In this document: positions 1 to 64,000 of the stretch, one piece after another | Layout: every line of letters starts with the position of its first letter | Numbering within the stretch: position 1 is the stretch's first letter | Origin: Bacteroidota bacterium | GTDB taxonomy: Bacteria; Bacteroidota; Bacteroidia; CAILMK01; JACPUW01 | DNA length: 64,000 nucleotides | Assembly: GCA_016192035.1 (NCBI GenBank) | Contig: JACPUW010000004.1 | Location: forward strand, 62,001 to 126,000 | Direction of reading: 5' to 3' | Program-made: the position numbers and the translations under genes | Notes under the pieces: generated by a model | The model's database searches: none | Told to the model about the DNA's origin: nothing | Seen by the model: only the letters and a program-made list of their open reading frames with translations

Positions 1-501
1 TATATTTTCAAGGGTTGTTTCATTGTCAACCAACATATTGCCTGTGGAAGAACCCATAAATACCTTTATGCCGCACACCGAGTGTGGGTCCAGGTCCAAG
101 AGTTCGCGCAGGTTGTCGTTGGTGGCGCCCATGTAGAAGGAAAAGTTGGCTGCCGAGACTTTCTTAGCCCTGGCAAACTTGGCTTCTAGGTGCCGCGCCG
201 TGGTAGCCTGCGGTTTGGTATTGGGCATTTCCATATAGGAGGTTACCCCACCTGCCACGGCAGCCCGTGATTCGGTGGCCATGTCGGCCTTGTGGGTATA
301 GCCCGGCTCCCTAAAGTGCACCTGGTCGTCTATCATGCCCGGCAGCAGGTACTTACCCTCTGCATCCAGTTCCACGTGCCTTATAGTCAAGTCGCTTATT
401 TCAGGGGCTATGCGTTCTATCCGGTCTTTTTTTACCAGCACATCGGCGTAGCGCTTGGCACCATCGGCCACTATGAGGCAATTTTTAAACAAGTAGGCCA
501 T
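1..501 (-). CDS. pyrC: Dihydroorotase, N-terminal part (runs off the window)
   Basis: This is the first 167 codons of a cyclic amidohydrolase that closes the dihydroorotate ring in pyrimidine synthesis. It begins at the ATG at 499-501 and continues past base 1. Residues 54-67 read PGMIDDQVHFREPG, the metal-site motif of dihydroorotases, followed by THKADM and later MEMPNTKP and FMGSSTGNML. The first histidine of the usual HxH metal pair is glutamine here (Q60, with H62 kept), which I recall as common in dihydroorotases of this phylum. It lies 25 bp downstream of dnaN on the same strand and may be co-transcribed. The full length cannot be judged. The family call is firm; allantoinase or hydantoinase is less likely given the REPG motif. 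Confidence 0.85.
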   Translation of the reverse strand, partial: MAYLFKNCLIVADGAKRYADVLVKKDRIERIAPEISDLTIRHVELDAEGKYLLPGMIDDQVHFREPGYTHKADMATESRAAVAGGVTSYMEMPNTKPQATTARHLEAKFARAKKVSAANFSFYMGATNDNLRELLDLDPHSVCGIKVFMGSSTGNMLVDNETTLENI

Positions 502-526
502 GAAGGGAAAAAATGAGCCTGGGCCC

Positions 527-1651
527 TTAGTAAGAGGGCAGCAAAACTATGGGCATGAGCAACATGGTGAGTTCCTCGTCCTTTGAGGCATCGGCTGGGG
601 TAATAATACCAGGACGGCTGGGCTCAGAGAGCATAATTTTCACTTCTTCCGTGTCAACCACGCCCAACATCTCGCCCAAGAAACGGGCACTAAACCCTAT
701 TTCCATGTCTTGACCATCATATTCACAAGGCAAGCGTTCAAATGCTTCGTTGCTAAAGTCAATATCCTGGGCACTAATGTGCAATTCATTGCCGGCCAAT
801 TTCAAGATGACCTGGTAGGTGGACTTGTTGGAAAAATTGGCCATCCGCTTAAGCGAACCCAGCAATTCTTGCCGGTTGATGGTAAGGGTAAATGGGCTAT
901 CGGCGGGGAAGGCTATGCCATAGTTTGGAAACTTGTCGTCTATAAGCCTGCATACCAGCACAAAATCGTTGAACTTGAACTGGGCATTGTTGCTGCCAAA
1001 CTGAAGCTGCACCAGCACGTCTTCATTGGGTAACACTGATTTAAGCACGTTTAACACCCTTTTTGGCACCACAAAGGAGCTGTTGTTTTCAAACACAATG
1101 TCTGTCCTGCTGTAGCGCACCAATTTGTTGCTATCGGTTGCCACCCAGTTCACTTTTCCGTCCACCATTTCAAACAGCACACCGGTCATGGAAGGGCGTA
1201 GCTCGTTGTTGCTGGTGGCAAAAAGGGTACTGTAAATCACGTTTTGGAGTACGCTCACATTAAACTCCACCCTATCACCGCGTTCTACCTGGGCCATTCG
1301 CGGAAAATCGTCCGCCGTTTCGCCGCTTATTTTATACCTACCCTTGTCTGAGGTGAGCTCTATGTTGTTGTTGTCAGGGTTTATGGTAAAGGTGATGGGC
1401 TGCTCAGGCAGTGTTTTTAAAAAGTCAATGATCAATTTGGCCGGTACGGCTATCCTACAGGTTTCCTTTGACTCTACCGGTATGGACGACTGCATGGAAG
1501 TCTCCAGGTCGGTGGCCGTGATGACCAGTATGCCAGGCTCTACTTCAAACAAGAAATACTCCAGTATGGGAATTACCGCATTGGAGCCCACAACACCTGA
1601 TAGCTGAGATAACTTTTTTAGCAGGGTTGATGAAGAAGCAATGAATTTCAT
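527..1651 (-). CDS. dnaN: DNA polymerase III beta subunit (sliding clamp)
   Basis: The 374-residue product matches the usual length of the ring-shaped clamp that tethers DNA polymerase III to DNA. It shows the typical N-terminus (MKFIASSSTLLKKLSQLSGV), domain 1 with ITATDLETSM, and the C-terminal clamp signature ending LLMPIVLL before PSY. Three repeated clamp domains of about 120 residues fit the length. There is no dnaA or origin beside it; instead it follows the gldFG cluster. A promoter-like element lies 60 bp upstream inside the end of the DUF4340 gene, so dnaN probably has its own transcription start as well as read-through from the gld genes. Confidence 0.97.
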   Translation of the reverse strand: MKFIASSSTLLKKLSQLSGVVGSNAVIPILEYFLFEVEPGILVITATDLETSMQSSIPVESKETCRIAVPAKLIIDFLKTLPEQPITFTINPDNNNIELTSDKGRYKISGETADDFPRMAQVERGDRVEFNVSVLQNVIYSTLFATSNNELRPSMTGVLFEMVDGKVNWVATDSNKLVRYSRTDIVFENNSSFVVPKRVLNVLKSVLPNEDVLVQLQFGSNNAQFKFNDFVLVCRLIDDKFPNYGIAFPADSPFTLTINRQELLGSLKRMANFSNKSTYQVILKLAGNELHISAQDIDFSNEAFERLPCEYDGQDMEIGFSARFLGEMLGVVDTEEVKIMLSEPSRPGIITPADASKDEELTMLLMPIVLLPSY

Positions 1652-1710
1652 GATGTTATCTGTTGCAATTAAACCTTAATAAGCCTGTGTGTAGCGTTTA
1701 TAGCGACGGG

Positions 1711-1718
1711 CAAAAGTA
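1711..1718 (-). promoter_or_regulatory. Candidate -7 element for dnaN
   Basis: The minus strand reads TACTTTTG, a perfect match to the Bacteroidota -7 consensus TAnnTTTG, inside the 3' end of the DUF4340 gene. Possible -33 TTG or TTTG elements lie 16 and 24 bp further upstream, so spacing is not ideal. Transcription would start about 54 nt before the dnaN ATG. Confidence 0.45.
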
Positions 1719-1719
1719 C

Positions 1720-2727
1720 CTATTTAGGCATTTCCAACCTATCAAATTTCTTAAACAATTTGGCTATGGCCCTGGGCTGGAGCACGGCAATATAGTCTAT
1801 GTCATGGCCCTGCACATATGCGTAGTACAGGGGCATCTTGTCTTTATCTTCTTGCACCAGTATGGGTTTTGCCCGCACCACCAACACTTGTTCCACCGCA
1901 TCCTTGTCGCGTTTCCAAGTAATGGTGCCAAACAGGGGCGCTTGGTTGAGTACGGTATCCAGCATTTCCGTGGTAGGCGGCAACAGCGATTCGGCGTACA
2001 CCTGGGTCAAATCCATGAATACTTCCTTGGCCCGCAAGGGGTTTATCGAAAACGAAGTATCGCGCTCACTGTCTTTTACATAAGCGTCCACTTGGCCGTT
2101 GGGCAGGTGTTCTACCCTATAGGGCACCCTGTCCCAACCCTCTACCCATACGTCCACATAGGCCAGGTCCACCGCTTGTACATGAAACAGGCGCTTGCTT
2201 CGCCAGTCCCTTTCATCCAGAAAGAACCTGGGCAATATATTGCCGTTCCAGCCCGGTATGTGTACGATATAGGGACTCGGCACCTCCTCCCCTCCTGCAT
2301 ACACATAGCTACCCAAACCATCCGCCGTGGCATTGCCCACATAAATCGTCCGGTCAAGTTGCCCACGCTTATACACCTCTACCTTCACATGGGCCACCGT
2401 CATTTCCTTTATCATTTCACGCGCATCAATGGCGCTTAGCTGTGATTTGATGCGCATTTTCACCAGTGGCTCAAATAGGTTGTGCAGGCCCTGGGCGTCA
2501 GCCCTAAAGGCACCATTCACCCACCATCCACCCGGTTTGCGCACCAGGTCTATGCCCCCTCCGGTAGGCCTGGCCATAAATATCCGGTCAACAAGCTGTG
2601 TATCCTTAATCTGGAAATAATCGGCAGGTACGGGCATGTTGGTACCCGTGTGGGTGGAGCGCAGCCACCACCAGGCCAGTAGGCCCAGCGCCAGTGTGGC
2701 CAGTACAATAAGGTTTGCCTTTTTCAT
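1720..2727 (-). CDS. DUF4340 domain membrane-anchored protein
   Basis: This 335-residue protein has one N-terminal membrane segment (residues 5-22, LIVLATLALGLLAWWWL) followed by a soluble periplasmic part. The region with FQIKDTQLVDRIFMARP and a tryptophan-rich GGWWVNG resembles the DUF4340 family that often accompanies GldG/ABC-2 auxiliary proteins. Its start overlaps the gldG stop as ATGA, which implies translational coupling and a shared job with the GldFG transporter. The biochemical role is unknown; a periplasmic accessory of the gliding ABC complex is an inference from position. Confidence 0.75.
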   Translation of the reverse strand: MKKANLIVLATLALGLLAWWWLRSTHTGTNMPVPADYFQIKDTQLVDRIFMARPTGGGIDLVRKPGGWWVNGAFRADAQGLHNLFEPLVKMRIKSQLSAIDAREMIKEMTVAHVKVEVYKRGQLDRTIYVGNATADGLGSYVYAGGEEVPSPYIVHIPGWNGNILPRFFLDERDWRSKRLFHVQAVDLAYVDVWVEGWDRVPYRVEHLPNGQVDAYVKDSERDTSFSINPLRAKEVFMDLTQVYAESLLPPTTEMLDTVLNQAPLFGTITWKRDKDAVEQVLVVRAKPILVQEDKDKMPLYYAYVQGHDIDYIAVLQPRAIAKLFKKFDRLEMPK

Positions 2728-4442
2728 GCTTTTGCTTGTTTGCCAAAACGCCTACGGCGAAAATAGGTATAGCCCAGCCCCGCCAGTGCCAACACCAATA
2801 AGGGGGCTACCAGGTTTATCTGCTGCCAAAAAGCCCGTTTTTCCTTGACTTCCGCCTGGTCCAACATGCGCAGTTTATAGTCCTTGCCCCGTAGTTCAAA
2901 TAGCCCCCGGTCGTCCAGCATATAGTCTGCGCAATTCATTACAAAGGACTTATTGCCAAAAGACTTGCCGGTGAACCTGTCATATCCCAGGGCATACTTC
3001 TGGCCGTTGAGCGGGTTTACATGGTTGCCTATCACGTCGCCGTCCGATACTACCAGCAGCTTGCCGGGTTTGTCAATTTCAGTAAAACTGCCGTAATCGG
3101 GATTCTGGAGGGTGCTTGGAGCCAACCTATTCTTATAGAATGAGGTAAACTTCCCTTCGAGCAGTACGGCCAGGTTTTGGCCCCCTTTTGAGAAAAGGGC
3201 GGGTTCCAGCTTGATGCGCGCCAGGTCAAGGGTGATGCGGTGGGGGTGCTGCACGGTACGCGAGTTGGCGGAGCTCTTGATCAATACGGTTTTACGAATG
3301 CCCGGGCTTGGCAGGGTATCTATGCTATTGGCAAACTGAAACCACACCAGGCCCAGGTTTTTTACTATGGGGTGGGTGGTCTCTGGGCTCACCAAGGGAT
3401 AGTACGGCCATGGCCTAAAATTGGCCCCACCGGCACTACTGCCCGCAAACACGGGTATGGTATGGCAATTATAGTCTTGCACCAAGTCTAGGTTCACCCG
3501 TACCCCGTACTTAAACAATAGGTCGCGTACCTGGTGTGGGTAGTCAAGTGTGGTGGTATGCGGCTGGTTTCTAAGGCTATCCATGCTGGCCACCAGGCTT
3601 TCGAGAAACCATAGCACCTTGCCCCCCTTTACCAGGTATTGGTCTATTTTGTACTTGTCCACATCGCTAAACGTGCTGTCGGGTTGGGCTATGATTGCCG
3701 CGTGGTACTCCTCTAGCTTGCCTACCTTATACTTGGTTAGGTCCACTCGCTCTACCAAGTAAGACTGACCCAACTCATTGGCAATGTCGGCAGTGCGGTT
3801 CGCCGACAGCTCGCCGTGGCCCACCACGAACGCGATTTTCTTTTTGATGGGTTCCTGCAATTTGGCTATGGCGTTGGCCAACTCGTACTCCACCCCCATT
3901 ACGCTGTTGTGCAGCACCATCTCTGGCGACATACCCATTTGGTCGCGCAGGAATGACACCGGCACTTCGGCCTCGCCCAGGCGCACAAAGGCCGCCGGCC
4001 ACACTATTTTATGTACTATCTCATCTTCGCGCAGGTCTTCCAATTCAAAACTTTTCAATCCTTTGCCCTGCAACTGCACAAAAAGATCGGCCCTTTCCTT
4101 TCCTTGGGCCAGTTCATAGGGATCCAGGAATTCATATACCACTTGGTGGCCGCTAAGTATGGCCAGCTCGTCTAGGGTTTCCATTATAGAATTTCTGAGT
4201 TGCCCAAAACCAGCCGGAAGATCGCCGTCCAGGTAACAGGTTACTGACACGGTTCCCTCCAGCCCTTCAACCAGGGCCTCCGTTTTGGGCGACAGGGTAT
4301 AGCGTTGGTCTTCGGTGAGGTCAATCCTAAAGTAGAGGTAGCTGCCCAGTAGGTTGGCCACTACCACCAAGGCCAGCACCAGCACCGGCTCCACCCAGGC
4401 ATTGGCCCTCATATTCTGTACTTTCTTATTATTGCTTACCAT
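2724..4442 (-). CDS. gldG: Gliding-motility ABC transporter auxiliary protein GldG
   Basis: The 572-residue product has an N-terminal membrane helix (about residues 18-36), a long extracytoplasmic domain and a C-terminal helix near residues 546-562 followed by a basic tail. The start of the soluble part, RIDLTEDQRYTLSPKT, is characteristic of the GldG / ABC-type uncharacterised auxiliary family. In Flavobacterium, GldG works with GldA and GldF as an ABC transporter needed for gliding. Here it overlaps gldF by 7 bp and the DUF4340 gene by 4 bp. The substrate is not known. Confidence 0.9.
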   Translation of the reverse strand: MVSNNKKVQNMRANAWVEPVLVLALVVVANLLGSYLYFRIDLTEDQRYTLSPKTEALVEGLEGTVSVTCYLDGDLPAGFGQLRNSIMETLDELAILSGHQVVYEFLDPYELAQGKERADLFVQLQGKGLKSFELEDLREDEIVHKIVWPAAFVRLGEAEVPVSFLRDQMGMSPEMVLHNSVMGVEYELANAIAKLQEPIKKKIAFVVGHGELSANRTADIANELGQSYLVERVDLTKYKVGKLEEYHAAIIAQPDSTFSDVDKYKIDQYLVKGGKVLWFLESLVASMDSLRNQPHTTTLDYPHQVRDLLFKYGVRVNLDLVQDYNCHTIPVFAGSSAGGANFRPWPYYPLVSPETTHPIVKNLGLVWFQFANSIDTLPSPGIRKTVLIKSSANSRTVQHPHRITLDLARIKLEPALFSKGGQNLAVLLEGKFTSFYKNRLAPSTLQNPDYGSFTEIDKPGKLLVVSDGDVIGNHVNPLNGQKYALGYDRFTGKSFGNKSFVMNCADYMLDDRGLFELRGKDYKLRMLDQAEVKEKRAFWQQINLVAPLLVLALAGLGYTYFRRRRFGKQAKA

Positions 4443-5164
4443 TTTCTCAGGGCTACCCTCGCTTTGGTCAAAAAAACAAACACGGCCACAAACCCTATGA
4501 AATACACCACGTCACGGCTATCAACCACCCCTCGGCTTATGCTGGTATAGTGCTGCTGCAACCCCACAAAACCTATGGCCCCGGCCAGTGGACGGAGGGC
4601 TTGGAGTGCAAGCAACCAATCGGTGAGGCCGTAGAAAAAAAAACAAAGCAGGAGGGCCAGGATAAATGATACTATTTGGTTATCGGTGAGCGATGAAGCA
4701 AAGACTCCCATGGAAACGAAAACCACGCCTATGGCCAATAAACCCACATAAGAACCCACCGTGGCACCTGTATCCATATTGCCTATGGGATTGGCCAATT
4801 CATATACCGCAAAGGCATACACCAGGGTAGGCAGGATGGCAAGCCCAACCAATACGGCACCGGCCATAAACTTTCCCATCACTATCTGTATGTCAGAGAT
4901 GGGTTTGGTGGCCAGGATTTCAAAAGTGCCGGTTTTCTGTTCTTCGGCAAAACTGCGCATGGTAATGGCAGGCACCAAAAACATAAAAACCCAAGGGGCT
5001 ATGTCAAACAATTGGTCGAGTGTGGCATAGCCTTGGTCAAGTATCCCGCTATCGGGCAGCAGCCAGAGGAATATCCCGTTGATGGTGAGAAATACCCCAA
5101 TGGCCAAATAGCCTATTAATGAACTGAAAAACAGGCTTATTTCCTTCCACATTACCGCTATCAT
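4436..5164 (-). CDS. gldF: Gliding-motility ABC transporter permease GldF
   Basis: This is a 242-residue ABC-2 type permease with about six hydrophobic segments, beginning with WKEISLFFSSLIGYLAIGVF. The family motif around RSFAEEQKTGTFEILATKPI, found in ABC-2 permeases coupled to CcmA-type ATPases, is at about residues 69-88. The start overlaps the stop of the ATPase gene as ATGA, and the end overlaps gldG. A second start at M5 is possible. Together with the ATPase it forms the membrane core of the GldAFG transporter. Confidence 0.9.
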   Translation of the reverse strand: MIAVMWKEISLFFSSLIGYLAIGVFLTINGIFLWLLPDSGILDQGYATLDQLFDIAPWVFMFLVPAITMRSFAEEQKTGTFEILATKPISDIQIVMGKFMAGAVLVGLAILPTLVYAFAVYELANPIGNMDTGATVGSYVGLLAIGVVFVSMGVFASSLTDNQIVSFILALLLCFFFYGLTDWLLALQALRPLAGAIGFVGLQQHYTSISRGVVDSRDVVYFIGFVAVFVFLTKARVALRKW

Positions 5165-6081
5165 GCCGCTGTGGTTTCTTTGGTTAGGTTTCTGAATATG
5201 TCTTCCAGGTTTTCCATAAGGGGCTCCATATGCAGTATGGGGTTATTGCCATCTACGGCAAGTTGAAAAGCCGCTTCGCGCACGGGGGCCTTATTGCTGT
5301 GATAGACTATATACTTACCCTCCCGCTCCATCACCTTGGCCACCCCAGGCAGCTGTTCCAACTGGGGTAAAGGTACCGGGCGCATAAACGCCAATGCCAG
5401 GGCCTGCCTACCCGAAAACTGCTCCATTAGCTCGTGCAGCGGGCTGTCGGCCACAATTTTACCCCGGTTTATTATTATGGCCCTTTGGCATAAGGCATTC
5501 ACTTCTTGCATGATATGGGTACTCATTATCACGGTTTTCTCGCGGCCCACCGACCGTATCACCCCGCGAATCTCCTCAATCTGGAGGGGGTCCAGCCCTG
5601 ATGTGGGCTCATCCAAAATGAGCACCTCGGGGTCGTGGAGCAGGGCTTGTGCCAACCCCACGCGCTGGCGGTAGCCCTTAGAGAGCTGCCCCAACTTCTT
5701 ATGTTGTTCCCTGCCCAGTCCCGTAAGGGCTATCATGTCGGCTATCCTTTGCTTCGACTTGTTGCCCAGTTCATGCAGCCTTGCCGCAAAAGCCAGAAAC
5801 TCGCGCACATACATATCCAGGTACAGGGGGTTGTGCTCAGGTAGGTACCCCACTTTCCGCCTCACCTCCACAGGCGCGTCATAAATGCTCAGCCCGCACA
5901 CCGATGCCTCGCCACCCGATGGCTCCAGGTAGCAACTGAGTATTTTCATGGTGGTGGATTTGCCCGCTCCGTTGGGACCCAGCAAGCCCACTATCTCTCC
6001 CTTTGACACAGTAAAGCTCAATGAATCAATGGCTTTTTGGGCACCATAGGCCTTGGTGAGCTTACTTACCGAAACCGACAA
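5161..6081 (-). CDS. gldA: Gliding-motility ABC transporter ATP-binding protein GldA
   Basis: This is a CcmA/GldA-type ABC ATPase of 306 residues if started at the TTG at 6079-6081 (M-S-V-S-V-S-K-L-T-K-A-Y-G). Walker A GPNGAGKST is at residues 35-43, the signature LSKGYRQRV follows in the helical domain, and Walker B with D-loop reads VLILDEPTSGLDP. An upstream ATG in frame at 6216 would add 45 residues unlike any ABC protein and would overlap the divergent helicase gene, so TTG is preferred. It is translationally coupled to gldF. In Flavobacterium gldA lies apart from gldFG; here all three form one operon. Confidence 0.88.
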   Translation of the reverse strand: MSVSVSKLTKAYGAQKAIDSLSFTVSKGEIVGLLGPNGAGKSTTMKILSCYLEPSGGEASVCGLSIYDAPVEVRRKVGYLPEHNPLYLDMYVREFLAFAARLHELGNKSKQRIADMIALTGLGREQHKKLGQLSKGYRQRVGLAQALLHDPEVLILDEPTSGLDPLQIEEIRGVIRSVGREKTVIMSTHIMQEVNALCQRAIIINRGKIVADSPLHELMEQFSGRQALALAFMRPVPLPQLEQLPGVAKVMEREGKYIVYHSNKAPVREAAFQLAVDGNNPILHMEPLMENLEDIFRNLTKETTAA

Positions 6082-6107
6082 ATGAATGGATGGATTTAGT
6101 GAACGCG

Positions 6108-6115
6108 CGAAATTA
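6108..6115 (-). promoter_or_regulatory. Candidate -7 element for the gldA operon
   Basis: The minus strand reads TAATTTCG, one base from TAnnTTTG, 26 bp upstream of the TTG start. No convincing -33 element was found. Its position upstream of the TTG but downstream of the 6216 ATG supports the shorter GldA. Confidence 0.35.
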
Positions 6116-6189
6116 GCCCCTTGGCAGCCTAGTGGGCACAGGGTATATACAGGCGCACCAGGCAAATGGGCCAATAGGCCGCCGCTGGC

Positions 6190-6197
6190 TATATTTG
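6190..6197 (+). promoter_or_regulatory. Candidate -7 element for the AddA-like gene
   Basis: TATATTTG matches TAnnTTTG exactly and lies 12 bp before the ATG at 6210. Transcription would begin only a few bases before the start codon. No clear -33 element is visible. Confidence 0.35.
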
Positions 6198-6209
6198 GCC
6201 AAATCCGCC

Positions 6210-9200
6210 ATGCCACTCAGCATCTACATCTCCTCGGCAGGTTCAGGCAAAACCTATACACTGGCCAAGGAATACATAAAACTCTTGCTCCAGAATCCCT
6301 ATGGGCACCCCCATATACTGGCCGTGACCTTTACCAATAAGGCCACCCAAGAAATGAAAGAACGGATACTGCACTTTTTGGATGAGTTGGGCAAAGGCAA
6401 CAACCCAAGCCTCCTGGGGCAGTTGGTGGCAGAAACCGGCCTCTCACCGATCTTGATAAGGGAAAAATCCTTGTTGGCCCTCAGCCATATCCTGCACCAC
6501 TACGCTGATTTTACCATCCTGACCATCGACTCGTTTTTCAATAAGGTAATCCGGGCTTTTGCCCACGAGCTCAGGCTGCCCCTGCGCATGGAGGTGCAGC
6601 TTGATACCCAAGAAGCCCTGGACTATGCCTATGACCGACTGATGGTACAACTGGACATAGACCCACTGCTCACTGCCTATCTCACCAATTTCATTTATCA
6701 CCGCATAGAAGAATCAAAAGGCTGGAGGATAGAAGAGGACATAAAGGAGTTGGCAAGCGAACTCTTCAAGGAATCCTTCGACCCAGTTTTCCAATCCCTC
6801 CATAAAGTCTCTATGGATAAAATTGAGGCATTGCTGGCTGATATCATGGACTATATGAAAACCGTGCAGCATACCTTAGCGGGTTTTGGCAACCAATGGA
6901 AAGATGCCATGGCTACTTATGGACTTTCGGTGGACGATTTTACCTATAAAAACAAAGGGGTAGGCGCTTTTGGCGGGCACATGGCGCAGCTGCGCACAGA
7001 CAAGCTGAAAGAACCCGGCACACGGGTAATGGAGGCCAAAGACAACGTAGAGAAATGGTATGCCAAGGGGCATCCGCGCAAAGACCAAGTGGCCGCTTGC
7101 GTGGAAGAACACCTGATGGGGCTCTTGCACCAGGGTTTGGATTATTGGGCCCAACATCAAGAAAAATACGTGGTATCAAGCATCTTGCTGCGCAACCTGC
7201 ACGCGCTTGGGGTGCTATACACCCTGCACGAGCACCTCAAGGCATACCGCGATGAACACAACAAAATCCTTATTTCAGACCAAAACCGACTCATAAATGA
7301 GGTGGTTAGCCAAGGGGAAATACCCTATCTCTACGAAAAGATAGGAACCCGCTACCAGCATTTCTTGCTTGATGAATTCCAAGACACCTCGGCAATACAA
7401 TGGAGCAATTTTAAGCCCTTATTGGCCAACGCCTTGTCAGAAGGAGGGCAGGTACTGGTGGTAGGTGATGGCAAACAGAGTATATACCGGTGGCGCGGTG
7501 GGCGCATGGAACTCCTTATGGAACAAATCCATACCGACCTGGCTGGGTATGTCACACCCAATAGCCTTCAGCACTTGGCTGCCAACTACCGCAGCCGACA
7601 GGATATCATTGAGTTTAACAACCTATTTTTTTCTGGCATTTTACAGAGCGTCAAAACCAAATATCAAATAGAAAGCCCATTGGCCGAGTTGGCTTTTGGA
7701 CAATCAAGCCAAAACACCACACCGCATACCCAGCCGGGCGGCATGGTGAGCATAGCCCTATATGAGCCCACCGACGACGAAAGCGGCGATACCGAAGATA
7801 CCTATGCCCAAATAGAAAATGACGTACTCGACAGGATAGAACAACTTATAGCCCAGGGATATAACTATGGTGACCTGGCTTGTTTGGTGTGTACCAACCG
7901 CCAGGGGGCCCGCTTGGCAAATTTTCTTCACGACCAGGGACTGCCCGTGCAGAGCAGCGATTCTCTACGGGTGGGCCACGCTCCGGTGGTAAAACTCATA
8001 GTGGCAGTGATGCGCTTGGCACACGACCAAGACCAGGCCTTAGTACGCGGGCAAATTATTATGTTACTGCACCATATAGGGTTTCTTACGCCCGTGTCCC
8101 TGCACCGGGCACTCACACAGGCCAATGAATCCACTGAAGGGTTTTTAGCCTTGCTGGGCGAGCGGGGCCAATACTTGTTGATGCCCCCCATGGGCAGCAG
8201 CCTGCTCCACCTGGCTGGCCACATAGTGCGCCAACTGGGGCTTGAGGGCCAAGACCCCGTGTTTACCCAGCGTTTTTTAGAGCTGGTATATGCCTATGAG
8301 GCCGACAACCAAGGCCACCTGAGCGACTTCCTAGACTGGTGGGAAAAGACGTCATACAAGCATTGCATACAGTCTCAACCCATTGATTCCGTAACCGTTC
8401 TCACGGTTCACCGTGCCAAGGGCCTACAATTTCCCGTGGTACTATTTCCGTATGCCGACCGCAACATTAACCCCATGCCAAATTCCATTATGTGGTGGCC
8501 CAATAGGCTCTTTGCCCACCACGACCTGCCCTTTGTTCCATTCAATTTTTTAAAGGGGCTTGAAGATGGCCCATATGCTGAGGAATACGCACAGGAACTG
8601 GAGCTTAGCATGGTGGATGCCCTCAACTTGACCTATGTGGCTTTTACCAGGGCGCAAGACCGCCTGTATGTATTTGTGTCAGTGAACAAAAGGGGGAGCA
8701 CATCCAAGATTTCCAATTTGTTGAGTCACCATTTGGAGCATGATCCAGGGCTGGCTAAATACATGGATGGAAGTGTGATGGTGTATGGCGATACCCAAAC
8801 CCCAGTGCGATCTACCCAAATGGCAACGGTGGGTATGGAACTGGACCGGCTGGCAGTAGGCACGGAAAAAGTGACCGGCATAGCCAGGCCAAGCATAGGC
8901 CTAAGCGACCTATACGCCGATGGACAGGAAGCCCCACGCCTATCAGGGATACTGGCCCACAAACTGCTCCAGATGTGCCTGGATACTCAAGACACCGAAC
9001 ATAGCGTACGGCGGGCAGTGGCCCTGGGCCTGGCCACCGAAGAAACCCAGCTAGCATGGAAACAGGCGTTGGACCACATACTGGGCCACGAACAACTGAT
9101 ACAATGGCGAAAGGAAGCGGTAGCTACCTACCTGGAGCGCAGTGTGATATGGAAAGGCGATGTGCTCCGGCCCGACGTAATCTATGTGCTACCACAGGGG

Positions 9201-9368
9201 GTGATAGTCCTGGATTTTAAGACCGGTACCGAAAGGCCTGAAGATGCGGAACAGGTAGCAAACTACTGCAGGACCCTAGCAGGCACCCAAGAGTGGCTGG
9301 GCCAAGAAATGCCGGTGAATGGATACTTGCTCTACACAGAAAACCTGGGCCTACGCCAGGTATGCTAG
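6210..9368 (+). CDS. AddA/RecB-type UvrD helicase with C-terminal nuclease
   Basis: This 1052-residue superfamily 1 helicase-nuclease should act in double-strand break repair. All helicase motifs are present: Walker A SAGSGKT (residues 9-15), Ia TFTNKATQEM, II DEFQDTS near 388, III VVGDGKQSIYRWRGG, IV NYRSRQDI, V TVHRAKGLQ near 731, and VI YVAFTRAQDRLYV. The C-terminus has a PD-(D/E)XK nuclease with DVIYV, VLDFKTG (about 1001) and QVANY. The ATG at 6210 is chosen because the 26 in-frame codons before it lie in the divergent promoter region. The likely partner, an AddB-like protein, is 40 kb away at 49537-52347 rather than adjacent. Confidence 0.9.
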   Translation: MPLSIYISSAGSGKTYTLAKEYIKLLLQNPYGHPHILAVTFTNKATQEMKERILHFLDELGKGNNPSLLGQLVAETGLSPILIREKSLLALSHILHHYADFTILTIDSFFNKVIRAFAHELRLPLRMEVQLDTQEALDYAYDRLMVQLDIDPLLTAYLTNFIYHRIEESKGWRIEEDIKELASELFKESFDPVFQSLHKVSMDKIEALLADIMDYMKTVQHTLAGFGNQWKDAMATYGLSVDDFTYKNKGVGAFGGHMAQLRTDKLKEPGTRVMEAKDNVEKWYAKGHPRKDQVAACVEEHLMGLLHQGLDYWAQHQEKYVVSSILLRNLHALGVLYTLHEHLKAYRDEHNKILISDQNRLINEVVSQGEIPYLYEKIGTRYQHFLLDEFQDTSAIQWSNFKPLLANALSEGGQVLVVGDGKQSIYRWRGGRMELLMEQIHTDLAGYVTPNSLQHLAANYRSRQDIIEFNNLFFSGILQSVKTKYQIESPLAELAFGQSSQNTTPHTQPGGMVSIALYEPTDDESGDTEDTYAQIENDVLDRIEQLIAQGYNYGDLACLVCTNRQGARLANFLHDQGLPVQSSDSLRVGHAPVVKLIVAVMRLAHDQDQALVRGQIIMLLHHIGFLTPVSLHRALTQANESTEGFLALLGERGQYLLMPPMGSSLLHLAGHIVRQLGLEGQDPVFTQRFLELVYAYEADNQGHLSDFLDWWEKTSYKHCIQSQPIDSVTVLTVHRAKGLQFPVVLFPYADRNINPMPNSIMWWPNRLFAHHDLPFVPFNFLKGLEDGPYAEEYAQELELSMVDALNLTYVAFTRAQDRLYVFVSVNKRGSTSKISNLLSHHLEHDPGLAKYMDGSVMVYGDTQTPVRSTQMATVGMELDRLAVGTEKVTGIARPSIGLSDLYADGQEAPRLSGILAHKLLQMCLDTQDTEHSVRRAVALGLATEETQLAWKQALDHILGHEQLIQWRKEAVATYLERSVIWKGDVLRPDVIYVLPQGVIVLDFKTGTERPEDAEQVANYCRTLAGTQEWLGQEMPVNGYLLYTENLGLRQVC

Positions 9369-9386
9369 CCGGTACTTACCGCCACC

Positions 9387-10898
9387 CTACATCAACACAA
9401 AGAATATCAGCCAAGTGAGCAGCAAGACCGGAAGCAAGAATGGCAAAGAGTACTTCACCACATAGCCCATAAAAGAGGGCATTTCAATGCCTATTTGTTC
9501 GGCAATGGACTTCACCATAAAGTTGGGCGCATTGCCTATATAGGTCATGGCACCAAAAAATACCGATGCCACCGATACGGCAGCCAGCTCCACAATGTGC
9601 TCAGCCGAAAAGGCAGCTACGCTGGCAAGGCTATTCATGTCATAGCCGTACTTGCCCAGGGCCGCCGAAAGGAAATTCATATACGTGGGGGCATTGTCGA
9701 GCACCCCGCTCAGGCTACCGGTAAACCAGTATAGGGTGTTCACGGTGATGTACTGTGGGTTCATGGATGCAAAATGCTCTACCAATTGCAGGGCTGGCAT
9801 CATGGTGCCAAAAATGCCAATGAACAGAAACGCCACCTCCTTAATGGGTTCAAAATTGAACTCATTCCTCTTAAGACATTCTTTGTCAGAAGTGTAAAAT
9901 GCTGCCGCAGCCAGGGAGAACATGATGAGTTCTCGCACGAAACTTAATTTGGTCAAGTGCCCGTCATGCTCCAACGGCACATAGGGCAGCCACTCCATTT
10001 GGTTGGGATCGAGGAACACTGCCCCAATGGTTAATACTAAAAACAAGATATTGCGCTGTCCCCGTATGCCTACCCTTCCACTAAACTTCTCGCCCTGTGC
10101 TGGCATCACCGGGTTGCGCTTGAGGTCACGCGCATCAAGGAAATAATAGATGAGGGCCAGGAGGCCGATGCCAAATGCCCATTTCACAAAAATGTGCACA
10201 ATGGTCCAGGTAAATGGAACGCCTTTGAGAAAGCCTAAAAAGAGCGGGGGATCGCCCACGGGGGTGAGGCTACCGCCCACATTGCTCACCATGAATATGA
10301 AGAAAACTATATGGAAAGCTTTGATCCTTCCTTTGTTGAGCCGAATAAACGGCCTAATGAGCAGCATGGAAGCCCCAGTGGTGCCTATCACATTGGCTAT
10401 GATAGCCCCCGTAATCAGCAGTGCCACGTTGGCCCCAGGGCTGCCTTGTTTGTCCCAGCCCAGCAGGATACCACCCGATGCCACAAATAGGGCGGTGAGC
10501 AGTGAAATAAAGGAGATGTATTCAAAGAGAGCATGTATGGGCTGGTGGTGGTTGTGGAGCATAAATACGTAGTAACCCGCCACTGCCAAGCCCAGCCCAA
10601 TGGCCACCTTGGGGTAGTGGTGGTGCCAGAAGTGCGCATAAAACAGAGGGCCTGTGGCAATCATGACCAAAAGGCCAACAAATGGAATTACCAGCCATAC
10701 CGGTGGCATTTTGGCTTCATGCCCCCCGCCATCTTCGTTCCCCTCGCCATGTGTATCGGCGGCATGGCCGCCATCCTCATGGGGTAGGGTATGTGCCGTG
10801 GCAGTATCGGCATGGCCACCGGCGGCGGCCAAGGCCAATGTAGGTAGGCCACCAAACATGGCCAAGAAGAGCCCAAAGACAAGGATTGTGTGTTTCAT
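9387..10898 (-). CDS. nhaD: NhaD-type sodium/proton antiporter
   Basis: This 503-residue member of the ion transporter superfamily (NhaD/ArsB/CitMHS type) is predicted to exchange Na+ for H+ at the inner membrane. About 11-12 hydrophobic segments are visible, with conserved stretches NVIGTTGASMLLIRPF, SNVGGSLTPVGDPPLFLG and SGVLDNAPTYMNFL. The ATG at 10896-10898 gives a signal-like N-terminus; an upstream ATG at 10943 would overlap the previous gene. After that helix comes a His/Gly/Asp-rich segment (about residues 27-62) before the first transport helix, and a second His cluster follows. The 3' end faces the AddA-like gene. Confidence 0.88.
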   Translation of the reverse strand: MKHTILVFGLFLAMFGGLPTLALAAAGGHADTATAHTLPHEDGGHAADTHGEGNEDGGGHEAKMPPVWLVIPFVGLLVMIATGPLFYAHFWHHHYPKVAIGLGLAVAGYYVFMLHNHHQPIHALFEYISFISLLTALFVASGGILLGWDKQGSPGANVALLITGAIIANVIGTTGASMLLIRPFIRLNKGRIKAFHIVFFIFMVSNVGGSLTPVGDPPLFLGFLKGVPFTWTIVHIFVKWAFGIGLLALIYYFLDARDLKRNPVMPAQGEKFSGRVGIRGQRNILFLVLTIGAVFLDPNQMEWLPYVPLEHDGHLTKLSFVRELIMFSLAAAAFYTSDKECLKRNEFNFEPIKEVAFLFIGIFGTMMPALQLVEHFASMNPQYITVNTLYWFTGSLSGVLDNAPTYMNFLSAALGKYGYDMNSLASVAAFSAEHIVELAAVSVASVFFGAMTYIGNAPNFMVKSIAEQIGIEMPSFMGYVVKYSLPFLLPVLLLTWLIFFVLM

Positions 10899-10932
10899 TG
10901 TAATGTGGTAGGCGTGAGTACTATATGTTGAA

Positions 10933-12162
10933 TTAATAGCCAATTTCGGCCAGTGCTATTTCAAAACCCCTGGCCATAAGGCCCAATTTGGGCTGGTTGC
11001 TGCCAAGCACCTTTCGCAGGGCACTGGTGGTAGCCGCGGTCACATCGCCAAAAATTCCGGCTTCGGTCAGTGTGATGTCATCTTCCATAAGGTAGGCAAA
11101 AGTGCGCGCCATGCCCATATTGGCTATGAAGTCGGGTATCACGGCAAAATGTGCGTCAGCCCAGGCTGCCGTAGGGCCGTAGAAGATGGCCTCATCGGCA
11201 AATGGCACATTGGCCCCGCAGGCAATTACCTCAACCCCAGATTGCTTCATGCGCTCCAACTGGCCCATCTGCACCAAGCGGGAAGCCGCGCAAGGCAGAA
11301 ATACCTGTGCAGGCATGTCCCATATCTTGGCGTTTACTTCGTCAAACGACAGCAAGTTGCTTGATTCCAAGTAATTGCCCTGCCGTTCATTAAATAGTCG
11401 GGTTATTTCTTCAAAGGAAAACCCATCTTGGCTTAGCAGCCCGCCCACGCGGTCGATGATGCCCACCACCCGGGCGCCTGCCTGTGCTTGGTACCAAGCC
11501 GCTGCGGCAGCCACATTGCCCCAGCCCTGCACAATTACCCGCATATCCTTTAGCGATTGACCTTGATTTTCAAAATACAAGCGCACAGATTCATGCACGC
11601 CCCATCCGGTAATCATGTCGGCCACCAGGTACTTTCTGGCGGGATCGGGGCTGTACTGGCTGTTGCCCAGCACCATAGATACCCCTTGCTGTAGTTGGCC
11701 TATCTTCTTTTTCTTCTGAATGCTGTCTGGGCAAAAATGGCCCATAAGTACCCCCTCTTGCGGATGCTCCAGCCCCATGGATGAGGTAATGGGCACCACT
11801 TCGCGTGCTTCGTCAATGTTAAGGTCACCCCCTGTGCCGTAGTAGTTTTTTAGCAAAGGCAGCACTGCGGCATACCAGCGGCGCAATACCCCTTCCTTTC
11901 GCGGATCGGCAGGATTGAAATTGATGCCCGACTTGGCCCCACCTATAGCGGGCCCCGCGCAGCTAAACTTGATTTCCATGGTTTTGGCCAGTGACACCAC
12001 TTCGTGCTTGTTGAGCCCAAGCCGCATCCGGGTGCCGCCACCGGCAGCCCCCCCGCGCAGCGAATTGATTACTACCCAACCTACGGCCTCTGTTTGGTCA
12101 TCATGCCATTCAAAAACCACCAGTGGCGGCTTTTCTTCAAATTTCTTAAGTAAATCCTTCAT
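10933..12162 (-). CDS. Glu/Leu/Phe/Val-family amino acid dehydrogenase
   Basis: This 409-residue NAD(P)-dependent oxidative deaminase fits the family length. The catalytic lysine motif is AIGGAKSGINF, followed by GTGGDLNIDE and the dinucleotide-binding GWGNVAAAAAW with GIID. The wording of the active site and the R-M-R-L-G segment near the start are closer to Glu/Leu dehydrogenases of this phylum than to the hexameric GdhA of enterobacteria, but the substrate cannot be settled by eye. It precedes nhaD by 34 bp on the same strand. A perfect -7 element lies 35 bp before the ATG. Confidence 0.85.
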   Translation of the reverse strand: MKDLLKKFEEKPPLVVFEWHDDQTEAVGWVVINSLRGGAAGGGTRMRLGLNKHEVVSLAKTMEIKFSCAGPAIGGAKSGINFNPADPRKEGVLRRWYAAVLPLLKNYYGTGGDLNIDEAREVVPITSSMGLEHPQEGVLMGHFCPDSIQKKKKIGQLQQGVSMVLGNSQYSPDPARKYLVADMITGWGVHESVRLYFENQGQSLKDMRVIVQGWGNVAAAAAWYQAQAGARVVGIIDRVGGLLSQDGFSFEEITRLFNERQGNYLESSNLLSFDEVNAKIWDMPAQVFLPCAASRLVQMGQLERMKQSGVEVIACGANVPFADEAIFYGPTAAWADAHFAVIPDFIANMGMARTFAYLMEDDITLTEAGIFGDVTAATTSALRKVLGSNQPKLGLMARGFEIALAEIGY

Positions 12163-12197
12163 TTCACGTGTGGGAAGGGGGTATGTGAAAACGGCGG

Positions 12198-12205
12198 CAA
12201 AAGTA
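12198..12205 (-). promoter_or_regulatory. Candidate -7 element for the amino acid dehydrogenase
   Basis: The minus strand reads TACTTTTG, an exact TAnnTTTG match, in the 73-bp gap before the dehydrogenase. No TTG is seen at the usual upstream spacing. Confidence 0.45.
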
Positions 12206-12235
12206 GCTCAAGCAACCCAAGTATCCCATGTGGGG

Positions 12236-12499
12236 TCATAGGGCATTCAGGCCCCTGGCAGTAGCCCTAAACCAAAGGGACAGCAACTGATCGGTATCGC
12301 TAAATGTACCGTGTTCAGCCAAATACCCGGTGCCCGCGCCATCATCTGTTGGTATAGGCTTCGCCCATCCTTTTTGCAAGAGGGTGCGCATTACATCGCG
12401 CACTACTGGAATGGGTATTCCGGTTTCGGCTGATAGGTCGCATATGTTACCGTCAAGGGTGAGCCGCTCCAGCAGCCTCTTTTCTAGCGGGTCAATCAC
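12236..12499 (-). CDS. Small hypothetical protein, possibly winged-helix
   Basis: This 87-residue, cysteine-poor protein begins MIDPLEKRLLERLTLDGNIC. The segment DLSAETGIPIPVVRDVMRTLL, then KGWAKPI and a possible wing, looks like a helix-turn-helix domain, but no family is recognised. Its start overlaps the end of the glycosyltransferase gene by 8 bp, so it is probably translated with it. It could be a small DNA-binding or anti-termination factor, or only a HEAT-like helical protein; function is not assigned. Confidence 0.6.
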   Translation of the reverse strand: MIDPLEKRLLERLTLDGNICDLSAETGIPIPVVRDVMRTLLQKGWAKPIPTDDGAGTGYLAEHGTFSDTDQLLSLWFRATARGLNAL

Positions 12500-13646
12500 G
12501 AAATTTCCTGTTTTTCCATTGGTAGCCCTGCAGTTTTGACAAGGGCAGTATGGCCACTACATAGAGTATTTGAGGGAAAAAAGCCAAAAGATAGGCCAAA
12601 GCCCATTGCCTGGAAGGCAGATCGCGCTGCAGCGCAAGATAAAAAATGGTCTCTACCAGTGCTTTGGTGGCCAACATGAGTGCCAGCAAAGACCAAGCAC
12701 CCGGAGTAAAAAATCCAGCCAAAGCCAGCACCAAAATACATACATAATACAGATAATCAAGAGCTAGGGTAAGCACCAGCGATGGCCGGTCATACCCGGC
12801 ATTTTTTGAAGTCCACCGCTTGCGCTGCTCCAAAAAAGCCCTGGGGCTTGGGCACGGCGGCGTGGTAACCACCAACTGAGGGTGCAGGGCAAAGTAAAGT
12901 TCAAAAGGATAACGGTCTTGCACCTTGTGCATAAACCAAATATCTTCTCCACTTTCGGTAGTGGGGTGCTCGTTGTAACCGTTGAGCGACTCATATACAT
13001 CCCTGGGAAAGGCCAGGTTGGCCCCATTGCACAAGTAGGGTTTATCGCGCTGTATATACGCGGCGCCGAGTCCCACCAATCCCTGAAATTCCAATGCCTG
13101 CATACGCTCAAACCACGTGCGCGCCGGATACATGGTTACCGGGGCCGAAATAAACTTGGGTGCGTACCTGCCTATAAAGGCAGCCATGATCCCCAAATAG
13201 CCTGGAGAAAATGTACAGTCGGCATCGGTGGTTACTACCCATTGGTTGGCCGCGTGCCTTACCCCGATTTGAACGGCAATTTTCTTAAAGTTTCTTTGAT
13301 GTGTTACCCGCATGGATGCCAGGTCAATGGTTTTCAGCCTAGGGGCTATGCCCAGCGCATGGGCTTCTTGCGCCACTATTTGCATGGTCTGGTCGGTGGA
13401 ATGGTCGTCAACCAGTACAAATTCCACCAAGTGGGCTGGGTAGCTGAGTGAAGCCAAAGACCTAAGCAGGTGCTGCACATTATCCGCTTCATTTCGCAGG
13501 GCTACTATTATTGAAAAAGATATAGGGGGCACTTCTGACAAATGGACATACCGAGGCAATCGTTTCCAAGCCCAAAAGGAGAGCATGAACTGAAAGGCAT
13601 AGTGCAGGTTGAGCCCCAGGGCTACCACGGCCAAAAGTGCGGGCAT
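12492..13646 (-). CDS. Membrane-bound family 2 glycosyltransferase
   Basis: This 384-residue GT-A processive-type glycosyltransferase carries one N-terminal and several C-terminal membrane helices. Motifs visible are IVALRNEADNV for nucleotide binding, VLVDDHSTDQT, the metal-binding TTDADC, ESGEDIW with the catalytic acid region, and QRKRW matching Q/RxxRW. It is predicted to make or extend a surface polysaccharide or glycolipid at the inner membrane. Its ATG overlaps the stop of the upstream flippase-like gene, suggesting the pair works together. The sugar and acceptor are unknown. Confidence 0.85.
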   Translation of the reverse strand: MPALLAVVALGLNLHYAFQFMLSFWAWKRLPRYVHLSEVPPISFSIIVALRNEADNVQHLLRSLASLSYPAHLVEFVLVDDHSTDQTMQIVAQEAHALGIAPRLKTIDLASMRVTHQRNFKKIAVQIGVRHAANQWVVTTDADCTFSPGYLGIMAAFIGRYAPKFISAPVTMYPARTWFERMQALEFQGLVGLGAAYIQRDKPYLCNGANLAFPRDVYESLNGYNEHPTTESGEDIWFMHKVQDRYPFELYFALHPQLVVTTPPCPSPRAFLEQRKRWTSKNAGYDRPSLVLTLALDYLYYVCILVLALAGFFTPGAWSLLALMLATKALVETIFYLALQRDLPSRQWALAYLLAFFPQILYVVAILPLSKLQGYQWKNRKFRD

Positions 13647-14638
13647 TATCCTCGGTGGCTTTTAGCAAAAACAGCCAAAAATGCCGAGCGCGGGGCAGGT
13701 GCCAATGCCAATAACGCCAACCCGCAAATAGATGGCAGGAGCAGGTTAACCAACCAAATAAAATAACTGGCTTGTATAATGCCCAATTGGTTGGACGAGA
13801 GAAATCCTATGAAATAGGAAGCCAATGCTCCCCTGAGCCCCAATCCAGCCAGGGCAGAAGCGGGTATAAGCGTGAGCAGGCCATAGATAAGGCTGATGGT
13901 AGATAGGCCTGCAAGGGGAGGCAGGGCTATGCCAAACAACCAAAGGGCCAGGTAAAACTGGGTACTGAACACCAAAAACCGCAGGGCCGACAAGGCAATA
14001 AAAATATAGGACATGCGTACAGAAAAACGGGTGAACGACATGATAAACAGGCGCAAATACCGGTTTTGGCGACGTGCCCACCTGGCTATCCTGCGCCGCA
14101 TGACTGCACCGGTAAGCATAAGGCCAAGCGCAGCCAATCCATAGAGCAGTGGGTCCAGCATTTGGCCGCTTTCTTGGAAATGCCATATAAAATACAGCCC
14201 GCCCGCAAGCCCAAATGACAAGGTGGCTATGATCTGGGCATAGCTCAGGTGAAGTGCGCTAATGACGGCGCCAAAATGGTGCTGTGGTTTAACAAAAAAC
14301 ACTTTGCCTATGTATTCGCCCAGGCGATTGGGCATCCAGGTACTCACTGCCACCCCTACCAGCGTGGCCCTAACTGCACTGCCCCAGGGGGTAGGTTCCA
14401 AATCGCTGACCGCCCATTTCCATTTGAGTACTTCTATGCCCCAGTTGAGCAGCATGAGCACACAAATGATGGCGAATAGAAATACATTAAACGGGGTAAC
14501 CGCGGGAAACTGCCACGCAACCTTGCCATTTAGGTAAGGATATAGGGCAGAAAAGACATAGTAAAACCCATAGGCCAACAGGGCTAACCAAAAGGTTGCC
14601 AACAGGGGCCTTAAATAGGGTTTGAACCGCGCCTGCAT
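13646..14638 (-). CDS. Lysylphosphatidylglycerol synthase/flippase-like membrane protein
   Basis: The product is a 330-residue protein with about eight hydrophobic segments, of the UPF0104 / LPG_synthase_TM type. It has the typical central stretch TPWGSAVRATLVGVAVSTWMP with a following N-R-L-G-E-Y motif, and a late GLGLRGALASYFIGF segment. The ATG at 14636-14638 (MQARFKPYLRP) is preferred; upstream in-frame starts would overlap the divergent ruvC. Family members move or modify lipids, and its coupling with a glycosyltransferase suggests lipid-linked sugar handling. That is inference from context. Confidence 0.75.
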   Translation of the reverse strand: MQARFKPYLRPLLATFWLALLAYGFYYVFSALYPYLNGKVAWQFPAVTPFNVFLFAIICVLMLLNWGIEVLKWKWAVSDLEPTPWGSAVRATLVGVAVSTWMPNRLGEYIGKVFFVKPQHHFGAVISALHLSYAQIIATLSFGLAGGLYFIWHFQESGQMLDPLLYGLAALGLMLTGAVMRRRIARWARRQNRYLRLFIMSFTRFSVRMSYIFIALSALRFLVFSTQFYLALWLFGIALPPLAGLSTISLIYGLLTLIPASALAGLGLRGALASYFIGFLSSNQLGIIQASYFIWLVNLLLPSICGLALLALAPAPRSAFLAVFAKSHRG

Positions 14639-14699
14639 ATCTTTGGGTGACAATAATACTATCAAAATAGGTTCCCTAACCGGGCACCGCCCACAGCCC

Positions 14700-15254
14700 G
14701 TGAAGAAGAAACGCACCATACTGGGCATAGACCCGGGCACCAACATACTAGGATGGGGCATAGTGAGTGATGGCCCCGATGGGCTTGGCCTGGTAGATCT
14801 GGGTCACCTAAACCTGAGCAAGATAGAAGACCCTTATGAGAAGCTCCATGAGATACACCACAGCGTAACGACCATCATAGCCAATTACAAACCCACTGAA
14901 TCCAGCTTTGAATCGCCTTTTCACGGAAAGAATATCCAGTCTATGCTCAAGCTGGGAAGGGCACAGGGGGTGGCCATTGCGGCCTGTTTTGCCCAGGGGC
15001 TTAGTGTGCATGAATACGCGCCCAAGAAAATCAAGCAAAGCATCACGGGCAATGGAAACGCTTCAAAGGAGCAGTTGGCCAAAATGCTCCAATCCATACT
15101 GGGCCTGGTGGAGATACCCAAGTACCTAGATGCAACCGATGGCGTAGCGGCCGCAGTGTGCCATAGCTATCAAAATGCTATTTTACAGGGCAATGGAAAG
15201 TCATATAGCGGATGGAAAGCTTTTTTGGCACAGCATCCCGATAGGGCCAAATAA
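14700..15254 (+). CDS. ruvC: Holliday junction resolvase RuvC
   Basis: This 184-residue endonuclease cleaves Holliday junctions during recombination. The first catalytic Asp is in ILGIDPGTN, the second acidic residue in ESSFESPFHGKN, followed by MLKLGRAQGVA and the C-terminal acidic pair region YLDATDGVAAAVCH. The GTG at 14700-14702 gives the usual RuvC N-terminus; the in-frame starts upstream lie over the divergent membrane-protein gene. A full active-site set is present. Confidence 0.93.
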   Translation: MKKKRTILGIDPGTNILGWGIVSDGPDGLGLVDLGHLNLSKIEDPYEKLHEIHHSVTTIIANYKPTESSFESPFHGKNIQSMLKLGRAQGVAIAACFAQGLSVHEYAPKKIKQSITGNGNASKEQLAKMLQSILGLVEIPKYLDATDGVAAAVCHSYQNAILQGNGKSYSGWKAFLAQHPDRAK

Positions 15255-15275
15255 CGGCCCCGTTTTAGAATGATT

Positions 15276-15671
15276 TTATATAAACCGAGCGGCTATGTCT
15301 TGGGCTATGCCTTCCAGTTCCCGATGGGTAAATGAAGCTTTGGGCCTGGAGAATTCTATGTCATACGCACTGGTGAGCGGCACCAAATGGATGTGGGCAT
15401 GTGGCACTTCCAAGCCCACCACTGCCATGCCTATGCGTTGGCAGGGAATGGCCAGTTCCATGGCCTTGGCCACCCGCTGGGCAAAGAGCATAAGGCCGGA
15501 CAGGAGCTGCGGTGGCAAATCAAAAAACTTGTTTATCTCCGTTTTGGGTATTACAAGCACATGGCCCCGCTTTAGCGGATTGATGTCAAGAAATGCCAGA
15601 AAATCATCGCTTTCGGCTACTTTGTAGCAAGGAATTTCACCTTGTACTATTCGGGTGAATATGGACGCCAT
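15276..15671 (-). CDS. HIT-family nucleotide hydrolase/transferase
   Basis: This 131-residue protein has the histidine triad VPHAHIHLVPL near residues 89-99 and the family's N-terminal pattern SIFTRIVQGEIPCYKV with DINPLKRGHVLVIPK. HIT proteins of this type hydrolyse adenosine 5'-phosphoramidates or dinucleoside polyphosphates. It lies 3 bp downstream of greA on the same strand, an arrangement I recall from other Bacteroidota. The precise substrate cannot be told. Confidence 0.9.
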   Translation of the reverse strand: MASIFTRIVQGEIPCYKVAESDDFLAFLDINPLKRGHVLVIPKTEINKFFDLPPQLLSGLMLFAQRVAKAMELAIPCQRIGMAVVGLEVPHAHIHLVPLTSAYDIEFSRPKASFTHRELEGIAQDIAARFI

Positions 15672-15674
15672 GAT

Positions 15675-16148
15675 CTATATTCCTATATTAAGTACTTCCA
15701 ACTTGATATTGCCTGCGGGTACTTGTATATCCACCACATCGCCCACCACCTTGCCCAGTAGCCCTTTGCCTATGGGTGATGCTATTGATATCTTCCCTTC
15801 CTTGAGATTGGCCTCCTTTTCAGAGACCAATTGGTAGGTTACTTCCTTGTTTATCTTGTGGTTTTTCACGGTAACCTTGCACAGGGCGGTCACTTTTGAA
15901 GTGTCAATGGCCGACTCGTCGAGTATTCTGGAATTGCCAATGATGGCCTCGAGTTTGGCAATTTGGGCTTCCAAATGGCCCTGCTCATCCTTTGCGGCAT
16001 CATATTCGGCATTTTCCGAGAGGTCACCCTTTTCCCTGGCTTCGGCTATGGCGTTTGACAAGCGCGGACGCTCAACCGACTTGAGGAACTTGAGCTCCTC
16101 TTGCATTTTTTCAAAACCTTCACGGGTAACATAGGTCTTTTCGGTCAT
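15675..16148 (-). CDS. greA: Transcription elongation factor GreA
   Basis: The 157-residue protein rescues backtracked RNA polymerase by stimulating transcript cleavage. It has the N-terminal coiled-coil with the acidic tip (EAREKGDLSENAEYDAAKDE) and the C-terminal FKBP-like domain with SPIGKGLLGKVVGD. It is co-directional with the HIT gene. Its leader contains a strong hairpin that also serves as the terminator of the upstream secretion operon. Confidence 0.96.
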   Translation of the reverse strand: MTEKTYVTREGFEKMQEELKFLKSVERPRLSNAIAEAREKGDLSENAEYDAAKDEQGHLEAQIAKLEAIIGNSRILDESAIDTSKVTALCKVTVKNHKINKEVTYQLVSEKEANLKEGKISIASPIGKGLLGKVVGDVVDIQVPAGNIKLEVLNIGI

Positions 16149-16182
16149 ATAAGTGCTTGTTTACCTTTAATCTATAAAACAA

Positions 16183-16212
16183 AAACGTCTGCAAGGGGGC
16201 TTGCAAACGTTT
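16183..16212 (-). terminator. Intrinsic terminator after the PorV-like gene
   Basis: A stem of 6 + 6 base pairs with one mismatch (AAACGT/ACGTTT outside, TGCAAG/CTTGCA inside) and a four-base loop lies 30 bp past the porV-like stop. On the minus strand it is followed by TTTTGTTTTAT. This is a good rho-independent terminator for the receptor-cargo-PorV transcript. It also falls between a promoter-like element and greA. Confidence 0.65.
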
Positions 16213-16224
16213 ATTTTTGGCGTA

Positions 16225-16256
16225 CAAAGGTATGCTACGTACTAAAAACCAAGCAA
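16225..16256 (-). promoter_or_regulatory. Candidate promoter upstream of greA
   Basis: The minus strand has TACCTTTG at 16225-16232 and a TTG at 16254-16256, 21 bp upstream, giving a good TTG-N21-TAnnTTTG promoter that begins inside the 3' end of the porV-like gene. Transcripts would pass through the hairpin at 16183-16212 before reaching greA. Confidence 0.45.
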
Positions 16257-17303
16257 CACGCCCAGGGTATGGATCCCCGTGTACTTGTTGTAGGTATCCC
16301 GGTACGAATAGTCTATGCCAAGGGTTTTGCCCTCGCCATAAGGCAATTGGAAAGTAGCCCCAAAAGTGGGGCCACTGGCTACGTTGGTTGACAGTTCCTC
16401 ATTGAATATCTGCTCTTCATATGCAAAGCCCCCCCTAACAAAAACCATGTTCTTATAGCTGTATTCGGCGCCCAGGCTAATCACGTCGCGGCCAAATGAA
16501 TTGGCCATAAAATTTGCGGCCACATTGACCCCGCTACCTGCGCCAAGCACCAGCACCTTGTAACCCACGCCAATATTGAGCACCGAAGGCAGCTCAAAAG
16601 GAGCCACCCGTGATTTCATGGTCCTGGCCGTGGGGTTTAGCACACCGTCTTCGGTTGCCCTTCGGTCCACCCCATCGCCTGAATAGCTCATGGCAGGGCC
16701 TACGTTGCGCAGCGAAAAACCCAAGGTGAGCCTTTCATTGATGCTTTGGTACTGAATGCCCGCATCTATGCCCACGCCCATGGCGTTCATGTCGGCTATA
16801 GACTCTGAAACCATGCGAACGGTAATGCCGCCACTGGTTTGCTCAGAAAAGGCATAGGCAAAACTTAGCCCTATGTTGGTGTAAGTGGGTGAAAAAGTGC
16901 CCAATGTGCCATCGGGAAAATCTTCGGTGGTGCGGTAGAATTCGCCCATGTCAAACGACATGATGGAGAATCCCAGCGCTGCGGCATCGCCCAGTTTGGC
17001 CTTAAAACCAAAGGAATTGATATTGATACCGGCCCCACCAAACCAATTGGTACGGGTGAATGCAAGTTCGTTGTTGCTGGAGCGCACCAAGCCTGCCACA
17101 TTTAGCCTGATAGCCTCAATGCCCATGATGCTTGATGAATTTGCCCCTGCCCAGCCAGTGCTGCGGGCCCAGGGATTGATGAGCAAGTGGGTAGCCCCGG
17201 CTTCTCCTATCCGGTCAGGATTTCCGGCCTGGGTGGTGCCCGCCATGAGCAGCAGCCCAAGTATTCTTGTTATGGTCTTTATACGTATCATGCTGTAAAT
17301 CAT
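16242..17303 (-). CDS. PorV/PorQ-family T9SS outer-membrane protein
   Basis: The 353-residue protein has a signal peptide (RIKTITRILGLLLMAGTTQA) and then AGNPDRIGEAGATHLLINPWARSTGWAGA, the start typical of PorV-like 14-strand barrels. Alternating beta-strand character continues to a final aromatic, VLLGF, as in outer-membrane proteins. PorV carries T9SS cargo from the translocon to the attachment complex. It is 18 bp downstream of a T9SS cargo gene, so it may be a dedicated shuttle paralogue for that protein. M5 (17291) is an alternative start. Confidence 0.82.
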   Translation of the reverse strand: MIYSMIRIKTITRILGLLLMAGTTQAGNPDRIGEAGATHLLINPWARSTGWAGANSSSIMGIEAIRLNVAGLVRSSNNELAFTRTNWFGGAGININSFGFKAKLGDAAALGFSIMSFDMGEFYRTTEDFPDGTLGTFSPTYTNIGLSFAYAFSEQTSGGITVRMVSESIADMNAMGVGIDAGIQYQSINERLTLGFSLRNVGPAMSYSGDGVDRRATEDGVLNPTARTMKSRVAPFELPSVLNIGVGYKVLVLGAGSGVNVAANFMANSFGRDVISLGAEYSYKNMVFVRGGFAYEEQIFNEELSTNVASGPTFGATFQLPYGEGKTLGIDYSYRDTYNKYTGIHTLGVLLGF

Positions 17304-17321
17304 TAGTGTTGGTTATTAAAG

Positions 17322-20300
17322 TTAGAAAGTGTCCAAGTCTATGGGTTTCATTACCGCAAAGAACTTCACCGTGGTGCTGGCCCCTATTTTGGGCGCATCT
17401 ATATGTATGATATACACTCCGCTGGAAATGGGCACCTTAGCTTCATTTTTCAAATCCCAAAGCAATTCGGTATTATGGTAACCGGTGCCACTTGAGCCCT
17501 TGTTGAAAGTCTTCACCAATTGTCCATTTACTGTGTAAATCTTAATGGTGCATTCCTCAGGCAAGTTGGTCAATTTAACTAAGTTGTCAATCTGTGATGC
17601 CTCGTAATCACTCTGGGCATAATATGGGTTGGGCACTACCCGCACATTCTTTAGCGCTTCCTTTCCAAAGTCAGCTGAAAACTGGGGGGCTACCGATGCC
17701 GTGCTAAAGGTGTAGTAAGGCATGTTGCCGTTTTGTGGGCTTTCGGTGGTGGCATAGGTCTGGTAAGGACGGTTAACCCGCACGCTAATCCGGGTTTGGG
17801 TAGGTACCAAGCCGTCTTTCCACGACTTGAGGTCATACCCGGTGGCCAACATGGCCGGCATGACCCATGTGGCCGCCGACCAAACCCCACGCAGGCGGTT
17901 ATCCGTATAGTCACCTGAGGCGGGATCCAGGTACTTGGCGTATTGTTCGCAGCCGTCGTAGGTGGTTTCATAATTGCCACCACCCACTTTGAACCTTGAT
18001 TTACTTCCAATTACGTAAATGTAATGCATACCACCGACTATGGCTCCCCCATCGGCTATCACAGAAACGTTGGGATCGGCCAGTTGAGAAGATGGGTTCC
18101 AGATCATGTCTTTGGCATTGTCTTGTTTCAGCAAGGAGTTTTCGCCAATAATGATATTGAGCCTCTCGCCCGACTCCACATCAATGGCGTAACCTGGGAA
18201 CCAAGAAAATCCTTTTGAACTGCTGCTATATCTAGGGTTGCCGGATGCATCGGGCTCCAATTCAAGGGAGGCGTGTTGGCGGATTTCAAACTTATTGGCC
18301 CCGCCCTCCGTGCGGTTGGGGTCTTCGCCCATTTCACATACCAACACGCGCGACCATTTGCTGCGGTCAGAGGTGAAAACCAGGTCTATACTCGGCAGGT
18401 CATAGAAATTCTCGCATTCTAGGCCATAACTGGGTGCCTGGCATATGCCAAAGGTAGAGAACCCATTTTGGGCAGTGCTGCGCGATGTGAGCACATAGGG
18501 GGCCATCATACCGTTGGCCACCGTTTTATAGATTCCTTTTTCGTCAAGCAAGCCCATGGATGAGTAGGTAACATCATGGATACCAACCAATGCGGTCCTG
18601 TCTTGGTTTAAGTAAGATCCCGATCTAATCCAATCATAAATAATGGCCAATTCCGTGTTGGTGTTTTCTGACTGGGGCAGGGCTGACAACCACTCCACGG
18701 CATCATCTTCAAACACCACCTCGCTGCCTATTAGGCCGTTGGTTTGATCACCGGAACTGCCCAGCGGGCCATATTCCATACCGGCTTTTATGGAAAAGCC
18801 CCATTCGCTAATTACCATCTCGTTGTCGGTATAAAGCCCCCGTTCACCGCGCAGGGTTTCCCTGGTGCCATTGGGGTTGATCTTGGTGAGCACCCATAGC
18901 ACGGAATCAGCCTTCTTTCGGCTGTCGTTCAGGTTTTCCGAGGCTTTTGTCAACCGGTTGGTTGCCAAATTCAAGTCATCCAATGCTTCGCGGTATTCCA
19001 CCCATAGTTGTGTGGTATCGGCTTTTAGTGCGCTGATTTGATTTTCAAGCAGCACTTTGGCAGCGGCGTTGAGTATGGAATCGGTAGTTGATAGGCTGCC
19101 ACCCAATCTGGCCAGTACGCGTGTCAATGAGTCTTCCTTGAATTTGAGCTCGTTCTCCGCCTCGTCCAAATGGGATTTGGCCGTATTTGAAACACCTATT
19201 GAAGTATTGTACTCCCCTTTTCGGGCGCGCAGTGTTTGCTCTAGGTTGCCTATATCGGCCAATAGTACCTCTCCATCCGTTCCCTCTGCATCCCGATCAA
19301 TAAACCGGAGTTCAAAATCGGCAACGGGCACTTTTAGCGGGTCAATGATTTTGATCTCCACCGGACCATGTCCAATTTGATAGGTAGGCGTTTTAAACTC
19401 ATTGTCAGTGATTATCTTAAGTTCACTCTCTTCGGTCAATTTTATAAAAATGCCGCCATTGCCCTTTCCTTCCAAACGGGTAATCTCTGGCCCATCGCCA
19501 TAGGCAGCTTGAAGCTTGGTACCGTCATAAAGGATGTCGGTTTGTCGCGGGGTAACAGCTATCTGGGTAAAGCGGCGGCCCGCCAGGTACTGTCGGGGTT
19601 CATCGGTGCTGTTTTCGTCGGCGGCAGCATAGGCCACCAACAAGAAATGGTAGGTTTTGTGGTTGATAAGCTTGGAATTACCTGATGCAAAAGCATCGTC
19701 GGTTATGCGAATAACATGCTCTATGCCCTCATCGGCACCGTCCACCATTATAGAGGGTATGCTTTCGTCCACTTCGGGGTCATACTCCTTGTTTACCAAT
19801 CGGCTAATGCCATCCTTAAGGTCCACTTGCCAAACCTGCCGGGCAAAATCTGCATTGTACAATTGGTCAGGGGTTACTTGAGATGTGAGCAATTGGAACA
19901 GTTGGTAACCCTGGAAGGCGTATTCTACTTGTCCTCCATCGGTCGATATTTCAGTCTCCAGATAGTTTTCGGTGGCCACGTAATCCTCGCGGCCCATCAT
20001 GAGCACTACCTCCCTATCCAATTCTACCGATGCAACAGCAGGAGCATCAGGGCCGTCAAGTAGGTCAAAATTGTTGTTAAAGAGTTTTTGGGCTTTGTCA
20101 TCGGCCAGCAGCAAAAGGTCATAAGAACCGGTATTGCCACCGCTAGAAGCCCTGGCCCATACTGCACCTACCGTCACCCTGTTCACAGCACCTGGCCGCA
20201 GGGTAAATGGCCCAGCCGATTGCAGGAATCGCCTGTCGTTGGGTTGGTTGTTGGAGTTCACTTCGTTCCATCCGTTGGCGTCCCGTGGGTCGTCGGGAAA

Positions 20301-21689
20301 CATAAAGTCGGTACACCCTCCGCTGGCGGTGGTGTTGCCATTGCCACCAAAGCTTATGCAGTCGCCATTTTTCCACCTACCTATCAAGTAGTTGTAGAAG
20401 TCTGAACGGTTTTCGCCCCTGGGGTTTCCATAGGGGGTAAAATTGTTGTCGTAATAGACAAACTTGGACATGGCTATATCCTCATTTGGTTCGTCCACCA
20501 AGCCGTTGCGGTTGTTGTCTATGCCATCGCCCTCATATATGGTGGGCATATCGGTATAGCCTTCTGCCCTATACCACCAGTAATAGGTGGTATCCATTTC
20601 GTCGGTAAGGCCGTCGCCATCGTTGTCGCGTCCATCACCGTTTCCTCCCGGAAACACCACTTCCTTGTCGGCCTGGGGCCCTTCAAAAAAGTCCATCCCT
20701 ACTGATGGAGGGTTGGAGCCATAGCCAAAGGCACCGTCATCAAAGTTGTCGCCATTATAGCAAATGCCCAAACCCCGCTTAATATCACAACCTACATAGT
20801 CATCAAAAGCATAGCCAAGGTCGGCATCCACCCACTGGCCAAAATAGGTACTGTCCAGTTGTTTTTGACCGCGGTTAAATATGGTGGTTTCATAAAAGGT
20901 CATGTTGTTGATTTCGTCGTTGGTAGCAAATCCAAAGGCCATAGTCCTGAACTCTAGGCCGATTTCGGGCGAACCGGTCTCGGTCTTTAGGTTGCCCACG
21001 TCGTTATATACATACCAAAGGGCCTTGTCGCCCTTTATATCGGGATAGTCACCGGCAGCGGGGTCGTAGCTAGGTCCGCCGCCCACATTCATATACGGGG
21101 CCAAGAACCTGGCTTCGTGTTGGTCAGCACGGCCATTGCCAGGCCACTCCAGTATGTTTTTTGGGATTTCCGACACGCTACCGTTGGCCTCAAATTCTTC
21201 TATAAACGCGTCGATTTCCTCCCTGGTTACTTGAAAGATACGGTCCCAGTTATCGCAGTCCGTATCGTCCACGGCCACCGAAACCGTGTCTATGGGACCA
21301 GGCCAAAGGTCATTGCCCCCAAACTGTCTATAGGTCTGCGCAGCGGTGTGGATATTGCCATTGTTTAGCCCTCCTATCCATATGGAACCCGCAAACAAGG
21401 AGTGCCTCCGGGGTTCGTTGGAACCATCGGGCACTTTTGGTATCTCGTACTTGGCAGTACCTACCAGGTCCCACCACATATCGCCACCATTGAGAATGCG
21501 GGCCCGTACGTTGTTGATGTCCAGGTCAGCTTGTTTTGATGCGTTGACGCACCTGGCCTTTAGCCTTTTGTTGGAGATTGTTGGGCGCTTTTCTTCACCT
21601 GGGAGTTTATCGGCCAGTGCCGGTACCTGGGCCAGTAAAAGGAGCGAGAGTGTTATAATGGAAAAAACAAGTTTCATGTTCTTATTCAT
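17322..21689 (-). CDS. Giant secreted protein with T9SS type A C-terminal domain
   Basis: This 1455-residue protein has a signal peptide (residues 5-26) and ends in a T9SS sorting domain: VRVVPNPYYAQ, then IKIYTVNGQLVKTF and SSGVYIIHI. Around residues 350-400 are Asp/Asn-rich loops such as GRDNDGDGLTDEMD and GDGIDNNRNGLVDEP, resembling thrombospondin-3 or dockerin calcium sites. Residues about 814-928 form a predicted coiled coil, unusual in such proteins. The rest is unrecognised, although GSIWIGG and the Trp-rich regions recur in large Bacteroidota surface proteins. It starts 9 bp after the TonB receptor stop. A role as surface partner of that receptor is inference. Confidence 0.8.
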   Translation of the reverse strand: MNKNMKLVFSIITLSLLLLAQVPALADKLPGEEKRPTISNKRLKARCVNASKQADLDINNVRARILNGGDMWWDLVGTAKYEIPKVPDGSNEPRRHSLFAGSIWIGGLNNGNIHTAAQTYRQFGGNDLWPGPIDTVSVAVDDTDCDNWDRIFQVTREEIDAFIEEFEANGSVSEIPKNILEWPGNGRADQHEARFLAPYMNVGGGPSYDPAAGDYPDIKGDKALWYVYNDVGNLKTETGSPEIGLEFRTMAFGFATNDEINNMTFYETTIFNRGQKQLDSTYFGQWVDADLGYAFDDYVGCDIKRGLGICYNGDNFDDGAFGYGSNPPSVGMDFFEGPQADKEVVFPGGNGDGRDNDGDGLTDEMDTTYYWWYRAEGYTDMPTIYEGDGIDNNRNGLVDEPNEDIAMSKFVYYDNNFTPYGNPRGENRSDFYNYLIGRWKNGDCISFGGNGNTTASGGCTDFMFPDDPRDANGWNEVNSNNQPNDRRFLQSAGPFTLRPGAVNRVTVGAVWARASSGGNTGSYDLLLLADDKAQKLFNNNFDLLDGPDAPAVASVELDREVVLMMGREDYVATENYLETEISTDGGQVEYAFQGYQLFQLLTSQVTPDQLYNADFARQVWQVDLKDGISRLVNKEYDPEVDESIPSIMVDGADEGIEHVIRITDDAFASGNSKLINHKTYHFLLVAYAAADENSTDEPRQYLAGRRFTQIAVTPRQTDILYDGTKLQAAYGDGPEITRLEGKGNGGIFIKLTEESELKIITDNEFKTPTYQIGHGPVEIKIIDPLKVPVADFELRFIDRDAEGTDGEVLLADIGNLEQTLRARKGEYNTSIGVSNTAKSHLDEAENELKFKEDSLTRVLARLGGSLSTTDSILNAAAKVLLENQISALKADTTQLWVEYREALDDLNLATNRLTKASENLNDSRKKADSVLWVLTKINPNGTRETLRGERGLYTDNEMVISEWGFSIKAGMEYGPLGSSGDQTNGLIGSEVVFEDDAVEWLSALPQSENTNTELAIIYDWIRSGSYLNQDRTALVGIHDVTYSSMGLLDEKGIYKTVANGMMAPYVLTSRSTAQNGFSTFGICQAPSYGLECENFYDLPSIDLVFTSDRSKWSRVLVCEMGEDPNRTEGGANKFEIRQHASLELEPDASGNPRYSSSSKGFSWFPGYAIDVESGERLNIIIGENSLLKQDNAKDMIWNPSSQLADPNVSVIADGGAIVGGMHYIYVIGSKSRFKVGGGNYETTYDGCEQYAKYLDPASGDYTDNRLRGVWSAATWVMPAMLATGYDLKSWKDGLVPTQTRISVRVNRPYQTYATTESPQNGNMPYYTFSTASVAPQFSADFGKEALKNVRVVPNPYYAQSDYEASQIDNLVKLTNLPEECTIKIYTVNGQLVKTFNKGSSGTGYHNTELLWDLKNEAKVPISSGVYIIHIDAPKIGASTTVKFFAVMKPIDLDTF

Positions 21690-21698
21690 TTTATTGGT

Positions 21699-24600
21699 TT
21701 AGAATGACATAACAGCACCCAACCTAATGAGTCTGGGTCTGGTATAGTTACTGGGTTGCTCCATTTTCACCGTGTAGAGGTCTATGTAAGAATTCATGTT
21801 GCTGGTACTCAGCATGGCTTGTTGTCCTTCGGCCGAGCTCAGCCAGCCATCGTCGGTGGGCAGGCCGGTATATCTATACAAACCCACAATGTTCCTGGTA
21901 TTGAAAATGTTTTGCGCCCAGACATAGACCGTAATAGCACTTGCCTTGCCGCCCACTTTCAAGCCCGAGAGCTCATCGGTCTTTCCACCTATGGTGAGCG
22001 GGAAGGATTTGTCAATTCGCAAGTCCACGTTGTACAACCACGGATATCGGTTTCCATTGATGGATCCATCTATATTGGATCGCTGCTGTACACCTATGGC
22101 CACGGCCTGGGTCACGTTTTGCTGGCCGGTGTAGGGGGCACCCGACATGGCACTGGCTATCAAATTGATCCCAGCATCGGCAAAAATTTGCTTCCCCTTC
22201 TTGCTTACCAAGCCATTGTAATCTGTACCTCTTTGGTACCTGTAATCTAGCGACAAGACAAAGTTGTGCCTGCGGTCAGAGCCTGTGGGCTGCAAGGTGC
22301 GCAGGTTGGGCTGGCCTGCGTTGATCATGGCAGCCTGGGTGGTGGCACTGGAGCCAGTGGCATTGGCAAACTGTAGGGTATAATTGGCGTCTATGGTCAC
22401 ATTCTTGTTGTTAGAATACTGACTTGGGCGCAGCACATAGTTGAAAATAAAGCCTTTAACGGTTCCAAAGTCTAAGTTTCCATAGGTTGTGTAGTCTATA
22501 GGGTAGGCATAGCGTCGCGGTACGATTTGGATCATGTCGCGCAGTTCCTTATAGTATGCGTTCACCTTGATGGCCATGTTATCGCCTATGGTTTGCTGGA
22601 AGCCCAATTCGTAGCTAATAGTCTTCTCGGGCATCAAATTGGGGTTGCCAATGGCCGATGTGGACCGGGCAGGCAAGTAGTAGTATGCATCAATGGTAGC
22701 CACATTGGCTTCTTGCGGACGCTGGGTGAGCACATCGTAATTGGCAAAGAACATGGCCCTATCATTAATGGGGAAGGATACCGCCACCCTGGGCATGATA
22801 TTGATCTGAGGGCGGTAGTCTTCAAATGAATTCTCGGTAAGGCCTATCTTGCTCTGCTCCTTGCTATCGGCAAAAAATGTGTAAGGGGCTATGGTACCGG
22901 TTTGAGATTGTTGGGCAATCACGCCTGGGTCATTGGTTTCTGAGCCATCGGCCGTGTACCACGTAGTGCCGTTCCTATACCCCACCACCTTGGTAGGAGC
23001 GTATGGATCATCCACATACACCACATAGTCACTGCCTATGTTGCTTGGGGCCACGTGCTCGTTCAACCTGGCATCGTTGGTCAATTCACCTACCGTTTTC
23101 ACGGGGTACAAGGAATATTCGTCCTTGAGTACCCATTGGTTGGCATCAAATCGGTCAACCCTTAGGCCCAGGCGCAGGCTCAGGTTTTTGTAGATTACTT
23201 CATCCTGTATGTATCCGGCCATATAGATAGGATTGTATGGCGCTATAAGCCGCTCAGCTTCATTATCTAAATAATCGTTGATGGAGGGACGTCCCTTTAC
23301 TTTTTCGCCAAGGTGGTTATAGCCATAGTAGGCTACCGTGCCGTTCTGCAGCAGGTCATCGGCGCCAAACCACTCTAGTTGGAAGATGGATGGATCGTAG
23401 GCATCGGGATTAATAAAGGAAAACTTGTTAATGCGGTTGCCATTTACATCTTCGGCTTCCTGTTCCATGAGGTATGCCCTGAAATTCTTGTCAAAATTGG
23501 TCTGTTGGCCCTCATTTAACACTTTGGTAAATTTCACGGTATCCAAGAAAGAACCTTTGGCCTTGTGCAATTCATACCCGTAGAATTCGCCATCGGTGAA
23601 TACATAAATGGCACTGTCCATGGCGGTAGAACCAAACTTGATATGCCGGTTCACCGATTGCCGCATGGTATTCCAGAGTCCTGCTGCATTGATGCCATAG
23701 TATCTAGAGGTGCGCTCTTCATACCTGAATCCCACTTTGATGTTGTGGTTTTTCACGGTGCCGTTTAGGGCAAAGTTGAGGGAAACCTGTTCCTCTTGGG
23801 ACTTGGCATATGAGGTATATGGTGTGCCCACGTCATACCAAAGTGAGTAGAGCAAAGGCGGGGTAGTTCCGTTTATTAAACCCCCATTTTGTTGGATTTC
23901 ACTTAGGTTGAATACCCTGTTGTTGCGGAATCCAAAGTACTGTTTGGTGTAGTTGGCAGAGGTAGGGTTGGCGGTGCCAGGGGTAAAGCGAACGGCGGTA
24001 TCAAAAGGGGTTTCTTGCTCATAGAGCGCAAAAAGGCTAAAGGCAGAGTCCGTACCCTCATTCAGTTGGCGGAATCCCCATCCATATTTCTGACGATAGA
24101 TATCGAATTTGCCCACGTGGCCATAGTTAAATTCATTTTCCTGGTGCCTGGGGTCCCACCTTACGTTTTGAAAAGTGGTGTAGTCTAACTGTATAGAGTA
24201 CCCAGCATTTTGAACAGTGGAATTCTCCTCACTTTTAAATGTCTGACGGAGGCGCACATAACCTGCATAGGTTTCATTGGTGAACTCCGAGTTGTTCTCA
24301 TAGTTGAGCAGGCTATATGAGTAAATATAGTCATTGCCGGCAAACCGGTTTGCCCTACCGCCCAGGGTCAAAAACAAGTTGTCGTTGATTAGCCAATCCA
24401 CTTTTCCGTTTAGGTTGTAGCTGGTACTGGCAGTATTTGGCTTTACCTTCACCTTGGTCATGTCGTCCTTGGTAATGAACTCTGAACGGGACACAAACCC
24501 AGATCCAATAGGTGATGGGCGCAAGGGGTTGTTTTTGATGTCGTTGATCACATCTTCATTTACCTGCCAAATGCCAATGGGCGATGGGTCGGGATCCAAA

Positions 24601-25445
24601 CGATAGTTAAAAGTGCCCGACATGAGGTAGCCTACCTTGGCTATGCTGGCACCTGACACGGTGTCAACCACTTTTCGCAGAATAGGACCGGTGGAAAGTA
24701 GTTCAACGGTGTTGTACCCAAATCCATCCAAGCCCTCTGAGGTGATCACCTCAGCCCTGTTAAAAAACACGTTGCTGGGCCGGCGGGTGGTTATGTTCAC
24801 CACGCCCGAGGTGGCATCGCCAAATTCGGCAGGGATACCCGACTGATACACTTGGATTTCACCATAGGAAGAAACCGCCACAGCGCCACTACCACGCACC
24901 GGCATACCATCTATATAGGTAATCACCTGGTTTGAGCGGCCTCCCCTTATGACCGGATCTCCACCGTCAACCGACTGGACACCACCCGTTAAGGCGATAA
25001 CCCCTGTGGCGCCACGTACCGGCAGGCGGCCTATCTCTTCGGTGTTCTTTGAAGTAGATCCGCCATAAGACTCCTTAATCAAAGGCTTCTTGTCCTCAAC
25101 TATGACTTCAGGCATGATAATGTCATCGGGCACCATCTTAACAAAAATTTCTGTGATGTTACTGGAGTACACCGTAACACGCTGCTTGTGGGTGTTGTAA
25201 CCCAAATTGGTGACTTCAATTAGATAACCCGTGGGCTCCAGGTTGGATATGGTAGCCACTCCTTCTACATCGGTGGCATTGCCCTTAATAAACTGATCGC
25301 CGATTTTGACCACCACGTTGGCCCCAATGATGGCCTCTCCTTTCTCATCGGCCACATTGACCTTGATGGTACCCGATGTGACTTGCCCCAAGGCGGGGAA
25401 GGCGCATACGACAATCATTATCAGTGTTTTGTAAATGTGTTTCAT
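21699..25445 (-). CDS. TonB-dependent receptor with carboxypeptidase-regulatory-like domain
   Basis: This 1248-residue outer-membrane receptor has a signal peptide (residues 1-20), a beta-sandwich domain (about 22-110, GEAIIGANVVVK through NLGYNTHKQ), a plug domain with RGGRSNQVITYIDGMPVRG and GDATSGVVNITTRRP, and a large barrel ending in LIRLGAVMSF. No SusD-like lipoprotein follows; the partner is the 1455-residue T9SS protein. The ligand is unknown. A regulated promoter is likely in the 194 bp between it and the response regulator gene. Confidence 0.9.
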   Translation of the reverse strand: MKHIYKTLIMIVVCAFPALGQVTSGTIKVNVADEKGEAIIGANVVVKIGDQFIKGNATDVEGVATISNLEPTGYLIEVTNLGYNTHKQRVTVYSSNITEIFVKMVPDDIIMPEVIVEDKKPLIKESYGGSTSKNTEEIGRLPVRGATGVIALTGGVQSVDGGDPVIRGGRSNQVITYIDGMPVRGSGAVAVSSYGEIQVYQSGIPAEFGDATSGVVNITTRRPSNVFFNRAEVITSEGLDGFGYNTVELLSTGPILRKVVDTVSGASIAKVGYLMSGTFNYRLDPDPSPIGIWQVNEDVINDIKNNPLRPSPIGSGFVSRSEFITKDDMTKVKVKPNTASTSYNLNGKVDWLINDNLFLTLGGRANRFAGNDYIYSYSLLNYENNSEFTNETYAGYVRLRQTFKSEENSTVQNAGYSIQLDYTTFQNVRWDPRHQENEFNYGHVGKFDIYRQKYGWGFRQLNEGTDSAFSLFALYEQETPFDTAVRFTPGTANPTSANYTKQYFGFRNNRVFNLSEIQQNGGLINGTTPPLLYSLWYDVGTPYTSYAKSQEEQVSLNFALNGTVKNHNIKVGFRYEERTSRYYGINAAGLWNTMRQSVNRHIKFGSTAMDSAIYVFTDGEFYGYELHKAKGSFLDTVKFTKVLNEGQQTNFDKNFRAYLMEQEAEDVNGNRINKFSFINPDAYDPSIFQLEWFGADDLLQNGTVAYYGYNHLGEKVKGRPSINDYLDNEAERLIAPYNPIYMAGYIQDEVIYKNLSLRLGLRVDRFDANQWVLKDEYSLYPVKTVGELTNDARLNEHVAPSNIGSDYVVYVDDPYAPTKVVGYRNGTTWYTADGSETNDPGVIAQQSQTGTIAPYTFFADSKEQSKIGLTENSFEDYRPQINIMPRVAVSFPINDRAMFFANYDVLTQRPQEANVATIDAYYYLPARSTSAIGNPNLMPEKTISYELGFQQTIGDNMAIKVNAYYKELRDMIQIVPRRYAYPIDYTTYGNLDFGTVKGFIFNYVLRPSQYSNNKNVTIDANYTLQFANATGSSATTQAAMINAGQPNLRTLQPTGSDRRHNFVLSLDYRYQRGTDYNGLVSKKGKQIFADAGINLIASAMSGAPYTGQQNVTQAVAIGVQQRSNIDGSINGNRYPWLYNVDLRIDKSFPLTIGGKTDELSGLKVGGKASAITVYVWAQNIFNTRNIVGLYRYTGLPTDDGWLSSAEGQQAMLSTSNMNSYIDLYTVKMEQPSNYTRPRLIRLGAVMSF

Positions 25446-25563
25446 ACGAACTTTTCGTCGTTAAGTTTTCAAAAATGGAACATTTTGGTCATATTGACTT
25501 CATCAATCTGACATTTCGGGTGGTAGCCTTGCGGCCATGGATGTACATCAAACAATGCTGGTG

Positions 25564-25614
25564 CAAGGTAATCCTAAGACTGTCACGGCATGTATGTCAT
25601 TACATAGCTGTCGC
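25564..25614 (-). promoter_or_regulatory. Promoter-like element with three 14-bp-phased GACA repeats
   Basis: On the minus strand the tetramer GACA occurs at three positions exactly 14 bp apart (plus-strand TGTC at 25581, 25595 and 25609). Copies one and two share GACA-N3-ATG. Nine bases past the last repeat is TTACCTTG (25564-25571), one mismatch from TAnnTTTG. The repeats would occupy the -33 region and upstream, where an activator binds, about 110 nt before the receptor ATG. The neighbouring LytTR regulator is the obvious candidate; this is inference. The rest of the 25446-25639 gap shows nothing clear. Confidence 0.4.
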
Positions 25615-25639
25615 AAAAGTTTCATACTTGGATTATTGG

Positions 25640-26383
25640 TTATGCCTTGTTAAGTGCCGACATGAAATCGTCCTTCTTGCGCTTAGAAACATACACGGTC
25701 TGGCCGTCGCTCATTACCACATATCCCCCATCACCCCTTACGTACTTAGCTACTTCGTTTAGGTTTACCAAGTGACTGTGGTGTACCCGTACAAACTGGT
25801 AGGGCGAGAGCAGCTCCTCATATTCCTTGATTTTTTTGCTAACCAGGATCTTTTTATGCTCCTTGAAAAAGAAATGGGTATAGCTCCCATCGGCTTCGCA
25901 CCGGATTATATCGCTCACATTGACAAAAGTGAGCCCATCAGAACTGGGCAGGGCAATCTTGTGCTTGCCTCCACCGGCTTGGATGTTTTGGAGCAGGATT
26001 TCAAAGTTCCTTCCGTGCTGCTGGGCGGCCAACCGCTCCCTGGCTTTGGCCACGGCCTTGGTCAATTCTGCTGGGTCAATAGGCTTTAGCAGGTAATCCA
26101 CCGCGCTCATTTTAAGTGCCCTTAGGGCATAATTCTCAAATGCCGTGGTAAAAATGACATGGAACTGGTTGTTGCCTGCCTTTTCCAGTAGGTCAAACCC
26201 GGTACCGTCTTGCAACTCAATGTCAAGGAACAACAAATTGGGCTTGTGTACCCCTATGGCGTCCAGTCCATCGGTTACCCCTTCGGCATGTGCCAGTACT
26301 TCTACCTCGGCGCAGTACTCCTGCACCAGTGCGGCCAGCGATTCGCGGCTGCGCTTTTCGTCGTCAATGATAACTGCCTTCAT
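25640..26383 (-). CDS. LytTR-family response regulator
   Basis: This 247-residue regulator has a receiver domain (residues 1-120) with the acidic pocket IDDEKRS, phospho-acceptor LFLDIEL, the TTAFENYALRAL segment and conserved Lys in LLKPID. The second half is a LytTR DNA-binding domain: FVNVSDIIRCEADGSYTHFF, then VRVHHSHLVNL. LytTR proteins bind short direct repeats. It lies 24 bp downstream of its cognate histidine kinase gene and just upstream of the TonB receptor operon, which it may control. Confidence 0.92.
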   Translation of the reverse strand: MKAVIIDDEKRSRESLAALVQEYCAEVEVLAHAEGVTDGLDAIGVHKPNLLFLDIELQDGTGFDLLEKAGNNQFHVIFTTAFENYALRALKMSAVDYLLKPIDPAELTKAVAKARERLAAQQHGRNFEILLQNIQAGGGKHKIALPSSDGLTFVNVSDIIRCEADGSYTHFFFKEHKKILVSKKIKEYEELLSPYQFVRVHHSHLVNLNEVAKYVRGDGGYVVMSDGQTVYVSKRKKDDFMSALNKA

Positions 26384-26407
26384 GGTTTCAATTGTTTAAT
26401 ACGTGAT

Positions 26408-29400
26408 TTACTCCTCTATGTAATCGGCTATTGCTATTAGTACCCGTGTGCCCCCTACTGTGCCATCAGCACAGGGCACATCAGAAACCTCTACGGTATA
26501 GCGCCCTTTGGCGGCTGCCATAAGCCCAATGCGATCTTGGGTAACCTTCATGCCCAATGATTGGTACTTATTGGTTTTCAATGCTTTGATTTCAGCAGCT
26601 CTCTGCCTGCCTACCCCATTGTCTTCAATCGAGATTTGGATGCCCCCGGAGGTGCGCGCTACGCCAATGTGCAATTTGCCCATCCCCCCGGGTTTGTTCT
26701 TTATACCATGTATTATAGCGTTCTCCACGTAGGGCTGGAGCATCATGGTAGGGATTTCAATATCTTCGGCATCAATTGATTCGCCTATTTCTATTTGAAA
26801 ATCAAAACTCTCGTTAAAGCGCAGGCGCTCCAGGTCTATGTACAGTTTCAGCGTATCAAGTTCATCAGACAGAGCTATATACTCAAGTCGGGTGCTGTTT
26901 AATATGGCCCGCATTAGGGTGGCAAACTTGCTTAGGTAGTGGCGTGCGGCCCCCTTGTCGTTATTTTCAATAAAATGCTGTATGCTGTTGAGTGAGTTGA
27001 ATATAAAGTGTGGATCCATTTGTGCCCTTAGCGACGACAATTGGTGCTTGATGGATTCCCCCTCGGCACGCGCCAGTTTGAGCTCCGCCTCTACCAACTG
27101 CCGTTTGGCGCTGTTTCTCACGGTTTTTACCACCATAAAAGATACCCCGGCCACCATGAGCAAGGCAAGTACGAAGAGCATGGGCTGAAACCACCACTTG
27201 AGGTACACGGGGGCCATGATTTGCAACTGTACCGCATCACCGGTGGTATTCCAAACCCCGTCATTATTACAGGCCTGTACCCTAAATGTATATTTTCCAG
27301 GAGGTAGGTTGGTGAAAGCCGCGCTGCGCCCAAATCCCAAGTCCACCCAGTCTGAATTGAAACCCTCCAGCAGGTACCTAAACTTGTTAAGGTGGGAATT
27401 GACATAGCTAAATGCCACAAATTCAAAGAATATGGCATTGTTGGTGTATTGGAGTTGAATTAAATCCTTGTCAGCGAAACCCAAAGGCCCTACGGGTTCT
27501 CCCGGGTGATAGTAAGCCGAGATGTGTACGGGCGGGGCATAGGCATTTATGGACATCTCATCGGGATGAAACGAGTTGAAACCCTTGATACCGCCAAAGT
27601 AGATACGCCCGGTGTGCGCCCCCCTACAGTATGCCCCTTGGTTAAATTCATTGCTCTGTAAGTTACACGATTGGTCGTAGTTTTTAAATCTATGTGTTTC
27701 GGGGTTGAAAGCCGATAAGCCAAAATTGGTGCTCATCCAGATTAAACCCTCCCTGTCTTCCACAAAACCATACACCACATCGTTGGCCAATCCGTCTAAC
27801 TCTGTAAATGCCGTAAATATTTGTTTTTCTTGATTGTACAGGTTAAATCCCCCACCAAAAGTGCCTACCCATACCCTACCCTTATGGTCTTTGTATATTG
27901 ACATGACCTTGTCATAGCTTAGGCTGCTGGTGTCATTCGGACTGTGGGCCAGGTGGGTGATGCTGCCGGTGGAGGGTTGGATCACGGCTATGCCTCCCCC
28001 AAAACTGCCCGCCCACACCTCATCAGGCCCCACCATTTCTATGGCCAATACCGTATTGCTGCTAAATGTCCTGTTTTCCTCCGGATTTATATTGTACCAT
28101 ATAAAGTTGCCCGTTGCGGTATCCAGGCAGTTGATGCCCACGTCGGTTCCTATCCACAGCCTGCCCTGGCCATCAAATTTTAGGGCGTACACAGAGTTGT
28201 CACTGAGCAATTTCCCACCACCCGTGCTATCCTTTTTGTATGATTTAACCACGCCTGTGCGCGGATTGTACCTGGCTAGCCCATGCCCTAAGCTTCCTAT
28301 CCATATATTCCCATGTTGGTCGGGCGCCAGTGCCCAGATTTTTTCCAAATGTGAAAGCTCGTCAAAATGCCGGTAAGTATGGCCAAGAATTTTGCCTTGG
28401 CCGTCAAATTGGTGGCCAACAAGGCAAAGGCCTCCCCCATCGGTGCCCACCCACACATCCCCTTCGGCGTTTTCGGCCAGGGCAAAAACCCGTTCGGTGC
28501 CCTTAGCTGCGCGGAACTCGGCCTGGGGCCTATAGAGCCTAAACTGGCTTATGTATCGGTCATATTTGCTTATACCGCCATGATAAGTGCCTATCCACAC
28601 CACACCAGAGCGGTCTTGCACTATGGAAGTGACCACATTATCAGAAAGTGAATATTCGTCGCTGGGATGGTTGGCAAACCGCCTAAAGGTTTTATCATTT
28701 GCCGACAACACGGCCAAACCACCTCCATTGCTGCCCAGCCATAAGGTGCCATCATTGGTTTGGCATATGGCCGTAATGGGTTTACCCGCTTCCCCAATCT
28801 CATCATGTTCAACCACCCTGATTTTTTTTAGGCTTATGTCCAGAAAAACCGCTCCCATGTCAGTTCCCACCCAGGTTCCTTCAGGCAATGCGCAAATGGC
28901 GTACGCCGACGCATTGTTCAGGGCGAAGTACTCCTCGGTGGTTGGCAGTGGGGTAAGCTCGTTGGTCTTTCTGTTCCAAATGGCAAGTCCATAATCGTGG
29001 GCCACTAGCACATCACCTTTACCTGTAATGGCTATATCATTTACTTTAGAGTAGGATGCATCGTCAAATTCGATGGAAGAGAACGACTTCCTGTCGTATG
29101 AAATATCAAGGCCCAAATAGGTTCCCACCAATAAAAAGGAGTCGTGTTCCAGCACCGCATATACATCGTTGTGGGAAATCTGGTGTTCACTGCCGGTATT
29201 TTGAAAATTTTCAAACGCATGTTGGTCTGACCTGTAATAACTTAGCCCTCCTCCCAGGGTGCCTATCCAGAGGTTGCCTCCCGATGAAGGCTCTAGGCAA
29301 AAGATGAAATTATCGGCTATGGAATGAGGGTCACCAGGCCGGTTCCTAAAATGTATAAAATCGTAACCATCATATCTGTTAAGGCCATCGGCGGTGCCTA

Positions 29401-29614
29401 CCCACAGGTAGCCCACCTCGTCCTGTGCCAAGGCCAGTACCGAGCTCTGGGTAAGTCCCTCAGAAACCGACAAGCGCCTGAAATTGATCTCCTGTGCCAT
29501 AAGTACATGCGCCAGGAATGGCTGGAGCCAAATCAGTGCAAGGGATATGATGTTAGCGCGGGCCAAAGAATGGGTTGTTTGAAGCGGGGTCAATTTAAGA
29601 TTTGTTAAGACCAC
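26408..29614 (-). CDS. Sensor histidine kinase with periplasmic two-component propeller
   Basis: This 1068-residue membrane kinase starts with a signal/anchor (about residues 22-41), then a 14-repeat-type beta-propeller (about 45-690) with many copies of the form LWIGTxGGGL, a Y_Y_Y domain (KFRYLLEGFNSDWVDLG, PPGKYTFRVQACNNDG) and one membrane helix (MLFVLALLMVAGVSFMVV). The cytoplasmic LytS-type kinase has QMDPHFIFNSLNSIQHF with the phospho-His and an ATPase N-box LQPYVENAIIHGI plus IEDNGVG. It pairs with the LytTR regulator. In gut Bacteroides such sensors detect glycans; the signal here is unknown. The start is a GTG and is uncertain. Confidence 0.88.
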   Translation of the reverse strand: MVLTNLKLTPLQTTHSLARANIISLALIWLQPFLAHVLMAQEINFRRLSVSEGLTQSSVLALAQDEVGYLWVGTADGLNRYDGYDFIHFRNRPGDPHSIADNFIFCLEPSSGGNLWIGTLGGGLSYYRSDQHAFENFQNTGSEHQISHNDVYAVLEHDSFLLVGTYLGLDISYDRKSFSSIEFDDASYSKVNDIAITGKGDVLVAHDYGLAIWNRKTNELTPLPTTEEYFALNNASAYAICALPEGTWVGTDMGAVFLDISLKKIRVVEHDEIGEAGKPITAICQTNDGTLWLGSNGGGLAVLSANDKTFRRFANHPSDEYSLSDNVVTSIVQDRSGVVWIGTYHGGISKYDRYISQFRLYRPQAEFRAAKGTERVFALAENAEGDVWVGTDGGGLCLVGHQFDGQGKILGHTYRHFDELSHLEKIWALAPDQHGNIWIGSLGHGLARYNPRTGVVKSYKKDSTGGGKLLSDNSVYALKFDGQGRLWIGTDVGINCLDTATGNFIWYNINPEENRTFSSNTVLAIEMVGPDEVWAGSFGGGIAVIQPSTGSITHLAHSPNDTSSLSYDKVMSIYKDHKGRVWVGTFGGGFNLYNQEKQIFTAFTELDGLANDVVYGFVEDREGLIWMSTNFGLSAFNPETHRFKNYDQSCNLQSNEFNQGAYCRGAHTGRIYFGGIKGFNSFHPDEMSINAYAPPVHISAYYHPGEPVGPLGFADKDLIQLQYTNNAIFFEFVAFSYVNSHLNKFRYLLEGFNSDWVDLGFGRSAAFTNLPPGKYTFRVQACNNDGVWNTTGDAVQLQIMAPVYLKWWFQPMLFVLALLMVAGVSFMVVKTVRNSAKRQLVEAELKLARAEGESIKHQLSSLRAQMDPHFIFNSLNSIQHFIENNDKGAARHYLSKFATLMRAILNSTRLEYIALSDELDTLKLYIDLERLRFNESFDFQIEIGESIDAEDIEIPTMMLQPYVENAIIHGIKNKPGGMGKLHIGVARTSGGIQISIEDNGVGRQRAAEIKALKTNKYQSLGMKVTQDRIGLMAAAKGRYTVEVSDVPCADGTVGGTRVLIAIADYIEE

Positions 29615-29667
29615 CTATTCATTGCAGTTCACACCTGAGCTGATACATGCGATAAGTGGTAGTTGGC

Positions 29668-30606
29668 TCAAAGGACTCCCATTTTTTGAAGCAGGAATTG
29701 GTGCATCTTATCGCGGGCTTCGTAGGTCCAGCCGGCAATATGCGGAGTGACAATAGCCCTTTCCGATTCCAGCATTTTGTCTATCAGGGCTACGTCCCCA
29801 TCGCTGTTCTGAATTAAGGGTTCCTTTTCCAGCACATCAAGGGCGGCTTTTAGCACCTTGCCTCTCTCCATGGCCCTATATAATGCCGGAAGATGGCAAA
29901 TAGCTCCTCTTGATGTATTTATAAAGTAAATGGGCCGGTCAAAAGCGTCAAAGAAAGCATCGTTGGCATAGTGGTAAGTCTCAGGGTTGAGCGGCAGGTG
30001 CAGGCTCACCATCTCGGCTTCTGCAAACACCTGTTCAAGGGGCACCAAACCAGTCCCCAAGCCATCCACCTGGTATTTATACTTGTCGTGGGGAAGGAGC
30101 TTTACCTCAAATCCCCTGATTTTGTTGCAAAAAGCCAAGCCGGTGTGGCCCACGCCAATCACACCCACTGCCCTGCCTTGCAGCTCTATACCGCGATTTT
30201 CTTCCCTTATCCAGGCGTGCCGGCGGGCCTCACCCACTGCCTTCACCAGGTTGTTGGCAAGGCAGAGCAATAAGCCCAGGGTGTGCTCGCCCACTGCGTT
30301 GGCATTGCCTTCGGGGGAGTTTATCACGTGGATATGGTGCTCTTTGCAGTATGCCATATCAATGTTATCGAGTCCACTTCCTGGCCTCAGCACTAGTTGG
30401 ATGGCCGAAAAATGGGCAAAAAAACGCTCATGGAGCTGTAGGGCACTCTTTATAAGTATGGCCTGGTACTCATTGGGCAGGTCATACAAACCCTGGTTGT
30501 CTATCATTGGCCTGTATTCCAGCTCATACCCCTTTTTAGAAAGGGCATCCATAAAAAAAACGGGACACTCATCACAAATGAGCATCTTGGGCGCTTGGGC
30601 TTTCAT
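29668..30606 (-). CDS. D-isomer-specific 2-hydroxyacid dehydrogenase
   Basis: This 312-residue NAD-dependent dehydrogenase reduces or oxidises a 2-hydroxyacid. Visible are GSGLDNIDM, the Rossmann motif GVIGVGHTGLAF, the catalytic Arg in INTSRGAICHL, Glu in DVLEKEP, and the His in VTPHIAGWT. The ATG at 30606 (MKAQAPKM) is preferred to the upstream one at 30630. Sequence resembles phosphoglycerate dehydrogenase-like proteins, but the ACT domain is absent, so it is not a long SerA. It follows rsmA on the same strand. Confidence 0.85.
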   Translation of the reverse strand: MKAQAPKMLICDECPVFFMDALSKKGYELEYRPMIDNQGLYDLPNEYQAILIKSALQLHERFFAHFSAIQLVLRPGSGLDNIDMAYCKEHHIHVINSPEGNANAVGEHTLGLLLCLANNLVKAVGEARRHAWIREENRGIELQGRAVGVIGVGHTGLAFCNKIRGFEVKLLPHDKYKYQVDGLGTGLVPLEQVFAEAEMVSLHLPLNPETYHYANDAFFDAFDRPIYFINTSRGAICHLPALYRAMERGKVLKAALDVLEKEPLIQNSDGDVALIDKMLESERAIVTPHIAGWTYEARDKMHQFLLQKMGVL

Positions 30607-30655
30607 GGGCACAAATAACCGCAACCCCAAGTCAAACCGAACTTAGTATGGCACC

Positions 30656-31432
30656 TTACCCTTTGAGCCAAATGGCCAAGCCAATAAGTTCATCCAATGA
30701 CAGTGCCTCAGCGCGTTTGCCCAGCAAGTCAGTTGGCCATGCACTTGGATCCTTGCCTTGGAGCAAGGTGGACAATGCATTTCGCAGTGTTTTGCGTCTT
30801 TGTTGAAAGGCGGTTTTAACCACCTTAAAAAGCCAGGTGGCTTCTAAACCAGGCACTTCGCTGCGATACCTTACCAGTCGAATTACCGTGGAATGTACCT
30901 TGGGCGGAGGCACAAAGGCGCCCGGTGCTAAGTGAAATATGGTCTCTACCCGGTAGTAGGCCTGAACCAGCACGGAGAGAATGCCGTACTCCTTGCCTCC
31001 GTGAGATGCGGCCATTCGCTGGGCCACTTCTTTCTGGAACATACCTACCATTTCGGGAACCATACATCTGTTTTCCAGCACCTTAAATACTATTTGGCTC
31101 GACACGTTGTAGGGGAAATTGCCACAAACGCCCACCTCTTGGCCTTGGTCATGCAGCGGCCACTTTAAAAAGTCGGCTTCCACTACCTCCACACCACTGG
31201 GGCCATATTTGGCCACTAAGCCAGGTACCAAGTCCCTATCTATTTCTACTAGGCAAAGCTTGCCACCTGTCGGCACCCGGTTTGCCAGGTGCTGGGTAAG
31301 CATGCCCGCCCCAGGGCCTACTTCTATAAGTGTATGGTAATGTGTGCCCCAGCCCTCAATGGTTGCGCCGATCCTTGCTGCTTGGTTGGTGTCCCTAAGA
31401 AAATGCTGGCCATATCGCTTCTTGTATTGCAT
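30656..31432 (-). CDS. rsmA: 16S rRNA A1518/A1519 dimethyltransferase RsmA (KsgA)
   Basis: This 258-residue SAM-dependent enzyme dimethylates two adenines in helix 45 of 16S rRNA late in 30S assembly. The start YKKRYGQHFLRD, SAM motif IEVGPGAGMLTQHL, catalytic NFPYNVSSQIV (NFPY in place of NLPY) and VPPPKVHSTVIRL are typical. The ATG at 31430-31432 gives the conserved N-terminus. A perfect -7 element ends seven bases before this ATG, so the transcript may be leaderless. It is divergent from pdxA, a pairing often seen in bacteria. Confidence 0.95.
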   Translation of the reverse strand: MQYKKRYGQHFLRDTNQAARIGATIEGWGTHYHTLIEVGPGAGMLTQHLANRVPTGGKLCLVEIDRDLVPGLVAKYGPSGVEVVEADFLKWPLHDQGQEVGVCGNFPYNVSSQIVFKVLENRCMVPEMVGMFQKEVAQRMAASHGGKEYGILSVLVQAYYRVETIFHLAPGAFVPPPKVHSTVIRLVRYRSEVPGLEATWLFKVVKTAFQQRRKTLRNALSTLLQGKDPSAWPTDLLGKRAEALSLDELIGLAIWLKG

Positions 31433-31438
31433 GAAAGA

Positions 31439-31446
31439 CAAAGGTA
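31439..31446 (-). promoter_or_regulatory. Candidate -7 element for rsmA (near-leaderless)
   Basis: The minus strand reads TACCTTTG, an exact TAnnTTTG, 6 bp before the rsmA ATG. The transcription start would fall at or next to the start codon. No -33 TTG is seen at normal spacing. Confidence 0.4.
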
Positions 31447-31479
31447 GCCGCCCCGTGCGGCAGCCCCCTACCCCCAATA

Positions 31480-31508
31480 GGTTTTAATATTGCAGTCATA
31501 TTAAAACC
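31480..31508 (+). promoter_or_regulatory. Perfect 11-bp inverted repeat just before pdxA
   Basis: GGTTTTAATAT at 31480-31490 is repeated inverted as ATATTAAAACC at 31498-31508 with a 7-bp spacer, ending 5 bp before the pdxA ATG. The left arm holds TAATATTG, one mismatch from TAnnTTTG. As DNA it looks like a dimer operator over the promoter; as RNA it could fold into a hairpin that blocks the start codon. Confidence 0.5.
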
Positions 31509-31513
31509 CATAC

Positions 31514-32587
31514 ATGAGCCACGGCGCTAAAAAACAGCACCCTAAGTTAGCCATTACCATAGGTGATATTAATGGTATAGGGCCGGAAATAATCATAAAG
31601 GCATTTAGGGAAGACCGATTTCTGAACCTCTGTACGCCAATCATTTATGGGAGTGCCCCAGCCATGATTTTCTATAAGAAGCTCCTACAGAACAAGGGCT
31701 TCATTTTTCAGACTATCCAGCACCCTGATGAAGCCCATCCCAAGAAAATAAATTTGGTAAATGCTTGGGAAGAAGACATTAAAATTCAGGTTGGAGAACC
31801 TACTCCCGCCGCAGGCAAGGCCGCTTTTAGGGCACTTTCCCTTGCCATGGAGCACATAAACTCCGGTGCCTTGGAAATATTGGTAACAGCGCCCATACAT
31901 AAAAAGAGTACCCAACAGGGAGGAATGAACTTCCCCGGCCACACGGAATACCTGGCACATGCCTGCAATACTGACCAGCAACTCATGGTATTGGTGGGTG
32001 AAAGGCTGAAGGTAGCCGTGGTAAGTGGCCATGTTCCATTGGCCAACGTACAGGCCGACATAAGCAAGAAAAAAGTACTAAAGGCCATAAAAGCCCTCCA
32101 CCGTTCACTGCTTGAAGACTTTGGGTGCAATGGGCCACGTATAGCCGTCCTGGGGCTTAATCCTCATGCCGGAGAGGGTGGCACCCTGGGCACCGAGGAA
32201 CAAGACAGCCTGGCTCCCGCCATGGAAGAGGCCGCCCGCCATGGAATCACTGCCCTGGGCCCCTATCCTGCCGACGGTTTTTTTGGCACGGGGCTTTACA
32301 AGAATTTCGATGCCGTACTGGCCATGTACCACGACCAAGGATTGGTTCCCTTCAAACTCCTGGAGTTTGAAAACGGGGTAAACTTTACTGCGGGCCTGCC
32401 CATAGTGCGTACCTCACCTGACCACGGTACGGCATTTTCCATAGCCGGAAAAGACCAGGCAAGCGATCAGTCCATGGTGGAAGCCATATACCTAGCCCTC
32501 AAAGTTTATCATAACCGATTGGAATACAAGGAATCCAATGCCAATCCACTGGGCACTAAGGTAGAGCGCCAAAAAGACCGCGAATAG
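31514..32587 (+). CDS. pdxA: 4-hydroxythreonine-4-phosphate dehydrogenase
   Basis: This 357-residue enzyme oxidises 4-phosphohydroxy-threonine in the DXP-dependent route to pyridoxal phosphate. The start LAITIGDINGIGPEIIIKAF, the metal-site region FPGHTEYLAHAC, SGHVPLANV, LNPHAGEGG and MYHDQGLVPFK with TSPDHGTAF are PdxA hallmarks. The length fits. It opens a plus-strand run of housekeeping genes and is divergent from rsmA across an intergenic palindrome. Confidence 0.95.
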   Translation: MSHGAKKQHPKLAITIGDINGIGPEIIIKAFREDRFLNLCTPIIYGSAPAMIFYKKLLQNKGFIFQTIQHPDEAHPKKINLVNAWEEDIKIQVGEPTPAAGKAAFRALSLAMEHINSGALEILVTAPIHKKSTQQGGMNFPGHTEYLAHACNTDQQLMVLVGERLKVAVVSGHVPLANVQADISKKKVLKAIKALHRSLLEDFGCNGPRIAVLGLNPHAGEGGTLGTEEQDSLAPAMEEAARHGITALGPYPADGFFGTGLYKNFDAVLAMYHDQGLVPFKLLEFENGVNFTAGLPIVRTSPDHGTAFSIAGKDQASDQSMVEAIYLALKVYHNRLEYKESNANPLGTKVERQKDRE

Positions 32588-32602
32588 CCGCTTTTTTGCC
32601 CA

Positions 32603-32636
32603 TTGCCGTGGCAAAAGAATATTTACCTTACTTTTG
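32603..32636 (+). promoter_or_regulatory. Candidate promoter for the DUF177-rpmF-plsX operon
   Basis: TTG at 32603-32605 is followed after 23 bp by TACTTTTG at 32629-32636. This region overlaps the longest possible DUF177 reading frame, which argues that the real start is further down. A short inverted repeat TTTTGCC/GGCAAAA spans 32594-32616. Confidence 0.5.
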
Positions 32637-32650
32637 CAAGCCAATTTTTT

Positions 32651-33172
32651 TTGAAGGTGTTTCATTTGCAGGATTTTACCATCAATTTTGGAAGGCTCAA
32701 ACCCGGCAAGCACGTATTTGACTTCCAAGTGGATGATACCTTCTTTGCGCACTTTCAGCTAGATAGCATGTTGAACTGCAGGTCACAAACCAGGCTTACC
32801 ATTGATAAGCCCAAGGCCAATCTTATGGATTGGAACTTTGCCATTGCAGGCAGGTCTGATTTTCCTTGCGACCGCTGCAACGACGTGTTGTCTTATCCAA
32901 TAGGGGGTAATTATGAAGTAATTGTGAAACTGGAAGATGGGGCTTCACAGGATGAGGATGACATCATTTTCCTTCCCAGCGACAGCTATGAATATAACAT
33001 AGCGCAGCTTGTGTATGATTTTCACTTACTGAGTGTTCCGTTCAAGAAGGAATGCCTTCGCCAGGACCACCCCAGTTGCCTGGAGGCCAACCGAATATTG
33101 AATGGTGGAAGTGGCAATCAAAATGGCAATGGCCTTGACCCGCGTTGGAATGAATTAAGAAAACTCTTATAA
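32651..33172 (+). CDS. YceD/DUF177 family protein
   Basis: The protein has 173 residues if read from TTG 32651 (M-K-V-F-H-L-Q-D-F); GTG 32657 is nearly as good. The in-frame TTG at 32603 lies in the promoter and is rejected. The central segment SDFPCDRCNDVLSYPIGGNY and a later Cys (KECLRQDHPSC) fit the DUF177 family. In bacteria this gene nearly always precedes rpmF, as here, and in some species the protein affects 23S rRNA or ribosome assembly. The exact function in this phylum is not known. Confidence 0.82.
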   Translation: MKVFHLQDFTINFGRLKPGKHVFDFQVDDTFFAHFQLDSMLNCRSQTRLTIDKPKANLMDWNFAIAGRSDFPCDRCNDVLSYPIGGNYEVIVKLEDGASQDEDDIIFLPSDSYEYNIAQLVYDFHLLSVPFKKECLRQDHPSCLEANRILNGGSGNQNGNGLDPRWNELRKLL

Positions 33173-33193
33173 TCAAATATTTAGCTTAAAACC

Positions 33194-33400
33194 ATGGCAC
33201 ATCCTAAACGGAAAATCTCCAAAACCCGACGTGACAAACGAAGGACACACTTCAAAAGCGTAGCCCCTACCCTTAGCACCGACAGCACCACCGGCGAAGT
33301 GCACGAAAGGCACCACGCACATGAGGTGGACAATGTGATCTACTACCGGGGCAAGGTGCTCTTTGAAAAACCCCAAAGGGCAAGTGCTAAAAACCAATAA
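33194..33400 (+). CDS. rpmF: 50S ribosomal protein L32 (cysteine-free form)
   Basis: The 68-residue protein begins AHPKRKISKTRRDKRRTHFK and ends with YYRGKVLFEK, as in L32 of this phylum. The zinc-binding Cys pairs of many L32 proteins are absent; the segment holds His and acidic residues instead. Such C-minus forms can replace zinc-binding versions. It lies 21 bp after DUF177 and 15 bp before plsX, the conserved order linking ribosome and phospholipid synthesis. Confidence 0.93.
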   Translation: MAHPKRKISKTRRDKRRTHFKSVAPTLSTDSTTGEVHERHHAHEVDNVIYYRGKVLFEKPQRASAKNQ

Positions 33401-33415
33401 CTTTCGCCTTAGCAC

Positions 33416-34351
33416 ATGGTGAGAATAGGCCTTGATGCCATGGGTGGCGATTTTGCCCCTGAATCGCCGCTAAAAGGCATTGATTTAGCACTGACTGAAC
33501 TGAAAAGTGCTTTTGATGTGCACCTCTATGGCCCTGGGCATGTACTGGATTCCTATACTCCGGTTGTGGCGGGCAGGGTGGTGAAGGTTGAGGCGCCTGA
33601 TGTCATAGAAATGGGTGAATCGCCTACCAAGGCCATTATGAAAAAGCCCAATTCAAGCATTGCCCTGGCTTTGGCCCAACTCAAGGCAGGCCACATTGAC
33701 ATGTTCATCAGCGCGGGCAATACCGGTGCCGTTTTGGTAGGGGCAATGTACACCGTAAAAGCCACCGAAGGCGTAATTCGACCTGCCATAGCCAGTTATG
33801 TTCCCAATCTCAAAGGCGGGTTCAGCATTTTACTCGATGTGGGCGCCAATCCCGATGCCAAGCCTGACGTGCTTCATCAATTCGCTATTTTGGGTAGCCT
33901 TTATGCCCAGTATATGTTTAACAAACCCACCCCAAAGGTGGGACTCATTAACATAGGTAGCGAAGCAGAAAAAGGCAGTTTGGTGGCACAAGCGGCCTAC
34001 AACCTGTTTAAGGATAGCGATAAGATCCACTTTGGGGGCAACATGGAGGGGTATGACGTGTTTACTGGGGAGTATGATGTGATGGTGTGCGATGGATTTG
34101 TAGGAAACGTACTGCTTAAGACCGCTGAATCGCTGTACAAGATTTTTGGCAGCAAGCTCCACGAAGACCCATTCATAAAAAAGTTTGATTATCAATATTA
34201 TGGGGGCACCCCCATTTTGGGCATCAATAAACCTGTTCTCATAGGCCATGGCATTTCATCGCCCAGGGCCTTTGTATCCATGATCAGCCAAGGGGTGGAA
34301 ATGGTGAACTCGGGTTTAGTGGAAAAAGTAAAAACTACATTTGAGCCCTAA
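33416..34351 (+). CDS. plsX: Phosphate acyltransferase PlsX
   Basis: This 311-residue enzyme converts acyl-ACP to acyl-phosphate, the donor for glycerol-3-phosphate acylation. It begins RIGLDAMGGDFAPESP and shows SAGNTGAVLVGAM, LLDVGANPDAKPDVL and NIGSEAEKGS, all PlsX signatures. The order rpmF-plsX-fabH is widely conserved. The length is within the family range. Confidence 0.96.
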   Translation: MVRIGLDAMGGDFAPESPLKGIDLALTELKSAFDVHLYGPGHVLDSYTPVVAGRVVKVEAPDVIEMGESPTKAIMKKPNSSIALALAQLKAGHIDMFISAGNTGAVLVGAMYTVKATEGVIRPAIASYVPNLKGGFSILLDVGANPDAKPDVLHQFAILGSLYAQYMFNKPTPKVGLINIGSEAEKGSLVAQAAYNLFKDSDKIHFGGNMEGYDVFTGEYDVMVCDGFVGNVLLKTAESLYKIFGSKLHEDPFIKKFDYQYYGGTPILGINKPVLIGHGISSPRAFVSMISQGVEMVNSGLVEKVKTTFEP

Positions 34352-34365
34352 TCCAAACGCTATAA

Positions 34366-35355
34366 ATGCATAAAACAACTGCCGCCATTACTGGGGTGGC
34401 TACTTACCTGCCCGAGTACGTGCTCTCCAATGCCGAACTTGAGAAAATGGTAGATACCACCGATGAGTGGATACGTACCCGGACCGGAATTAGCGAACGG
34501 AGGATACTCAAAGAAGAAGGCAGGGGGGTAAGTTTTATAGCTGAAGAAGCCATCAAAAAGCTTCTCACCAAGACCAACACAGACCCTAACGACATAGAGC
34601 TTATCATTTTTGCCACGGTTACGCCTGACCATATTTTTCCCGCAACGGCCAATAAAATAGCCTACAACCTGGGCATGAACCGGGCATGGGGTTTTGACTT
34701 AGAGGCGGCGTGCTCAGGATTTCTGTATTCCCTCACCATAGCCTCCAAACTTATAGAGGCAGGCATGCACCGCAAGGTGCTGGTGGTGGGTGCCGACAAA
34801 ATGTCGTCTATCATAGACTATACTGACCGCGCTACCTGCATCATTTTTGGCGATGGCGGGGGCGCCGTACTGCTTGAGGCCAACCAAGAAGGCAATGGCC
34901 TGATAGACTCCACCCTGCACAGCGACGGCGTAGGGGTGCAGTACCTGCACATGAAAGCCGGTGGCTCAGTAAAACCACCCTCCATAGAAAGCGTGATGGC
35001 CCGCGAACACTATGTGTTTCAAGAGGGTAAAACGGTTTTCAAGTTTGCCGTGACCAATATGGCAGATGCTTGCGAACAAATAATGAAACGCAACAACTTA
35101 ACGAGCAACGATATACAATTTCTTTTGGCCCACCAGGCCAACCAGCGGATCATTGATGCCACCGCACAGCGCATGGGATTGGCATCTGATAAGGTGCTCA
35201 TGAACATTCACCGCTATGGCAATACCACCAATGGCACCATTCCGCTCCTCATGTCAGATTTTGAAAACAGGTTTCACAAAGGCGACAACCTAATCTTGGC
35301 TGCATTCGGTGGCGGCTTCACATGGGGGGCTACCTATCTCAAATGGGCTTATTAA
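34366..35355 (+). CDS. fabH: 3-oxoacyl-ACP synthase III (FabH)
   Basis: This 329-residue condensing enzyme starts fatty acid synthesis from acetyl- or branched acyl-CoA and malonyl-ACP. The catalytic triad is visible: Cys in LEAACSGFLYSL, His in LLAHQANQRIID and Asn in RYGNTTNGTIPLL. TTDEWIRTRTGISERR near residue 25 is also diagnostic. It is 14 bp after plsX. Confidence 0.96.
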   Translation: MHKTTAAITGVATYLPEYVLSNAELEKMVDTTDEWIRTRTGISERRILKEEGRGVSFIAEEAIKKLLTKTNTDPNDIELIIFATVTPDHIFPATANKIAYNLGMNRAWGFDLEAACSGFLYSLTIASKLIEAGMHRKVLVVGADKMSSIIDYTDRATCIIFGDGGGAVLLEANQEGNGLIDSTLHSDGVGVQYLHMKAGGSVKPPSIESVMAREHYVFQEGKTVFKFAVTNMADACEQIMKRNNLTSNDIQFLLAHQANQRIIDATAQRMGLASDKVLMNIHRYGNTTNGTIPLLMSDFENRFHKGDNLILAAFGGGFTWGATYLKWAY

Positions 35356-35392
35356 TTGGTCGCAACAAAAAAAAACAGTTTAATCAGTACAC

Positions 35393-35959
35393 ATGGCAAC
35401 TACCGCAGACATTAAAAACGGGCTTTGTATCCATTATAACAATGACATTTACCAAGTTATAGAATTCCTGCACGTAAAACCGGGCAAAGGGCCCGCCTTT
35501 GTCCGTACCAAGCTAAGGAGCCTTACCAACGGCAGGGTGCTCGACAATACCTTTTCATCAGGCCACCGCATAGAAACTGTACGGGTAGAACGCCGATCCT
35601 TTCAATACCTCTACCGAGAGGAAGCAGGTTTTGTACTCATGGACAATGAAACCTTTGAACAGGTGACCATTAAGGAAGGCCTAATAGAGAACAGCAACTT
35701 GATGAAAGAAGGCATGACGGTGGAAATGCTTATAAACGGGGCAACCGAAGAACCCCTCACCGCCGAATTGCCCGCCACCGTGGAACTGGAGGTTACCTAC
35801 ACCGAACCAGGACTTAAAGGCGATACAGCGACCAACACCCTTAAGCCCGCTACCGTGGAAACGGGGGCCGAAATAAAAGTGCCTTTGTTCATCAATACTG
35901 GGGATTTCGTTAAAATTGATACCCGAAACAATACCTACCTAGAGCGGGTAAAAAAGTAA
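35393..35959 (+). CDS. efp: Translation elongation factor P
   Basis: This 188-residue EF-P relieves ribosome stalling at polyproline stretches. Domain I carries HVKPGKGPAFVRTKLRSL, with the Lys in the loop that is post-translationally modified in some bacteria; domains II and III follow (VTYTEPGLKGDTATN, then NTGDFVKIDT). It sits between fabH and accB, an arrangement known from several phyla. Confidence 0.96.
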   Translation: MATTADIKNGLCIHYNNDIYQVIEFLHVKPGKGPAFVRTKLRSLTNGRVLDNTFSSGHRIETVRVERRSFQYLYREEAGFVLMDNETFEQVTIKEGLIENSNLMKEGMTVEMLINGATEEPLTAELPATVELEVTYTEPGLKGDTATNTLKPATVETGAEIKVPLFINTGDFVKIDTRNNTYLERVKK

Positions 35960-35963
35960 CTGT

Positions 35964-36470
35964 ATGGATATAAAACAAATACAGGATTTGATCCGATTTG
36001 TGGCCAAATCTGGAGTAGAAGAAGTAGAGTTGGAGCAAGGCAATTTCAAGCTCACCATCCGCACCAAATCCACGGGTTCAGAACCCTCGCCAGCACCTAT
36101 GTACTACCCACAGGCCGGTTATCTGCCTCCCTTGCAGCCATCCCAATCGGTTACCTCTGCCCCAACCACGGCGGCAGCCCCACCTTCCGCCGAGATGCTG
36201 GCACCCTCTGCGGGCACTGCCGCAAGTGCCACCAGCATAGAGATCAAGGCTCCCATGATAGGCACTTTCTACCGATCGTCAGGCCCAGGCAAAGATGCCT
36301 TTATAAAGGTGGGCGACCGGGTGGAAAAAGGCCAGGTAGTATGCATTATTGAAGCCATGAAGCTGTTTAACGAGATAGAATCTGATGTTTCTGGCAAGGT
36401 GGTGAAAGTGCTGGCCGACGATAGTTCACCCGTGGAATATGACCAGCCCCTGTTCTTGGTAGAGCCCTAA
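35964..36470 (+). CDS. accB: Acetyl-CoA carboxylase biotin carboxyl carrier protein
   Basis: This 168-residue carrier has an N-terminal assembly domain (KQIQDLIRFVAKSGVEEVEL), a Pro/Ala/Ser/Thr-rich flexible linker (about residues 45-92) and a C-terminal biotinyl domain with IEAMKLFNEIESD, where the Lys receives biotin. It starts 4 bp after efp and precedes accC, completing the biotin half of acetyl-CoA carboxylase. Confidence 0.96.
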   Translation: MDIKQIQDLIRFVAKSGVEEVELEQGNFKLTIRTKSTGSEPSPAPMYYPQAGYLPPLQPSQSVTSAPTTAAAPPSAEMLAPSAGTAASATSIEIKAPMIGTFYRSSGPGKDAFIKVGDRVEKGQVVCIIEAMKLFNEIESDVSGKVVKVLADDSSPVEYDQPLFLVEP

Positions 36471-36482
36471 ACCCCGTTCGAC

Positions 36483-37817
36483 ATGTTCAAAAAAATATTG
36501 ATAGCAAACCGAGGGGAAATTGCCCTGAGGGTCATTCGGACTTGCCGTGAAATGGGCATCAAATCGGTAGCCGTATATTCCAAGGCCGATACCGAAAGCC
36601 TACACGTGCGGTTTGCCGACGAGGCGGTATGCATAGGCCCCCCACCCAGTGCACTGTCATACCTTAACATACCCAGCCTCATAGCGGCTGCTGAGATAAC
36701 CAATGCCGACGCCATTCATCCGGGTTACGGGTTTTTGTCAGAAAACGCCAAGTTTGCCGAAACCTGTGGGCTTAATGGCATCAAGTTTATAGGCCCCACA
36801 CCCGATATGATCAATCGGATGGGCGACAAATCCGTGGCCAAGGAAACAGTGAAAACGGCTGGGGTGCCTACGGTACCAGGGTCTGATGGCTTGTTGCCCG
36901 ATGTGAAAACCGGCATCAAGCTGGCAGAAACCATTGGTTATCCGGTCATTATCAAAGCTTCGGCAGGTGGCGGCGGCAGGGGCATGAGGATCATCAAATC
37001 GCCCGATGAGTTTGAAGCAGCATGGGAATCGGCCCGCAAAGAAGCCGGTGCCGCATTTGGCAACGACGACATCTACCTGGAAAAATTCATAGTGGAGCCA
37101 CGGCACATCGAAATCCAAATAATTGCCGATCAGTACGGCAATGTTGGGCACCTTTCGGAGAGGGATTGCTCCGTACAGCGCCGCCACCAAAAACTCATAG
37201 AAGAATGTCCTTCGCCGTTCATGACCGAAGACCTGCGCACACGCATGGGCGAGGCCGCCATAAACGTGGCCAAGTCAGTGGATTATGAAGGCGTGGGAAC
37301 GGTAGAATTCTTGGTGGACAAAGACAGGAATTTCTACTTTATGGAAATGAATACCCGGATACAGGTAGAACACCCGGTAACCGAAGAGGTGATCAACTAC
37401 GACCTGATACGGGAACAGATAAAGGTGGCCGCCGGCATAGCCATATCAGGCCGAAACTACATACCCAAGAAACACGCCATAGAGTGCCGCATAAATGCCG
37501 AAGACCCGAAGAATAACTTTATGCCAAGCCCTGGGCTCATTACCGACCTTCACAAACCGGGGGGGCACGGGGTAAGGGTTGATACCCATATATATGCGGG
37601 CTACCGCATCCCCCCAAACTACGATTCGATGATAGCCAAGCTTATAGTAAGCGCCAACACGCGCGAGGAAGCCATCACACGCATGGAGCGCTGCCTGGAG
37701 GAATTTGTGATTGACGGAGTGAAGACCACGATTCCGCTTCAGTTGGCCATCATGCGCAACCCCGACTTTAGGGCAGGTAACTTTACCACCAAGTTTATGG
37801 AAACCTTTGAATTCTAG
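36483..37817 (+). CDS. accC: Acetyl-CoA carboxylase biotin carboxylase subunit
   Basis: This 444-residue ATP-grasp enzyme carboxylates biotin on AccB. It shows [34 protein letters not shown], the glycine-rich ATP loop [28 protein letters not shown] and [16 protein letters not shown]. The length is typical. It lies 12 bp downstream of accB in the same operon, which ends before the ribosomal protein block. Confidence 0.97.
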
Positions 37818-37842
37818 CGGCAAATTATTTTTGGGCCTTGGG

Positions 37843-37871
37843 TTGCCAAACTTGGGAAAACCATATCTTTG
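37843..37871 (+). promoter_or_regulatory. Candidate promoter for rplM-rpsI-rpsB-tsf
   Basis: TTG at 37843-37845, 18 bp, then TATCTTTG at 37864-37871 gives a near-consensus Bacteroidota promoter in the 94-bp gap after accC. The leader before rplM would be about 35 nt. Confidence 0.6.
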
Positions 37872-37911
37872 CACTCCATTTTTCAAAAGATATTCGTAAA
37901 ACACGCTGAAG

Positions 37912-38355
37912 ATGGACAGTTTAAGTTATAAAACCATATCGGCCAACAAAAATACCGTGGTACGCCAGTGGTATGTGGTAGATGCCGAAAACCAAACCGT
38001 AGGCCGTTTGGCATCCAAATTGGCCAACATCATCCGCGGCAAGCACAAGGCCAGCTTTACCCCCCACGTGGACTGCGGCGACAAGGTGATAGTGCTCAAT
38101 GCAGGCAAGGTGCGTTTTACCGGAAAGAAGCTCAAGGACAAGGAATACCAAACCTTTAGCGGCTACCCCGGTGGTCAAAAAATAGCCACCGCCAAACAGC
38201 TTCTTGACCGAAAGCCCACCCATGTACTCTACCACGCGGTAAAAGGCATGTTGCCAAAAAACAAGCTACAGGCCGTGGCACTCAAGAATTTGTTGCTCTT
38301 TGAAGGTAGCGAGCACCCGCACGCTGCCCAGCAACCCAAACCCCTGAAATATTAA
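37912..38355 (+). CDS. rplM: 50S ribosomal protein L13
   Basis: This 147-residue protein has the L13 core [44 protein letters not shown] and [13 protein letters not shown]. It heads the ribosomal set rplM-rpsI-rpsB-tsf, with only 7 bp to rpsI. The short N-terminal extension ([13 protein letters not shown]) is normal for the phylum. Confidence 0.97.
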
Positions 38356-38362
38356 TATCCTT

Positions 38363-38749
38363 ATGCATTACATCAACGCCGTAGGAAGAAGAAAGACCGC
38401 CGTGGCCCGCGTGTATGTCAAAGCCGGTACAGGTGCCGTAGAAATCAACGGGAAAACCCCCGAAGATTTCTTTGGCCAGGAAAACATATACCGAAACGTG
38501 ACCCTTCCATTTGAAAAAACCAATACCAGTGGACAGTTTGACGTAAAGGTCAACGTGTATGGCGGAGGGTTCAAGGGACAGTCAGAGGCCATTCGCCTGG
38601 GCATCTCCAGGGCACTGGTTAAAATAGATGAGAACCACAAGCCAGCACTCAAGGCCGAAGGGTTTATGACCCGCGACCCACGTATGGTGGAAAGAAAGAA
38701 GCCCGGCCAGAAAAAGGCCCGAAAGAGCTTCCAGTTCAGCAAGCGTTAA
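38363..38749 (+). CDS. rpsI: 30S ribosomal protein S9
   Basis: This 128-residue protein starts [16 protein letters not shown] and ends in the basic tail [17 protein letters not shown], whose last Arg reaches the P-site tRNA. GLKFTR-type features of S9 are seen as [18 protein letters not shown]. It follows rplM directly, as in nearly all bacteria. Confidence 0.97.
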
Positions 38750-38765
38750 TCATTTTCTATCAATA

Positions 38766-39530
38766 ATGTCAAAAGTAACTTTAGAACAGTTGCTGGATGC
38801 AGGCGTACACTTTGGCCACCTAAAGTCAAAGTGGGATCCCAATATGGCGCCCTACATCTTCATGGAAAAGAACGGCATCCACGTGATTGACCTGTACAAG
38901 ACCATGAAGAAGTTGGACGATGCCTGTGGCGCGATCAAGAACATCGCAAAATCCGGCAGGAAGGTCTTGTTTGTTGCTACCAAGAAACAAGCAAAGGACA
39001 TAGTGGCAAGTGCCGCCCAGAGCGTGAACATGCCCTTTGTTACCGAACGTTGGCTGGGCGGTATGCTCACAAACTTTACCACCGTGCGCAAATCCATTAA
39101 AAAAATGCAAAGCATTGAGAAAATGGAACAAGACGGCACGTTTGACAACATGGCAAAGAGAGAAAGGCTCATCCTGCTGCGCGAACGCGACAAGCTGAGC
39201 CGGGTGCTTGGGGGCATAGCCGAACAAGTGCGCATCCCTGCCGCCCTGTTTATCGTGGACGTTAAAAAAGAGCACATTGCCGTGGCCGAGGCCAAAAAAC
39301 TCAACCTTACCTCTTTTGGCATGGTTGACACCAACTCCAACCCCCGTGTGGTGGACTACGCCATACCGGCCAACGACGATTCTACAAAATCGATTGAACT
39401 GATTACCAACTTGATGCGCGACGCCATTATCGAAGGCATCGAAGAACGAAAGCGCACCAAGGACGATGTGAAGCCTAAATCGGGCACACAGGTTATCGAC
39501 ATGTCGAACATGCAACCCATTGAAGAGTAA
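38766..39530 (+). CDS. rpsB: 30S ribosomal protein S2
   Basis: This 254-residue protein has the S2 signatures LLDAGVHFGHLKSKWDPNM, YIFMEKNGIHVIDL and WLGGMLTNFTTVRKSI, plus PAALFIVDVKKEHIAVAEA. It is placed between rpsI and tsf; the S2-EF-Ts order is near universal. The length is normal. Confidence 0.97.
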   Translation: MSKVTLEQLLDAGVHFGHLKSKWDPNMAPYIFMEKNGIHVIDLYKTMKKLDDACGAIKNIAKSGRKVLFVATKKQAKDIVASAAQSVNMPFVTERWLGGMLTNFTTVRKSIKKMQSIEKMEQDGTFDNMAKRERLILLRERDKLSRVLGGIAEQVRIPAALFIVDVKKEHIAVAEAKKLNLTSFGMVDTNSNPRVVDYAIPANDDSTKSIELITNLMRDAIIEGIEERKRTKDDVKPKSGTQVIDMSNMQPIEE

Positions 39531-39556
39531 ACCCTTCAATAACAATAATCTAATTC

Positions 39557-40387
39557 ATGGCAATAACTGCTAGTCAAGTTAACGAACTGAGGAAAATTAC
39601 CGGTGCGGGCATGCTGGATTGCAAAAATGCCCTTACCGAAACCAATGGCGACATGGATGCCGCCATAGACAACCTGCGCAAAAAAGGCCAGAAAATTTCT
39701 GACAAACGCGCCGACCGTGAATCGAATGAAGGGGTGGTAATGGCGCTCACCAATGCTGAAGGCACCAAAGGCATAGTGGTAGAGGTGAACTGCGAAACGG
39801 ATTTCGTGGCAAAGAATGCAGAATTCATTGCCTTTGCCCAATCAATAGCCGACGTGGCCTTGGCCCAACTGCCCGTCGATAAGGCTGCCCTCCTCGAGTT
39901 GTCGCTCAACGGACTTTCGGTTAAAGACCGGCTACTTGACCAAATGGCCAAGATTGGCGAAAAGATAGAAGTGTCTAACTATGAGCTGCTCCAAGGTGCC
40001 AACGTGGTTTCCTACATCCACGCCGGCAACAAAATTGGCGTATTGGTGTCGCTAAACCAAGCCGGCACAAAGGCAGCGGCCGCAGGCAGGGATGCGGCCA
40101 TGCAAATAGCTGCCATGCGCCCATTGGCCGTATCCAAGGAAGGGATACCCCAGTCGGTGATAGACCGTGAACTGGACATAGCCCGTGAACAAGTGCGTGC
40201 CGAAGGCAAACCCGAAAACATGGTGGACAAAATTGCCCAGGGCAAGCTGGGCAAATTCTTCAAGGAAAACACCCTGCTTAGCCAATCATTTGTAAAAGAT
40301 GCATCTAAGACCGTGGAACAAATGCTCCAGGACGCGGACAAAGGACTTACCGTTGAAAATTTCAAAAGGCTGGGAATAGGCGTATAG
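39557..40387 (+). CDS. tsf: Translation elongation factor Ts
   Basis: This 276-residue nucleotide exchange factor for EF-Tu has the N-terminal UBA-like part with [17 protein letters not shown] and the exchange motif [10 protein letters not shown]. Two core subdomains follow. It is the last gene before a strong hairpin terminator. Confidence 0.97.
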
Positions 40388-40422
40388 AACTATTCAAGCA
40401 GCACCAAACAAAAAGCTACCGG

Positions 40423-40455
40423 AAAGGGGGTCAGGAGTGGCCCCCTTTTATTTTA
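40423..40455 (+). terminator. Intrinsic terminator after tsf
   Basis: AAAGGGGG pairs with CCCCCTTT across a short loop (extra T-G and C-G pairs extend the stem to 10), followed by TTATTTTAT. It closes the ribosomal protein-tsf transcript. Confidence 0.75.
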
Positions 40456-40474
40456 TACGCCTACCGGTGCACCC

Positions 40475-40510
40475 TTTGGGCAGGCATTCACCCACCTTTA
40501 CCTTTCTTTG
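40475..40510 (+). promoter_or_regulatory. Candidate promoter for pyrH
   Basis: TTTG at 40475-40478 and TTTCTTTG ending at 40510 are 24 bp apart, a weak match to the Bacteroidota pattern since the TA of the -7 element is missing. The terminator just upstream makes a separate pyrH promoter necessary. Confidence 0.3.
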
Positions 40511-40526
40511 CGCCGCAAATCATACC

Positions 40527-41237
40527 ATGAAATTTCAAAGAATATTGCTCAAACTAAGCGGAGAGGCGCTGATGGGTACCAGGGAGTACGGCATAGAAAC
40601 CACGGCACTGAGCCACTATGCCAATGAGATAAAGTCTGTTGTTGACTTGGGCATAGAGGTGGGCGTGGTAATAGGAGGGGGCAATATTTTTAGGGGCATG
40701 CAGGCTGCACAAGACGGACTGATAGAAAGGGCACAGGCCGACTACATGGGCATGCTGGCCACCCTAATGAACGGCATAGCCCTACAAGGAGCCTTGGAGA
40801 AAATTGGCGTTTATACCCGGCTCCAAAGCGCCATAAGCATAGCTGAGGTAGCAGAACCTTTTATTAGGCGGCGCAGCATAAGGCATATGGAAAAAGGCAG
40901 GGTGGTCATATTTGGCGCGGGTACGGGCAATCCCTATTTTACCACCGATACCGCAGCCGCGCTCAGGGCAGTGGAAATACAAGCCGATGTGCTTCTCAAA
41001 GGCACCAAGGTGGACGGCATTTATACCGCCGACCCCATGAAAGACCCCGATGCGGAAAAATATGAGGTGATTTCATTTGACGAAGCCTATGAAAAACACC
41101 TTAACGTAATGGATATGACGGCGTTTACCATGTGCAAGGAAAATAAGGTGCCTATCGTGGTATTTGACATAAACACACCCGGCAACCTTAAAAAGCTGGT
41201 CCAGGGCGACGCCATTGGCACTGTGGTATCTTACTGA
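40527..41237 (+). CDS. pyrH: Uridylate (UMP) kinase
   Basis: This 236-residue amino acid kinase-fold enzyme phosphorylates UMP to UDP. The ATG at 40527 gives [17 protein letters not shown]; further in-frame sequence upstream lies across the terminator and is excluded. [47 protein letters not shown] and [13 protein letters not shown] are all typical. pyrH is usually followed by frr; here a convergent marC-like gene follows instead. Confidence 0.96.
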
Positions 41238-41275
41238 ACCCCATATGCCGGGCATATATACCCGTTCTTACCCAA

Positions 41276-41911
41276 TTAATTGTTGGCGGTGATAAGTATG
41301 GGCAATACCCCATTCAGGATAAACTGAACACCAATGCTCATGGTAATGAATCCCATGATTTTGGTGAGTGCTTCCAAGCCTGCGGAACCCAATATGGGCA
41401 GTGCCTTGGTGGAATAGCGGAAAGACAAGAAAACCGATAAGCCCACTATCAATATGGCCACTACCAACAGGCCATACTTTTCGGCCGAGTCAGCTTTGGT
41501 GCTCATACCTATGATGGCTGCCATGGCCCCAGGGCCGGCCAACAGGGGTATGGCCAGGGGGGTAAGTGAAATGTCCTTTTTCATTAAGCCCTCATCCTTT
41601 GATTGCTGTGAAAGGGCTGGCTTTTCTATGGAATTGAGCAGTAAAAATCCAGACCTAAGGATAATGAGCCCCCCGGTGATGCGCACGCCCTCCAGGCTTA
41701 GTGAAAAGAAGGTGAGAATAAACGAACCGGCAAAAAGAAAAACCAAAAGAATGAGCACCATGATAATGGCACTCTTGCGCGCCATGAGTTCGCGGTGCCT
41801 TTTTTCGTCGTTTATGGTAAGCGCCAAGAACACAGGCATGGTGCTGATGGGATTAACCACCGAAAAAAGGGTTGCCAGCGCCCCAAGCAGGTACATGCCA
41901 TAGGCCTCCAT
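41276..41911 (-). CDS. MarC-family integral membrane protein
   Basis: This 211-residue protein has six hydrophobic segments and the family features SVVNPISTMPVFLALT near the start, GLIILRSGFLLL, and PLAIPLLAGPGAMAAII. MarC proteins were named from the mar locus but their transport role is unproven. An exact -7 element ends 7 bases before its ATG, so the transcript may lack a leader. It converges on pyrH with 38 bp between stops, holding a small ATATGCC/GGCATAT palindrome. Confidence 0.88.
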   Translation of the reverse strand: MEAYGMYLLGALATLFSVVNPISTMPVFLALTINDEKRHRELMARKSAIIMVLILLVFLFAGSFILTFFSLSLEGVRITGGLIILRSGFLLLNSIEKPALSQQSKDEGLMKKDISLTPLAIPLLAGPGAMAAIIGMSTKADSAEKYGLLVVAILIVGLSVFLSFRYSTKALPILGSAGLEALTKIMGFITMSIGVQFILNGVLPILITANN

Positions 41912-41918
41912 ACAGGTG

Positions 41919-41926
41919 CAAAAGTA
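41919..41926 (-). promoter_or_regulatory. Candidate -7 element for marC (near-leaderless)
   Basis: The minus strand reads TACTTTTG, 7 bp upstream of the ATG. No -33 element is visible at the usual distance. Confidence 0.4.
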
Positions 41927-41942
41927 GTGAGCTAAAGAACGG

Positions 41943-44195
41943 CTAGTAGGCGGGTTTTACCAACTTGGTGGCGTAGAAGCTCCCATCATTAAACTGTACT
42001 CGGAGCACATACACGCCCTGGGGCAAGTGGCCCACAGGCAGTGCACTTCCATTTTCCACCCAGGCCTTGCACGCAGTTTTTCCCGAAAGGCCGGTAATCA
42101 CCAAATACCCCAATTTGTCCTGGCCATCCCACCGCACATGCAGTACCTCGTGCACTGGATTGGGGTACACTTGAATATTGCTCCTGGCAGGCGAGTTGAT
42201 CATGCCAATTCCCGAATCTGCATATCCCTCCAGGAAGTACAGGCCTCCCCGGTAGTTGCCCAGCAACAGGTCCAGATGCTTGTCGCCGTTCAGGTGGCCT
42301 ACCGCAGGTATGGGCTCCCTGCCAAAATCATGGTAATAGCTCGTATTGGTTACCTCACTATAAATCTTGTCGCGCTCCAGGGTGGCGGTGTTGTTTGCCA
42401 AGTCAAGGTCATTGTAGTAGTTCAGCCGTCCAAAGTTGTCGGCCACTATCAGCTCATCCTCGCCGTCACTGTCAAAGTCGCCCATCACCGGTTTGGAGAA
42501 GCCTATGCTTACAGTGCCTACATTGATTTCCAGCCAGTTGTCGTTCTTGAGTGCCAATTTACCGCTGGCCTTATCCCAGGCGTAATAGGCCACCTTGCCC
42601 ACAAAATCACCCAATATAAGGTCCATCTTGCCGTCCCTGTTCACGTCATGCACAAAAGGTGCGGCATTGTTGCTCACCTTAATATCCATAAAATCATCTG
42701 ATTGCCACTCCCATTTAGGGGTACTGGTAGGCAAGGCCATATTTTTAAAAAACGCAATCCTGCCATTTACCAACCCTATGAGCAGGTCTGGGCTGCCATC
42801 GTTGTCGGCATCGCCAAACGTGGGATGGGCATACGGGTATTTATGTTTGGTGAGTCCCAGAAAATCGGTATCGGCCAATTCAAAGAGAGGACGGTCGGGG
42901 CTTCCGATATTTTGGTAGTAATAAATCCGATAAAAGGCACTGTCATACTCAAAGTTGGTATAGGGCGATGGCGAAGCGACAAATAGGTCTTGGTCACCAT
43001 CATGGTCATGGTCAAAAAGTGCTGGGTAGCTCCTTTCCCCCGTCTCTATGGTCTGCCCCTGAATAAAATCGTCACGCACGAATTCAAAAACCGGCTTTTT
43101 GTTGGTCCCCTTATTCCTGTACTGCCATGTGTTGTACACCACAAAGCGTTCTTCTTGTGAACCAGGGGCCAACACCAGGTCATTAACCCCATCAAAATCC
43201 AAGTCGCACCAATGGATGGAAGGAAAAAGATCCAATTCTACCGGTTTGGTATTCTTGGGCCAACTGTAAGTTGCCCCAATCATGGTATCTTTTACATGTG
43301 GGGCTCCGCTCCGTGGATTCCAGCCATTTTCCAATAGGGTGATGTGCTTTGATGACACATCGGCCAGGAGCAAATCCATGTCTCCATCATCGTCCATGTC
43401 TATGGGCAGCATATTGGAGCCGGCGTGTTGGCCCTTTTTAAAGAGAAAGCAGCGGGGTGCGAAAATGATGCTGTCGTTGTTGTCAGACTCCATAAACCTA
43501 CCCCAGCAGTAGGTAGCCACCACCATGTTAAAACTATCGGAGTGACCATACACTTCCTGGCTTTGATTGCTATAAAAAGTGATATTCCCTCCCCCTACGT
43601 CAAAAGACAACACATCCATGTCGCCATCGCCGTCTATGTCGCCTACCCCAGGGATATCTGCCGGCGATATGTATAAACCTATCCGCATGTCTATGTCAGG
43701 GTCATAGTGCTTTATATCATCGTTGTATAGCTCAAACAACAAATTGCCGTTGGCAGTGACGTTCTTGTACACCATGGCCCCTCCAATTCGGTTAGCCGTA
43801 AAAATATCCATCTTGCCGTCCAAGTCAAAATCTGCCAGACGGACCCACGAATAGCATTTGGGCAAGCGCATTTCATATCCCGGCGCATGGTCAAACCGTG
43901 GCTTGTCCCCGTCGCCGTTGCCCAAAAAGACGGTTAAGTAATCGTCAATATTGTCAAAGACAAGGAGGTCTTCTACCCCATCGAGGTCCACATCGAGATT
44001 GGCAAATTGTGGCCGGTGAAATCCCCCCGTAAATGCTGAAAATGAAGTATCGCCATTCACCAGCAAACCCGGGCCGGCCGACATTTTAAATACATAAACC
44101 GTTTGTGCCTCTTGGGCGGTGAGCGGAATGGTGAGTGCCATAAAAAGGGCACAAGAAACCAGCAAGCGATAGATAAAAATGGGCATGGGAGGCAC
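41943..44195 (-). CDS. Secreted VCBS/FG-GAP repeat protein with T9SS type A domain
   Basis: This 750-residue protein has a signal peptide (about residues 6-27, ending LTAQEAQ) and many FG-GAP/VCBS-type calcium-binding repeats such as FGDADNDGSPDLLIG, VNRDGKMDLILGD and GDFDSDGEDELIVADN, which should fold as a beta-propeller. The C-terminus is a T9SS sorting domain: IQVYPNPVHEVLHV, LVITGLSGKTAC, LPQGVYVLRV. It is predicted to be exported and attached to or released from the surface; adhesion is a common role but is not shown here. Confidence 0.87.
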   Translation of the reverse strand: MPPMPIFIYRLLVSCALFMALTIPLTAQEAQTVYVFKMSAGPGLLVNGDTSFSAFTGGFHRPQFANLDVDLDGVEDLLVFDNIDDYLTVFLGNGDGDKPRFDHAPGYEMRLPKCYSWVRLADFDLDGKMDIFTANRIGGAMVYKNVTANGNLLFELYNDDIKHYDPDIDMRIGLYISPADIPGVGDIDGDGDMDVLSFDVGGGNITFYSNQSQEVYGHSDSFNMVVATYCWGRFMESDNNDSIIFAPRCFLFKKGQHAGSNMLPIDMDDDGDMDLLLADVSSKHITLLENGWNPRSGAPHVKDTMIGATYSWPKNTKPVELDLFPSIHWCDLDFDGVNDLVLAPGSQEERFVVYNTWQYRNKGTNKKPVFEFVRDDFIQGQTIETGERSYPALFDHDHDGDQDLFVASPSPYTNFEYDSAFYRIYYYQNIGSPDRPLFELADTDFLGLTKHKYPYAHPTFGDADNDGSPDLLIGLVNGRIAFFKNMALPTSTPKWEWQSDDFMDIKVSNNAAPFVHDVNRDGKMDLILGDFVGKVAYYAWDKASGKLALKNDNWLEINVGTVSIGFSKPVMGDFDSDGEDELIVADNFGRLNYYNDLDLANNTATLERDKIYSEVTNTSYYHDFGREPIPAVGHLNGDKHLDLLLGNYRGGLYFLEGYADSGIGMINSPARSNIQVYPNPVHEVLHVRWDGQDKLGYLVITGLSGKTACKAWVENGSALPVGHLPQGVYVLRVQFNDGSFYATKLVKPAY

Positions 44196-44300
44196 TATTT
44201 ATGTGCAAGGTATGGCAACCAGTGCATTTTCAAGCGCCGTCATCATTTGGTTTTGGCGGCAATAATGACACCTGTGGCACTCAGGCGACCGAATGGGCAA

Positions 44301-44328
44301 GGGGGATACCTTTGAAGAAAAATCCCCC
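44301..44328 (+). promoter_or_regulatory. Inverted repeat around the surE -7 element
   Basis: GGGGGAT at 44301-44307 is matched inverted by ATCCCCC at 44322-44328. Between them lies TACCTTTG (44307-44314), an exact -7 match, 19 bp before the TTG start of surE. No clear -33 element. The palindrome could be an operator or fold in the DNA or leader. Confidence 0.35.
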
Positions 44329-44333
44329 CCGAT

Positions 44334-45110
44334 TTGAGCACTGAGCAGAGAAGCATACTGGTAACCAATGACGACGGAATTACCGCGCCTGGCATACGCC
44401 AACTGGTAGATGTGGCAAGGTCATTTGGAAAGGTAACGGTGGTAGCCCCCGATAGCCCACAGTCGGGCATGGGGCACGCGGTAACTATTTCACGGCCCAT
44501 ACGGCTGGAAAAAACCGACCTGTTTGATGGCATAGAGAGCTACGAATGTTCGGGCACCCCGGCCGATTGTGTGAAGGTAGCCGTGGACCAGATACTCCAC
44601 CGAAAGCCTGACCTGGTGCTATCGGGCATCAATCATGGGTCAAATGCCAGCATCAATGTACTGTACTCTGGCACCATGTCAGCTGCCATAGAAGGCGCCA
44701 TTGAGGGCATACCCTCCTTGGGCTTTTCGCTTACCAACTACTCGCGCAATGCCGATTTTGGGCCAGGCCTGCCCTTCATCAGGCGATTGATCCAGCGGGT
44801 AATAACCCAGGGGCTACCTGAGGGAACCCTGCTCAACGTGAACATACCCAACCCCGAAGATGGCCAGGTAAAGGGAATAAAGGTTTGCCGCCAGGCAAAA
44901 GCCAAATGGGAAGAAAACTTTGCGGAAAGGACAGACCCCCATGGGCGCAATTACTACTGGCTGGTAGGTATTTTTAAGGATTATGACCAAGGGGAAGACA
45001 CAGACCTATACGCCCTGAGCAAAGGCTACGTTTCAGTGGTGCCCACCCTTTTTGACCTTACCGACCACCACTTTATAACAAACCTAAATACCTGGAACCT
45101 CAATGAATAA
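44334..45110 (+). CDS. surE: 5'/3'-nucleotidase SurE
   Basis: This 258-residue metal-dependent phosphatase acts on nucleoside monophosphates. The start SILVTNDDGITAPGIRQL has the Asp pair that binds metal; SPQSGMGHAVTI, GTPADCVKVAVD and LVLSGINHGSNAS follow. The best start is a TTG at 44334, since no ATG precedes the conserved motif. Its end overlaps the next gene by 8 bp, and lpxB follows that gene. Confidence 0.94.
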   Translation: MSTEQRSILVTNDDGITAPGIRQLVDVARSFGKVTVVAPDSPQSGMGHAVTISRPIRLEKTDLFDGIESYECSGTPADCVKVAVDQILHRKPDLVLSGINHGSNASINVLYSGTMSAAIEGAIEGIPSLGFSLTNYSRNADFGPGLPFIRRLIQRVITQGLPEGTLLNVNIPNPEDGQVKGIKVCRQAKAKWEENFAERTDPHGRNYYWLVGIFKDYDQGEDTDLYALSKGYVSVVPTLFDLTDHHFITNLNTWNLNE

Positions 45111-45396
45111 CCAAGCCAAGCTACTTGTTAGAGGGCTCCTGCCCGCTATGTCCATCCCCCTGCTGGGAATCGCTGGTTTTTACCTATATAAGTTTGCTGG
45201 GCAAGACCTTAGCTATTTCATACAAACGCTCACCAGCCATTCACTTATGGCACCCGTAATCAGCATTTCGTTACTGCCCAATGTGTTGCTTTTCTTTTAC
45301 TATATCAACCGCCAACGGTACAAACAGGGACAAGGGGTAATCTTTGCCCTCCTGCTTTATGGCCTGGCAATAGTGTATTTCAAGTTTTTTGCCTAG
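45103..45396 (+). CDS. Small hypothetical inner-membrane protein
   Basis: This 97-residue protein has three hydrophobic stretches, near residues 10-27, 47-66 and 80-95. No family is recognised. It overlaps surE by 8 bp and lpxB begins near its end, so it belongs to a surE-lpxB operon and could assist envelope lipid synthesis; that is only positional inference. Confidence 0.65.
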   Translation: MNNQAKLLVRGLLPAMSIPLLGIAGFYLYKFAGQDLSYFIQTLTSHSLMAPVISISLLPNVLLFFYYINRQRYKQGQGVIFALLLYGLAIVYFKFFA

Positions 45397-45400
45397 CGCT

Positions 45401-46510
45401 GTGAAGTACTATTTGGTAGCGGGAGAAGCATCAGGCGACCTACACGGCGCGGCACTGGCAAGGGCCATAGCGCAGCTTGATACCACTGCCGAGTTTAGGT
45501 ACTGGGGAGGCGACCAAATGCACGAAGCCATTGGGCATCCACCCGTGGTACATATTCGCCAACTGGCGTTTATGGGTTTTTCAGAAGTATTAAAAAACCT
45601 GGGCACTATCCTTCAGAATTTATCACGCTGCAAGCGCGACCTGGCGGCGTTCGGGCCACACGTGCTGATACTCATAGACTACCCGGGTTTTAACCTGCGC
45701 ATGGCTGCCCATGCCAAATCCCTGGGCCTTAAAGTGGCCTACTACATTTCCCCTCAAGTATGGGCCTGGAAAGCAAAACGGGCTTATGCCATCAAACGGC
45801 ATGTGGACCGGATGCTATGTATCCTTCCCTTTGAAGTGTCTTTTTATCAAAACTATGGGTTCGCGGCGCAGTTTGTGGGCCATCCACTCCTTGATGCCAT
45901 CCCCCCCCAGAAACCCCTGGCCGAAAGGTACCTGCATGGCCCCATTGCCCTGCTGCCCGGAAGCCGCAAACAGGAAGTACAGCGAATGTTGCCGCTGATG
46001 ATTGAAGTGGCCAAATCCAGGCCACAAGAACAATTCATGGTAGCCGCAGCCCCCGGACTTGACCTGCAATATTATCTTAACTGGAAATTGCCGGCGAACG
46101 TGGCACTCTGGAAAAACGGCGCGTATGCCCTGCTGTCACAGGCCAAGGCAGCGCTGGTGACCTCTGGCACGGCTACCCTTGAAACTGCCCTGCACCACAC
46201 CCCAATGGCCGTTTGCTACAAGGGCAATCCCTTAAGCGTGGCCATAGCCCGCAGGCTCATTCAGGTGAAATACATCTCATTGGTAAACCTTATAGCCGAC
46301 CGGCCCTTGGTTAGGGAGCTCATCCAGTCGGGGTGTAGCCCTGCATCTTGCGCCAGTGAGCTAGACCAATTAATGGATAGCGGGTACAGGGAAACCCAAC
46401 TAAACGGGTTTAAGGAAGTGCGGCAGATACTGGGACAAGGCGGTGCTTCTCTACGCGCTGCGGCAGCCATTCATGCATTGGCAAGCTCTACCGGGGGGAA
46501 GGGCCGCTAA
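45401..46510 (+). CDS. lpxB: Lipid-A-disaccharide synthase
   Basis: This 369-residue family 19 glycosyltransferase joins UDP-diacylglucosamine and lipid X into the lipid A disaccharide. It begins KYYLVAGEASGDLHGAALA and shows IDYPGFNLRMA, YYISPQVWAWKAKR, GHPLLD, LLPGSRKQEV and TSGTATLETALHHTPMAV. The GTG at 45401 puts the conserved motif at the N-terminus; a TTG at 45389 would add four residues. It confirms an outer membrane with lipid A. Confidence 0.94.
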   Translation: MKYYLVAGEASGDLHGAALARAIAQLDTTAEFRYWGGDQMHEAIGHPPVVHIRQLAFMGFSEVLKNLGTILQNLSRCKRDLAAFGPHVLILIDYPGFNLRMAAHAKSLGLKVAYYISPQVWAWKAKRAYAIKRHVDRMLCILPFEVSFYQNYGFAAQFVGHPLLDAIPPQKPLAERYLHGPIALLPGSRKQEVQRMLPLMIEVAKSRPQEQFMVAAAPGLDLQYYLNWKLPANVALWKNGAYALLSQAKAALVTSGTATLETALHHTPMAVCYKGNPLSVAIARRLIQVKYISLVNLIADRPLVRELIQSGCSPASCASELDQLMDSGYRETQLNGFKEVRQILGQGGASLRAAAAIHALASSTGGKGR

Positions 46511-46525
46511 TTCGGAATACCCTAG

Positions 46526-46533
46526 TACTTTCG
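46526..46533 (+). promoter_or_regulatory. Candidate -7 element for the lipoprotein gene
   Basis: TACTTTCG is one base from TAnnTTTG and lies 23 bp before the ATG at 46557, just past lpxB. No firm -33 element. Confidence 0.3.
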
Positions 46534-46556
46534 CTTTGAAGAGAGAAGTGAAAAGT

Positions 46557-46928
46557 ATGAGAACTTTATTGGCCTTGCTGTGCCTGGCACAGCTTTTTGC
46601 AGGATGTGAGGTTGAGGAATTCCAAGACCTGGCCTCAGAGCTGGTGGGTACCTATCAAGGTGAAGCCAGCGACGACTTTATACGCATGAAAAACCAGGAA
46701 ATCATTGTTTCCAGGATTTCTGACCACCTGATAGAGGTAACTCCAAGTATGGACAACATGATCACAATCCCATTTAGGCTGGAAATAGTGCAAGATGGCA
46801 AGTACGTGAAGCACACGCCCGATGCCGTTGACATAAGCTTTGAAGCAACCATGAGCGGTGACCGGGTCAAACTGTCTTTTCAGGCAAACAATCCCTTACA
46901 CTCATTTGATGGTAACAGGAAAAAATAA
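46557..46928 (+). CDS. Small hypothetical lipoprotein
   Basis: This 123-residue protein starts MRTLLALLCLAQLFAGCEVEE, a lipoprotein signal with the lipobox LFAGC (Cys at residue 17). The mature part is acidic and probably beta-rich, with no family recognised. The ATG at 46557 is chosen because longer in-frame starts overlap lpxB and lack a signal. It lies between lpxB and a T9SS protein and could be an envelope component. Confidence 0.7.
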   Translation: MRTLLALLCLAQLFAGCEVEEFQDLASELVGTYQGEASDDFIRMKNQEIIVSRISDHLIEVTPSMDNMITIPFRLEIVQDGKYVKHTPDAVDISFEATMSGDRVKLSFQANNPLHSFDGNRKK

Positions 46929-46981
46929 TTTGGGGGCTTGTATGTAGAAATCCCTAATTTGTGCCTTCAAATGTTAAAGGT

Positions 46982-49534
46982 ATGAGGTTCACCAAGGTTT
47001 CATTTTATTTATTATTTGTCTTATTTTTAACTATTTACAGCCTTGACCTAATGGGCCAGTCCTGTCAGGTGAAGGTGTTTGCCAACAAGGAGGGCATATG
47101 CAAAGGAGCACAGGCACAACTGAGGATCAGCCTGGCCGACACCCTGCCTACCTCCCTCACCACCAACAATTCCCAGCGCGGCAACATGTTTACCCTGGTG
47201 GCCAAGAACGACATCATTATTACCCATTTTGATGGGCACCCGCAATCGGACACCAAGTACGCCATATACTACAAAACAGGCACTTATGTAGGCGCCGAGC
47301 GGGATAGCACCCTGTGGACCCTGTTGGGGAGGCACTATAATGTCAAGTCAAACGGCACCGGATACGCTACCAGGATACCCATCTACTTTAGGGTGCAGGT
47401 GAAAAAGGGCGACTCGGTTTCCTTTTACGTGAGCTCCACCACCTCCGTATCACAGAACTATCTAAACGGCAGCGTACAACACGCCGTGTTCTCCACCGAC
47501 AACAACCTGTTTATGCGCGAGGGGGTGGGGCTTGACTGGCCTTTTACCCATGCAGCCATTACGGGAATTTTCGCGCCCAGGGTATGGAACGGAACGATCT
47601 ACTACGAACTAGACGCGCCCAAAACGGTGAAATGGAGTACTTCAGAGACCACCGATACCATTTATGTGCGCCCCACCAAATCAACCACCTACTTTGCCGA
47701 TGTGAACTTTGGCACATGCAAACTACGGGACTCGGTAAGAATAACGGTTGAAAACCTCAGTGTTGACCTAGGCCCCGATAGGTACCTATGTGCCGGGGGC
47801 AGCATACAGCTCGATGGCGGCACTGCACCCAAGGGAACCAAGTACACCTGGAGCCCCGGTGGCCCAGGCAACCGCTTGCGCTCCTATTCCGCCGGGGGGG
47901 TCAAATCTGTTTCCGTGGTTACCCCCTTTGGCTGTAAGTACACCGACACGGTGGTTATCAATGATGTGACCTCACCTTCGGTGTCACTGGGCAGCGACAA
48001 AGACCTGTGTGAAGGGGATACACTATACCTAGACCCTGGGACATATGGCGCCAAGCACACATTTAAGTGGAATACCAACGATACCACCCGCAGGCTCATG
48101 GTCACTGCCGGTGGAAAGTTTGCGATTACGGTAAAGGACTCTTTTGGTTGTGAAGGCAAAGGATCTGTGGAGGTGTTCCAGAGGGCCACGCCGGTGCCTG
48201 ACCTGGGCAAGGACAAGGAAATATGTGAAGGCAAGGAATTTGTGTTGGATGCCGGATTTAGCGATGGAAAAACCACCTATTTGTGGTCAACAACAGAAAC
48301 CACCAAAACCATATCAATAACCAAAACCGGAAACTACTCCGTGTTGGTAACCACCGAGTTTGGATGCCAGGGAAGGGATACCGCCACCTATTTTTTCCAT
48401 GGAAATCCCACCAGCCCCATGGACCGCAACGTGTTTGCCTGCAAGGGTAGCGAAATACTCCTTGATGCCGGTGGGCACGGCCCTGGCAGTGCCTACTCCT
48501 GGAGTACCGGCCAAACAACACAAACCGTAAAGACTACCAATGCCGGCGATTTCTTGGTGACGATAACCGACTCGTTCAAATGCACCTACACCGACACCAT
48601 AACGGTAGTACACCGAAAACTGCCCAAGGTGGACTTGGGGGCCAACCTCACCATCTGTGAGGGATATACGGCCAAGCTGGACGCCGGCTATAACGATGGA
48701 AAAACACACTACGCCTGGAGCACCAGTGACACCACCAAAGACATTACCGTGAGTGCATCGGGCACTTACTCGGTGGTGGTAACCGACTCATTTGGATGTG
48801 CCAACAGCGACGAAGTAACCGTGGTGGTGTTTCCCCTACCAGTAAGTGGATTGGGGCCTGATACCTCCGTATGCAGCAGCGAAACCCTGACACTAGACCC
48901 CGGAAGCCATGCCAAATACCTGTGGAGCAATGCCGCTACTACACGCACCATTACCGTGGGCCCAGGCACCTACTCGGTGGAAATTACCGGAGCCAGTGGG
49001 TGCACCCTTGTGGATGAAATTACGGTAAGCCTCCTGCCCACCCCCGAATCATCCTTTACCCATGAAGTGGCCGGCGGACAGGCCATGGCGTTTGAAAGCA
49101 CTTCTAGCCATGCCGTGGGCCACAAGTGGAATTTTGGCGATGGCGGCACGGCCACCGGCAAAAAAGTAACCCATTGGTACAAAACATCTGGCGACTATAC
49201 CGTGACGCTCAAGGCCACAAACCGCTGTGGCGAGGACGAAAGCAGCTATTCGGTGAAAGTAGATCCCAGTGGACTGCCCGAGTCAACCAGGGCGGTCTTT
49301 TCTGTTTACCCCAATCCGGCAAACGGAAGCTTTATGGTAGAAGGCCCAGCGGGCAACCTACACCTAGCCATAGTAACCTTACAGGGCAAAACCCTTGACA
49401 TAGTGAGCGTACCCACGGCAAATGGAGCCTGGAAAGTTGATTTGGCACAGCTGCCTGCCCCAGGCATCTACTTGTTACAGGCTACCACAGATGACGGTTT
49501 GCGCTGGTGCCAGCCCATTCAACTTGGTTTCTAG
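46982..49534 (+). CDS. Secreted repeat/PKD protein with T9SS type A domain
   Basis: This 850-residue protein has a signal peptide (MRFTKVSFYLLFVLFLTIYS), an N-terminal domain of about 250 residues and then six Ig-like repeats of 72 residues, each opening with a form like VDLGPD...C.G and closing near G.Y.V.V....GC. A PKD domain follows (FTHEVAGGQAMAFES, WNFGDGGTATGK, YTVTLKATNRCGE). It ends with a T9SS domain: FSVYPNPANGSFMV and PAPGIYLLQATT. The repeats are spaced 216 bp apart. It is likely a surface or adhesive protein. The ATG at 46982 gives the clean signal peptide. Confidence 0.85.
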   Translation: MRFTKVSFYLLFVLFLTIYSLDLMGQSCQVKVFANKEGICKGAQAQLRISLADTLPTSLTTNNSQRGNMFTLVAKNDIIITHFDGHPQSDTKYAIYYKTGTYVGAERDSTLWTLLGRHYNVKSNGTGYATRIPIYFRVQVKKGDSVSFYVSSTTSVSQNYLNGSVQHAVFSTDNNLFMREGVGLDWPFTHAAITGIFAPRVWNGTIYYELDAPKTVKWSTSETTDTIYVRPTKSTTYFADVNFGTCKLRDSVRITVENLSVDLGPDRYLCAGGSIQLDGGTAPKGTKYTWSPGGPGNRLRSYSAGGVKSVSVVTPFGCKYTDTVVINDVTSPSVSLGSDKDLCEGDTLYLDPGTYGAKHTFKWNTNDTTRRLMVTAGGKFAITVKDSFGCEGKGSVEVFQRATPVPDLGKDKEICEGKEFVLDAGFSDGKTTYLWSTTETTKTISITKTGNYSVLVTTEFGCQGRDTATYFFHGNPTSPMDRNVFACKGSEILLDAGGHGPGSAYSWSTGQTTQTVKTTNAGDFLVTITDSFKCTYTDTITVVHRKLPKVDLGANLTICEGYTAKLDAGYNDGKTHYAWSTSDTTKDITVSASGTYSVVVTDSFGCANSDEVTVVVFPLPVSGLGPDTSVCSSETLTLDPGSHAKYLWSNAATTRTITVGPGTYSVEITGASGCTLVDEITVSLLPTPESSFTHEVAGGQAMAFESTSSHAVGHKWNFGDGGTATGKKVTHWYKTSGDYTVTLKATNRCGEDESSYSVKVDPSGLPESTRAVFSVYPNPANGSFMVEGPAGNLHLAIVTLQGKTLDIVSVPTANGAWKVDLAQLPAPGIYLLQATTDDGLRWCQPIQLGF
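47762..49060 (+). repeat. Six in-frame 216-bp tandem repeats
   Basis: Repeat starts (codon before the DLG or equivalent triplet) fall at 47762, 47981, 48197, 48413, 48629 and 48845. The first interval is 219 bp and the other four are exactly 216. The copies are diverged but share the opening xxLGxD...C and a closing GC. They encode Ig-like domains. Confidence 0.8.
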
Positions 49535-49536
49535 GT

Positions 49537-52347
49537 CTATACCAAGTCCATCATAAGGTATTTGCGCTCTGATTCCGGGTCGGTGAGCTCAAACGGCCTT
49601 TGGCTGTCCCAGATTTGTTCCAGTAAGCTTACCAACCCCTTGTGGTAAGCAACAAAATGGGGCAGTGACCAAGCATTCTCCGTAACGGGCACCACCATGC
49701 CAGGCCCACCCTTGGCCAAGCTAAACACCACTGGTTGAATAGATTCTGATGGATTGTTCATGAGATAGACCAGTGCATAAAACAGGGTTTGCATGGCCGG
49801 GGCATACTGCGCTTTGGTAAACAGGGGCAACACCTTGTCTTCCTTGGTTACCGACAGTCTCACCGAGCCTGTTTTATAGTCCACCAGGCGTTTTTTTCCC
49901 ATTACCTCATCCAGCCGGTCCAACTGGCCTTTGAGCCTGATTTTCTTAGGCCCATCTGTCGTTTGAATGGGTATATCATAATAAAAATCAGCACTCTCCA
50001 AAGCCCGCAATACCAGTCCCTCGGTGTGCAGGTCAGTGGTAATGGCATTCTGGGCCATTTTGAGGCACACGTTAAAAAACAAGCGGTTTCGCCCCCTTAG
50101 CTCTGCTGGTTGCAGGTGCATGACTTGCTCCAGGTAGTGCCCCAGGGTAGGCACCAATTTTTGTTGCATGGCCGCCATGAGGTGTGGCCCCAACTCTTGG
50201 TGCAGGTATGGGGTATAGATTTCTTCAAGGGTGTGGTGTACTATGGTGCCCATGGCTATGTGGTCCACTTCCTCCATCACCAATTGGGGCTCCATAAAAT
50301 TGGCCACATACCTCAGGTAAAACTGTATGGGACTCTTAATATAGGTAGATAGGGCCGATGGCGACATACCGCGGCCTACCTCCCCTTCTTTTACCTCATA
50401 GCGCGCCAGTGATGCCATAGCCCACTGGTCTTTGTCCACCGACCAATCACGGTAGTTATTGACCTGTCCCTTAAGGGTATATACCTGTTCTTTGATGGAT
50501 AGGTGGGCCAATTCCTGCTTTATTTGGCGGACAAACCGGCTCATCTCGCCCTTGCCTTCCCCGTCGGTATCGGTATTGTAATACAGGTACACATCTTGGG
50601 CCCTGTGCATCATGCGGTAGAAGTAGTATGACCACATGGCGTCGTTGTCGCCAGTGGTTGGCAAACCAAAAGCCTTGCGCAGCGCGTGGGGAATAAGGGT
50701 TTGGCGCTTGCCCGCGCGGGGCAGTACGCCTTCGTTGGCCGAAAGCACAAATAAACAGTCAAAATCTATGGCACGGGCTTCTAGCAAGCCCATCACTTGC
50801 ACGCCCGTAAGCGGTTCGCCCTCAAAAGCAATGCTCTGTCCGCTCAGTGCTTCCTTGAGCAGGGGCCAGGCTTGTGGCACATCATCATTATTAAGGTATC
50901 TGGCATAGAGCTTAGAAAATAGCTTGATCTGTTGCAGGGTGTGCAGGGCTATGTGCTCACCCACGGCTTCGCCCTTAGCCTTGGCCAGGAGGGCTGCGGC
51001 GCCCATGAGTTTTTGGTAAAGTTCATGGGCAGTGTGGGCAGGTGCCAGCAGGCCCCGCAACCCAGGGTGCAGGCCAAATGTATCAAGCCATGCCAAAGGG
51101 ATGTACACCATATTGCCGCTAAGTATTTCTGCTTGCAGCCTTTGTGATTCCCCATTCATAAACCCTTTCATATCAGGGTGCCTGAGCACTTTGAGTACTT
51201 TTCGGTAGGCAAACGATTTCTTATGTGGATCAAAGTGTGCATAGAGCTGTGCCAGGTCGGCCAGGAGCGACCATAAAGACGTGGAAACCAGCGGCAAGCC
51301 CATAGTGATGTTGTAGGGAAATGGGAGTCCGGTCACCACTTGCAGCACTGCCCTTATAGACTGCTCATCAGGCAATACCAAGCCTGTGCGCCCGTTGCGC
51401 CGGTTATGAGGCAATTCGTTCATTTGTTGCCACATGGCTTGGACCATGCCTGTGGTGCCAGATGCGCCAACCACTGAAATCTGCTTGTGCCCGTGGGCCA
51501 ACCTGCTGGGCAATTGATAATCATCATGACCCCTGCCCCCCCACAGGGGAAACTTGCCCCTATTCAGGCGCATAAAGTGTCCGGCCTGGTGGTGAGGGGC
51601 CATATAGTGCGCGTCGCAATCAAAGAAATACAGTGTCTCATGGGCCAGTCCTTCCATTAGGGTAAAAAGGGCTTCGTCGGCAGGTGTTAGGGCATTGAAC
51701 CCACATATGGCCAGGGTTTTTCCGCCCAGGTACGGGGCCAGTGCCCCTGGACGCAAAATCAACTGGCGCTGGGCCATAGCCCCGTAAGCAGTGCCCATTT
51801 CCATGAGCCGGTGGTGAAAAGAAAAATAGAGTGCCCCCATAAGGCGCCACAGCAAGATGAAATCCAACTGCACCCCCTGGGCAGGTTTACCTGAAAAATG
51901 TGCCCAAAACCGCTTAAAATGTTCGAGTTGCTCAGGCGGCAGCGAAAAGGAACCCTCCAGGTCGCGCAGCTGGGCCAGGCTTGAAAAGAGCAGCTTGGGA
52001 TCGGCCAGTGCGGCATCCATGTCGTTAAAATCGGCTATGATGGTTTCTCCCAGCGGAAAGAACCTTAGCAGGGGCAGGGGTTCGTCGGCAGGATCCAGGA
52101 GTTTCAGGTAGCAGCCATAGAGCTCAAACACCAATTGCATGGGGTCCATCACCACCAAATGCCCCTTATTCTCTACCAATTGGCTAATGGAAACGCACTC
52201 AGGCAACAGCAGGGGCCCATCCATGGTCTGGGCCATATGCTGATGTACATAGTGGGCAGGCCGCTTGCCCGGAAAAAGCAGTAGGGTTTGGCCCCAGGCC
52301 ACCCCCCTATTCTGCAAGTCGTGGATCACTTCTTCAATAAATGTCAT
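49537..52347 (-). CDS. AddB-like PD-(D/E)XK nuclease, inactivated helicase-like N-terminus
   Basis: This 936-residue protein is the likely partner of the AddA-like helicase at 6210-9368. The N-terminus LLLFPGKRPAHYVHQ sits where a Walker A would be but is degraded. The C-terminal nuclease has AMGTIVHHTLEEIY, GQLDRLDEV and LVDYKTG, with Asp and Lys conserved. The usual Cys of the AddB [4Fe-4S] site (NCP motif) is replaced by Ser-Pro in STYIKSPIQFYL, so no cluster is expected. The ATG at 52347 (MTFIEEVIHDL) is chosen over one at 52365. It converges with the T9SS gene, stops 2 bp apart. Confidence 0.82.
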   Translation of the reverse strand: MTFIEEVIHDLQNRGVAWGQTLLLFPGKRPAHYVHQHMAQTMDGPLLLPECVSISQLVENKGHLVVMDPMQLVFELYGCYLKLLDPADEPLPLLRFFPLGETIIADFNDMDAALADPKLLFSSLAQLRDLEGSFSLPPEQLEHFKRFWAHFSGKPAQGVQLDFILLWRLMGALYFSFHHRLMEMGTAYGAMAQRQLILRPGALAPYLGGKTLAICGFNALTPADEALFTLMEGLAHETLYFFDCDAHYMAPHHQAGHFMRLNRGKFPLWGGRGHDDYQLPSRLAHGHKQISVVGASGTTGMVQAMWQQMNELPHNRRNGRTGLVLPDEQSIRAVLQVVTGLPFPYNITMGLPLVSTSLWSLLADLAQLYAHFDPHKKSFAYRKVLKVLRHPDMKGFMNGESQRLQAEILSGNMVYIPLAWLDTFGLHPGLRGLLAPAHTAHELYQKLMGAAALLAKAKGEAVGEHIALHTLQQIKLFSKLYARYLNNDDVPQAWPLLKEALSGQSIAFEGEPLTGVQVMGLLEARAIDFDCLFVLSANEGVLPRAGKRQTLIPHALRKAFGLPTTGDNDAMWSYYFYRMMHRAQDVYLYYNTDTDGEGKGEMSRFVRQIKQELAHLSIKEQVYTLKGQVNNYRDWSVDKDQWAMASLARYEVKEGEVGRGMSPSALSTYIKSPIQFYLRYVANFMEPQLVMEEVDHIAMGTIVHHTLEEIYTPYLHQELGPHLMAAMQQKLVPTLGHYLEQVMHLQPAELRGRNRLFFNVCLKMAQNAITTDLHTEGLVLRALESADFYYDIPIQTTDGPKKIRLKGQLDRLDEVMGKKRLVDYKTGSVRLSVTKEDKVLPLFTKAQYAPAMQTLFYALVYLMNNPSESIQPVVFSLAKGGPGMVVPVTENAWSLPHFVAYHKGLVSLLEQIWDSQRPFELTDPESERKYLMMDLV

Positions 52348-52365
52348 AAGCCGCAGGGACAGCAA

Positions 52366-52676
52366 AACGATAGGAATGGTAAAAATAGGCTGTTCACACG
52401 CATAGCAACCGTACCCCCCTTTTTTTTCATTGGCCGGCAGGCCGGCAACAAGTGCATACTACGTGCCCACTGGCATGCTGCACAGGCCCTGGCCCAGCCA
52501 GTGGCCCACCTTCAGCTCTTTACCCAGATTGTGGCAAAAGGCTGTTAAACTGCCCATTACCACCCATTATCCATGTATTGGCCACTATATATGACTGGCC
52601 ATGGGTTATCCAAATTTGCCCTAACCTTGTACCGCCGGAAAGCTTGGAAACCCGGCATTGTTAGCCTACCCTTCAT
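52366..52676 (+). promoter_or_regulatory. Intergenic region between the AddB-like and NADH dehydrogenase genes
   Basis: About 310 bp without a credible gene. It holds a GCCGG-CAGG-CCGGC hairpin at 52433-52446 preceded by a pyrimidine tract, and TAACCTTG (52622-52629), one mismatch from TAnnTTTG, about 47 bp before the dehydrogenase ATG. No -33 element at normal spacing and no RNA gene were seen. Confidence 0.35.
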
Positions 52677-53960
52677 ATGAACGACCGATCGATACACATA
52701 CCCCATAGCCCACTGCCGCGCATAGTAGTGATAGGCGGGGGATTTGCCGGCCTGGAGCTGTGCAAGCGCATAGACGACACCAAGTACCAAACGGTGTTGC
52801 TTGACCGGTACAACTTCCACACGTTTCAGCCGCTGCTGTACCAGGTGGCCACGGCAGGCCTGGAACCCAGCAGCATATCGGGACCACTGCGCAACATATT
52901 CAAAAACAAGCGAAACTTTCATTTCCGCTTGGTGGAAGTGGACAAGGTATGCGTGGATGAACACGCAGTACACACCACCCAAGGAGCGCTGCGGTTTGAC
53001 CTGCTGGTGGTGGCCAACGGCACAAAGACCAACTACTTTGGGCACAAAGAGAAGTATGAAGGTGCATTTCCGCTAAAGCAAACCCCACAGGCACTGGCCC
53101 TTCGAAATAGCACCCTTCGCAATTTTGAAGAGGCCCTTTCCGTAACCAACCCCGACGAAAGGCAATCTATGCTGAATGTGGTGGTGGTGGGCGGTGGCCC
53201 TACCGGGGTAGAAGTATCTGGTGCTTATAGCGAACTAAGAAACAAAATTTTGCCCTGTGACTATCCGGAGTTAGATTTTGGGCTCATGCAGATCCACCTT
53301 ATAGAGGGTAGCGGCCAACTGCTGAACGGCATGAGCAAAAAATCACAGGAAAACGCGCTCAAAGCACTCACCAACATGGGGGTACAGGTAAGGCTCAACG
53401 CCAGGGTAGTTTCTTACCAAAACCATGTGGCTACCCTCAATGACGGAACCGAACTTAGGGCACATACCCTGGTATGGGCTGCCGGGGTCACGGCCAACTT
53501 GATACCCGGGCTTGAGGCCTATGCCCAAGCACCCAGCAACCGGCTATTGGTAGATGGCCACCAACTAATTGTAGGCACAAAAAACGTGTATGCCCTGGGC
53601 GATATAGCCCTAATGCCTGGCGGAGACTACCCCAATGGGCACCCCCAGTTGGCCCAGGTGGCCATACAGCAAGCCAAGTGCCTGGCCAAGAACCTACGCC
53701 ACGGTACAGATACCGAAAGGTGGACGGCGTTTAGATACAAGGACAAGGGGAGCATGGCCACTATAGGTCGCAACCAAGCGGTGGTGGACCTGCCGGGCAA
53801 TATCCATTTCCACGGCGGGTTGGCCTGGTTTATCTGGATGTTTGTCCACTTGATGGCCATCATAGGTTTTAGAAACCGGGTGGTCATCCTAATGAACTGG
53901 ATATGGAACTACTTTACCTATGACCGCAGCATACGCCTGATCTTACGGGCAGGGAGCTAG
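52677..53960 (+). CDS. ndh: Type II NADH:quinone oxidoreductase
   Basis: This 427-residue flavoprotein oxidises NADH without pumping protons. It has the FAD motif IVVIGGGFAGLELCKRID, RYNFHTFQPLLYQVATAGL with the quinone-site pattern, the second NAD motif VVVVGGGPTGVEVSGAYSEL and VYALGDIALM. The C-terminus has an amphipathic or transmembrane helix (GGLAWFIWMFVHLMAIIGF) for membrane binding. The length and motifs match bacterial Ndh. Confidence 0.93.
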   Translation: MNDRSIHIPHSPLPRIVVIGGGFAGLELCKRIDDTKYQTVLLDRYNFHTFQPLLYQVATAGLEPSSISGPLRNIFKNKRNFHFRLVEVDKVCVDEHAVHTTQGALRFDLLVVANGTKTNYFGHKEKYEGAFPLKQTPQALALRNSTLRNFEEALSVTNPDERQSMLNVVVVGGGPTGVEVSGAYSELRNKILPCDYPELDFGLMQIHLIEGSGQLLNGMSKKSQENALKALTNMGVQVRLNARVVSYQNHVATLNDGTELRAHTLVWAAGVTANLIPGLEAYAQAPSNRLLVDGHQLIVGTKNVYALGDIALMPGGDYPNGHPQLAQVAIQQAKCLAKNLRHGTDTERWTAFRYKDKGSMATIGRNQAVVDLPGNIHFHGGLAWFIWMFVHLMAIIGFRNRVVILMNWIWNYFTYDRSIRLILRAGS

Positions 53961-54213
53961 TTTGAAACGTGAAGGGGCCTGTGGTTAGACCCCTGGGCCG
54001 CCACGGCATGGCCCTTGGCCTCTGGGACTATATTTGCCCATATGTACTTTAAGTCAATACCAAATGCGCAATTAACCCTTCGCTAAAAGATTAATGGACA
54101 ATCAATTACCTACTTATAGGCCTTACTGGTGGGTGGCCAACCATTACAATCAAAACCCTACTTGATGATTCCATAGCCTAACCTATTAATTCAATGAGAG
54201 ATAACAAGGATAA
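53961..54213 (+). other. Left edge of the restriction-modification block
   Basis: The first 70-90 bp are G+C-rich like the host genes; from about 54040 the sequence becomes A+T-rich. TATATTTG at 54029-54036 is an exact -7 match that could serve the restriction operon with a long leader, or be an older promoter separated from its gene by the insertion. No attachment-site repeat was found. Confidence 0.3.
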
Positions 54214-55050
54214 ATGAGTAATAAAGCACAAATAGGGGAAGCGATAAAAACCGTAGTAAGCACCATGATGGATAGGGTAATGAACAATGTACTGTGTACG
54301 GATCCATTTATAAAGGAAAAACACCATTCGGCCAAGCCACTCTATGCCGCACTTGTTCCAGATGAAATATTTAAGGGAGCGCATTTTGAAAGAAGGTTCG
54401 TTACCCCATTTGGCAGCGTTTGGGAAAAACTAGCGCAAGTGGTTGCCAATGAAACCCATGGACATTGCATAGTGGGGCATAAAATTGATGGAGTTATTGG
54501 TAATGAGTGCCTAAGGCGGATTCAGGAAGTGTTGAATAGCCTTGAAACCAAAACCAAAGGAAAAGATAGGGTAAAGGCCAATTGGTCAAAGGAAATTAGC
54601 TACATACTAGCAGGTGGCGGCGAGCCCATTCCAGTAAGTGTTACCTGCGACTTATTCATTCACAATCAAGTAACCGGGAAAAAATACGCATTCGAGCTAA
54701 AAGGGCCATTGCCAAACAGTGACCAAACTAAGGTGAGTAAAGAAAAGATATTCAAACTATTGGCAATGAATCCCAAAAAAATTGACTTTGCTTTTTTTGC
54801 CCTTCCATACAATCCCTATGGTAAAAAACCCGACTATTCCTGGCCATTCCCCATGAGATGGTTCAATATGAACGAGGACGAATGTGTGCTAATTGGCAAT
54901 GAATTCTGGGACTTAGTTGGTGGGGACGGCACATATAAGGCTTTTATTGCAGCGATAAATTCACTGGGCAAAGAATATAAGGAAAGAATATACAGGGAGT
55001 TCTTAGGGATGGAGCCTCCGCTAGGCATAAATGAAGGTTTACTTAAGTAG
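54214..55050 (+). CDS. TdeIII-like type II restriction endonuclease
   Basis: This 278-residue protein resembles TdeIII-family restriction enzymes (recognition GGNCC in the namesake). KPLYAALVPDEIFKGAHFER with the following RRFVTPFGSVWE is the recognisable core, and DLFIHNQVTGKKYAFELKG gives a PD-(D/E)XK-like active site with Asp, Glu and Lys. It is followed after 6 bp by a C5 methyltransferase. Codons are more A+T-rich than in flanking genes, suggesting horizontal gain. The actual target site cannot be read from the sequence. Confidence 0.7.
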   Translation: MSNKAQIGEAIKTVVSTMMDRVMNNVLCTDPFIKEKHHSAKPLYAALVPDEIFKGAHFERRFVTPFGSVWEKLAQVVANETHGHCIVGHKIDGVIGNECLRRIQEVLNSLETKTKGKDRVKANWSKEISYILAGGGEPIPVSVTCDLFIHNQVTGKKYAFELKGPLPNSDQTKVSKEKIFKLLAMNPKKIDFAFFALPYNPYGKKPDYSWPFPMRWFNMNEDECVLIGNEFWDLVGGDGTYKAFIAAINSLGKEYKERIYREFLGMEPPLGINEGLLK

Positions 55051-55056
55051 GAAAAG

Positions 55057-56619
55057 ATGAAAAAAGTAAATTTCAGTTTTATAGATCTTTTTTCAGGCAT
55101 TGGCGGATTTAGGCTGGCCATGGCCAACAATGGAGGAACATGCATACATTTTAGTGAAATACACCCAGATGCCATTCAGGCTTACTGTGATAACTCAAAT
55201 GAGCCAAAAGACAAGAACCTTGGTGACATTACCAAAATCCACAGTCTGCCCTGCCATAACCTTCTTACGGCGGGTGTTCCTTGCCAGAGTTGGTCTATTG
55301 CAGGCAGGAACCTGGGATTTGATGACGATAGAGGGCAACTATGGAACGACACTTTATACTTGCTTGACCAATCAAAGCCCGATGCCTTCATTTTCGAAAA
55401 TGTAAAAGGTTTGGTAGATCCAAGAAATAGAAAAGCCTTGGCATTCATTCTTGACAGAATCAAGGATGCCGGGTATTTTGCCAAACATTATGTGCTTAAT
55501 TCTTTTGATTATGGCGTGCCTCAAAACAGGATCCGCGTATATATCGTTGGGTTCAGGAGTAAGAAATATGCAAACCTGTTTTGCCTTCCAAAACCCATTG
55601 AAAAAAAAGTAACCCTGGCCCACATCCTCAGTGGTGTTAATGGAAATATACTGTCCCAGGAAAAACCGGTGCCCCAAGATCTGTTTGGCAACGCGGTTGC
55701 GCAGAAAACCATGAGCTTATCCACGAGCAATGGCCTTAATGATTACTTTCTATTCAACGATATAAGAAACGGACACTCCACTATTCACTCTTGGGATATA
55801 ATAGAAACTACCGACCGTCAAAAGGAAATATGCTATCTGCTACTCAAGAACAGGAGAAAAGGAACCTATGGATGCTTAGACGGAAACCCATTGTCGCTTA
55901 AACATTTTCAAGCTTTAGACCCATCAATCGATTTGGCTGATCTTGACGGTTTGGTTGGCTTGGAAATTTTTAAAGAAGTGCCCTACGCGTTTCAGATAAG
56001 CTCCCAACTTCCAGACAAATTGGACCAAAATGAACTGGCCCTTATAGATCAATGCAATGGAAACTTTTTGGTAGTGGATGAAATAAAAACCAAGCGGGTG
56101 CTTAAACTGAAGAAAGTCCCCATTGCCAAAACCCTGCAATCATTGGCAAGAAAAGGCGCCTTGTCATTGATTGAAACCAGGTATGACTTTAAAAACACCA
56201 AGATTAGCACGGGGCTCAAGGGGGTCAATAGAATTTTTCTTCCCAGTTCCAATATATTTCCAACCCTGGTAGCGAGTGACACAAACGATTTTGTAACCAC
56301 ACAAATAATTGAATCAAAAAATGTTACGGAATATAAGAGCCGTTTTATCCGGGAAGTGTACAATAAGGAAAATTATAGGCGCATTACCAAGGAGGAAGCC
56401 TGTTTAATACAGGGTTTTCCCAAAGGTTACGCACTTCCCCAAAACCGGGCTAGATGGATGAAACTCATAGGAAACAGCGTATCTGTTCCGGTAATTGACG
56501 CTCTGGTGAAAGCCATTATTGAAACAGGAGTATTTGACCAATTGCCCGGCGAGGCAGGGACAGGCGCTCCTACCCTGGCCAGCTTACCCTCCCCCGCCCT
56601 TGCCTTTCCTGGGCCATAA
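55057..56619 (+). CDS. DNA (cytosine-5-)-methyltransferase
   Basis: This 520-residue methyltransferase has motif I FIDLFSGIGGFRLAM, motif IV GVPCQSWSIAGRNLGF with the catalytic Cys, ENV in FIFENVKGL, motif VIII QNRIRVYIVGF and motif X near the end (IGNSVSVPVIDAL). It should protect host DNA from the adjacent restriction enzyme. A GGAAAAG sequence precedes its ATG, rare in this window. The last 25 residues or so (QLPGEAGTGAP onward) are Pro/Ala/Gly-rich, encoded by G+C-rich DNA, and look like read-through into host sequence. Confidence 0.92.
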   Translation: MKKVNFSFIDLFSGIGGFRLAMANNGGTCIHFSEIHPDAIQAYCDNSNEPKDKNLGDITKIHSLPCHNLLTAGVPCQSWSIAGRNLGFDDDRGQLWNDTLYLLDQSKPDAFIFENVKGLVDPRNRKALAFILDRIKDAGYFAKHYVLNSFDYGVPQNRIRVYIVGFRSKKYANLFCLPKPIEKKVTLAHILSGVNGNILSQEKPVPQDLFGNAVAQKTMSLSTSNGLNDYFLFNDIRNGHSTIHSWDIIETTDRQKEICYLLLKNRRKGTYGCLDGNPLSLKHFQALDPSIDLADLDGLVGLEIFKEVPYAFQISSQLPDKLDQNELALIDQCNGNFLVVDEIKTKRVLKLKKVPIAKTLQSLARKGALSLIETRYDFKNTKISTGLKGVNRIFLPSSNIFPTLVASDTNDFVTTQIIESKNVTEYKSRFIREVYNKENYRRITKEEACLIQGFPKGYALPQNRARWMKLIGNSVSVPVIDALVKAIIETGVFDQLPGEAGTGAPTLASLPSPALAFPGP

Positions 56620-56673
56620 TCCACATTCATGGGCCCATAAAACCGTAGATTTACCCTCGTGCTTTTGCCGCCT

Positions 56674-58095
56674 ATGCCCCAAATTAGGTACTGGTTTCTT
56701 CTCTGGCCCATACTAGGGCTTTTGGCACTTAGGATATGGTCTGTGGGCCACCGGGAATATTCTGGCCGCGACGAGATTTCTAGCTACCTGGCCATTAGCG
56801 GTAGGGGCATGCAAGCGCACCACGCTATAAGTGAAAAATTGGGTGGTGATGGCGGCGAAATGTCCGTGGCCCAGTACAATGACCTGTTGTGGAAAATGGC
56901 CCCATTTGCCTGGGATGGCATTACTGAAAAGCTCAACTTTCAAGACAAGCACCCCCCACTGTATTTCTGGTTGGCCCACCTCTGGTGCCTGGTCTTTGGG
57001 TTTGGGGTTGGCAGTTTGCTGGCCATGCAGGTGCTGCTTGACACGGTATTGTTGGCCTTACTAGCCTTTAGCGCACGGCGGCAGGGCGTGTTTTGGGGAT
57101 TTGGCATGGCGGCCATCGTGTTGTGCCACTCCTCGTTCAGCGAATCGGTGGTACTGGTTAGGCACTATCACCTACTGGCCATAATTGCGCTGGCATTCTG
57201 GCAGTTGGTATTGTCCGGGCCAAGCCCTGTTCGAAACCTGTCACTGGTAGCCGTAACGGCGTTGGGCCTTTACACCCATTATTTTTTCACCCTTCTGGCC
57301 CTGGGGGCAATGGGCGCATTGGCCGCCACCCATACACCCTTGTGGCAACATTGGCGCACGGGTGGGCTTGTGGCGGCAGGCGCCCTGGTTGCGGTGGTGG
57401 CCTATCCACCGGCATTTGAAGCCCTTTTTCAGGAAAGGCATTTCTCCCACCCCTCTGGCGGCATGGCGTTAAAATTTGCACTTTCTGGCCCCCTAAGACT
57501 ATTGTTGCCCACTACGGTACTAGAATTGGCCAAACCCTGGATGCTGGCCCCTGCCTGGCCACTGTGCCTGGCCGCCACGGCCTGGGCTTGGTATAAGGCA
57601 AGCCCCGGTGTGAGGGCAGCCCTCCTTTATGGCCTGCTGGTGTATGCCCAATGGTGCATCCTACTCATGCTGGGCAAGCTGCCCCTGCATACTTTTATTG
57701 GAAACCGGTATATGGTGGGGGTGGCAGTAGTGTTTCTGCCGGCTGTGGTGGACTTGGCGCATGGGTACGCAAAATCCATGAATCGCCCCTGGGCGGTGCC
57801 CTGCCTCTGGGTTGCCATGGTGGTGGTGAGCTTTTACCAACACAGGCCCCTACCTGCCATAGATATAGGCGGCAAGGTGTATATGGCCCAGCCCATATGG
57901 CCCATGGCGGCCCTCCTGGCCGAGCGCATGGCCCCCGCCGATACCCTGGTAGCCCTGCCTATGGACCACCTGCGCTACTGGCAGTACGGCCAGCCCCTGG
58001 TGCTGCCCAGCTATAAACTTCGCCTCCTGCCCCTGCGGGGCAATAAAAGGGTGGACCGGCACTTTTTGATGAAACAATGGGTGAGGGTGCATTAA
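56674..58095 (+). CDS. GT-C family membrane glycosyltransferase
   Basis: This 473-residue protein has about ten hydrophobic segments and the early acidic loop HREYSGRDEISSYLA typical of GT-C/ArnT (GT39/83-like) enzymes, which move sugars from polyprenyl-phosphate donors in the periplasm. The C-terminal soluble end ALLAERMAPADTLVALPM reappears in a second, truncated copy at 61338-61598. The ATG at 56674 is preferred to a start five codons earlier. TGCTTTTG (56660-56667) directly upstream is a weak -7 match. The acceptor is unknown. Confidence 0.78.
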   Translation: MPQIRYWFLLWPILGLLALRIWSVGHREYSGRDEISSYLAISGRGMQAHHAISEKLGGDGGEMSVAQYNDLLWKMAPFAWDGITEKLNFQDKHPPLYFWLAHLWCLVFGFGVGSLLAMQVLLDTVLLALLAFSARRQGVFWGFGMAAIVLCHSSFSESVVLVRHYHLLAIIALAFWQLVLSGPSPVRNLSLVAVTALGLYTHYFFTLLALGAMGALAATHTPLWQHWRTGGLVAAGALVAVVAYPPAFEALFQERHFSHPSGGMALKFALSGPLRLLLPTTVLELAKPWMLAPAWPLCLAATAWAWYKASPGVRAALLYGLLVYAQWCILLMLGKLPLHTFIGNRYMVGVAVVFLPAVVDLAHGYAKSMNRPWAVPCLWVAMVVVSFYQHRPLPAIDIGGKVYMAQPIWPMAALLAERMAPADTLVALPMDHLRYWQYGQPLVLPSYKLRLLPLRGNKRVDRHFLMKQWVRVH

Positions 58096-58202
58096 GCCGA
58101 TTCAATTGTTTATTTGCCTGTTGGGATTTTTAAGAAATTATTTTCAAGTCGGTGTCACTTTTGCCCATTGGCGGGTTGTAACCTTGCTAAAAATCTACTA
58201 GA

Positions 58203-58441
58203 ATGAAAACTCCTTGCTCCTTGCTCCTTGCTCCTAATCCTTTACCCTAGCCCCGCCTTGGTTAGGGGGCAAAAAGATTATTGATATTTTTAACATGACC
58301 GGAAAGATGCAGGAGATTGACCTTCAGGTGCACGGATCACAAGCCACGGTGGGCCTGGGCGGTTTGCCCAATGGGTGTTATTCCATAAAAGTAACCCTTG
58401 ACAACGGCATGGCCCACGCCGATTATTTCATCAAGCTCTAA
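58203..58441 (+). pseudogene. Remnant of a T9SS cargo gene
   Basis: An ATG at 58203 opens a 15-codon frame (MKTPCSLLLAPNPLP, stop at 58248), as if starting a signal peptide. From about 58271 another frame reads KKIIDIFNMTGKM, then LQVHGSQATVGLGGLPNGCY, and finishes ADYFIKL and a stop at 58439-58441. That second part is the final strand set of a T9SS type A sorting domain. The middle of the gene is gone and the two ends are out of frame. TAACCTTG at 58179-58186 may be its old promoter. The CHU_C gene begins 4 bp later. Confidence 0.6.
58210..58234 (+). repeat. Heptanucleotide tandem repeat CTCCTTG
   Basis: Three exact copies of CTCCTTG plus a partial CTCCT lie directly after the ATG of the broken cargo gene. 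Seven-base units shift the frame when copy number changes. Adding one unit would reach the downstream CTD frame but meet a TAA, so phase variation alone would not restore the gene now. Confidence 0.8.
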
Positions 58442-58445
58442 GGGC

Positions 58446-61337
58446 ATGAAAAAACCGATGCCCGGATACCGGCCGCCCCAACCCTTTTCTTGGCCCGCCA
58501 TGCTATTCTTGGCGCTGGCTCCATACTGGGCGGCCATGGCCCAGACCGACAACGGCATCAACCTGGTGCTAAACCCCTCGTTTGAAACCAATACCGGCTG
58601 CAACGACTATAATCATCCCGATCACAAGGGGAGCTATTTCAAATACTTGCCGCACTGGAGAAGCGCTGCATTGGGTGTCAATGCCCCTAGATACTGGAAC
58701 TTCGATACCGTCTGCAACCTGATCCGCCCTTATTTCCCCAACTATAACCACCCCCGCACCGGCACCTCCTGCATCTTTCTTTCCCTTTTTTATCAGAACT
58801 ATTCAAAATCGCTCACGGCAGAGTATCAAATTAAAACCTTTTTGAGGGGCGAGTTGGCCAAACCCCTGGTCAGGGGGCGGAAGTACTTCCTGTCGTTCCA
58901 TGCGGTGCTGGACCAGACCTGGCCTAGGGCAAAACTCGACTATGGCATCAACAGCCTGGGCTGCTATGTACATTCCAATGATTTCAGCTTTAATTCATCC
59001 CCGATTCACGGTATGCCCGATTCTTTGATCGTCGAATACCCCCACCAGCTTAAGCCACAGGTGCGGTGCAGCCCCGACCGGTTTATCACCGACTCGGTCC
59101 ACTACAGGGAAATATCGGGGGTGTTTACCGCCAATGGCGGGGAGCGGTACATCACCGTGGGCAACTTTACGCCCAATGCCATAACAGAATACCGCCTGGT
59201 GCCCAAATCAGGCAACTGGGGCGAACCCCACTGCCTTATGGTGGTGGACGATTTTACCCTCATCCCTTATCCCGATTTGGGCCCCGATACCTGTTTGGCC
59301 GGTGGCGACACGCTTGTCCTGCGGGTGCCGGGCTACATCCATTTGCCCCCATCGGCCTTCACTTGGTCAACCGGCCACACCGGCGACAGCCTGGTGGTGG
59401 GCAAAACCGGCGTTTACTGGGTGGAATACTCGGAAGGGTACACCACCGTGCGCGATACCATACGGATACAAAAAACGGGCACGCCCATTGGCCTGCGAAT
59501 GCTCAAGCGAAGGACAAGCGCCTGTGAAGACAGCCTGGCCCTCACCATGGACAGCACCAGGTTTTCCAATTTCAAATGGAGCACGGGCCATACCGGGCCA
59601 CGGATCTTCGTGCGCCAAAAAGGCAACTATTCGGTAAGCTACCAAGGGGCAAACGGATGCCGGTACAAGAGCCAGACCACCGTGTCCTTTCCAAAACCCT
59701 GGGTAGAGGCCATCGATTCGCAGTATTGCTTCCACAGATACGCCGAGCTTAAATGGCTCAAGATCAGGGACGGAAAATTTGATTACCTGGCCTGGCAAGA
59801 CAACACCAGGAACGGCAAGTTCAAGGACCGGGCCATAGGCGATAGCGCCGGGGCCAACCGGGCGACTGTTTGGGACACCATTTTGGTGGTGGCCCACCTG
59901 GACGGCTGTACCTATACCGATACACTGTTCAGCAGGGTGTTTCCCTGGGGGATTCCCAATTTCCAGGGCGACCAGATGATCTGTAACGAAAACCAAATAT
60001 GGAATGTAAACGAACCCAGCCCCGGTAAGGTGGGTGCCCGCACCAAGGTGCTGTGGAGCACCGGCAGCACCGATTCCTTTATCAGGATAAACAGGGCCGA
60101 TACCTACTGGGTGAGGACGGAAACGGCGAGAGGAGGATGCGTATATACCGATACGGCTTACCTGGGGTACAGCCCATTTAGCGTTAGGGACCGGTGGATA
60201 TGCCGGGGCGATACGGTGAGCATGGACCTTAACCAGCTCCTGCCATTTGGCAAAGGTTTTGAAAACCCACCTGTTAAATGGACTTACAACGGTGAGCGGT
60301 TTGATTTTGATTGGTTCACCTCCACAAAGGCCACGCTCCGGGGCGCGGGCACCTATACCTATCTAACTCCCCTTATGAACATGGAACACGAGCCCCCGTA
60401 TTCCTGCCTTGTTTATGATACGTTTGACGTTTTTTTCGACACCATCAAAAACGTGCTGCCCGCCGACACCACCATCTGTAACTCACCCAGGTACCGTTTG
60501 GTGCTCAGGGAAGTGTTTGACAGCGTGTCATGGGCGGGAAACCTGGACTTCAAAGACGCCGATGTGTGGGCTTATGCGCCCTTTGGCTCTTTCGCGGCCA
60601 CGGCATACCGTAACGGCTGCGTGGCCCATGATACCATGGCCATTATAGCCGATTCCCTGCTCTATGCCGTGGTTGGGCCCAAAAAGGTTTGCCCCGGCGG
60701 AACCACCCATCTCCGGCTTGCCGCCGACCCTGGCACACGTTGGGCGTGGGGAAACGACAGCCTATCGGTTCTTGCCGGCGCCGGCACACACGGATTTTAT
60801 GTCTATAACAGTGCCTGCGGCGTGCATGATACCATAACCATTTCCCTTTTTGTGCTCGATACATTGATCGACCCATTTGGGCAGGATACCTTTTGCGCAC
60901 TCGATTCCCCCATGTTCTATGCCACGAGCAGTGGGGCCTGGTTTGAACTGGACGGCGATAGCGTAGGCCCCTCCATCAGGCTTGAAGACCAGGGATACTT
61001 TCATGTTACCCTTAATAACAAGTGCCACTCCCTGGAGCGGTTCCTGTTGGTAAACGATCGCTGTGCCGTACTGTCCGTACCCACGGCATTTAGCCCAAAC
61101 GGCGATGGGCTCAATGACTATTTTGGGATGGTGGGGCTGGATTACATTTCTTTTTCGTGTAATATATATGCCCCTAATGGACAGCTGCTGGCTACCGGCA
61201 CAAACCCCGAATTGATATGGGACGGCAAGGTTAGGGATGACTATGCGCCCTTGGGCAATTACTTCTTTGTTGCCCGGATAGTGGCGGATAACGGAGAGGA
61301 AAGTGAACTGAGCGGTTGCATCAGCGTGGTGCGCTGA
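58446..61337 (+). CDS. Large secreted protein with gliding-motility (CHU_C) C-terminal domain
   Basis: This 963-residue protein starts at ATG 58446 with a signal peptide (hydrophobic WPAMLFLALAPYWAAMAQ). The N-terminal module NLVLNPSFETNTGC is a lectin-like opening seen in Bacteroidota surface proteins. Several Ig/PKD-like segments follow (FTWSTGHTGDSL, FKWSTGHTGPRI). The C-terminus VPTAFSPNGDGLNDYFGMV through LGNYFFVARI is the gliding-motility-associated C-terminal domain used as a T9SS type B signal. It sits between the broken cargo gene and a glycosyltransferase remnant. An adhesin or matrix role is inferred. Confidence 0.85.
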   Translation: MKKPMPGYRPPQPFSWPAMLFLALAPYWAAMAQTDNGINLVLNPSFETNTGCNDYNHPDHKGSYFKYLPHWRSAALGVNAPRYWNFDTVCNLIRPYFPNYNHPRTGTSCIFLSLFYQNYSKSLTAEYQIKTFLRGELAKPLVRGRKYFLSFHAVLDQTWPRAKLDYGINSLGCYVHSNDFSFNSSPIHGMPDSLIVEYPHQLKPQVRCSPDRFITDSVHYREISGVFTANGGERYITVGNFTPNAITEYRLVPKSGNWGEPHCLMVVDDFTLIPYPDLGPDTCLAGGDTLVLRVPGYIHLPPSAFTWSTGHTGDSLVVGKTGVYWVEYSEGYTTVRDTIRIQKTGTPIGLRMLKRRTSACEDSLALTMDSTRFSNFKWSTGHTGPRIFVRQKGNYSVSYQGANGCRYKSQTTVSFPKPWVEAIDSQYCFHRYAELKWLKIRDGKFDYLAWQDNTRNGKFKDRAIGDSAGANRATVWDTILVVAHLDGCTYTDTLFSRVFPWGIPNFQGDQMICNENQIWNVNEPSPGKVGARTKVLWSTGSTDSFIRINRADTYWVRTETARGGCVYTDTAYLGYSPFSVRDRWICRGDTVSMDLNQLLPFGKGFENPPVKWTYNGERFDFDWFTSTKATLRGAGTYTYLTPLMNMEHEPPYSCLVYDTFDVFFDTIKNVLPADTTICNSPRYRLVLREVFDSVSWAGNLDFKDADVWAYAPFGSFAATAYRNGCVAHDTMAIIADSLLYAVVGPKKVCPGGTTHLRLAADPGTRWAWGNDSLSVLAGAGTHGFYVYNSACGVHDTITISLFVLDTLIDPFGQDTFCALDSPMFYATSSGAWFELDGDSVGPSIRLEDQGYFHVTLNNKCHSLERFLLVNDRCAVLSVPTAFSPNGDGLNDYFGMVGLDYISFSCNIYAPNGQLLATGTNPELIWDGKVRDDYAPLGNYFFVARIVADNGEESELSGCISVVR

Positions 61338-61598
61338 CAATCACATAACGATATCCCTTTTTTCGAAGCCCAACAAGCACTTTTGCCCTTGGTGGTTGAT
61401 ACCGCCCTCCTGGCCGAGCGCATGGCCCCCGCCGATACCCTGGTAGCCCTGCCTATGGGCCACCTGCGCTACTGGCAGTACGGGCACCCCCTGGTGCTGC
61501 CCAAAACCGCCCTTAGGCAACTGCCCAAAAAGGCCAAGAAAAGGGTGAACAAGGACTTTTTGATGAAGCAATGGGTGAGGGTGCACCCTGAGTAGGCG
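61338..61598 (+). pseudogene. Truncated second copy of the GT-C glycosyltransferase tail
   Basis: The open frame directly after the CHU_C stop reads NDIPFFEAQQALLPLVVDT, then ALLAERMAPADTLVALPMGH, LRYWQYGHPLVLP and ends FLMKQWVRVHPE (stop at 61593-61595). This matches the last 60 residues of the glycosyltransferase at 56674-58095. About 54 bp are identical (57910 against 61404). The upstream residues differ from that gene, so it is the tail of a related but distinct copy whose 5' part is missing. No start codon or promoter belongs to it. Confidence 0.75.
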
Positions 61599-61660
61599 GC
61601 TGTGTGCCCCGCTAATTGCCCATAGGGCACCTCAAATCATAAAAAACCTATTTGGAAAAC

Positions 61661-61702
61661 TTCTAAATAATTTGTTTAGAACTATTCTAAATAATACGTT
61701 TG
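61661..61702 (+). promoter_or_regulatory. Consensus promoter overlaid by TTCTAAA/TTTAGAA repeats
   Basis: TTTG at 61671-61674, 20 bp, then TACGTTTG at 61695-61702 is a near-perfect Bacteroidota promoter, 21 bp before the methyltransferase ATG. TTCTAAA (61661), TTTAGAA (61675) and TTCTAAA (61685) form two inverted pairs with 7- and 3-bp spacers that cover the -33 and spacer. The 11-mer TTCTAAATAAT is also directly repeated. This looks like an operator for a dimeric repressor. Confidence 0.6.
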
Positions 61703-61723
61703 CGCCATGCAATACGCACATTA

Positions 61724-62506
61724 ATGGAACATATAGACTTACGCAAGGCGCAGGGCCATTGGGTGCTGGCCAAAATGGGCAAGAAAGTGCTGCGGCCCGG
61801 AGGCAAGGAGCTTACCGAAAAACTAGTACAGGCGCTGGACATACAGGGCGACGATACTGTAGTGGAGTTTGCTCCAGGACTGGGGTTTACGGCCCAGATG
61901 GTGCTGGCGCGGCAGCCCAAAAAGTATGTGGGGGTAGATGCCAACGAGCAGGCGGTGGAACTACTGCAAAAAAAACTTGCCGGGCAGGGCAGGGAAATCC
62001 ACCTGGGGAACGCTGCCGAAACTGGTTTACCAAGCAGATTGGCCACCAAGGTATATGGCGAAGCCATGCTCACCATGCACGCCGACCACCGCAAGGGTGA
62101 AATAGTGCGGGAGGCCTACCGCTTGCTGCAGCCTGGCGGCCTGTACGCCATACACGAACTGGGCCTTACTCCCGGCAACCTAAGTGATGAAAAGAAAGCG
62201 GAGGTGCAGCGCGACCTGGCGCAGGCCATACGCGTGAATGCCCGCCCACTCACTACCTCCGAATGGCGGCATGTGCTGGAAAAGGAAGGTTTTGTAGTGA
62301 CCTACACCGCGAGCAATGCCATGCACCTACTGGAAGCCAAGCGGATGATAGACGACGAAGGGTTATGGCGTACCCTACGCATAGGCTGGAACATAGTGCG
62401 CAACCGCGCCGCGCTGCAAAGGGTGCTGGAAATGCATCGCGTGTTTAGAAAGCATGCGGCATGTATGAACGCGGTGGTGATGGTAGCCCGCAAACCCCTT
62501 GGCTAG
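61724..62506 (+). CDS. Class I SAM-dependent methyltransferase
   Basis: This 260-residue protein has the SAM-binding motif VVEFAPGLGFTAQMV, the acidic VGVDANEQAVELL, and LLQPGGLYAIHELGL. The ATG at 61724 (MEHIDLRKAQGHWVL) is downstream of a strong promoter; an earlier start at 61700 lies within it. The substrate is not evident; it resembles UbiE-like small-molecule methyltransferases. It converges with the rhodanese-thioredoxin gene, stops 4 bp apart, and both promoters contain TTCTAA/TTAGAA half-sites. Confidence 0.82.
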   Translation: MEHIDLRKAQGHWVLAKMGKKVLRPGGKELTEKLVQALDIQGDDTVVEFAPGLGFTAQMVLARQPKKYVGVDANEQAVELLQKKLAGQGREIHLGNAAETGLPSRLATKVYGEAMLTMHADHRKGEIVREAYRLLQPGGLYAIHELGLTPGNLSDEKKAEVQRDLAQAIRVNARPLTTSEWRHVLEKEGFVVTYTASNAMHLLEAKRMIDDEGLWRTLRIGWNIVRNRAALQRVLEMHRVFRKHAACMNAVVMVARKPLG

Positions 62507-62510
62507 TGTA

Positions 62511-63305
62511 CTATAGATGACTGTCTAGCTGCGCCATGAGCGCTTCTCTGGTAAGGGTGCCGCTGTGCTGCCACACGGCTTTTCCCTGTACAAAGAGCAT
62601 AAACACGGGCACGCCACTTATGGCGTACTCCTTAGCTATATCCTTGCTCTTGTCCACGTCCACGCGCAGCACGGTGGCGCGGCCCTGGTAGTCGGCTTCC
62701 AGTTGGTCCACTATGGGGGCCATGCGCCGGCAGGGGGCACACCAAACGGTATGGAAATCAACCAGTACGGGTTTTTCGGTGGCCAGCACCTCGCGGAAAT
62801 CGTCCATGCTCAGGGTTTGAATGCCGTGGTCTTCGATAGCCTGCGCGTTGGTAAGCGAAAAGCCTGATGCCTCCCAGGCCATTACACCCCCCTGTAGGTT
62901 ATATACCTGGGCAAACCCGTTTTTGATGAGTTTGTTGGCCGCGCTACTGCTCCTGCCCCCTGATTTGCAGTACACATAGATGGGTTTTGTTTTGTCCATC
63001 AAGTTGATTTTCTTCTCAAAATCGGGGTCATATATATCTATTACGCTGGCCTGGCCTATGGTGCCCTGTGCTACCTCGCCGGGGGTCCGCACGTCGAGCA
63101 CTATGCCGCTGCCTGATGACACAAGCTCCTTAAACCGTTCTGGGCCTATGTCCTGGACTTTTGGCTTGGGTTTTTCTGCTTCGCCCGTTGTTTCTGACGC
63201 GGTGTTTGTGGTGTCGCCCTGGCCCTGCGCACAGGCACTAAGAGAAACCAACGAAATGAGGAAAAGGAACTGGATGCCGTGTTTGAGTATAATGTGTGTA
63301 TGCAT
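62511..63305 (-). CDS. Rhodanese-thioredoxin fusion lipoprotein
   Basis: This 264-residue protein has a lipoprotein signal (FLFLISLVSLSACAQG, Cys at residue 25), a Thr/Glu/Lys-rich linker, a rhodanese domain with active Cys in YVYCKSGGRSSSAAN, and a thioredoxin domain with TVWCAPCRRM and GVPVFMLFVQ. Both active sites look intact. It should act in the periplasm on sulfur transfer and thiol redox. The fusion order rhodanese then thioredoxin is seen in some Bacteroidota. Confidence 0.9.
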   Translation of the reverse strand: MHTHIILKHGIQFLFLISLVSLSACAQGQGDTTNTASETTGEAEKPKPKVQDIGPERFKELVSSGSGIVLDVRTPGEVAQGTIGQASVIDIYDPDFEKKINLMDKTKPIYVYCKSGGRSSSAANKLIKNGFAQVYNLQGGVMAWEASGFSLTNAQAIEDHGIQTLSMDDFREVLATEKPVLVDFHTVWCAPCRRMAPIVDQLEADYQGRATVLRVDVDKSKDIAKEYAISGVPVFMLFVQGKAVWQHSGTLTREALMAQLDSHL

Positions 63306-63616
63306 AAATGATGCTTCTCTAAAGGTTAGAAAAAAGCCTGATGGGCGAAATATGGTGTGTGAAAGGGCCAGAAACCCCTATGCCAATGGAAAAGTTCGGA
63401 CAGTTGCCTGAGGCCGCCAACCCTGGTTTGGCCTGTATTTGATTTTGTAGCTGGGCGGGGTGCATGCTGCTGCCGTGCAGGGGGCAAAGGTAATAGCGCG
63501 CACCCCTGGCAGTTCTTAGAGATTTGGGTTGGGGCAGGCTTGACAGCCCTTTACCTTTGGTGAGATGGGCCATATGGATGATCCCAACGCCATGCCTGGC
63601 ATCTTATCACCGTCAT
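63306..63616 (-). promoter_or_regulatory. Intergenic region before the rhodanese-thioredoxin gene
   Basis: About 310 bp. TTCTCTAAAGGTTAGAA at 63315-63331 is a near-palindrome that contains TAACCTTT (63321-63328, minus), a weak -7 element 16 bp from the ATG. A plus-strand promoter-like pair (TTG 63529-63531, TACCTTTG 63552-63559, 20 bp apart) points into the antisense of the next gene. TACCTTTG on the minus strand is also at 63485-63492. No gene is credible here. Confidence 0.35.
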
Positions 63617-64000
63617 TTAGCAACCGGGCACCATCCGCGCATAAAACACACGGGCTGCCGTGCCCACCGTACATGCTATGAGGTAGTCATTATCGGCTCC
63701 TTCCGTTATTCCATAGCGTTTCACCAGGTCGGCAGCGCTCGCCTTATGGTTGCGCACCAGCACATTGGCCCTATCCAGTGGCCCTTCTATCACTTCAAAC
63801 ACCCTTCCGGGAAAACCCTCAGGCACGCTGTCAGACAGCAGCAACTGGGTGTTGGCATGGGGTTTTCGCAAGCCGTACCGGGTGCCCAATTGACCGGTGG
63901 CCCCCAGCTTGATGATGGCCGCATTGGGCTCCAGGATATACCGCCACACAGACGGCACCCCTACGGCTTGTGGGGGCACCTCTGGATTATAAGCCTCATA
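63617..64000 (-). CDS. Class I methyltransferase, C-terminal THUMP-like domain (partial)
   Basis: The 3' part of a gene whose start lies beyond base 64000; 127 codons plus the stop are visible. The segment VPSVWRYILEPNAAIIKLG and LSDSVPEGFPGRVFEV, then VLVRNHKASAADLVKRYGI, match the THUMP-like domain that ends a family of SAM-dependent methyltransferases in this phylum. The catalytic domain is outside the window, so the call rests on the C-terminus only. The sequence ends ARMVPGC. Confidence 0.6.
   Translation of the reverse strand, partial: YEAYNPEVPPQAVGVPSVWRYILEPNAAIIKLGATGQLGTRYGLRKPHANTQLLLSDSVPEGFPGRVFEVIEGPLDRANVLVRNHKASAADLVKRYGITEGADNDYLIACTVGTAARVFYARMVPGC

Follow-up and report, generated by a model that had tools for sequence, protein, structure and literature searches.

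A recurrent gene trio for a TonB-dependent receptor, a giant T9SS cargo protein and a PorV-family barrel in Bacteroidota, and its possible likeness to SusCD

In SusC/SusD, RagAB and BtuB-BtuG, a TonB-dependent receptor works with a dedicated extracellular partner encoded by an adjacent gene, and such systems are multi-copy in some lineages, sometimes with a propeller sensor nearby. A different arrangement is found where surface proteins bearing a T9SS C-terminal domain (CTD) are held by barrels of the PorV/PorQ family: in P. gingivalis, PorQ is the anchor of PorZ and PorV that of PorU, PorV itself being a shuttle (PMC5562754). In F. johnsoniae, type B cargos need cognate PorP/SprF proteins, which are often encoded directly downstream (PMC12618676). 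Here we analyze a locus, in a 64,000-nucleotide stretch of DNA from a member of the Bacteroidota (the window), that has something in common with each of these arrangements. It shares with the first group the adjacency of receptor and putative partner, the occurrence of many copies in some lineages and the occasional propeller sensor, but unlike SusC/SusD, whose partner is a lipoprotein, it encodes as putative partner a large protein with a T9SS CTD, its third gene encodes a PorV-family barrel, its receptor matches no SusC model and SusD is absent. If our proposal is right, it also resembles PorZ-PorQ and PorU-PorV in that a barrel of the PorV/PorQ family keeps a surface protein with a CTD in place, although that barrel falls into a separate subfamily, the cargo lacks the body of PorZ or PorU and a TonB receptor is included. 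As in the type B pairs, the cargo gene is followed directly by the gene for an outer-membrane partner, but the CTD is predicted to be of the type A/PorZ-like kind, the barrel belongs to the PorV family and a receptor is added. The BAM complex, which we considered on account of the unusual surface subunits of Bacteroidota BAM, has a BamG/H/M/P composition that does not match. No description of the trio was found in the open-access papers searched.

The open reading frames of the window place five genes in a single run on the minus strand (as are all features of this locus described below), in the order beta-propeller sensor histidine kinase (26408-29614, with a GTG start), LytTR response regulator (25640-26383), TonB-dependent receptor of 1248 aa (21699-25445), giant protein of 1455 aa (17322-21689) and PorV/PorQ-family outer-membrane protein of 353 aa (16242-17303). 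The intergenic gaps are 24 bp between kinase and regulator, 194 bp between regulator and receptor, 9 bp between receptor and cargo and 18 bp between cargo and PorV-family gene. The best terminator-like site of the region, a strong putative intrinsic terminator that closes the unit, has a 13-bp stem (16212-16183) followed by TTGTTTT and lies between the stop codon of the PorV-family gene and greA (15675-16148), a conserved downstream neighbor that marks the locus but stands outside the module. A D-2-hydroxyacid dehydrogenase gene (29668-30630) is the conserved upstream neighbor; both flanking genes were assigned by domain search. A sequence-only reading of this DNA had described the same-strand, five-gene arrangement with its terminator, and the coordinates, gaps, domains and hairpin all agree with it. 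The core of the module, however, is made up of the last three genes, those for the receptor, the cargo and the PorV-family protein.

Domain searches showed that the receptor consists of a CarboxypepD_reg domain, a plug and a TonB-dependent barrel. The barrel scored 44 bits against PF00593 (cut-off, 27). The plug scored 18.1 bits against PF07715 in the window, under the cut-off of 23.9, and 34.9 bits in a relative, and the plug motifs are conserved in the trio receptor. None of the SusC-type family models matched, and NCBIfam gave only a weak match to PRK13483. As sequence queries against the PDB, the receptor, the cargo and the PorV-family protein returned nothing useful.

The matches of the cargo to Pfam/NCBIfam-type models were confined to the C-terminal sorting domain (approximately aa 1345 to 1455; 17325-17657), with PorZ and PorU the best. 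The type A CTD model TIGR04183 gave 21.7 bits against a cut-off of 23, with 21.8 bits for the homologue at locus L117 and no match at L065 or L134. In AlphaFold models of the cargo (mean pLDDT, 80.7 for aa 24 to 802 and 81.6 for aa 926 to 1455), the CTD is predicted to form a beta-sandwich whose closest solved structure is the CTD of PorZ (5m11; E = 9.5e-6), followed by the T9SS-bound NucA CTD (8glk_D) and then PorU (6za2). The cargo CTD is thus predicted to fold like those of PorZ and PorU. Structural comparison of the N-terminal part, or body, gave no informative match (best TM, ~0.2), and folds of the GH94/GH116 enzyme type were set aside for it at that same TM of ~0.2. The T9SS itself is present in the window's genome, in which SprA, PorV and PorQ were found.

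Homologues of the cargo are usually 1250 to 1400 aa long. The 1455 aa of the window protein are partly lineage specific, because two inserts are missing from most homologues: an acidic, DNDGDG-rich one at approximately aa 344 to 395 (20505-20660; ~85% gaps across homologues) and one at approximately aa 805 to 925 (18915-19277; 84 to 91% gaps) with a weak coiled-coil match to CCDC39. Conservation along the alignment is highest in the last five residues (0.82), compared with 0.69 to 0.79 in N-terminal blocks and 0.62 to 0.70 in the rest of the CTD. The window cargo ends in the tail KFFAVMKPIDLDTF, and core-subfamily cargos terminate in a tail such as KWMGVMRELDLDSF, past the usual end of a CTD; many paralogous cargos outside the Bacteroidia have an ordinary type A CTD ending (KFAIIK). 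We also observed cargo relatives outside trios. Solo full-length paralogues, with no receptor or PorV-family neighbor, lie at L141, L144, L164, L165, L167, L173, L181, L183, L185, L188 and L197, most of them with the same C-terminal tail, and open reading frames of ~490 to 535 aa at L054, L055 and L056 match the cargo in its N-terminal part only and apparently lack a CTD.

The sequence-only reading had called the third protein a PorV-like shuttle. It does belong to the PorV/PorQ family (NF033709, 130.8 bits; cut-off, 90), and scores of 56, 69 and 46 bits against the PorV, PorQ and PorV2 equivalogs fall well below their cut-offs of 250, 220 and 325. The window's genome separately encodes PorV (with a PorU-like gene directly 5′ of it), PorQ, PorV2 and one more, unassigned family member. 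By these scores, the trio protein belongs to a subfamily separate from those of PorV, PorQ and PorV2. The cargo does have a PorV-family gene of its own, as had been claimed, but by analogy with PorQ, which serves PorZ, we favor the role of a dedicated anchor or receiver for its product over that of the general shuttle. A dedicated barrel for the trio cargo follows the logic of PorQ-PorZ and PorV-PorU and also that of the PorP/SprF type B pairs. A PorV/PorQ-family protein of the window's genome encoded at L051 (9411-10406) fits no named equivalog; its gene overlaps that for a 409-aa protein by a few bases, possibly another anchor pair. At L105, L132 and L186 (e.g., L186, 4873-18880), the order is receptor, cargo, PorV family, second cargo and greA, so that a single PorV-family gene may serve two cargos there.

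A scan of 84,980 genomes yielded 80 cargo loci, and uncultivated Bacteroidota account for all, or nearly all, of them. The receptor orthologue lies directly 5′ of the cargo gene in 75 of the 79 resolvable named loci and the PorV-family gene directly 3′ of it in 70 of 74, typically with gaps near 20 bp. Within the class (Bacteroidia), the trio is usually single-copy and sits in a housekeeping neighborhood next to greA and HIT, greA being the next gene after the trio in 63 of 70 named loci. The wider locus is old too, with the D-2-hydroxyacid dehydrogenase gene on the 5′ side and greA, HIT, ruvC and genes for a membrane protein and a glycosyltransferase on the 3′ side. Synteny within the class is not sufficient proof of joint function, because it extends to greA and HIT almost as much as to the trio, and the argument is carried instead by the joint loss of the three genes and by the multiple trios found in other classes.

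Within the class, cargo homologues were found in 240 of the 296 genomes. In a subset of 149 genomes, 125 carry the receptor orthologue and 124 the PorV-family orthologue; about 125 of the 128 cargo-positive genomes have the receptor, and the same is true of the PorV-family protein. Both are absent from the cargo-negative genomes among those listed. A Fisher test that takes the cargo-negative genomes as an inferred 21 and ignores phylogeny gave a P value of ~1e-22. On an SprA tree of 40 genomes, the absence of the trio requires at least four changes, and the association is thus not a single event. SprA itself was found in all cargo-positive genomes but one. The co-occurrence of receptor, cargo and PorV paralogue that the sequence-only reading had proposed was accordingly strongly upheld, by the neighborhoods, by joint presence and absence and by the distribution of hairpins. 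In relatives, a terminator-like hairpin follows the PorV-family gene in 79 of 122 gaps, and none lies in the 136 and 131 gaps within the trio, a comparison biased to some extent by the shorter length of the inner gaps. The Flavobacterium-like genome G072, whose SprA scores 4450 bits to the sequence of the F. johnsoniae structure, lacks the trio; the trio may have gone unstudied because it is missing from at least one such genome.

In other classes of Bacteroidota, the cargo model finds relatives that often number at least eight per genome. The order receptor-cargo-PorV was found in 17 of 20 loci chosen from these classes, in some of which a 3-phosphoglycerate dehydrogenase-like gene adjoins the trio. 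Across 12 of their genomes, a PorV-family gene lies directly downstream of 72 of 83 cargo CTD hits; in four genomes, a receptor lies upstream of 34 of 36 such hits, and 31 of the 34 loci read are full trios. The order recurs in dozens of families, more than chance would give. Many divergent trio paralogues are present per genome, and in three genomes (with 10, 7 and 9 read trios) the within-genome distances among receptors, cargo bodies, CTDs and PorV-family proteins correlate with one another (r = 0.71 to 0.94; P < 0.005); in a fourth genome, with five trios, the correlations were mostly not significant. Judged from these distances, paralogous trios diversify together.

The locus had also been set apart from SusC/SusD loci by its lack of a SusD lipoprotein, and this proved correct: no SusD family match was found in any locus protein scanned, and the window's whole genome contains 0 SusD_RagB matches. 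In 14 other trio genomes, SusD_RagB counts ranged from 0 to 6 (mostly 0 to 2), against 37 and 18 in two genomes that lack the trio, in a comparison that covers 17 genomes and the SusD_RagB family only and is uncorrected for phylogeny. These counts are in keeping with a role for trios like that of SusCD in other genomes but do not establish it. The trio-bearing genomes with zero SusD_RagB matches are G000 (that of the window), G046, G310, G314, G347, G350, G353 and G304.

The kinase has Reg_prop repeats (eight significant matches), Y_Y_Y and His_kinase, and its neighbor across the 24-bp gap has Response_reg and LytTR domains, so that the two constitute a propeller kinase-LytTR pair. The propeller architecture is common to the three kinases examined. 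The sequence-only reading had included this pair in its regulated module, but among the scored places, 126 in number, only 9 have a kinase gene, a LytTR gene or both immediately upstream; these are spread over several families, and a kinase plus a LytTR gene lie directly 5′ of two solo cargo genes (L167 and L185). The pair is a repeated regulatory association, accessory to a minority of copies, and not a component of the module. The 194-bp gap 5′ of the receptor (25446-25639) is a probable promoter or regulatory region; its conservation among four relatives is patchy, and no LytTR site could be established from them. Matches to sigma-70-type promoters showed no clear excess over shuffles.

Taken together, these results make it almost certain that the receptor, cargo and PorV-family genes, which the majority of the sampled Bacteroidota carry and which are inherited together, constitute one functional unit. 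We infer a physical complex of their products, anchoring by the PorV-family protein, uptake and regulation, as follows. The three genes would be one transcription unit, and their products would arrive by two export routes and form a single outer-membrane assembly: the receptor and the PorV-family protein would be inserted as outer-membrane barrels, and the cargo would be directed across the inner membrane by its signal peptide and then be carried across the outer membrane by the T9SS, after which its CTD would be held by the PorV-family barrel, as in PorQ-PorZ and PorV-PorU. The large, multidomain, beta-rich cargo would then sit over the receptor and bind or present a substrate, which the receptor would import with TonB energy, making the cargo a T9SS-delivered counterpart of SusD. 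Because the N-terminal part has no informative structural relative, ligand binding by the cargo is a guess. In the window's lineage, expression would be controlled by the propeller kinase and the LytTR regulator. We lean, by a little, toward the view that the T9SS-delivered extracellular partner, its own PorV-like anchor barrel and the receptor constitute a TonB-dependent uptake complex analogous to SusCD. The wider proposition is more tentative and perhaps does not hold, namely, that the trio is an alternative to SusCD of ancient origin and found across the phylum (TonB uptake with a T9SS-exported extracellular subunit and a dedicated PorV-family barrel) that is multi-copy in SusD-poor classes and was given up in SusCD-reliant lineages.

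The same genes could instead encode a structural or envelope-maintenance assembly, in which a large surface protein is mounted on the receptor-like barrel and nothing is imported. The single-copy state and housekeeping setting of the very widespread Bacteroidia trio would suit such a role, as would the finding of no carbohydrate-degrading enzyme beside the trio in the window. We nevertheless think it unlikely, given that the receptor retains its carboxypeptidase-regulatory, plug and TonB barrel domains, together with the plug motifs, and that genomes of other classes each carry many divergent paralogues, as would be expected from substrate diversification. A role primarily as a sensor in the window's lineage, with ligand captured by the cargo, imported by the receptor and read by the propeller kinase, is highly improbable: although kinase and LytTR genes adjoin copies in several families, including the two solo cargos, most copies work without them, and the ordinary regulation of an uptake operon accounts for the same facts.

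It is quite unlikely, too, that the role of the PorV-family protein ends with shuttling its own cargo, which would then pass to PorU to be trimmed and either linked to LPS or released, the receptor being an independent, coregulated transporter. PorV and PorP/SprF offer precedents (the latter being cognate shuttles for type B cargo [PMC12618676]), and the KFAIIK-type ends of many paralogous cargos outside the Bacteroidia point the same way; against this, the cargo CTD is similar to the CTDs of PorZ and PorU, two proteins that stay on PorQ and PorV, the tail of the core subfamily is conserved beyond the usual CTD end and the receptor codiversifies with both other proteins. That the three genes are neighbors by descent only, with no joint function, is scarcely credible. 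The presumably unrelated greA and HIT are also kept nearby, but mere descent sits poorly with the joint absence of all three genes, with the finding that single genomes of other classes carry codiversifying trios at many separate positions and with terminators that follow the third gene only.

If TonB-dependent uptake through the trio is confirmed, TonB transporters throughout the phylum would possess an overlooked second means of gaining an extracellular partner, through the T9SS rather than lipoprotein export. Functions could then be assigned to many unassigned PorV/PorQ-family proteins and large T9SS proteins, and the result would bear on nutrient uptake in Bacteroidota lineages with few SusD genes. 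The hypothesis is a testable link between the T9SS and TonB uptake.

Elsewhere in the window, a gene for a C5 cytosine DNA methylase of 520 aa (55057-56619) lies beside a 478-aa open reading frame (56659-58095) that has no Pfam match and is possibly a restriction partner. Two other likely T9SS substrates are encoded at 46961-49534 and 58398-61337, one with PKD and Por_Secre_tail and one with a CHU_C type B signal. Finally, an ABC_transp_aux protein and an ABC ATPase (2724-6216) resemble the gliding-associated gldG/gldF/ATPase cluster and lie close to dnaN (527-1651).
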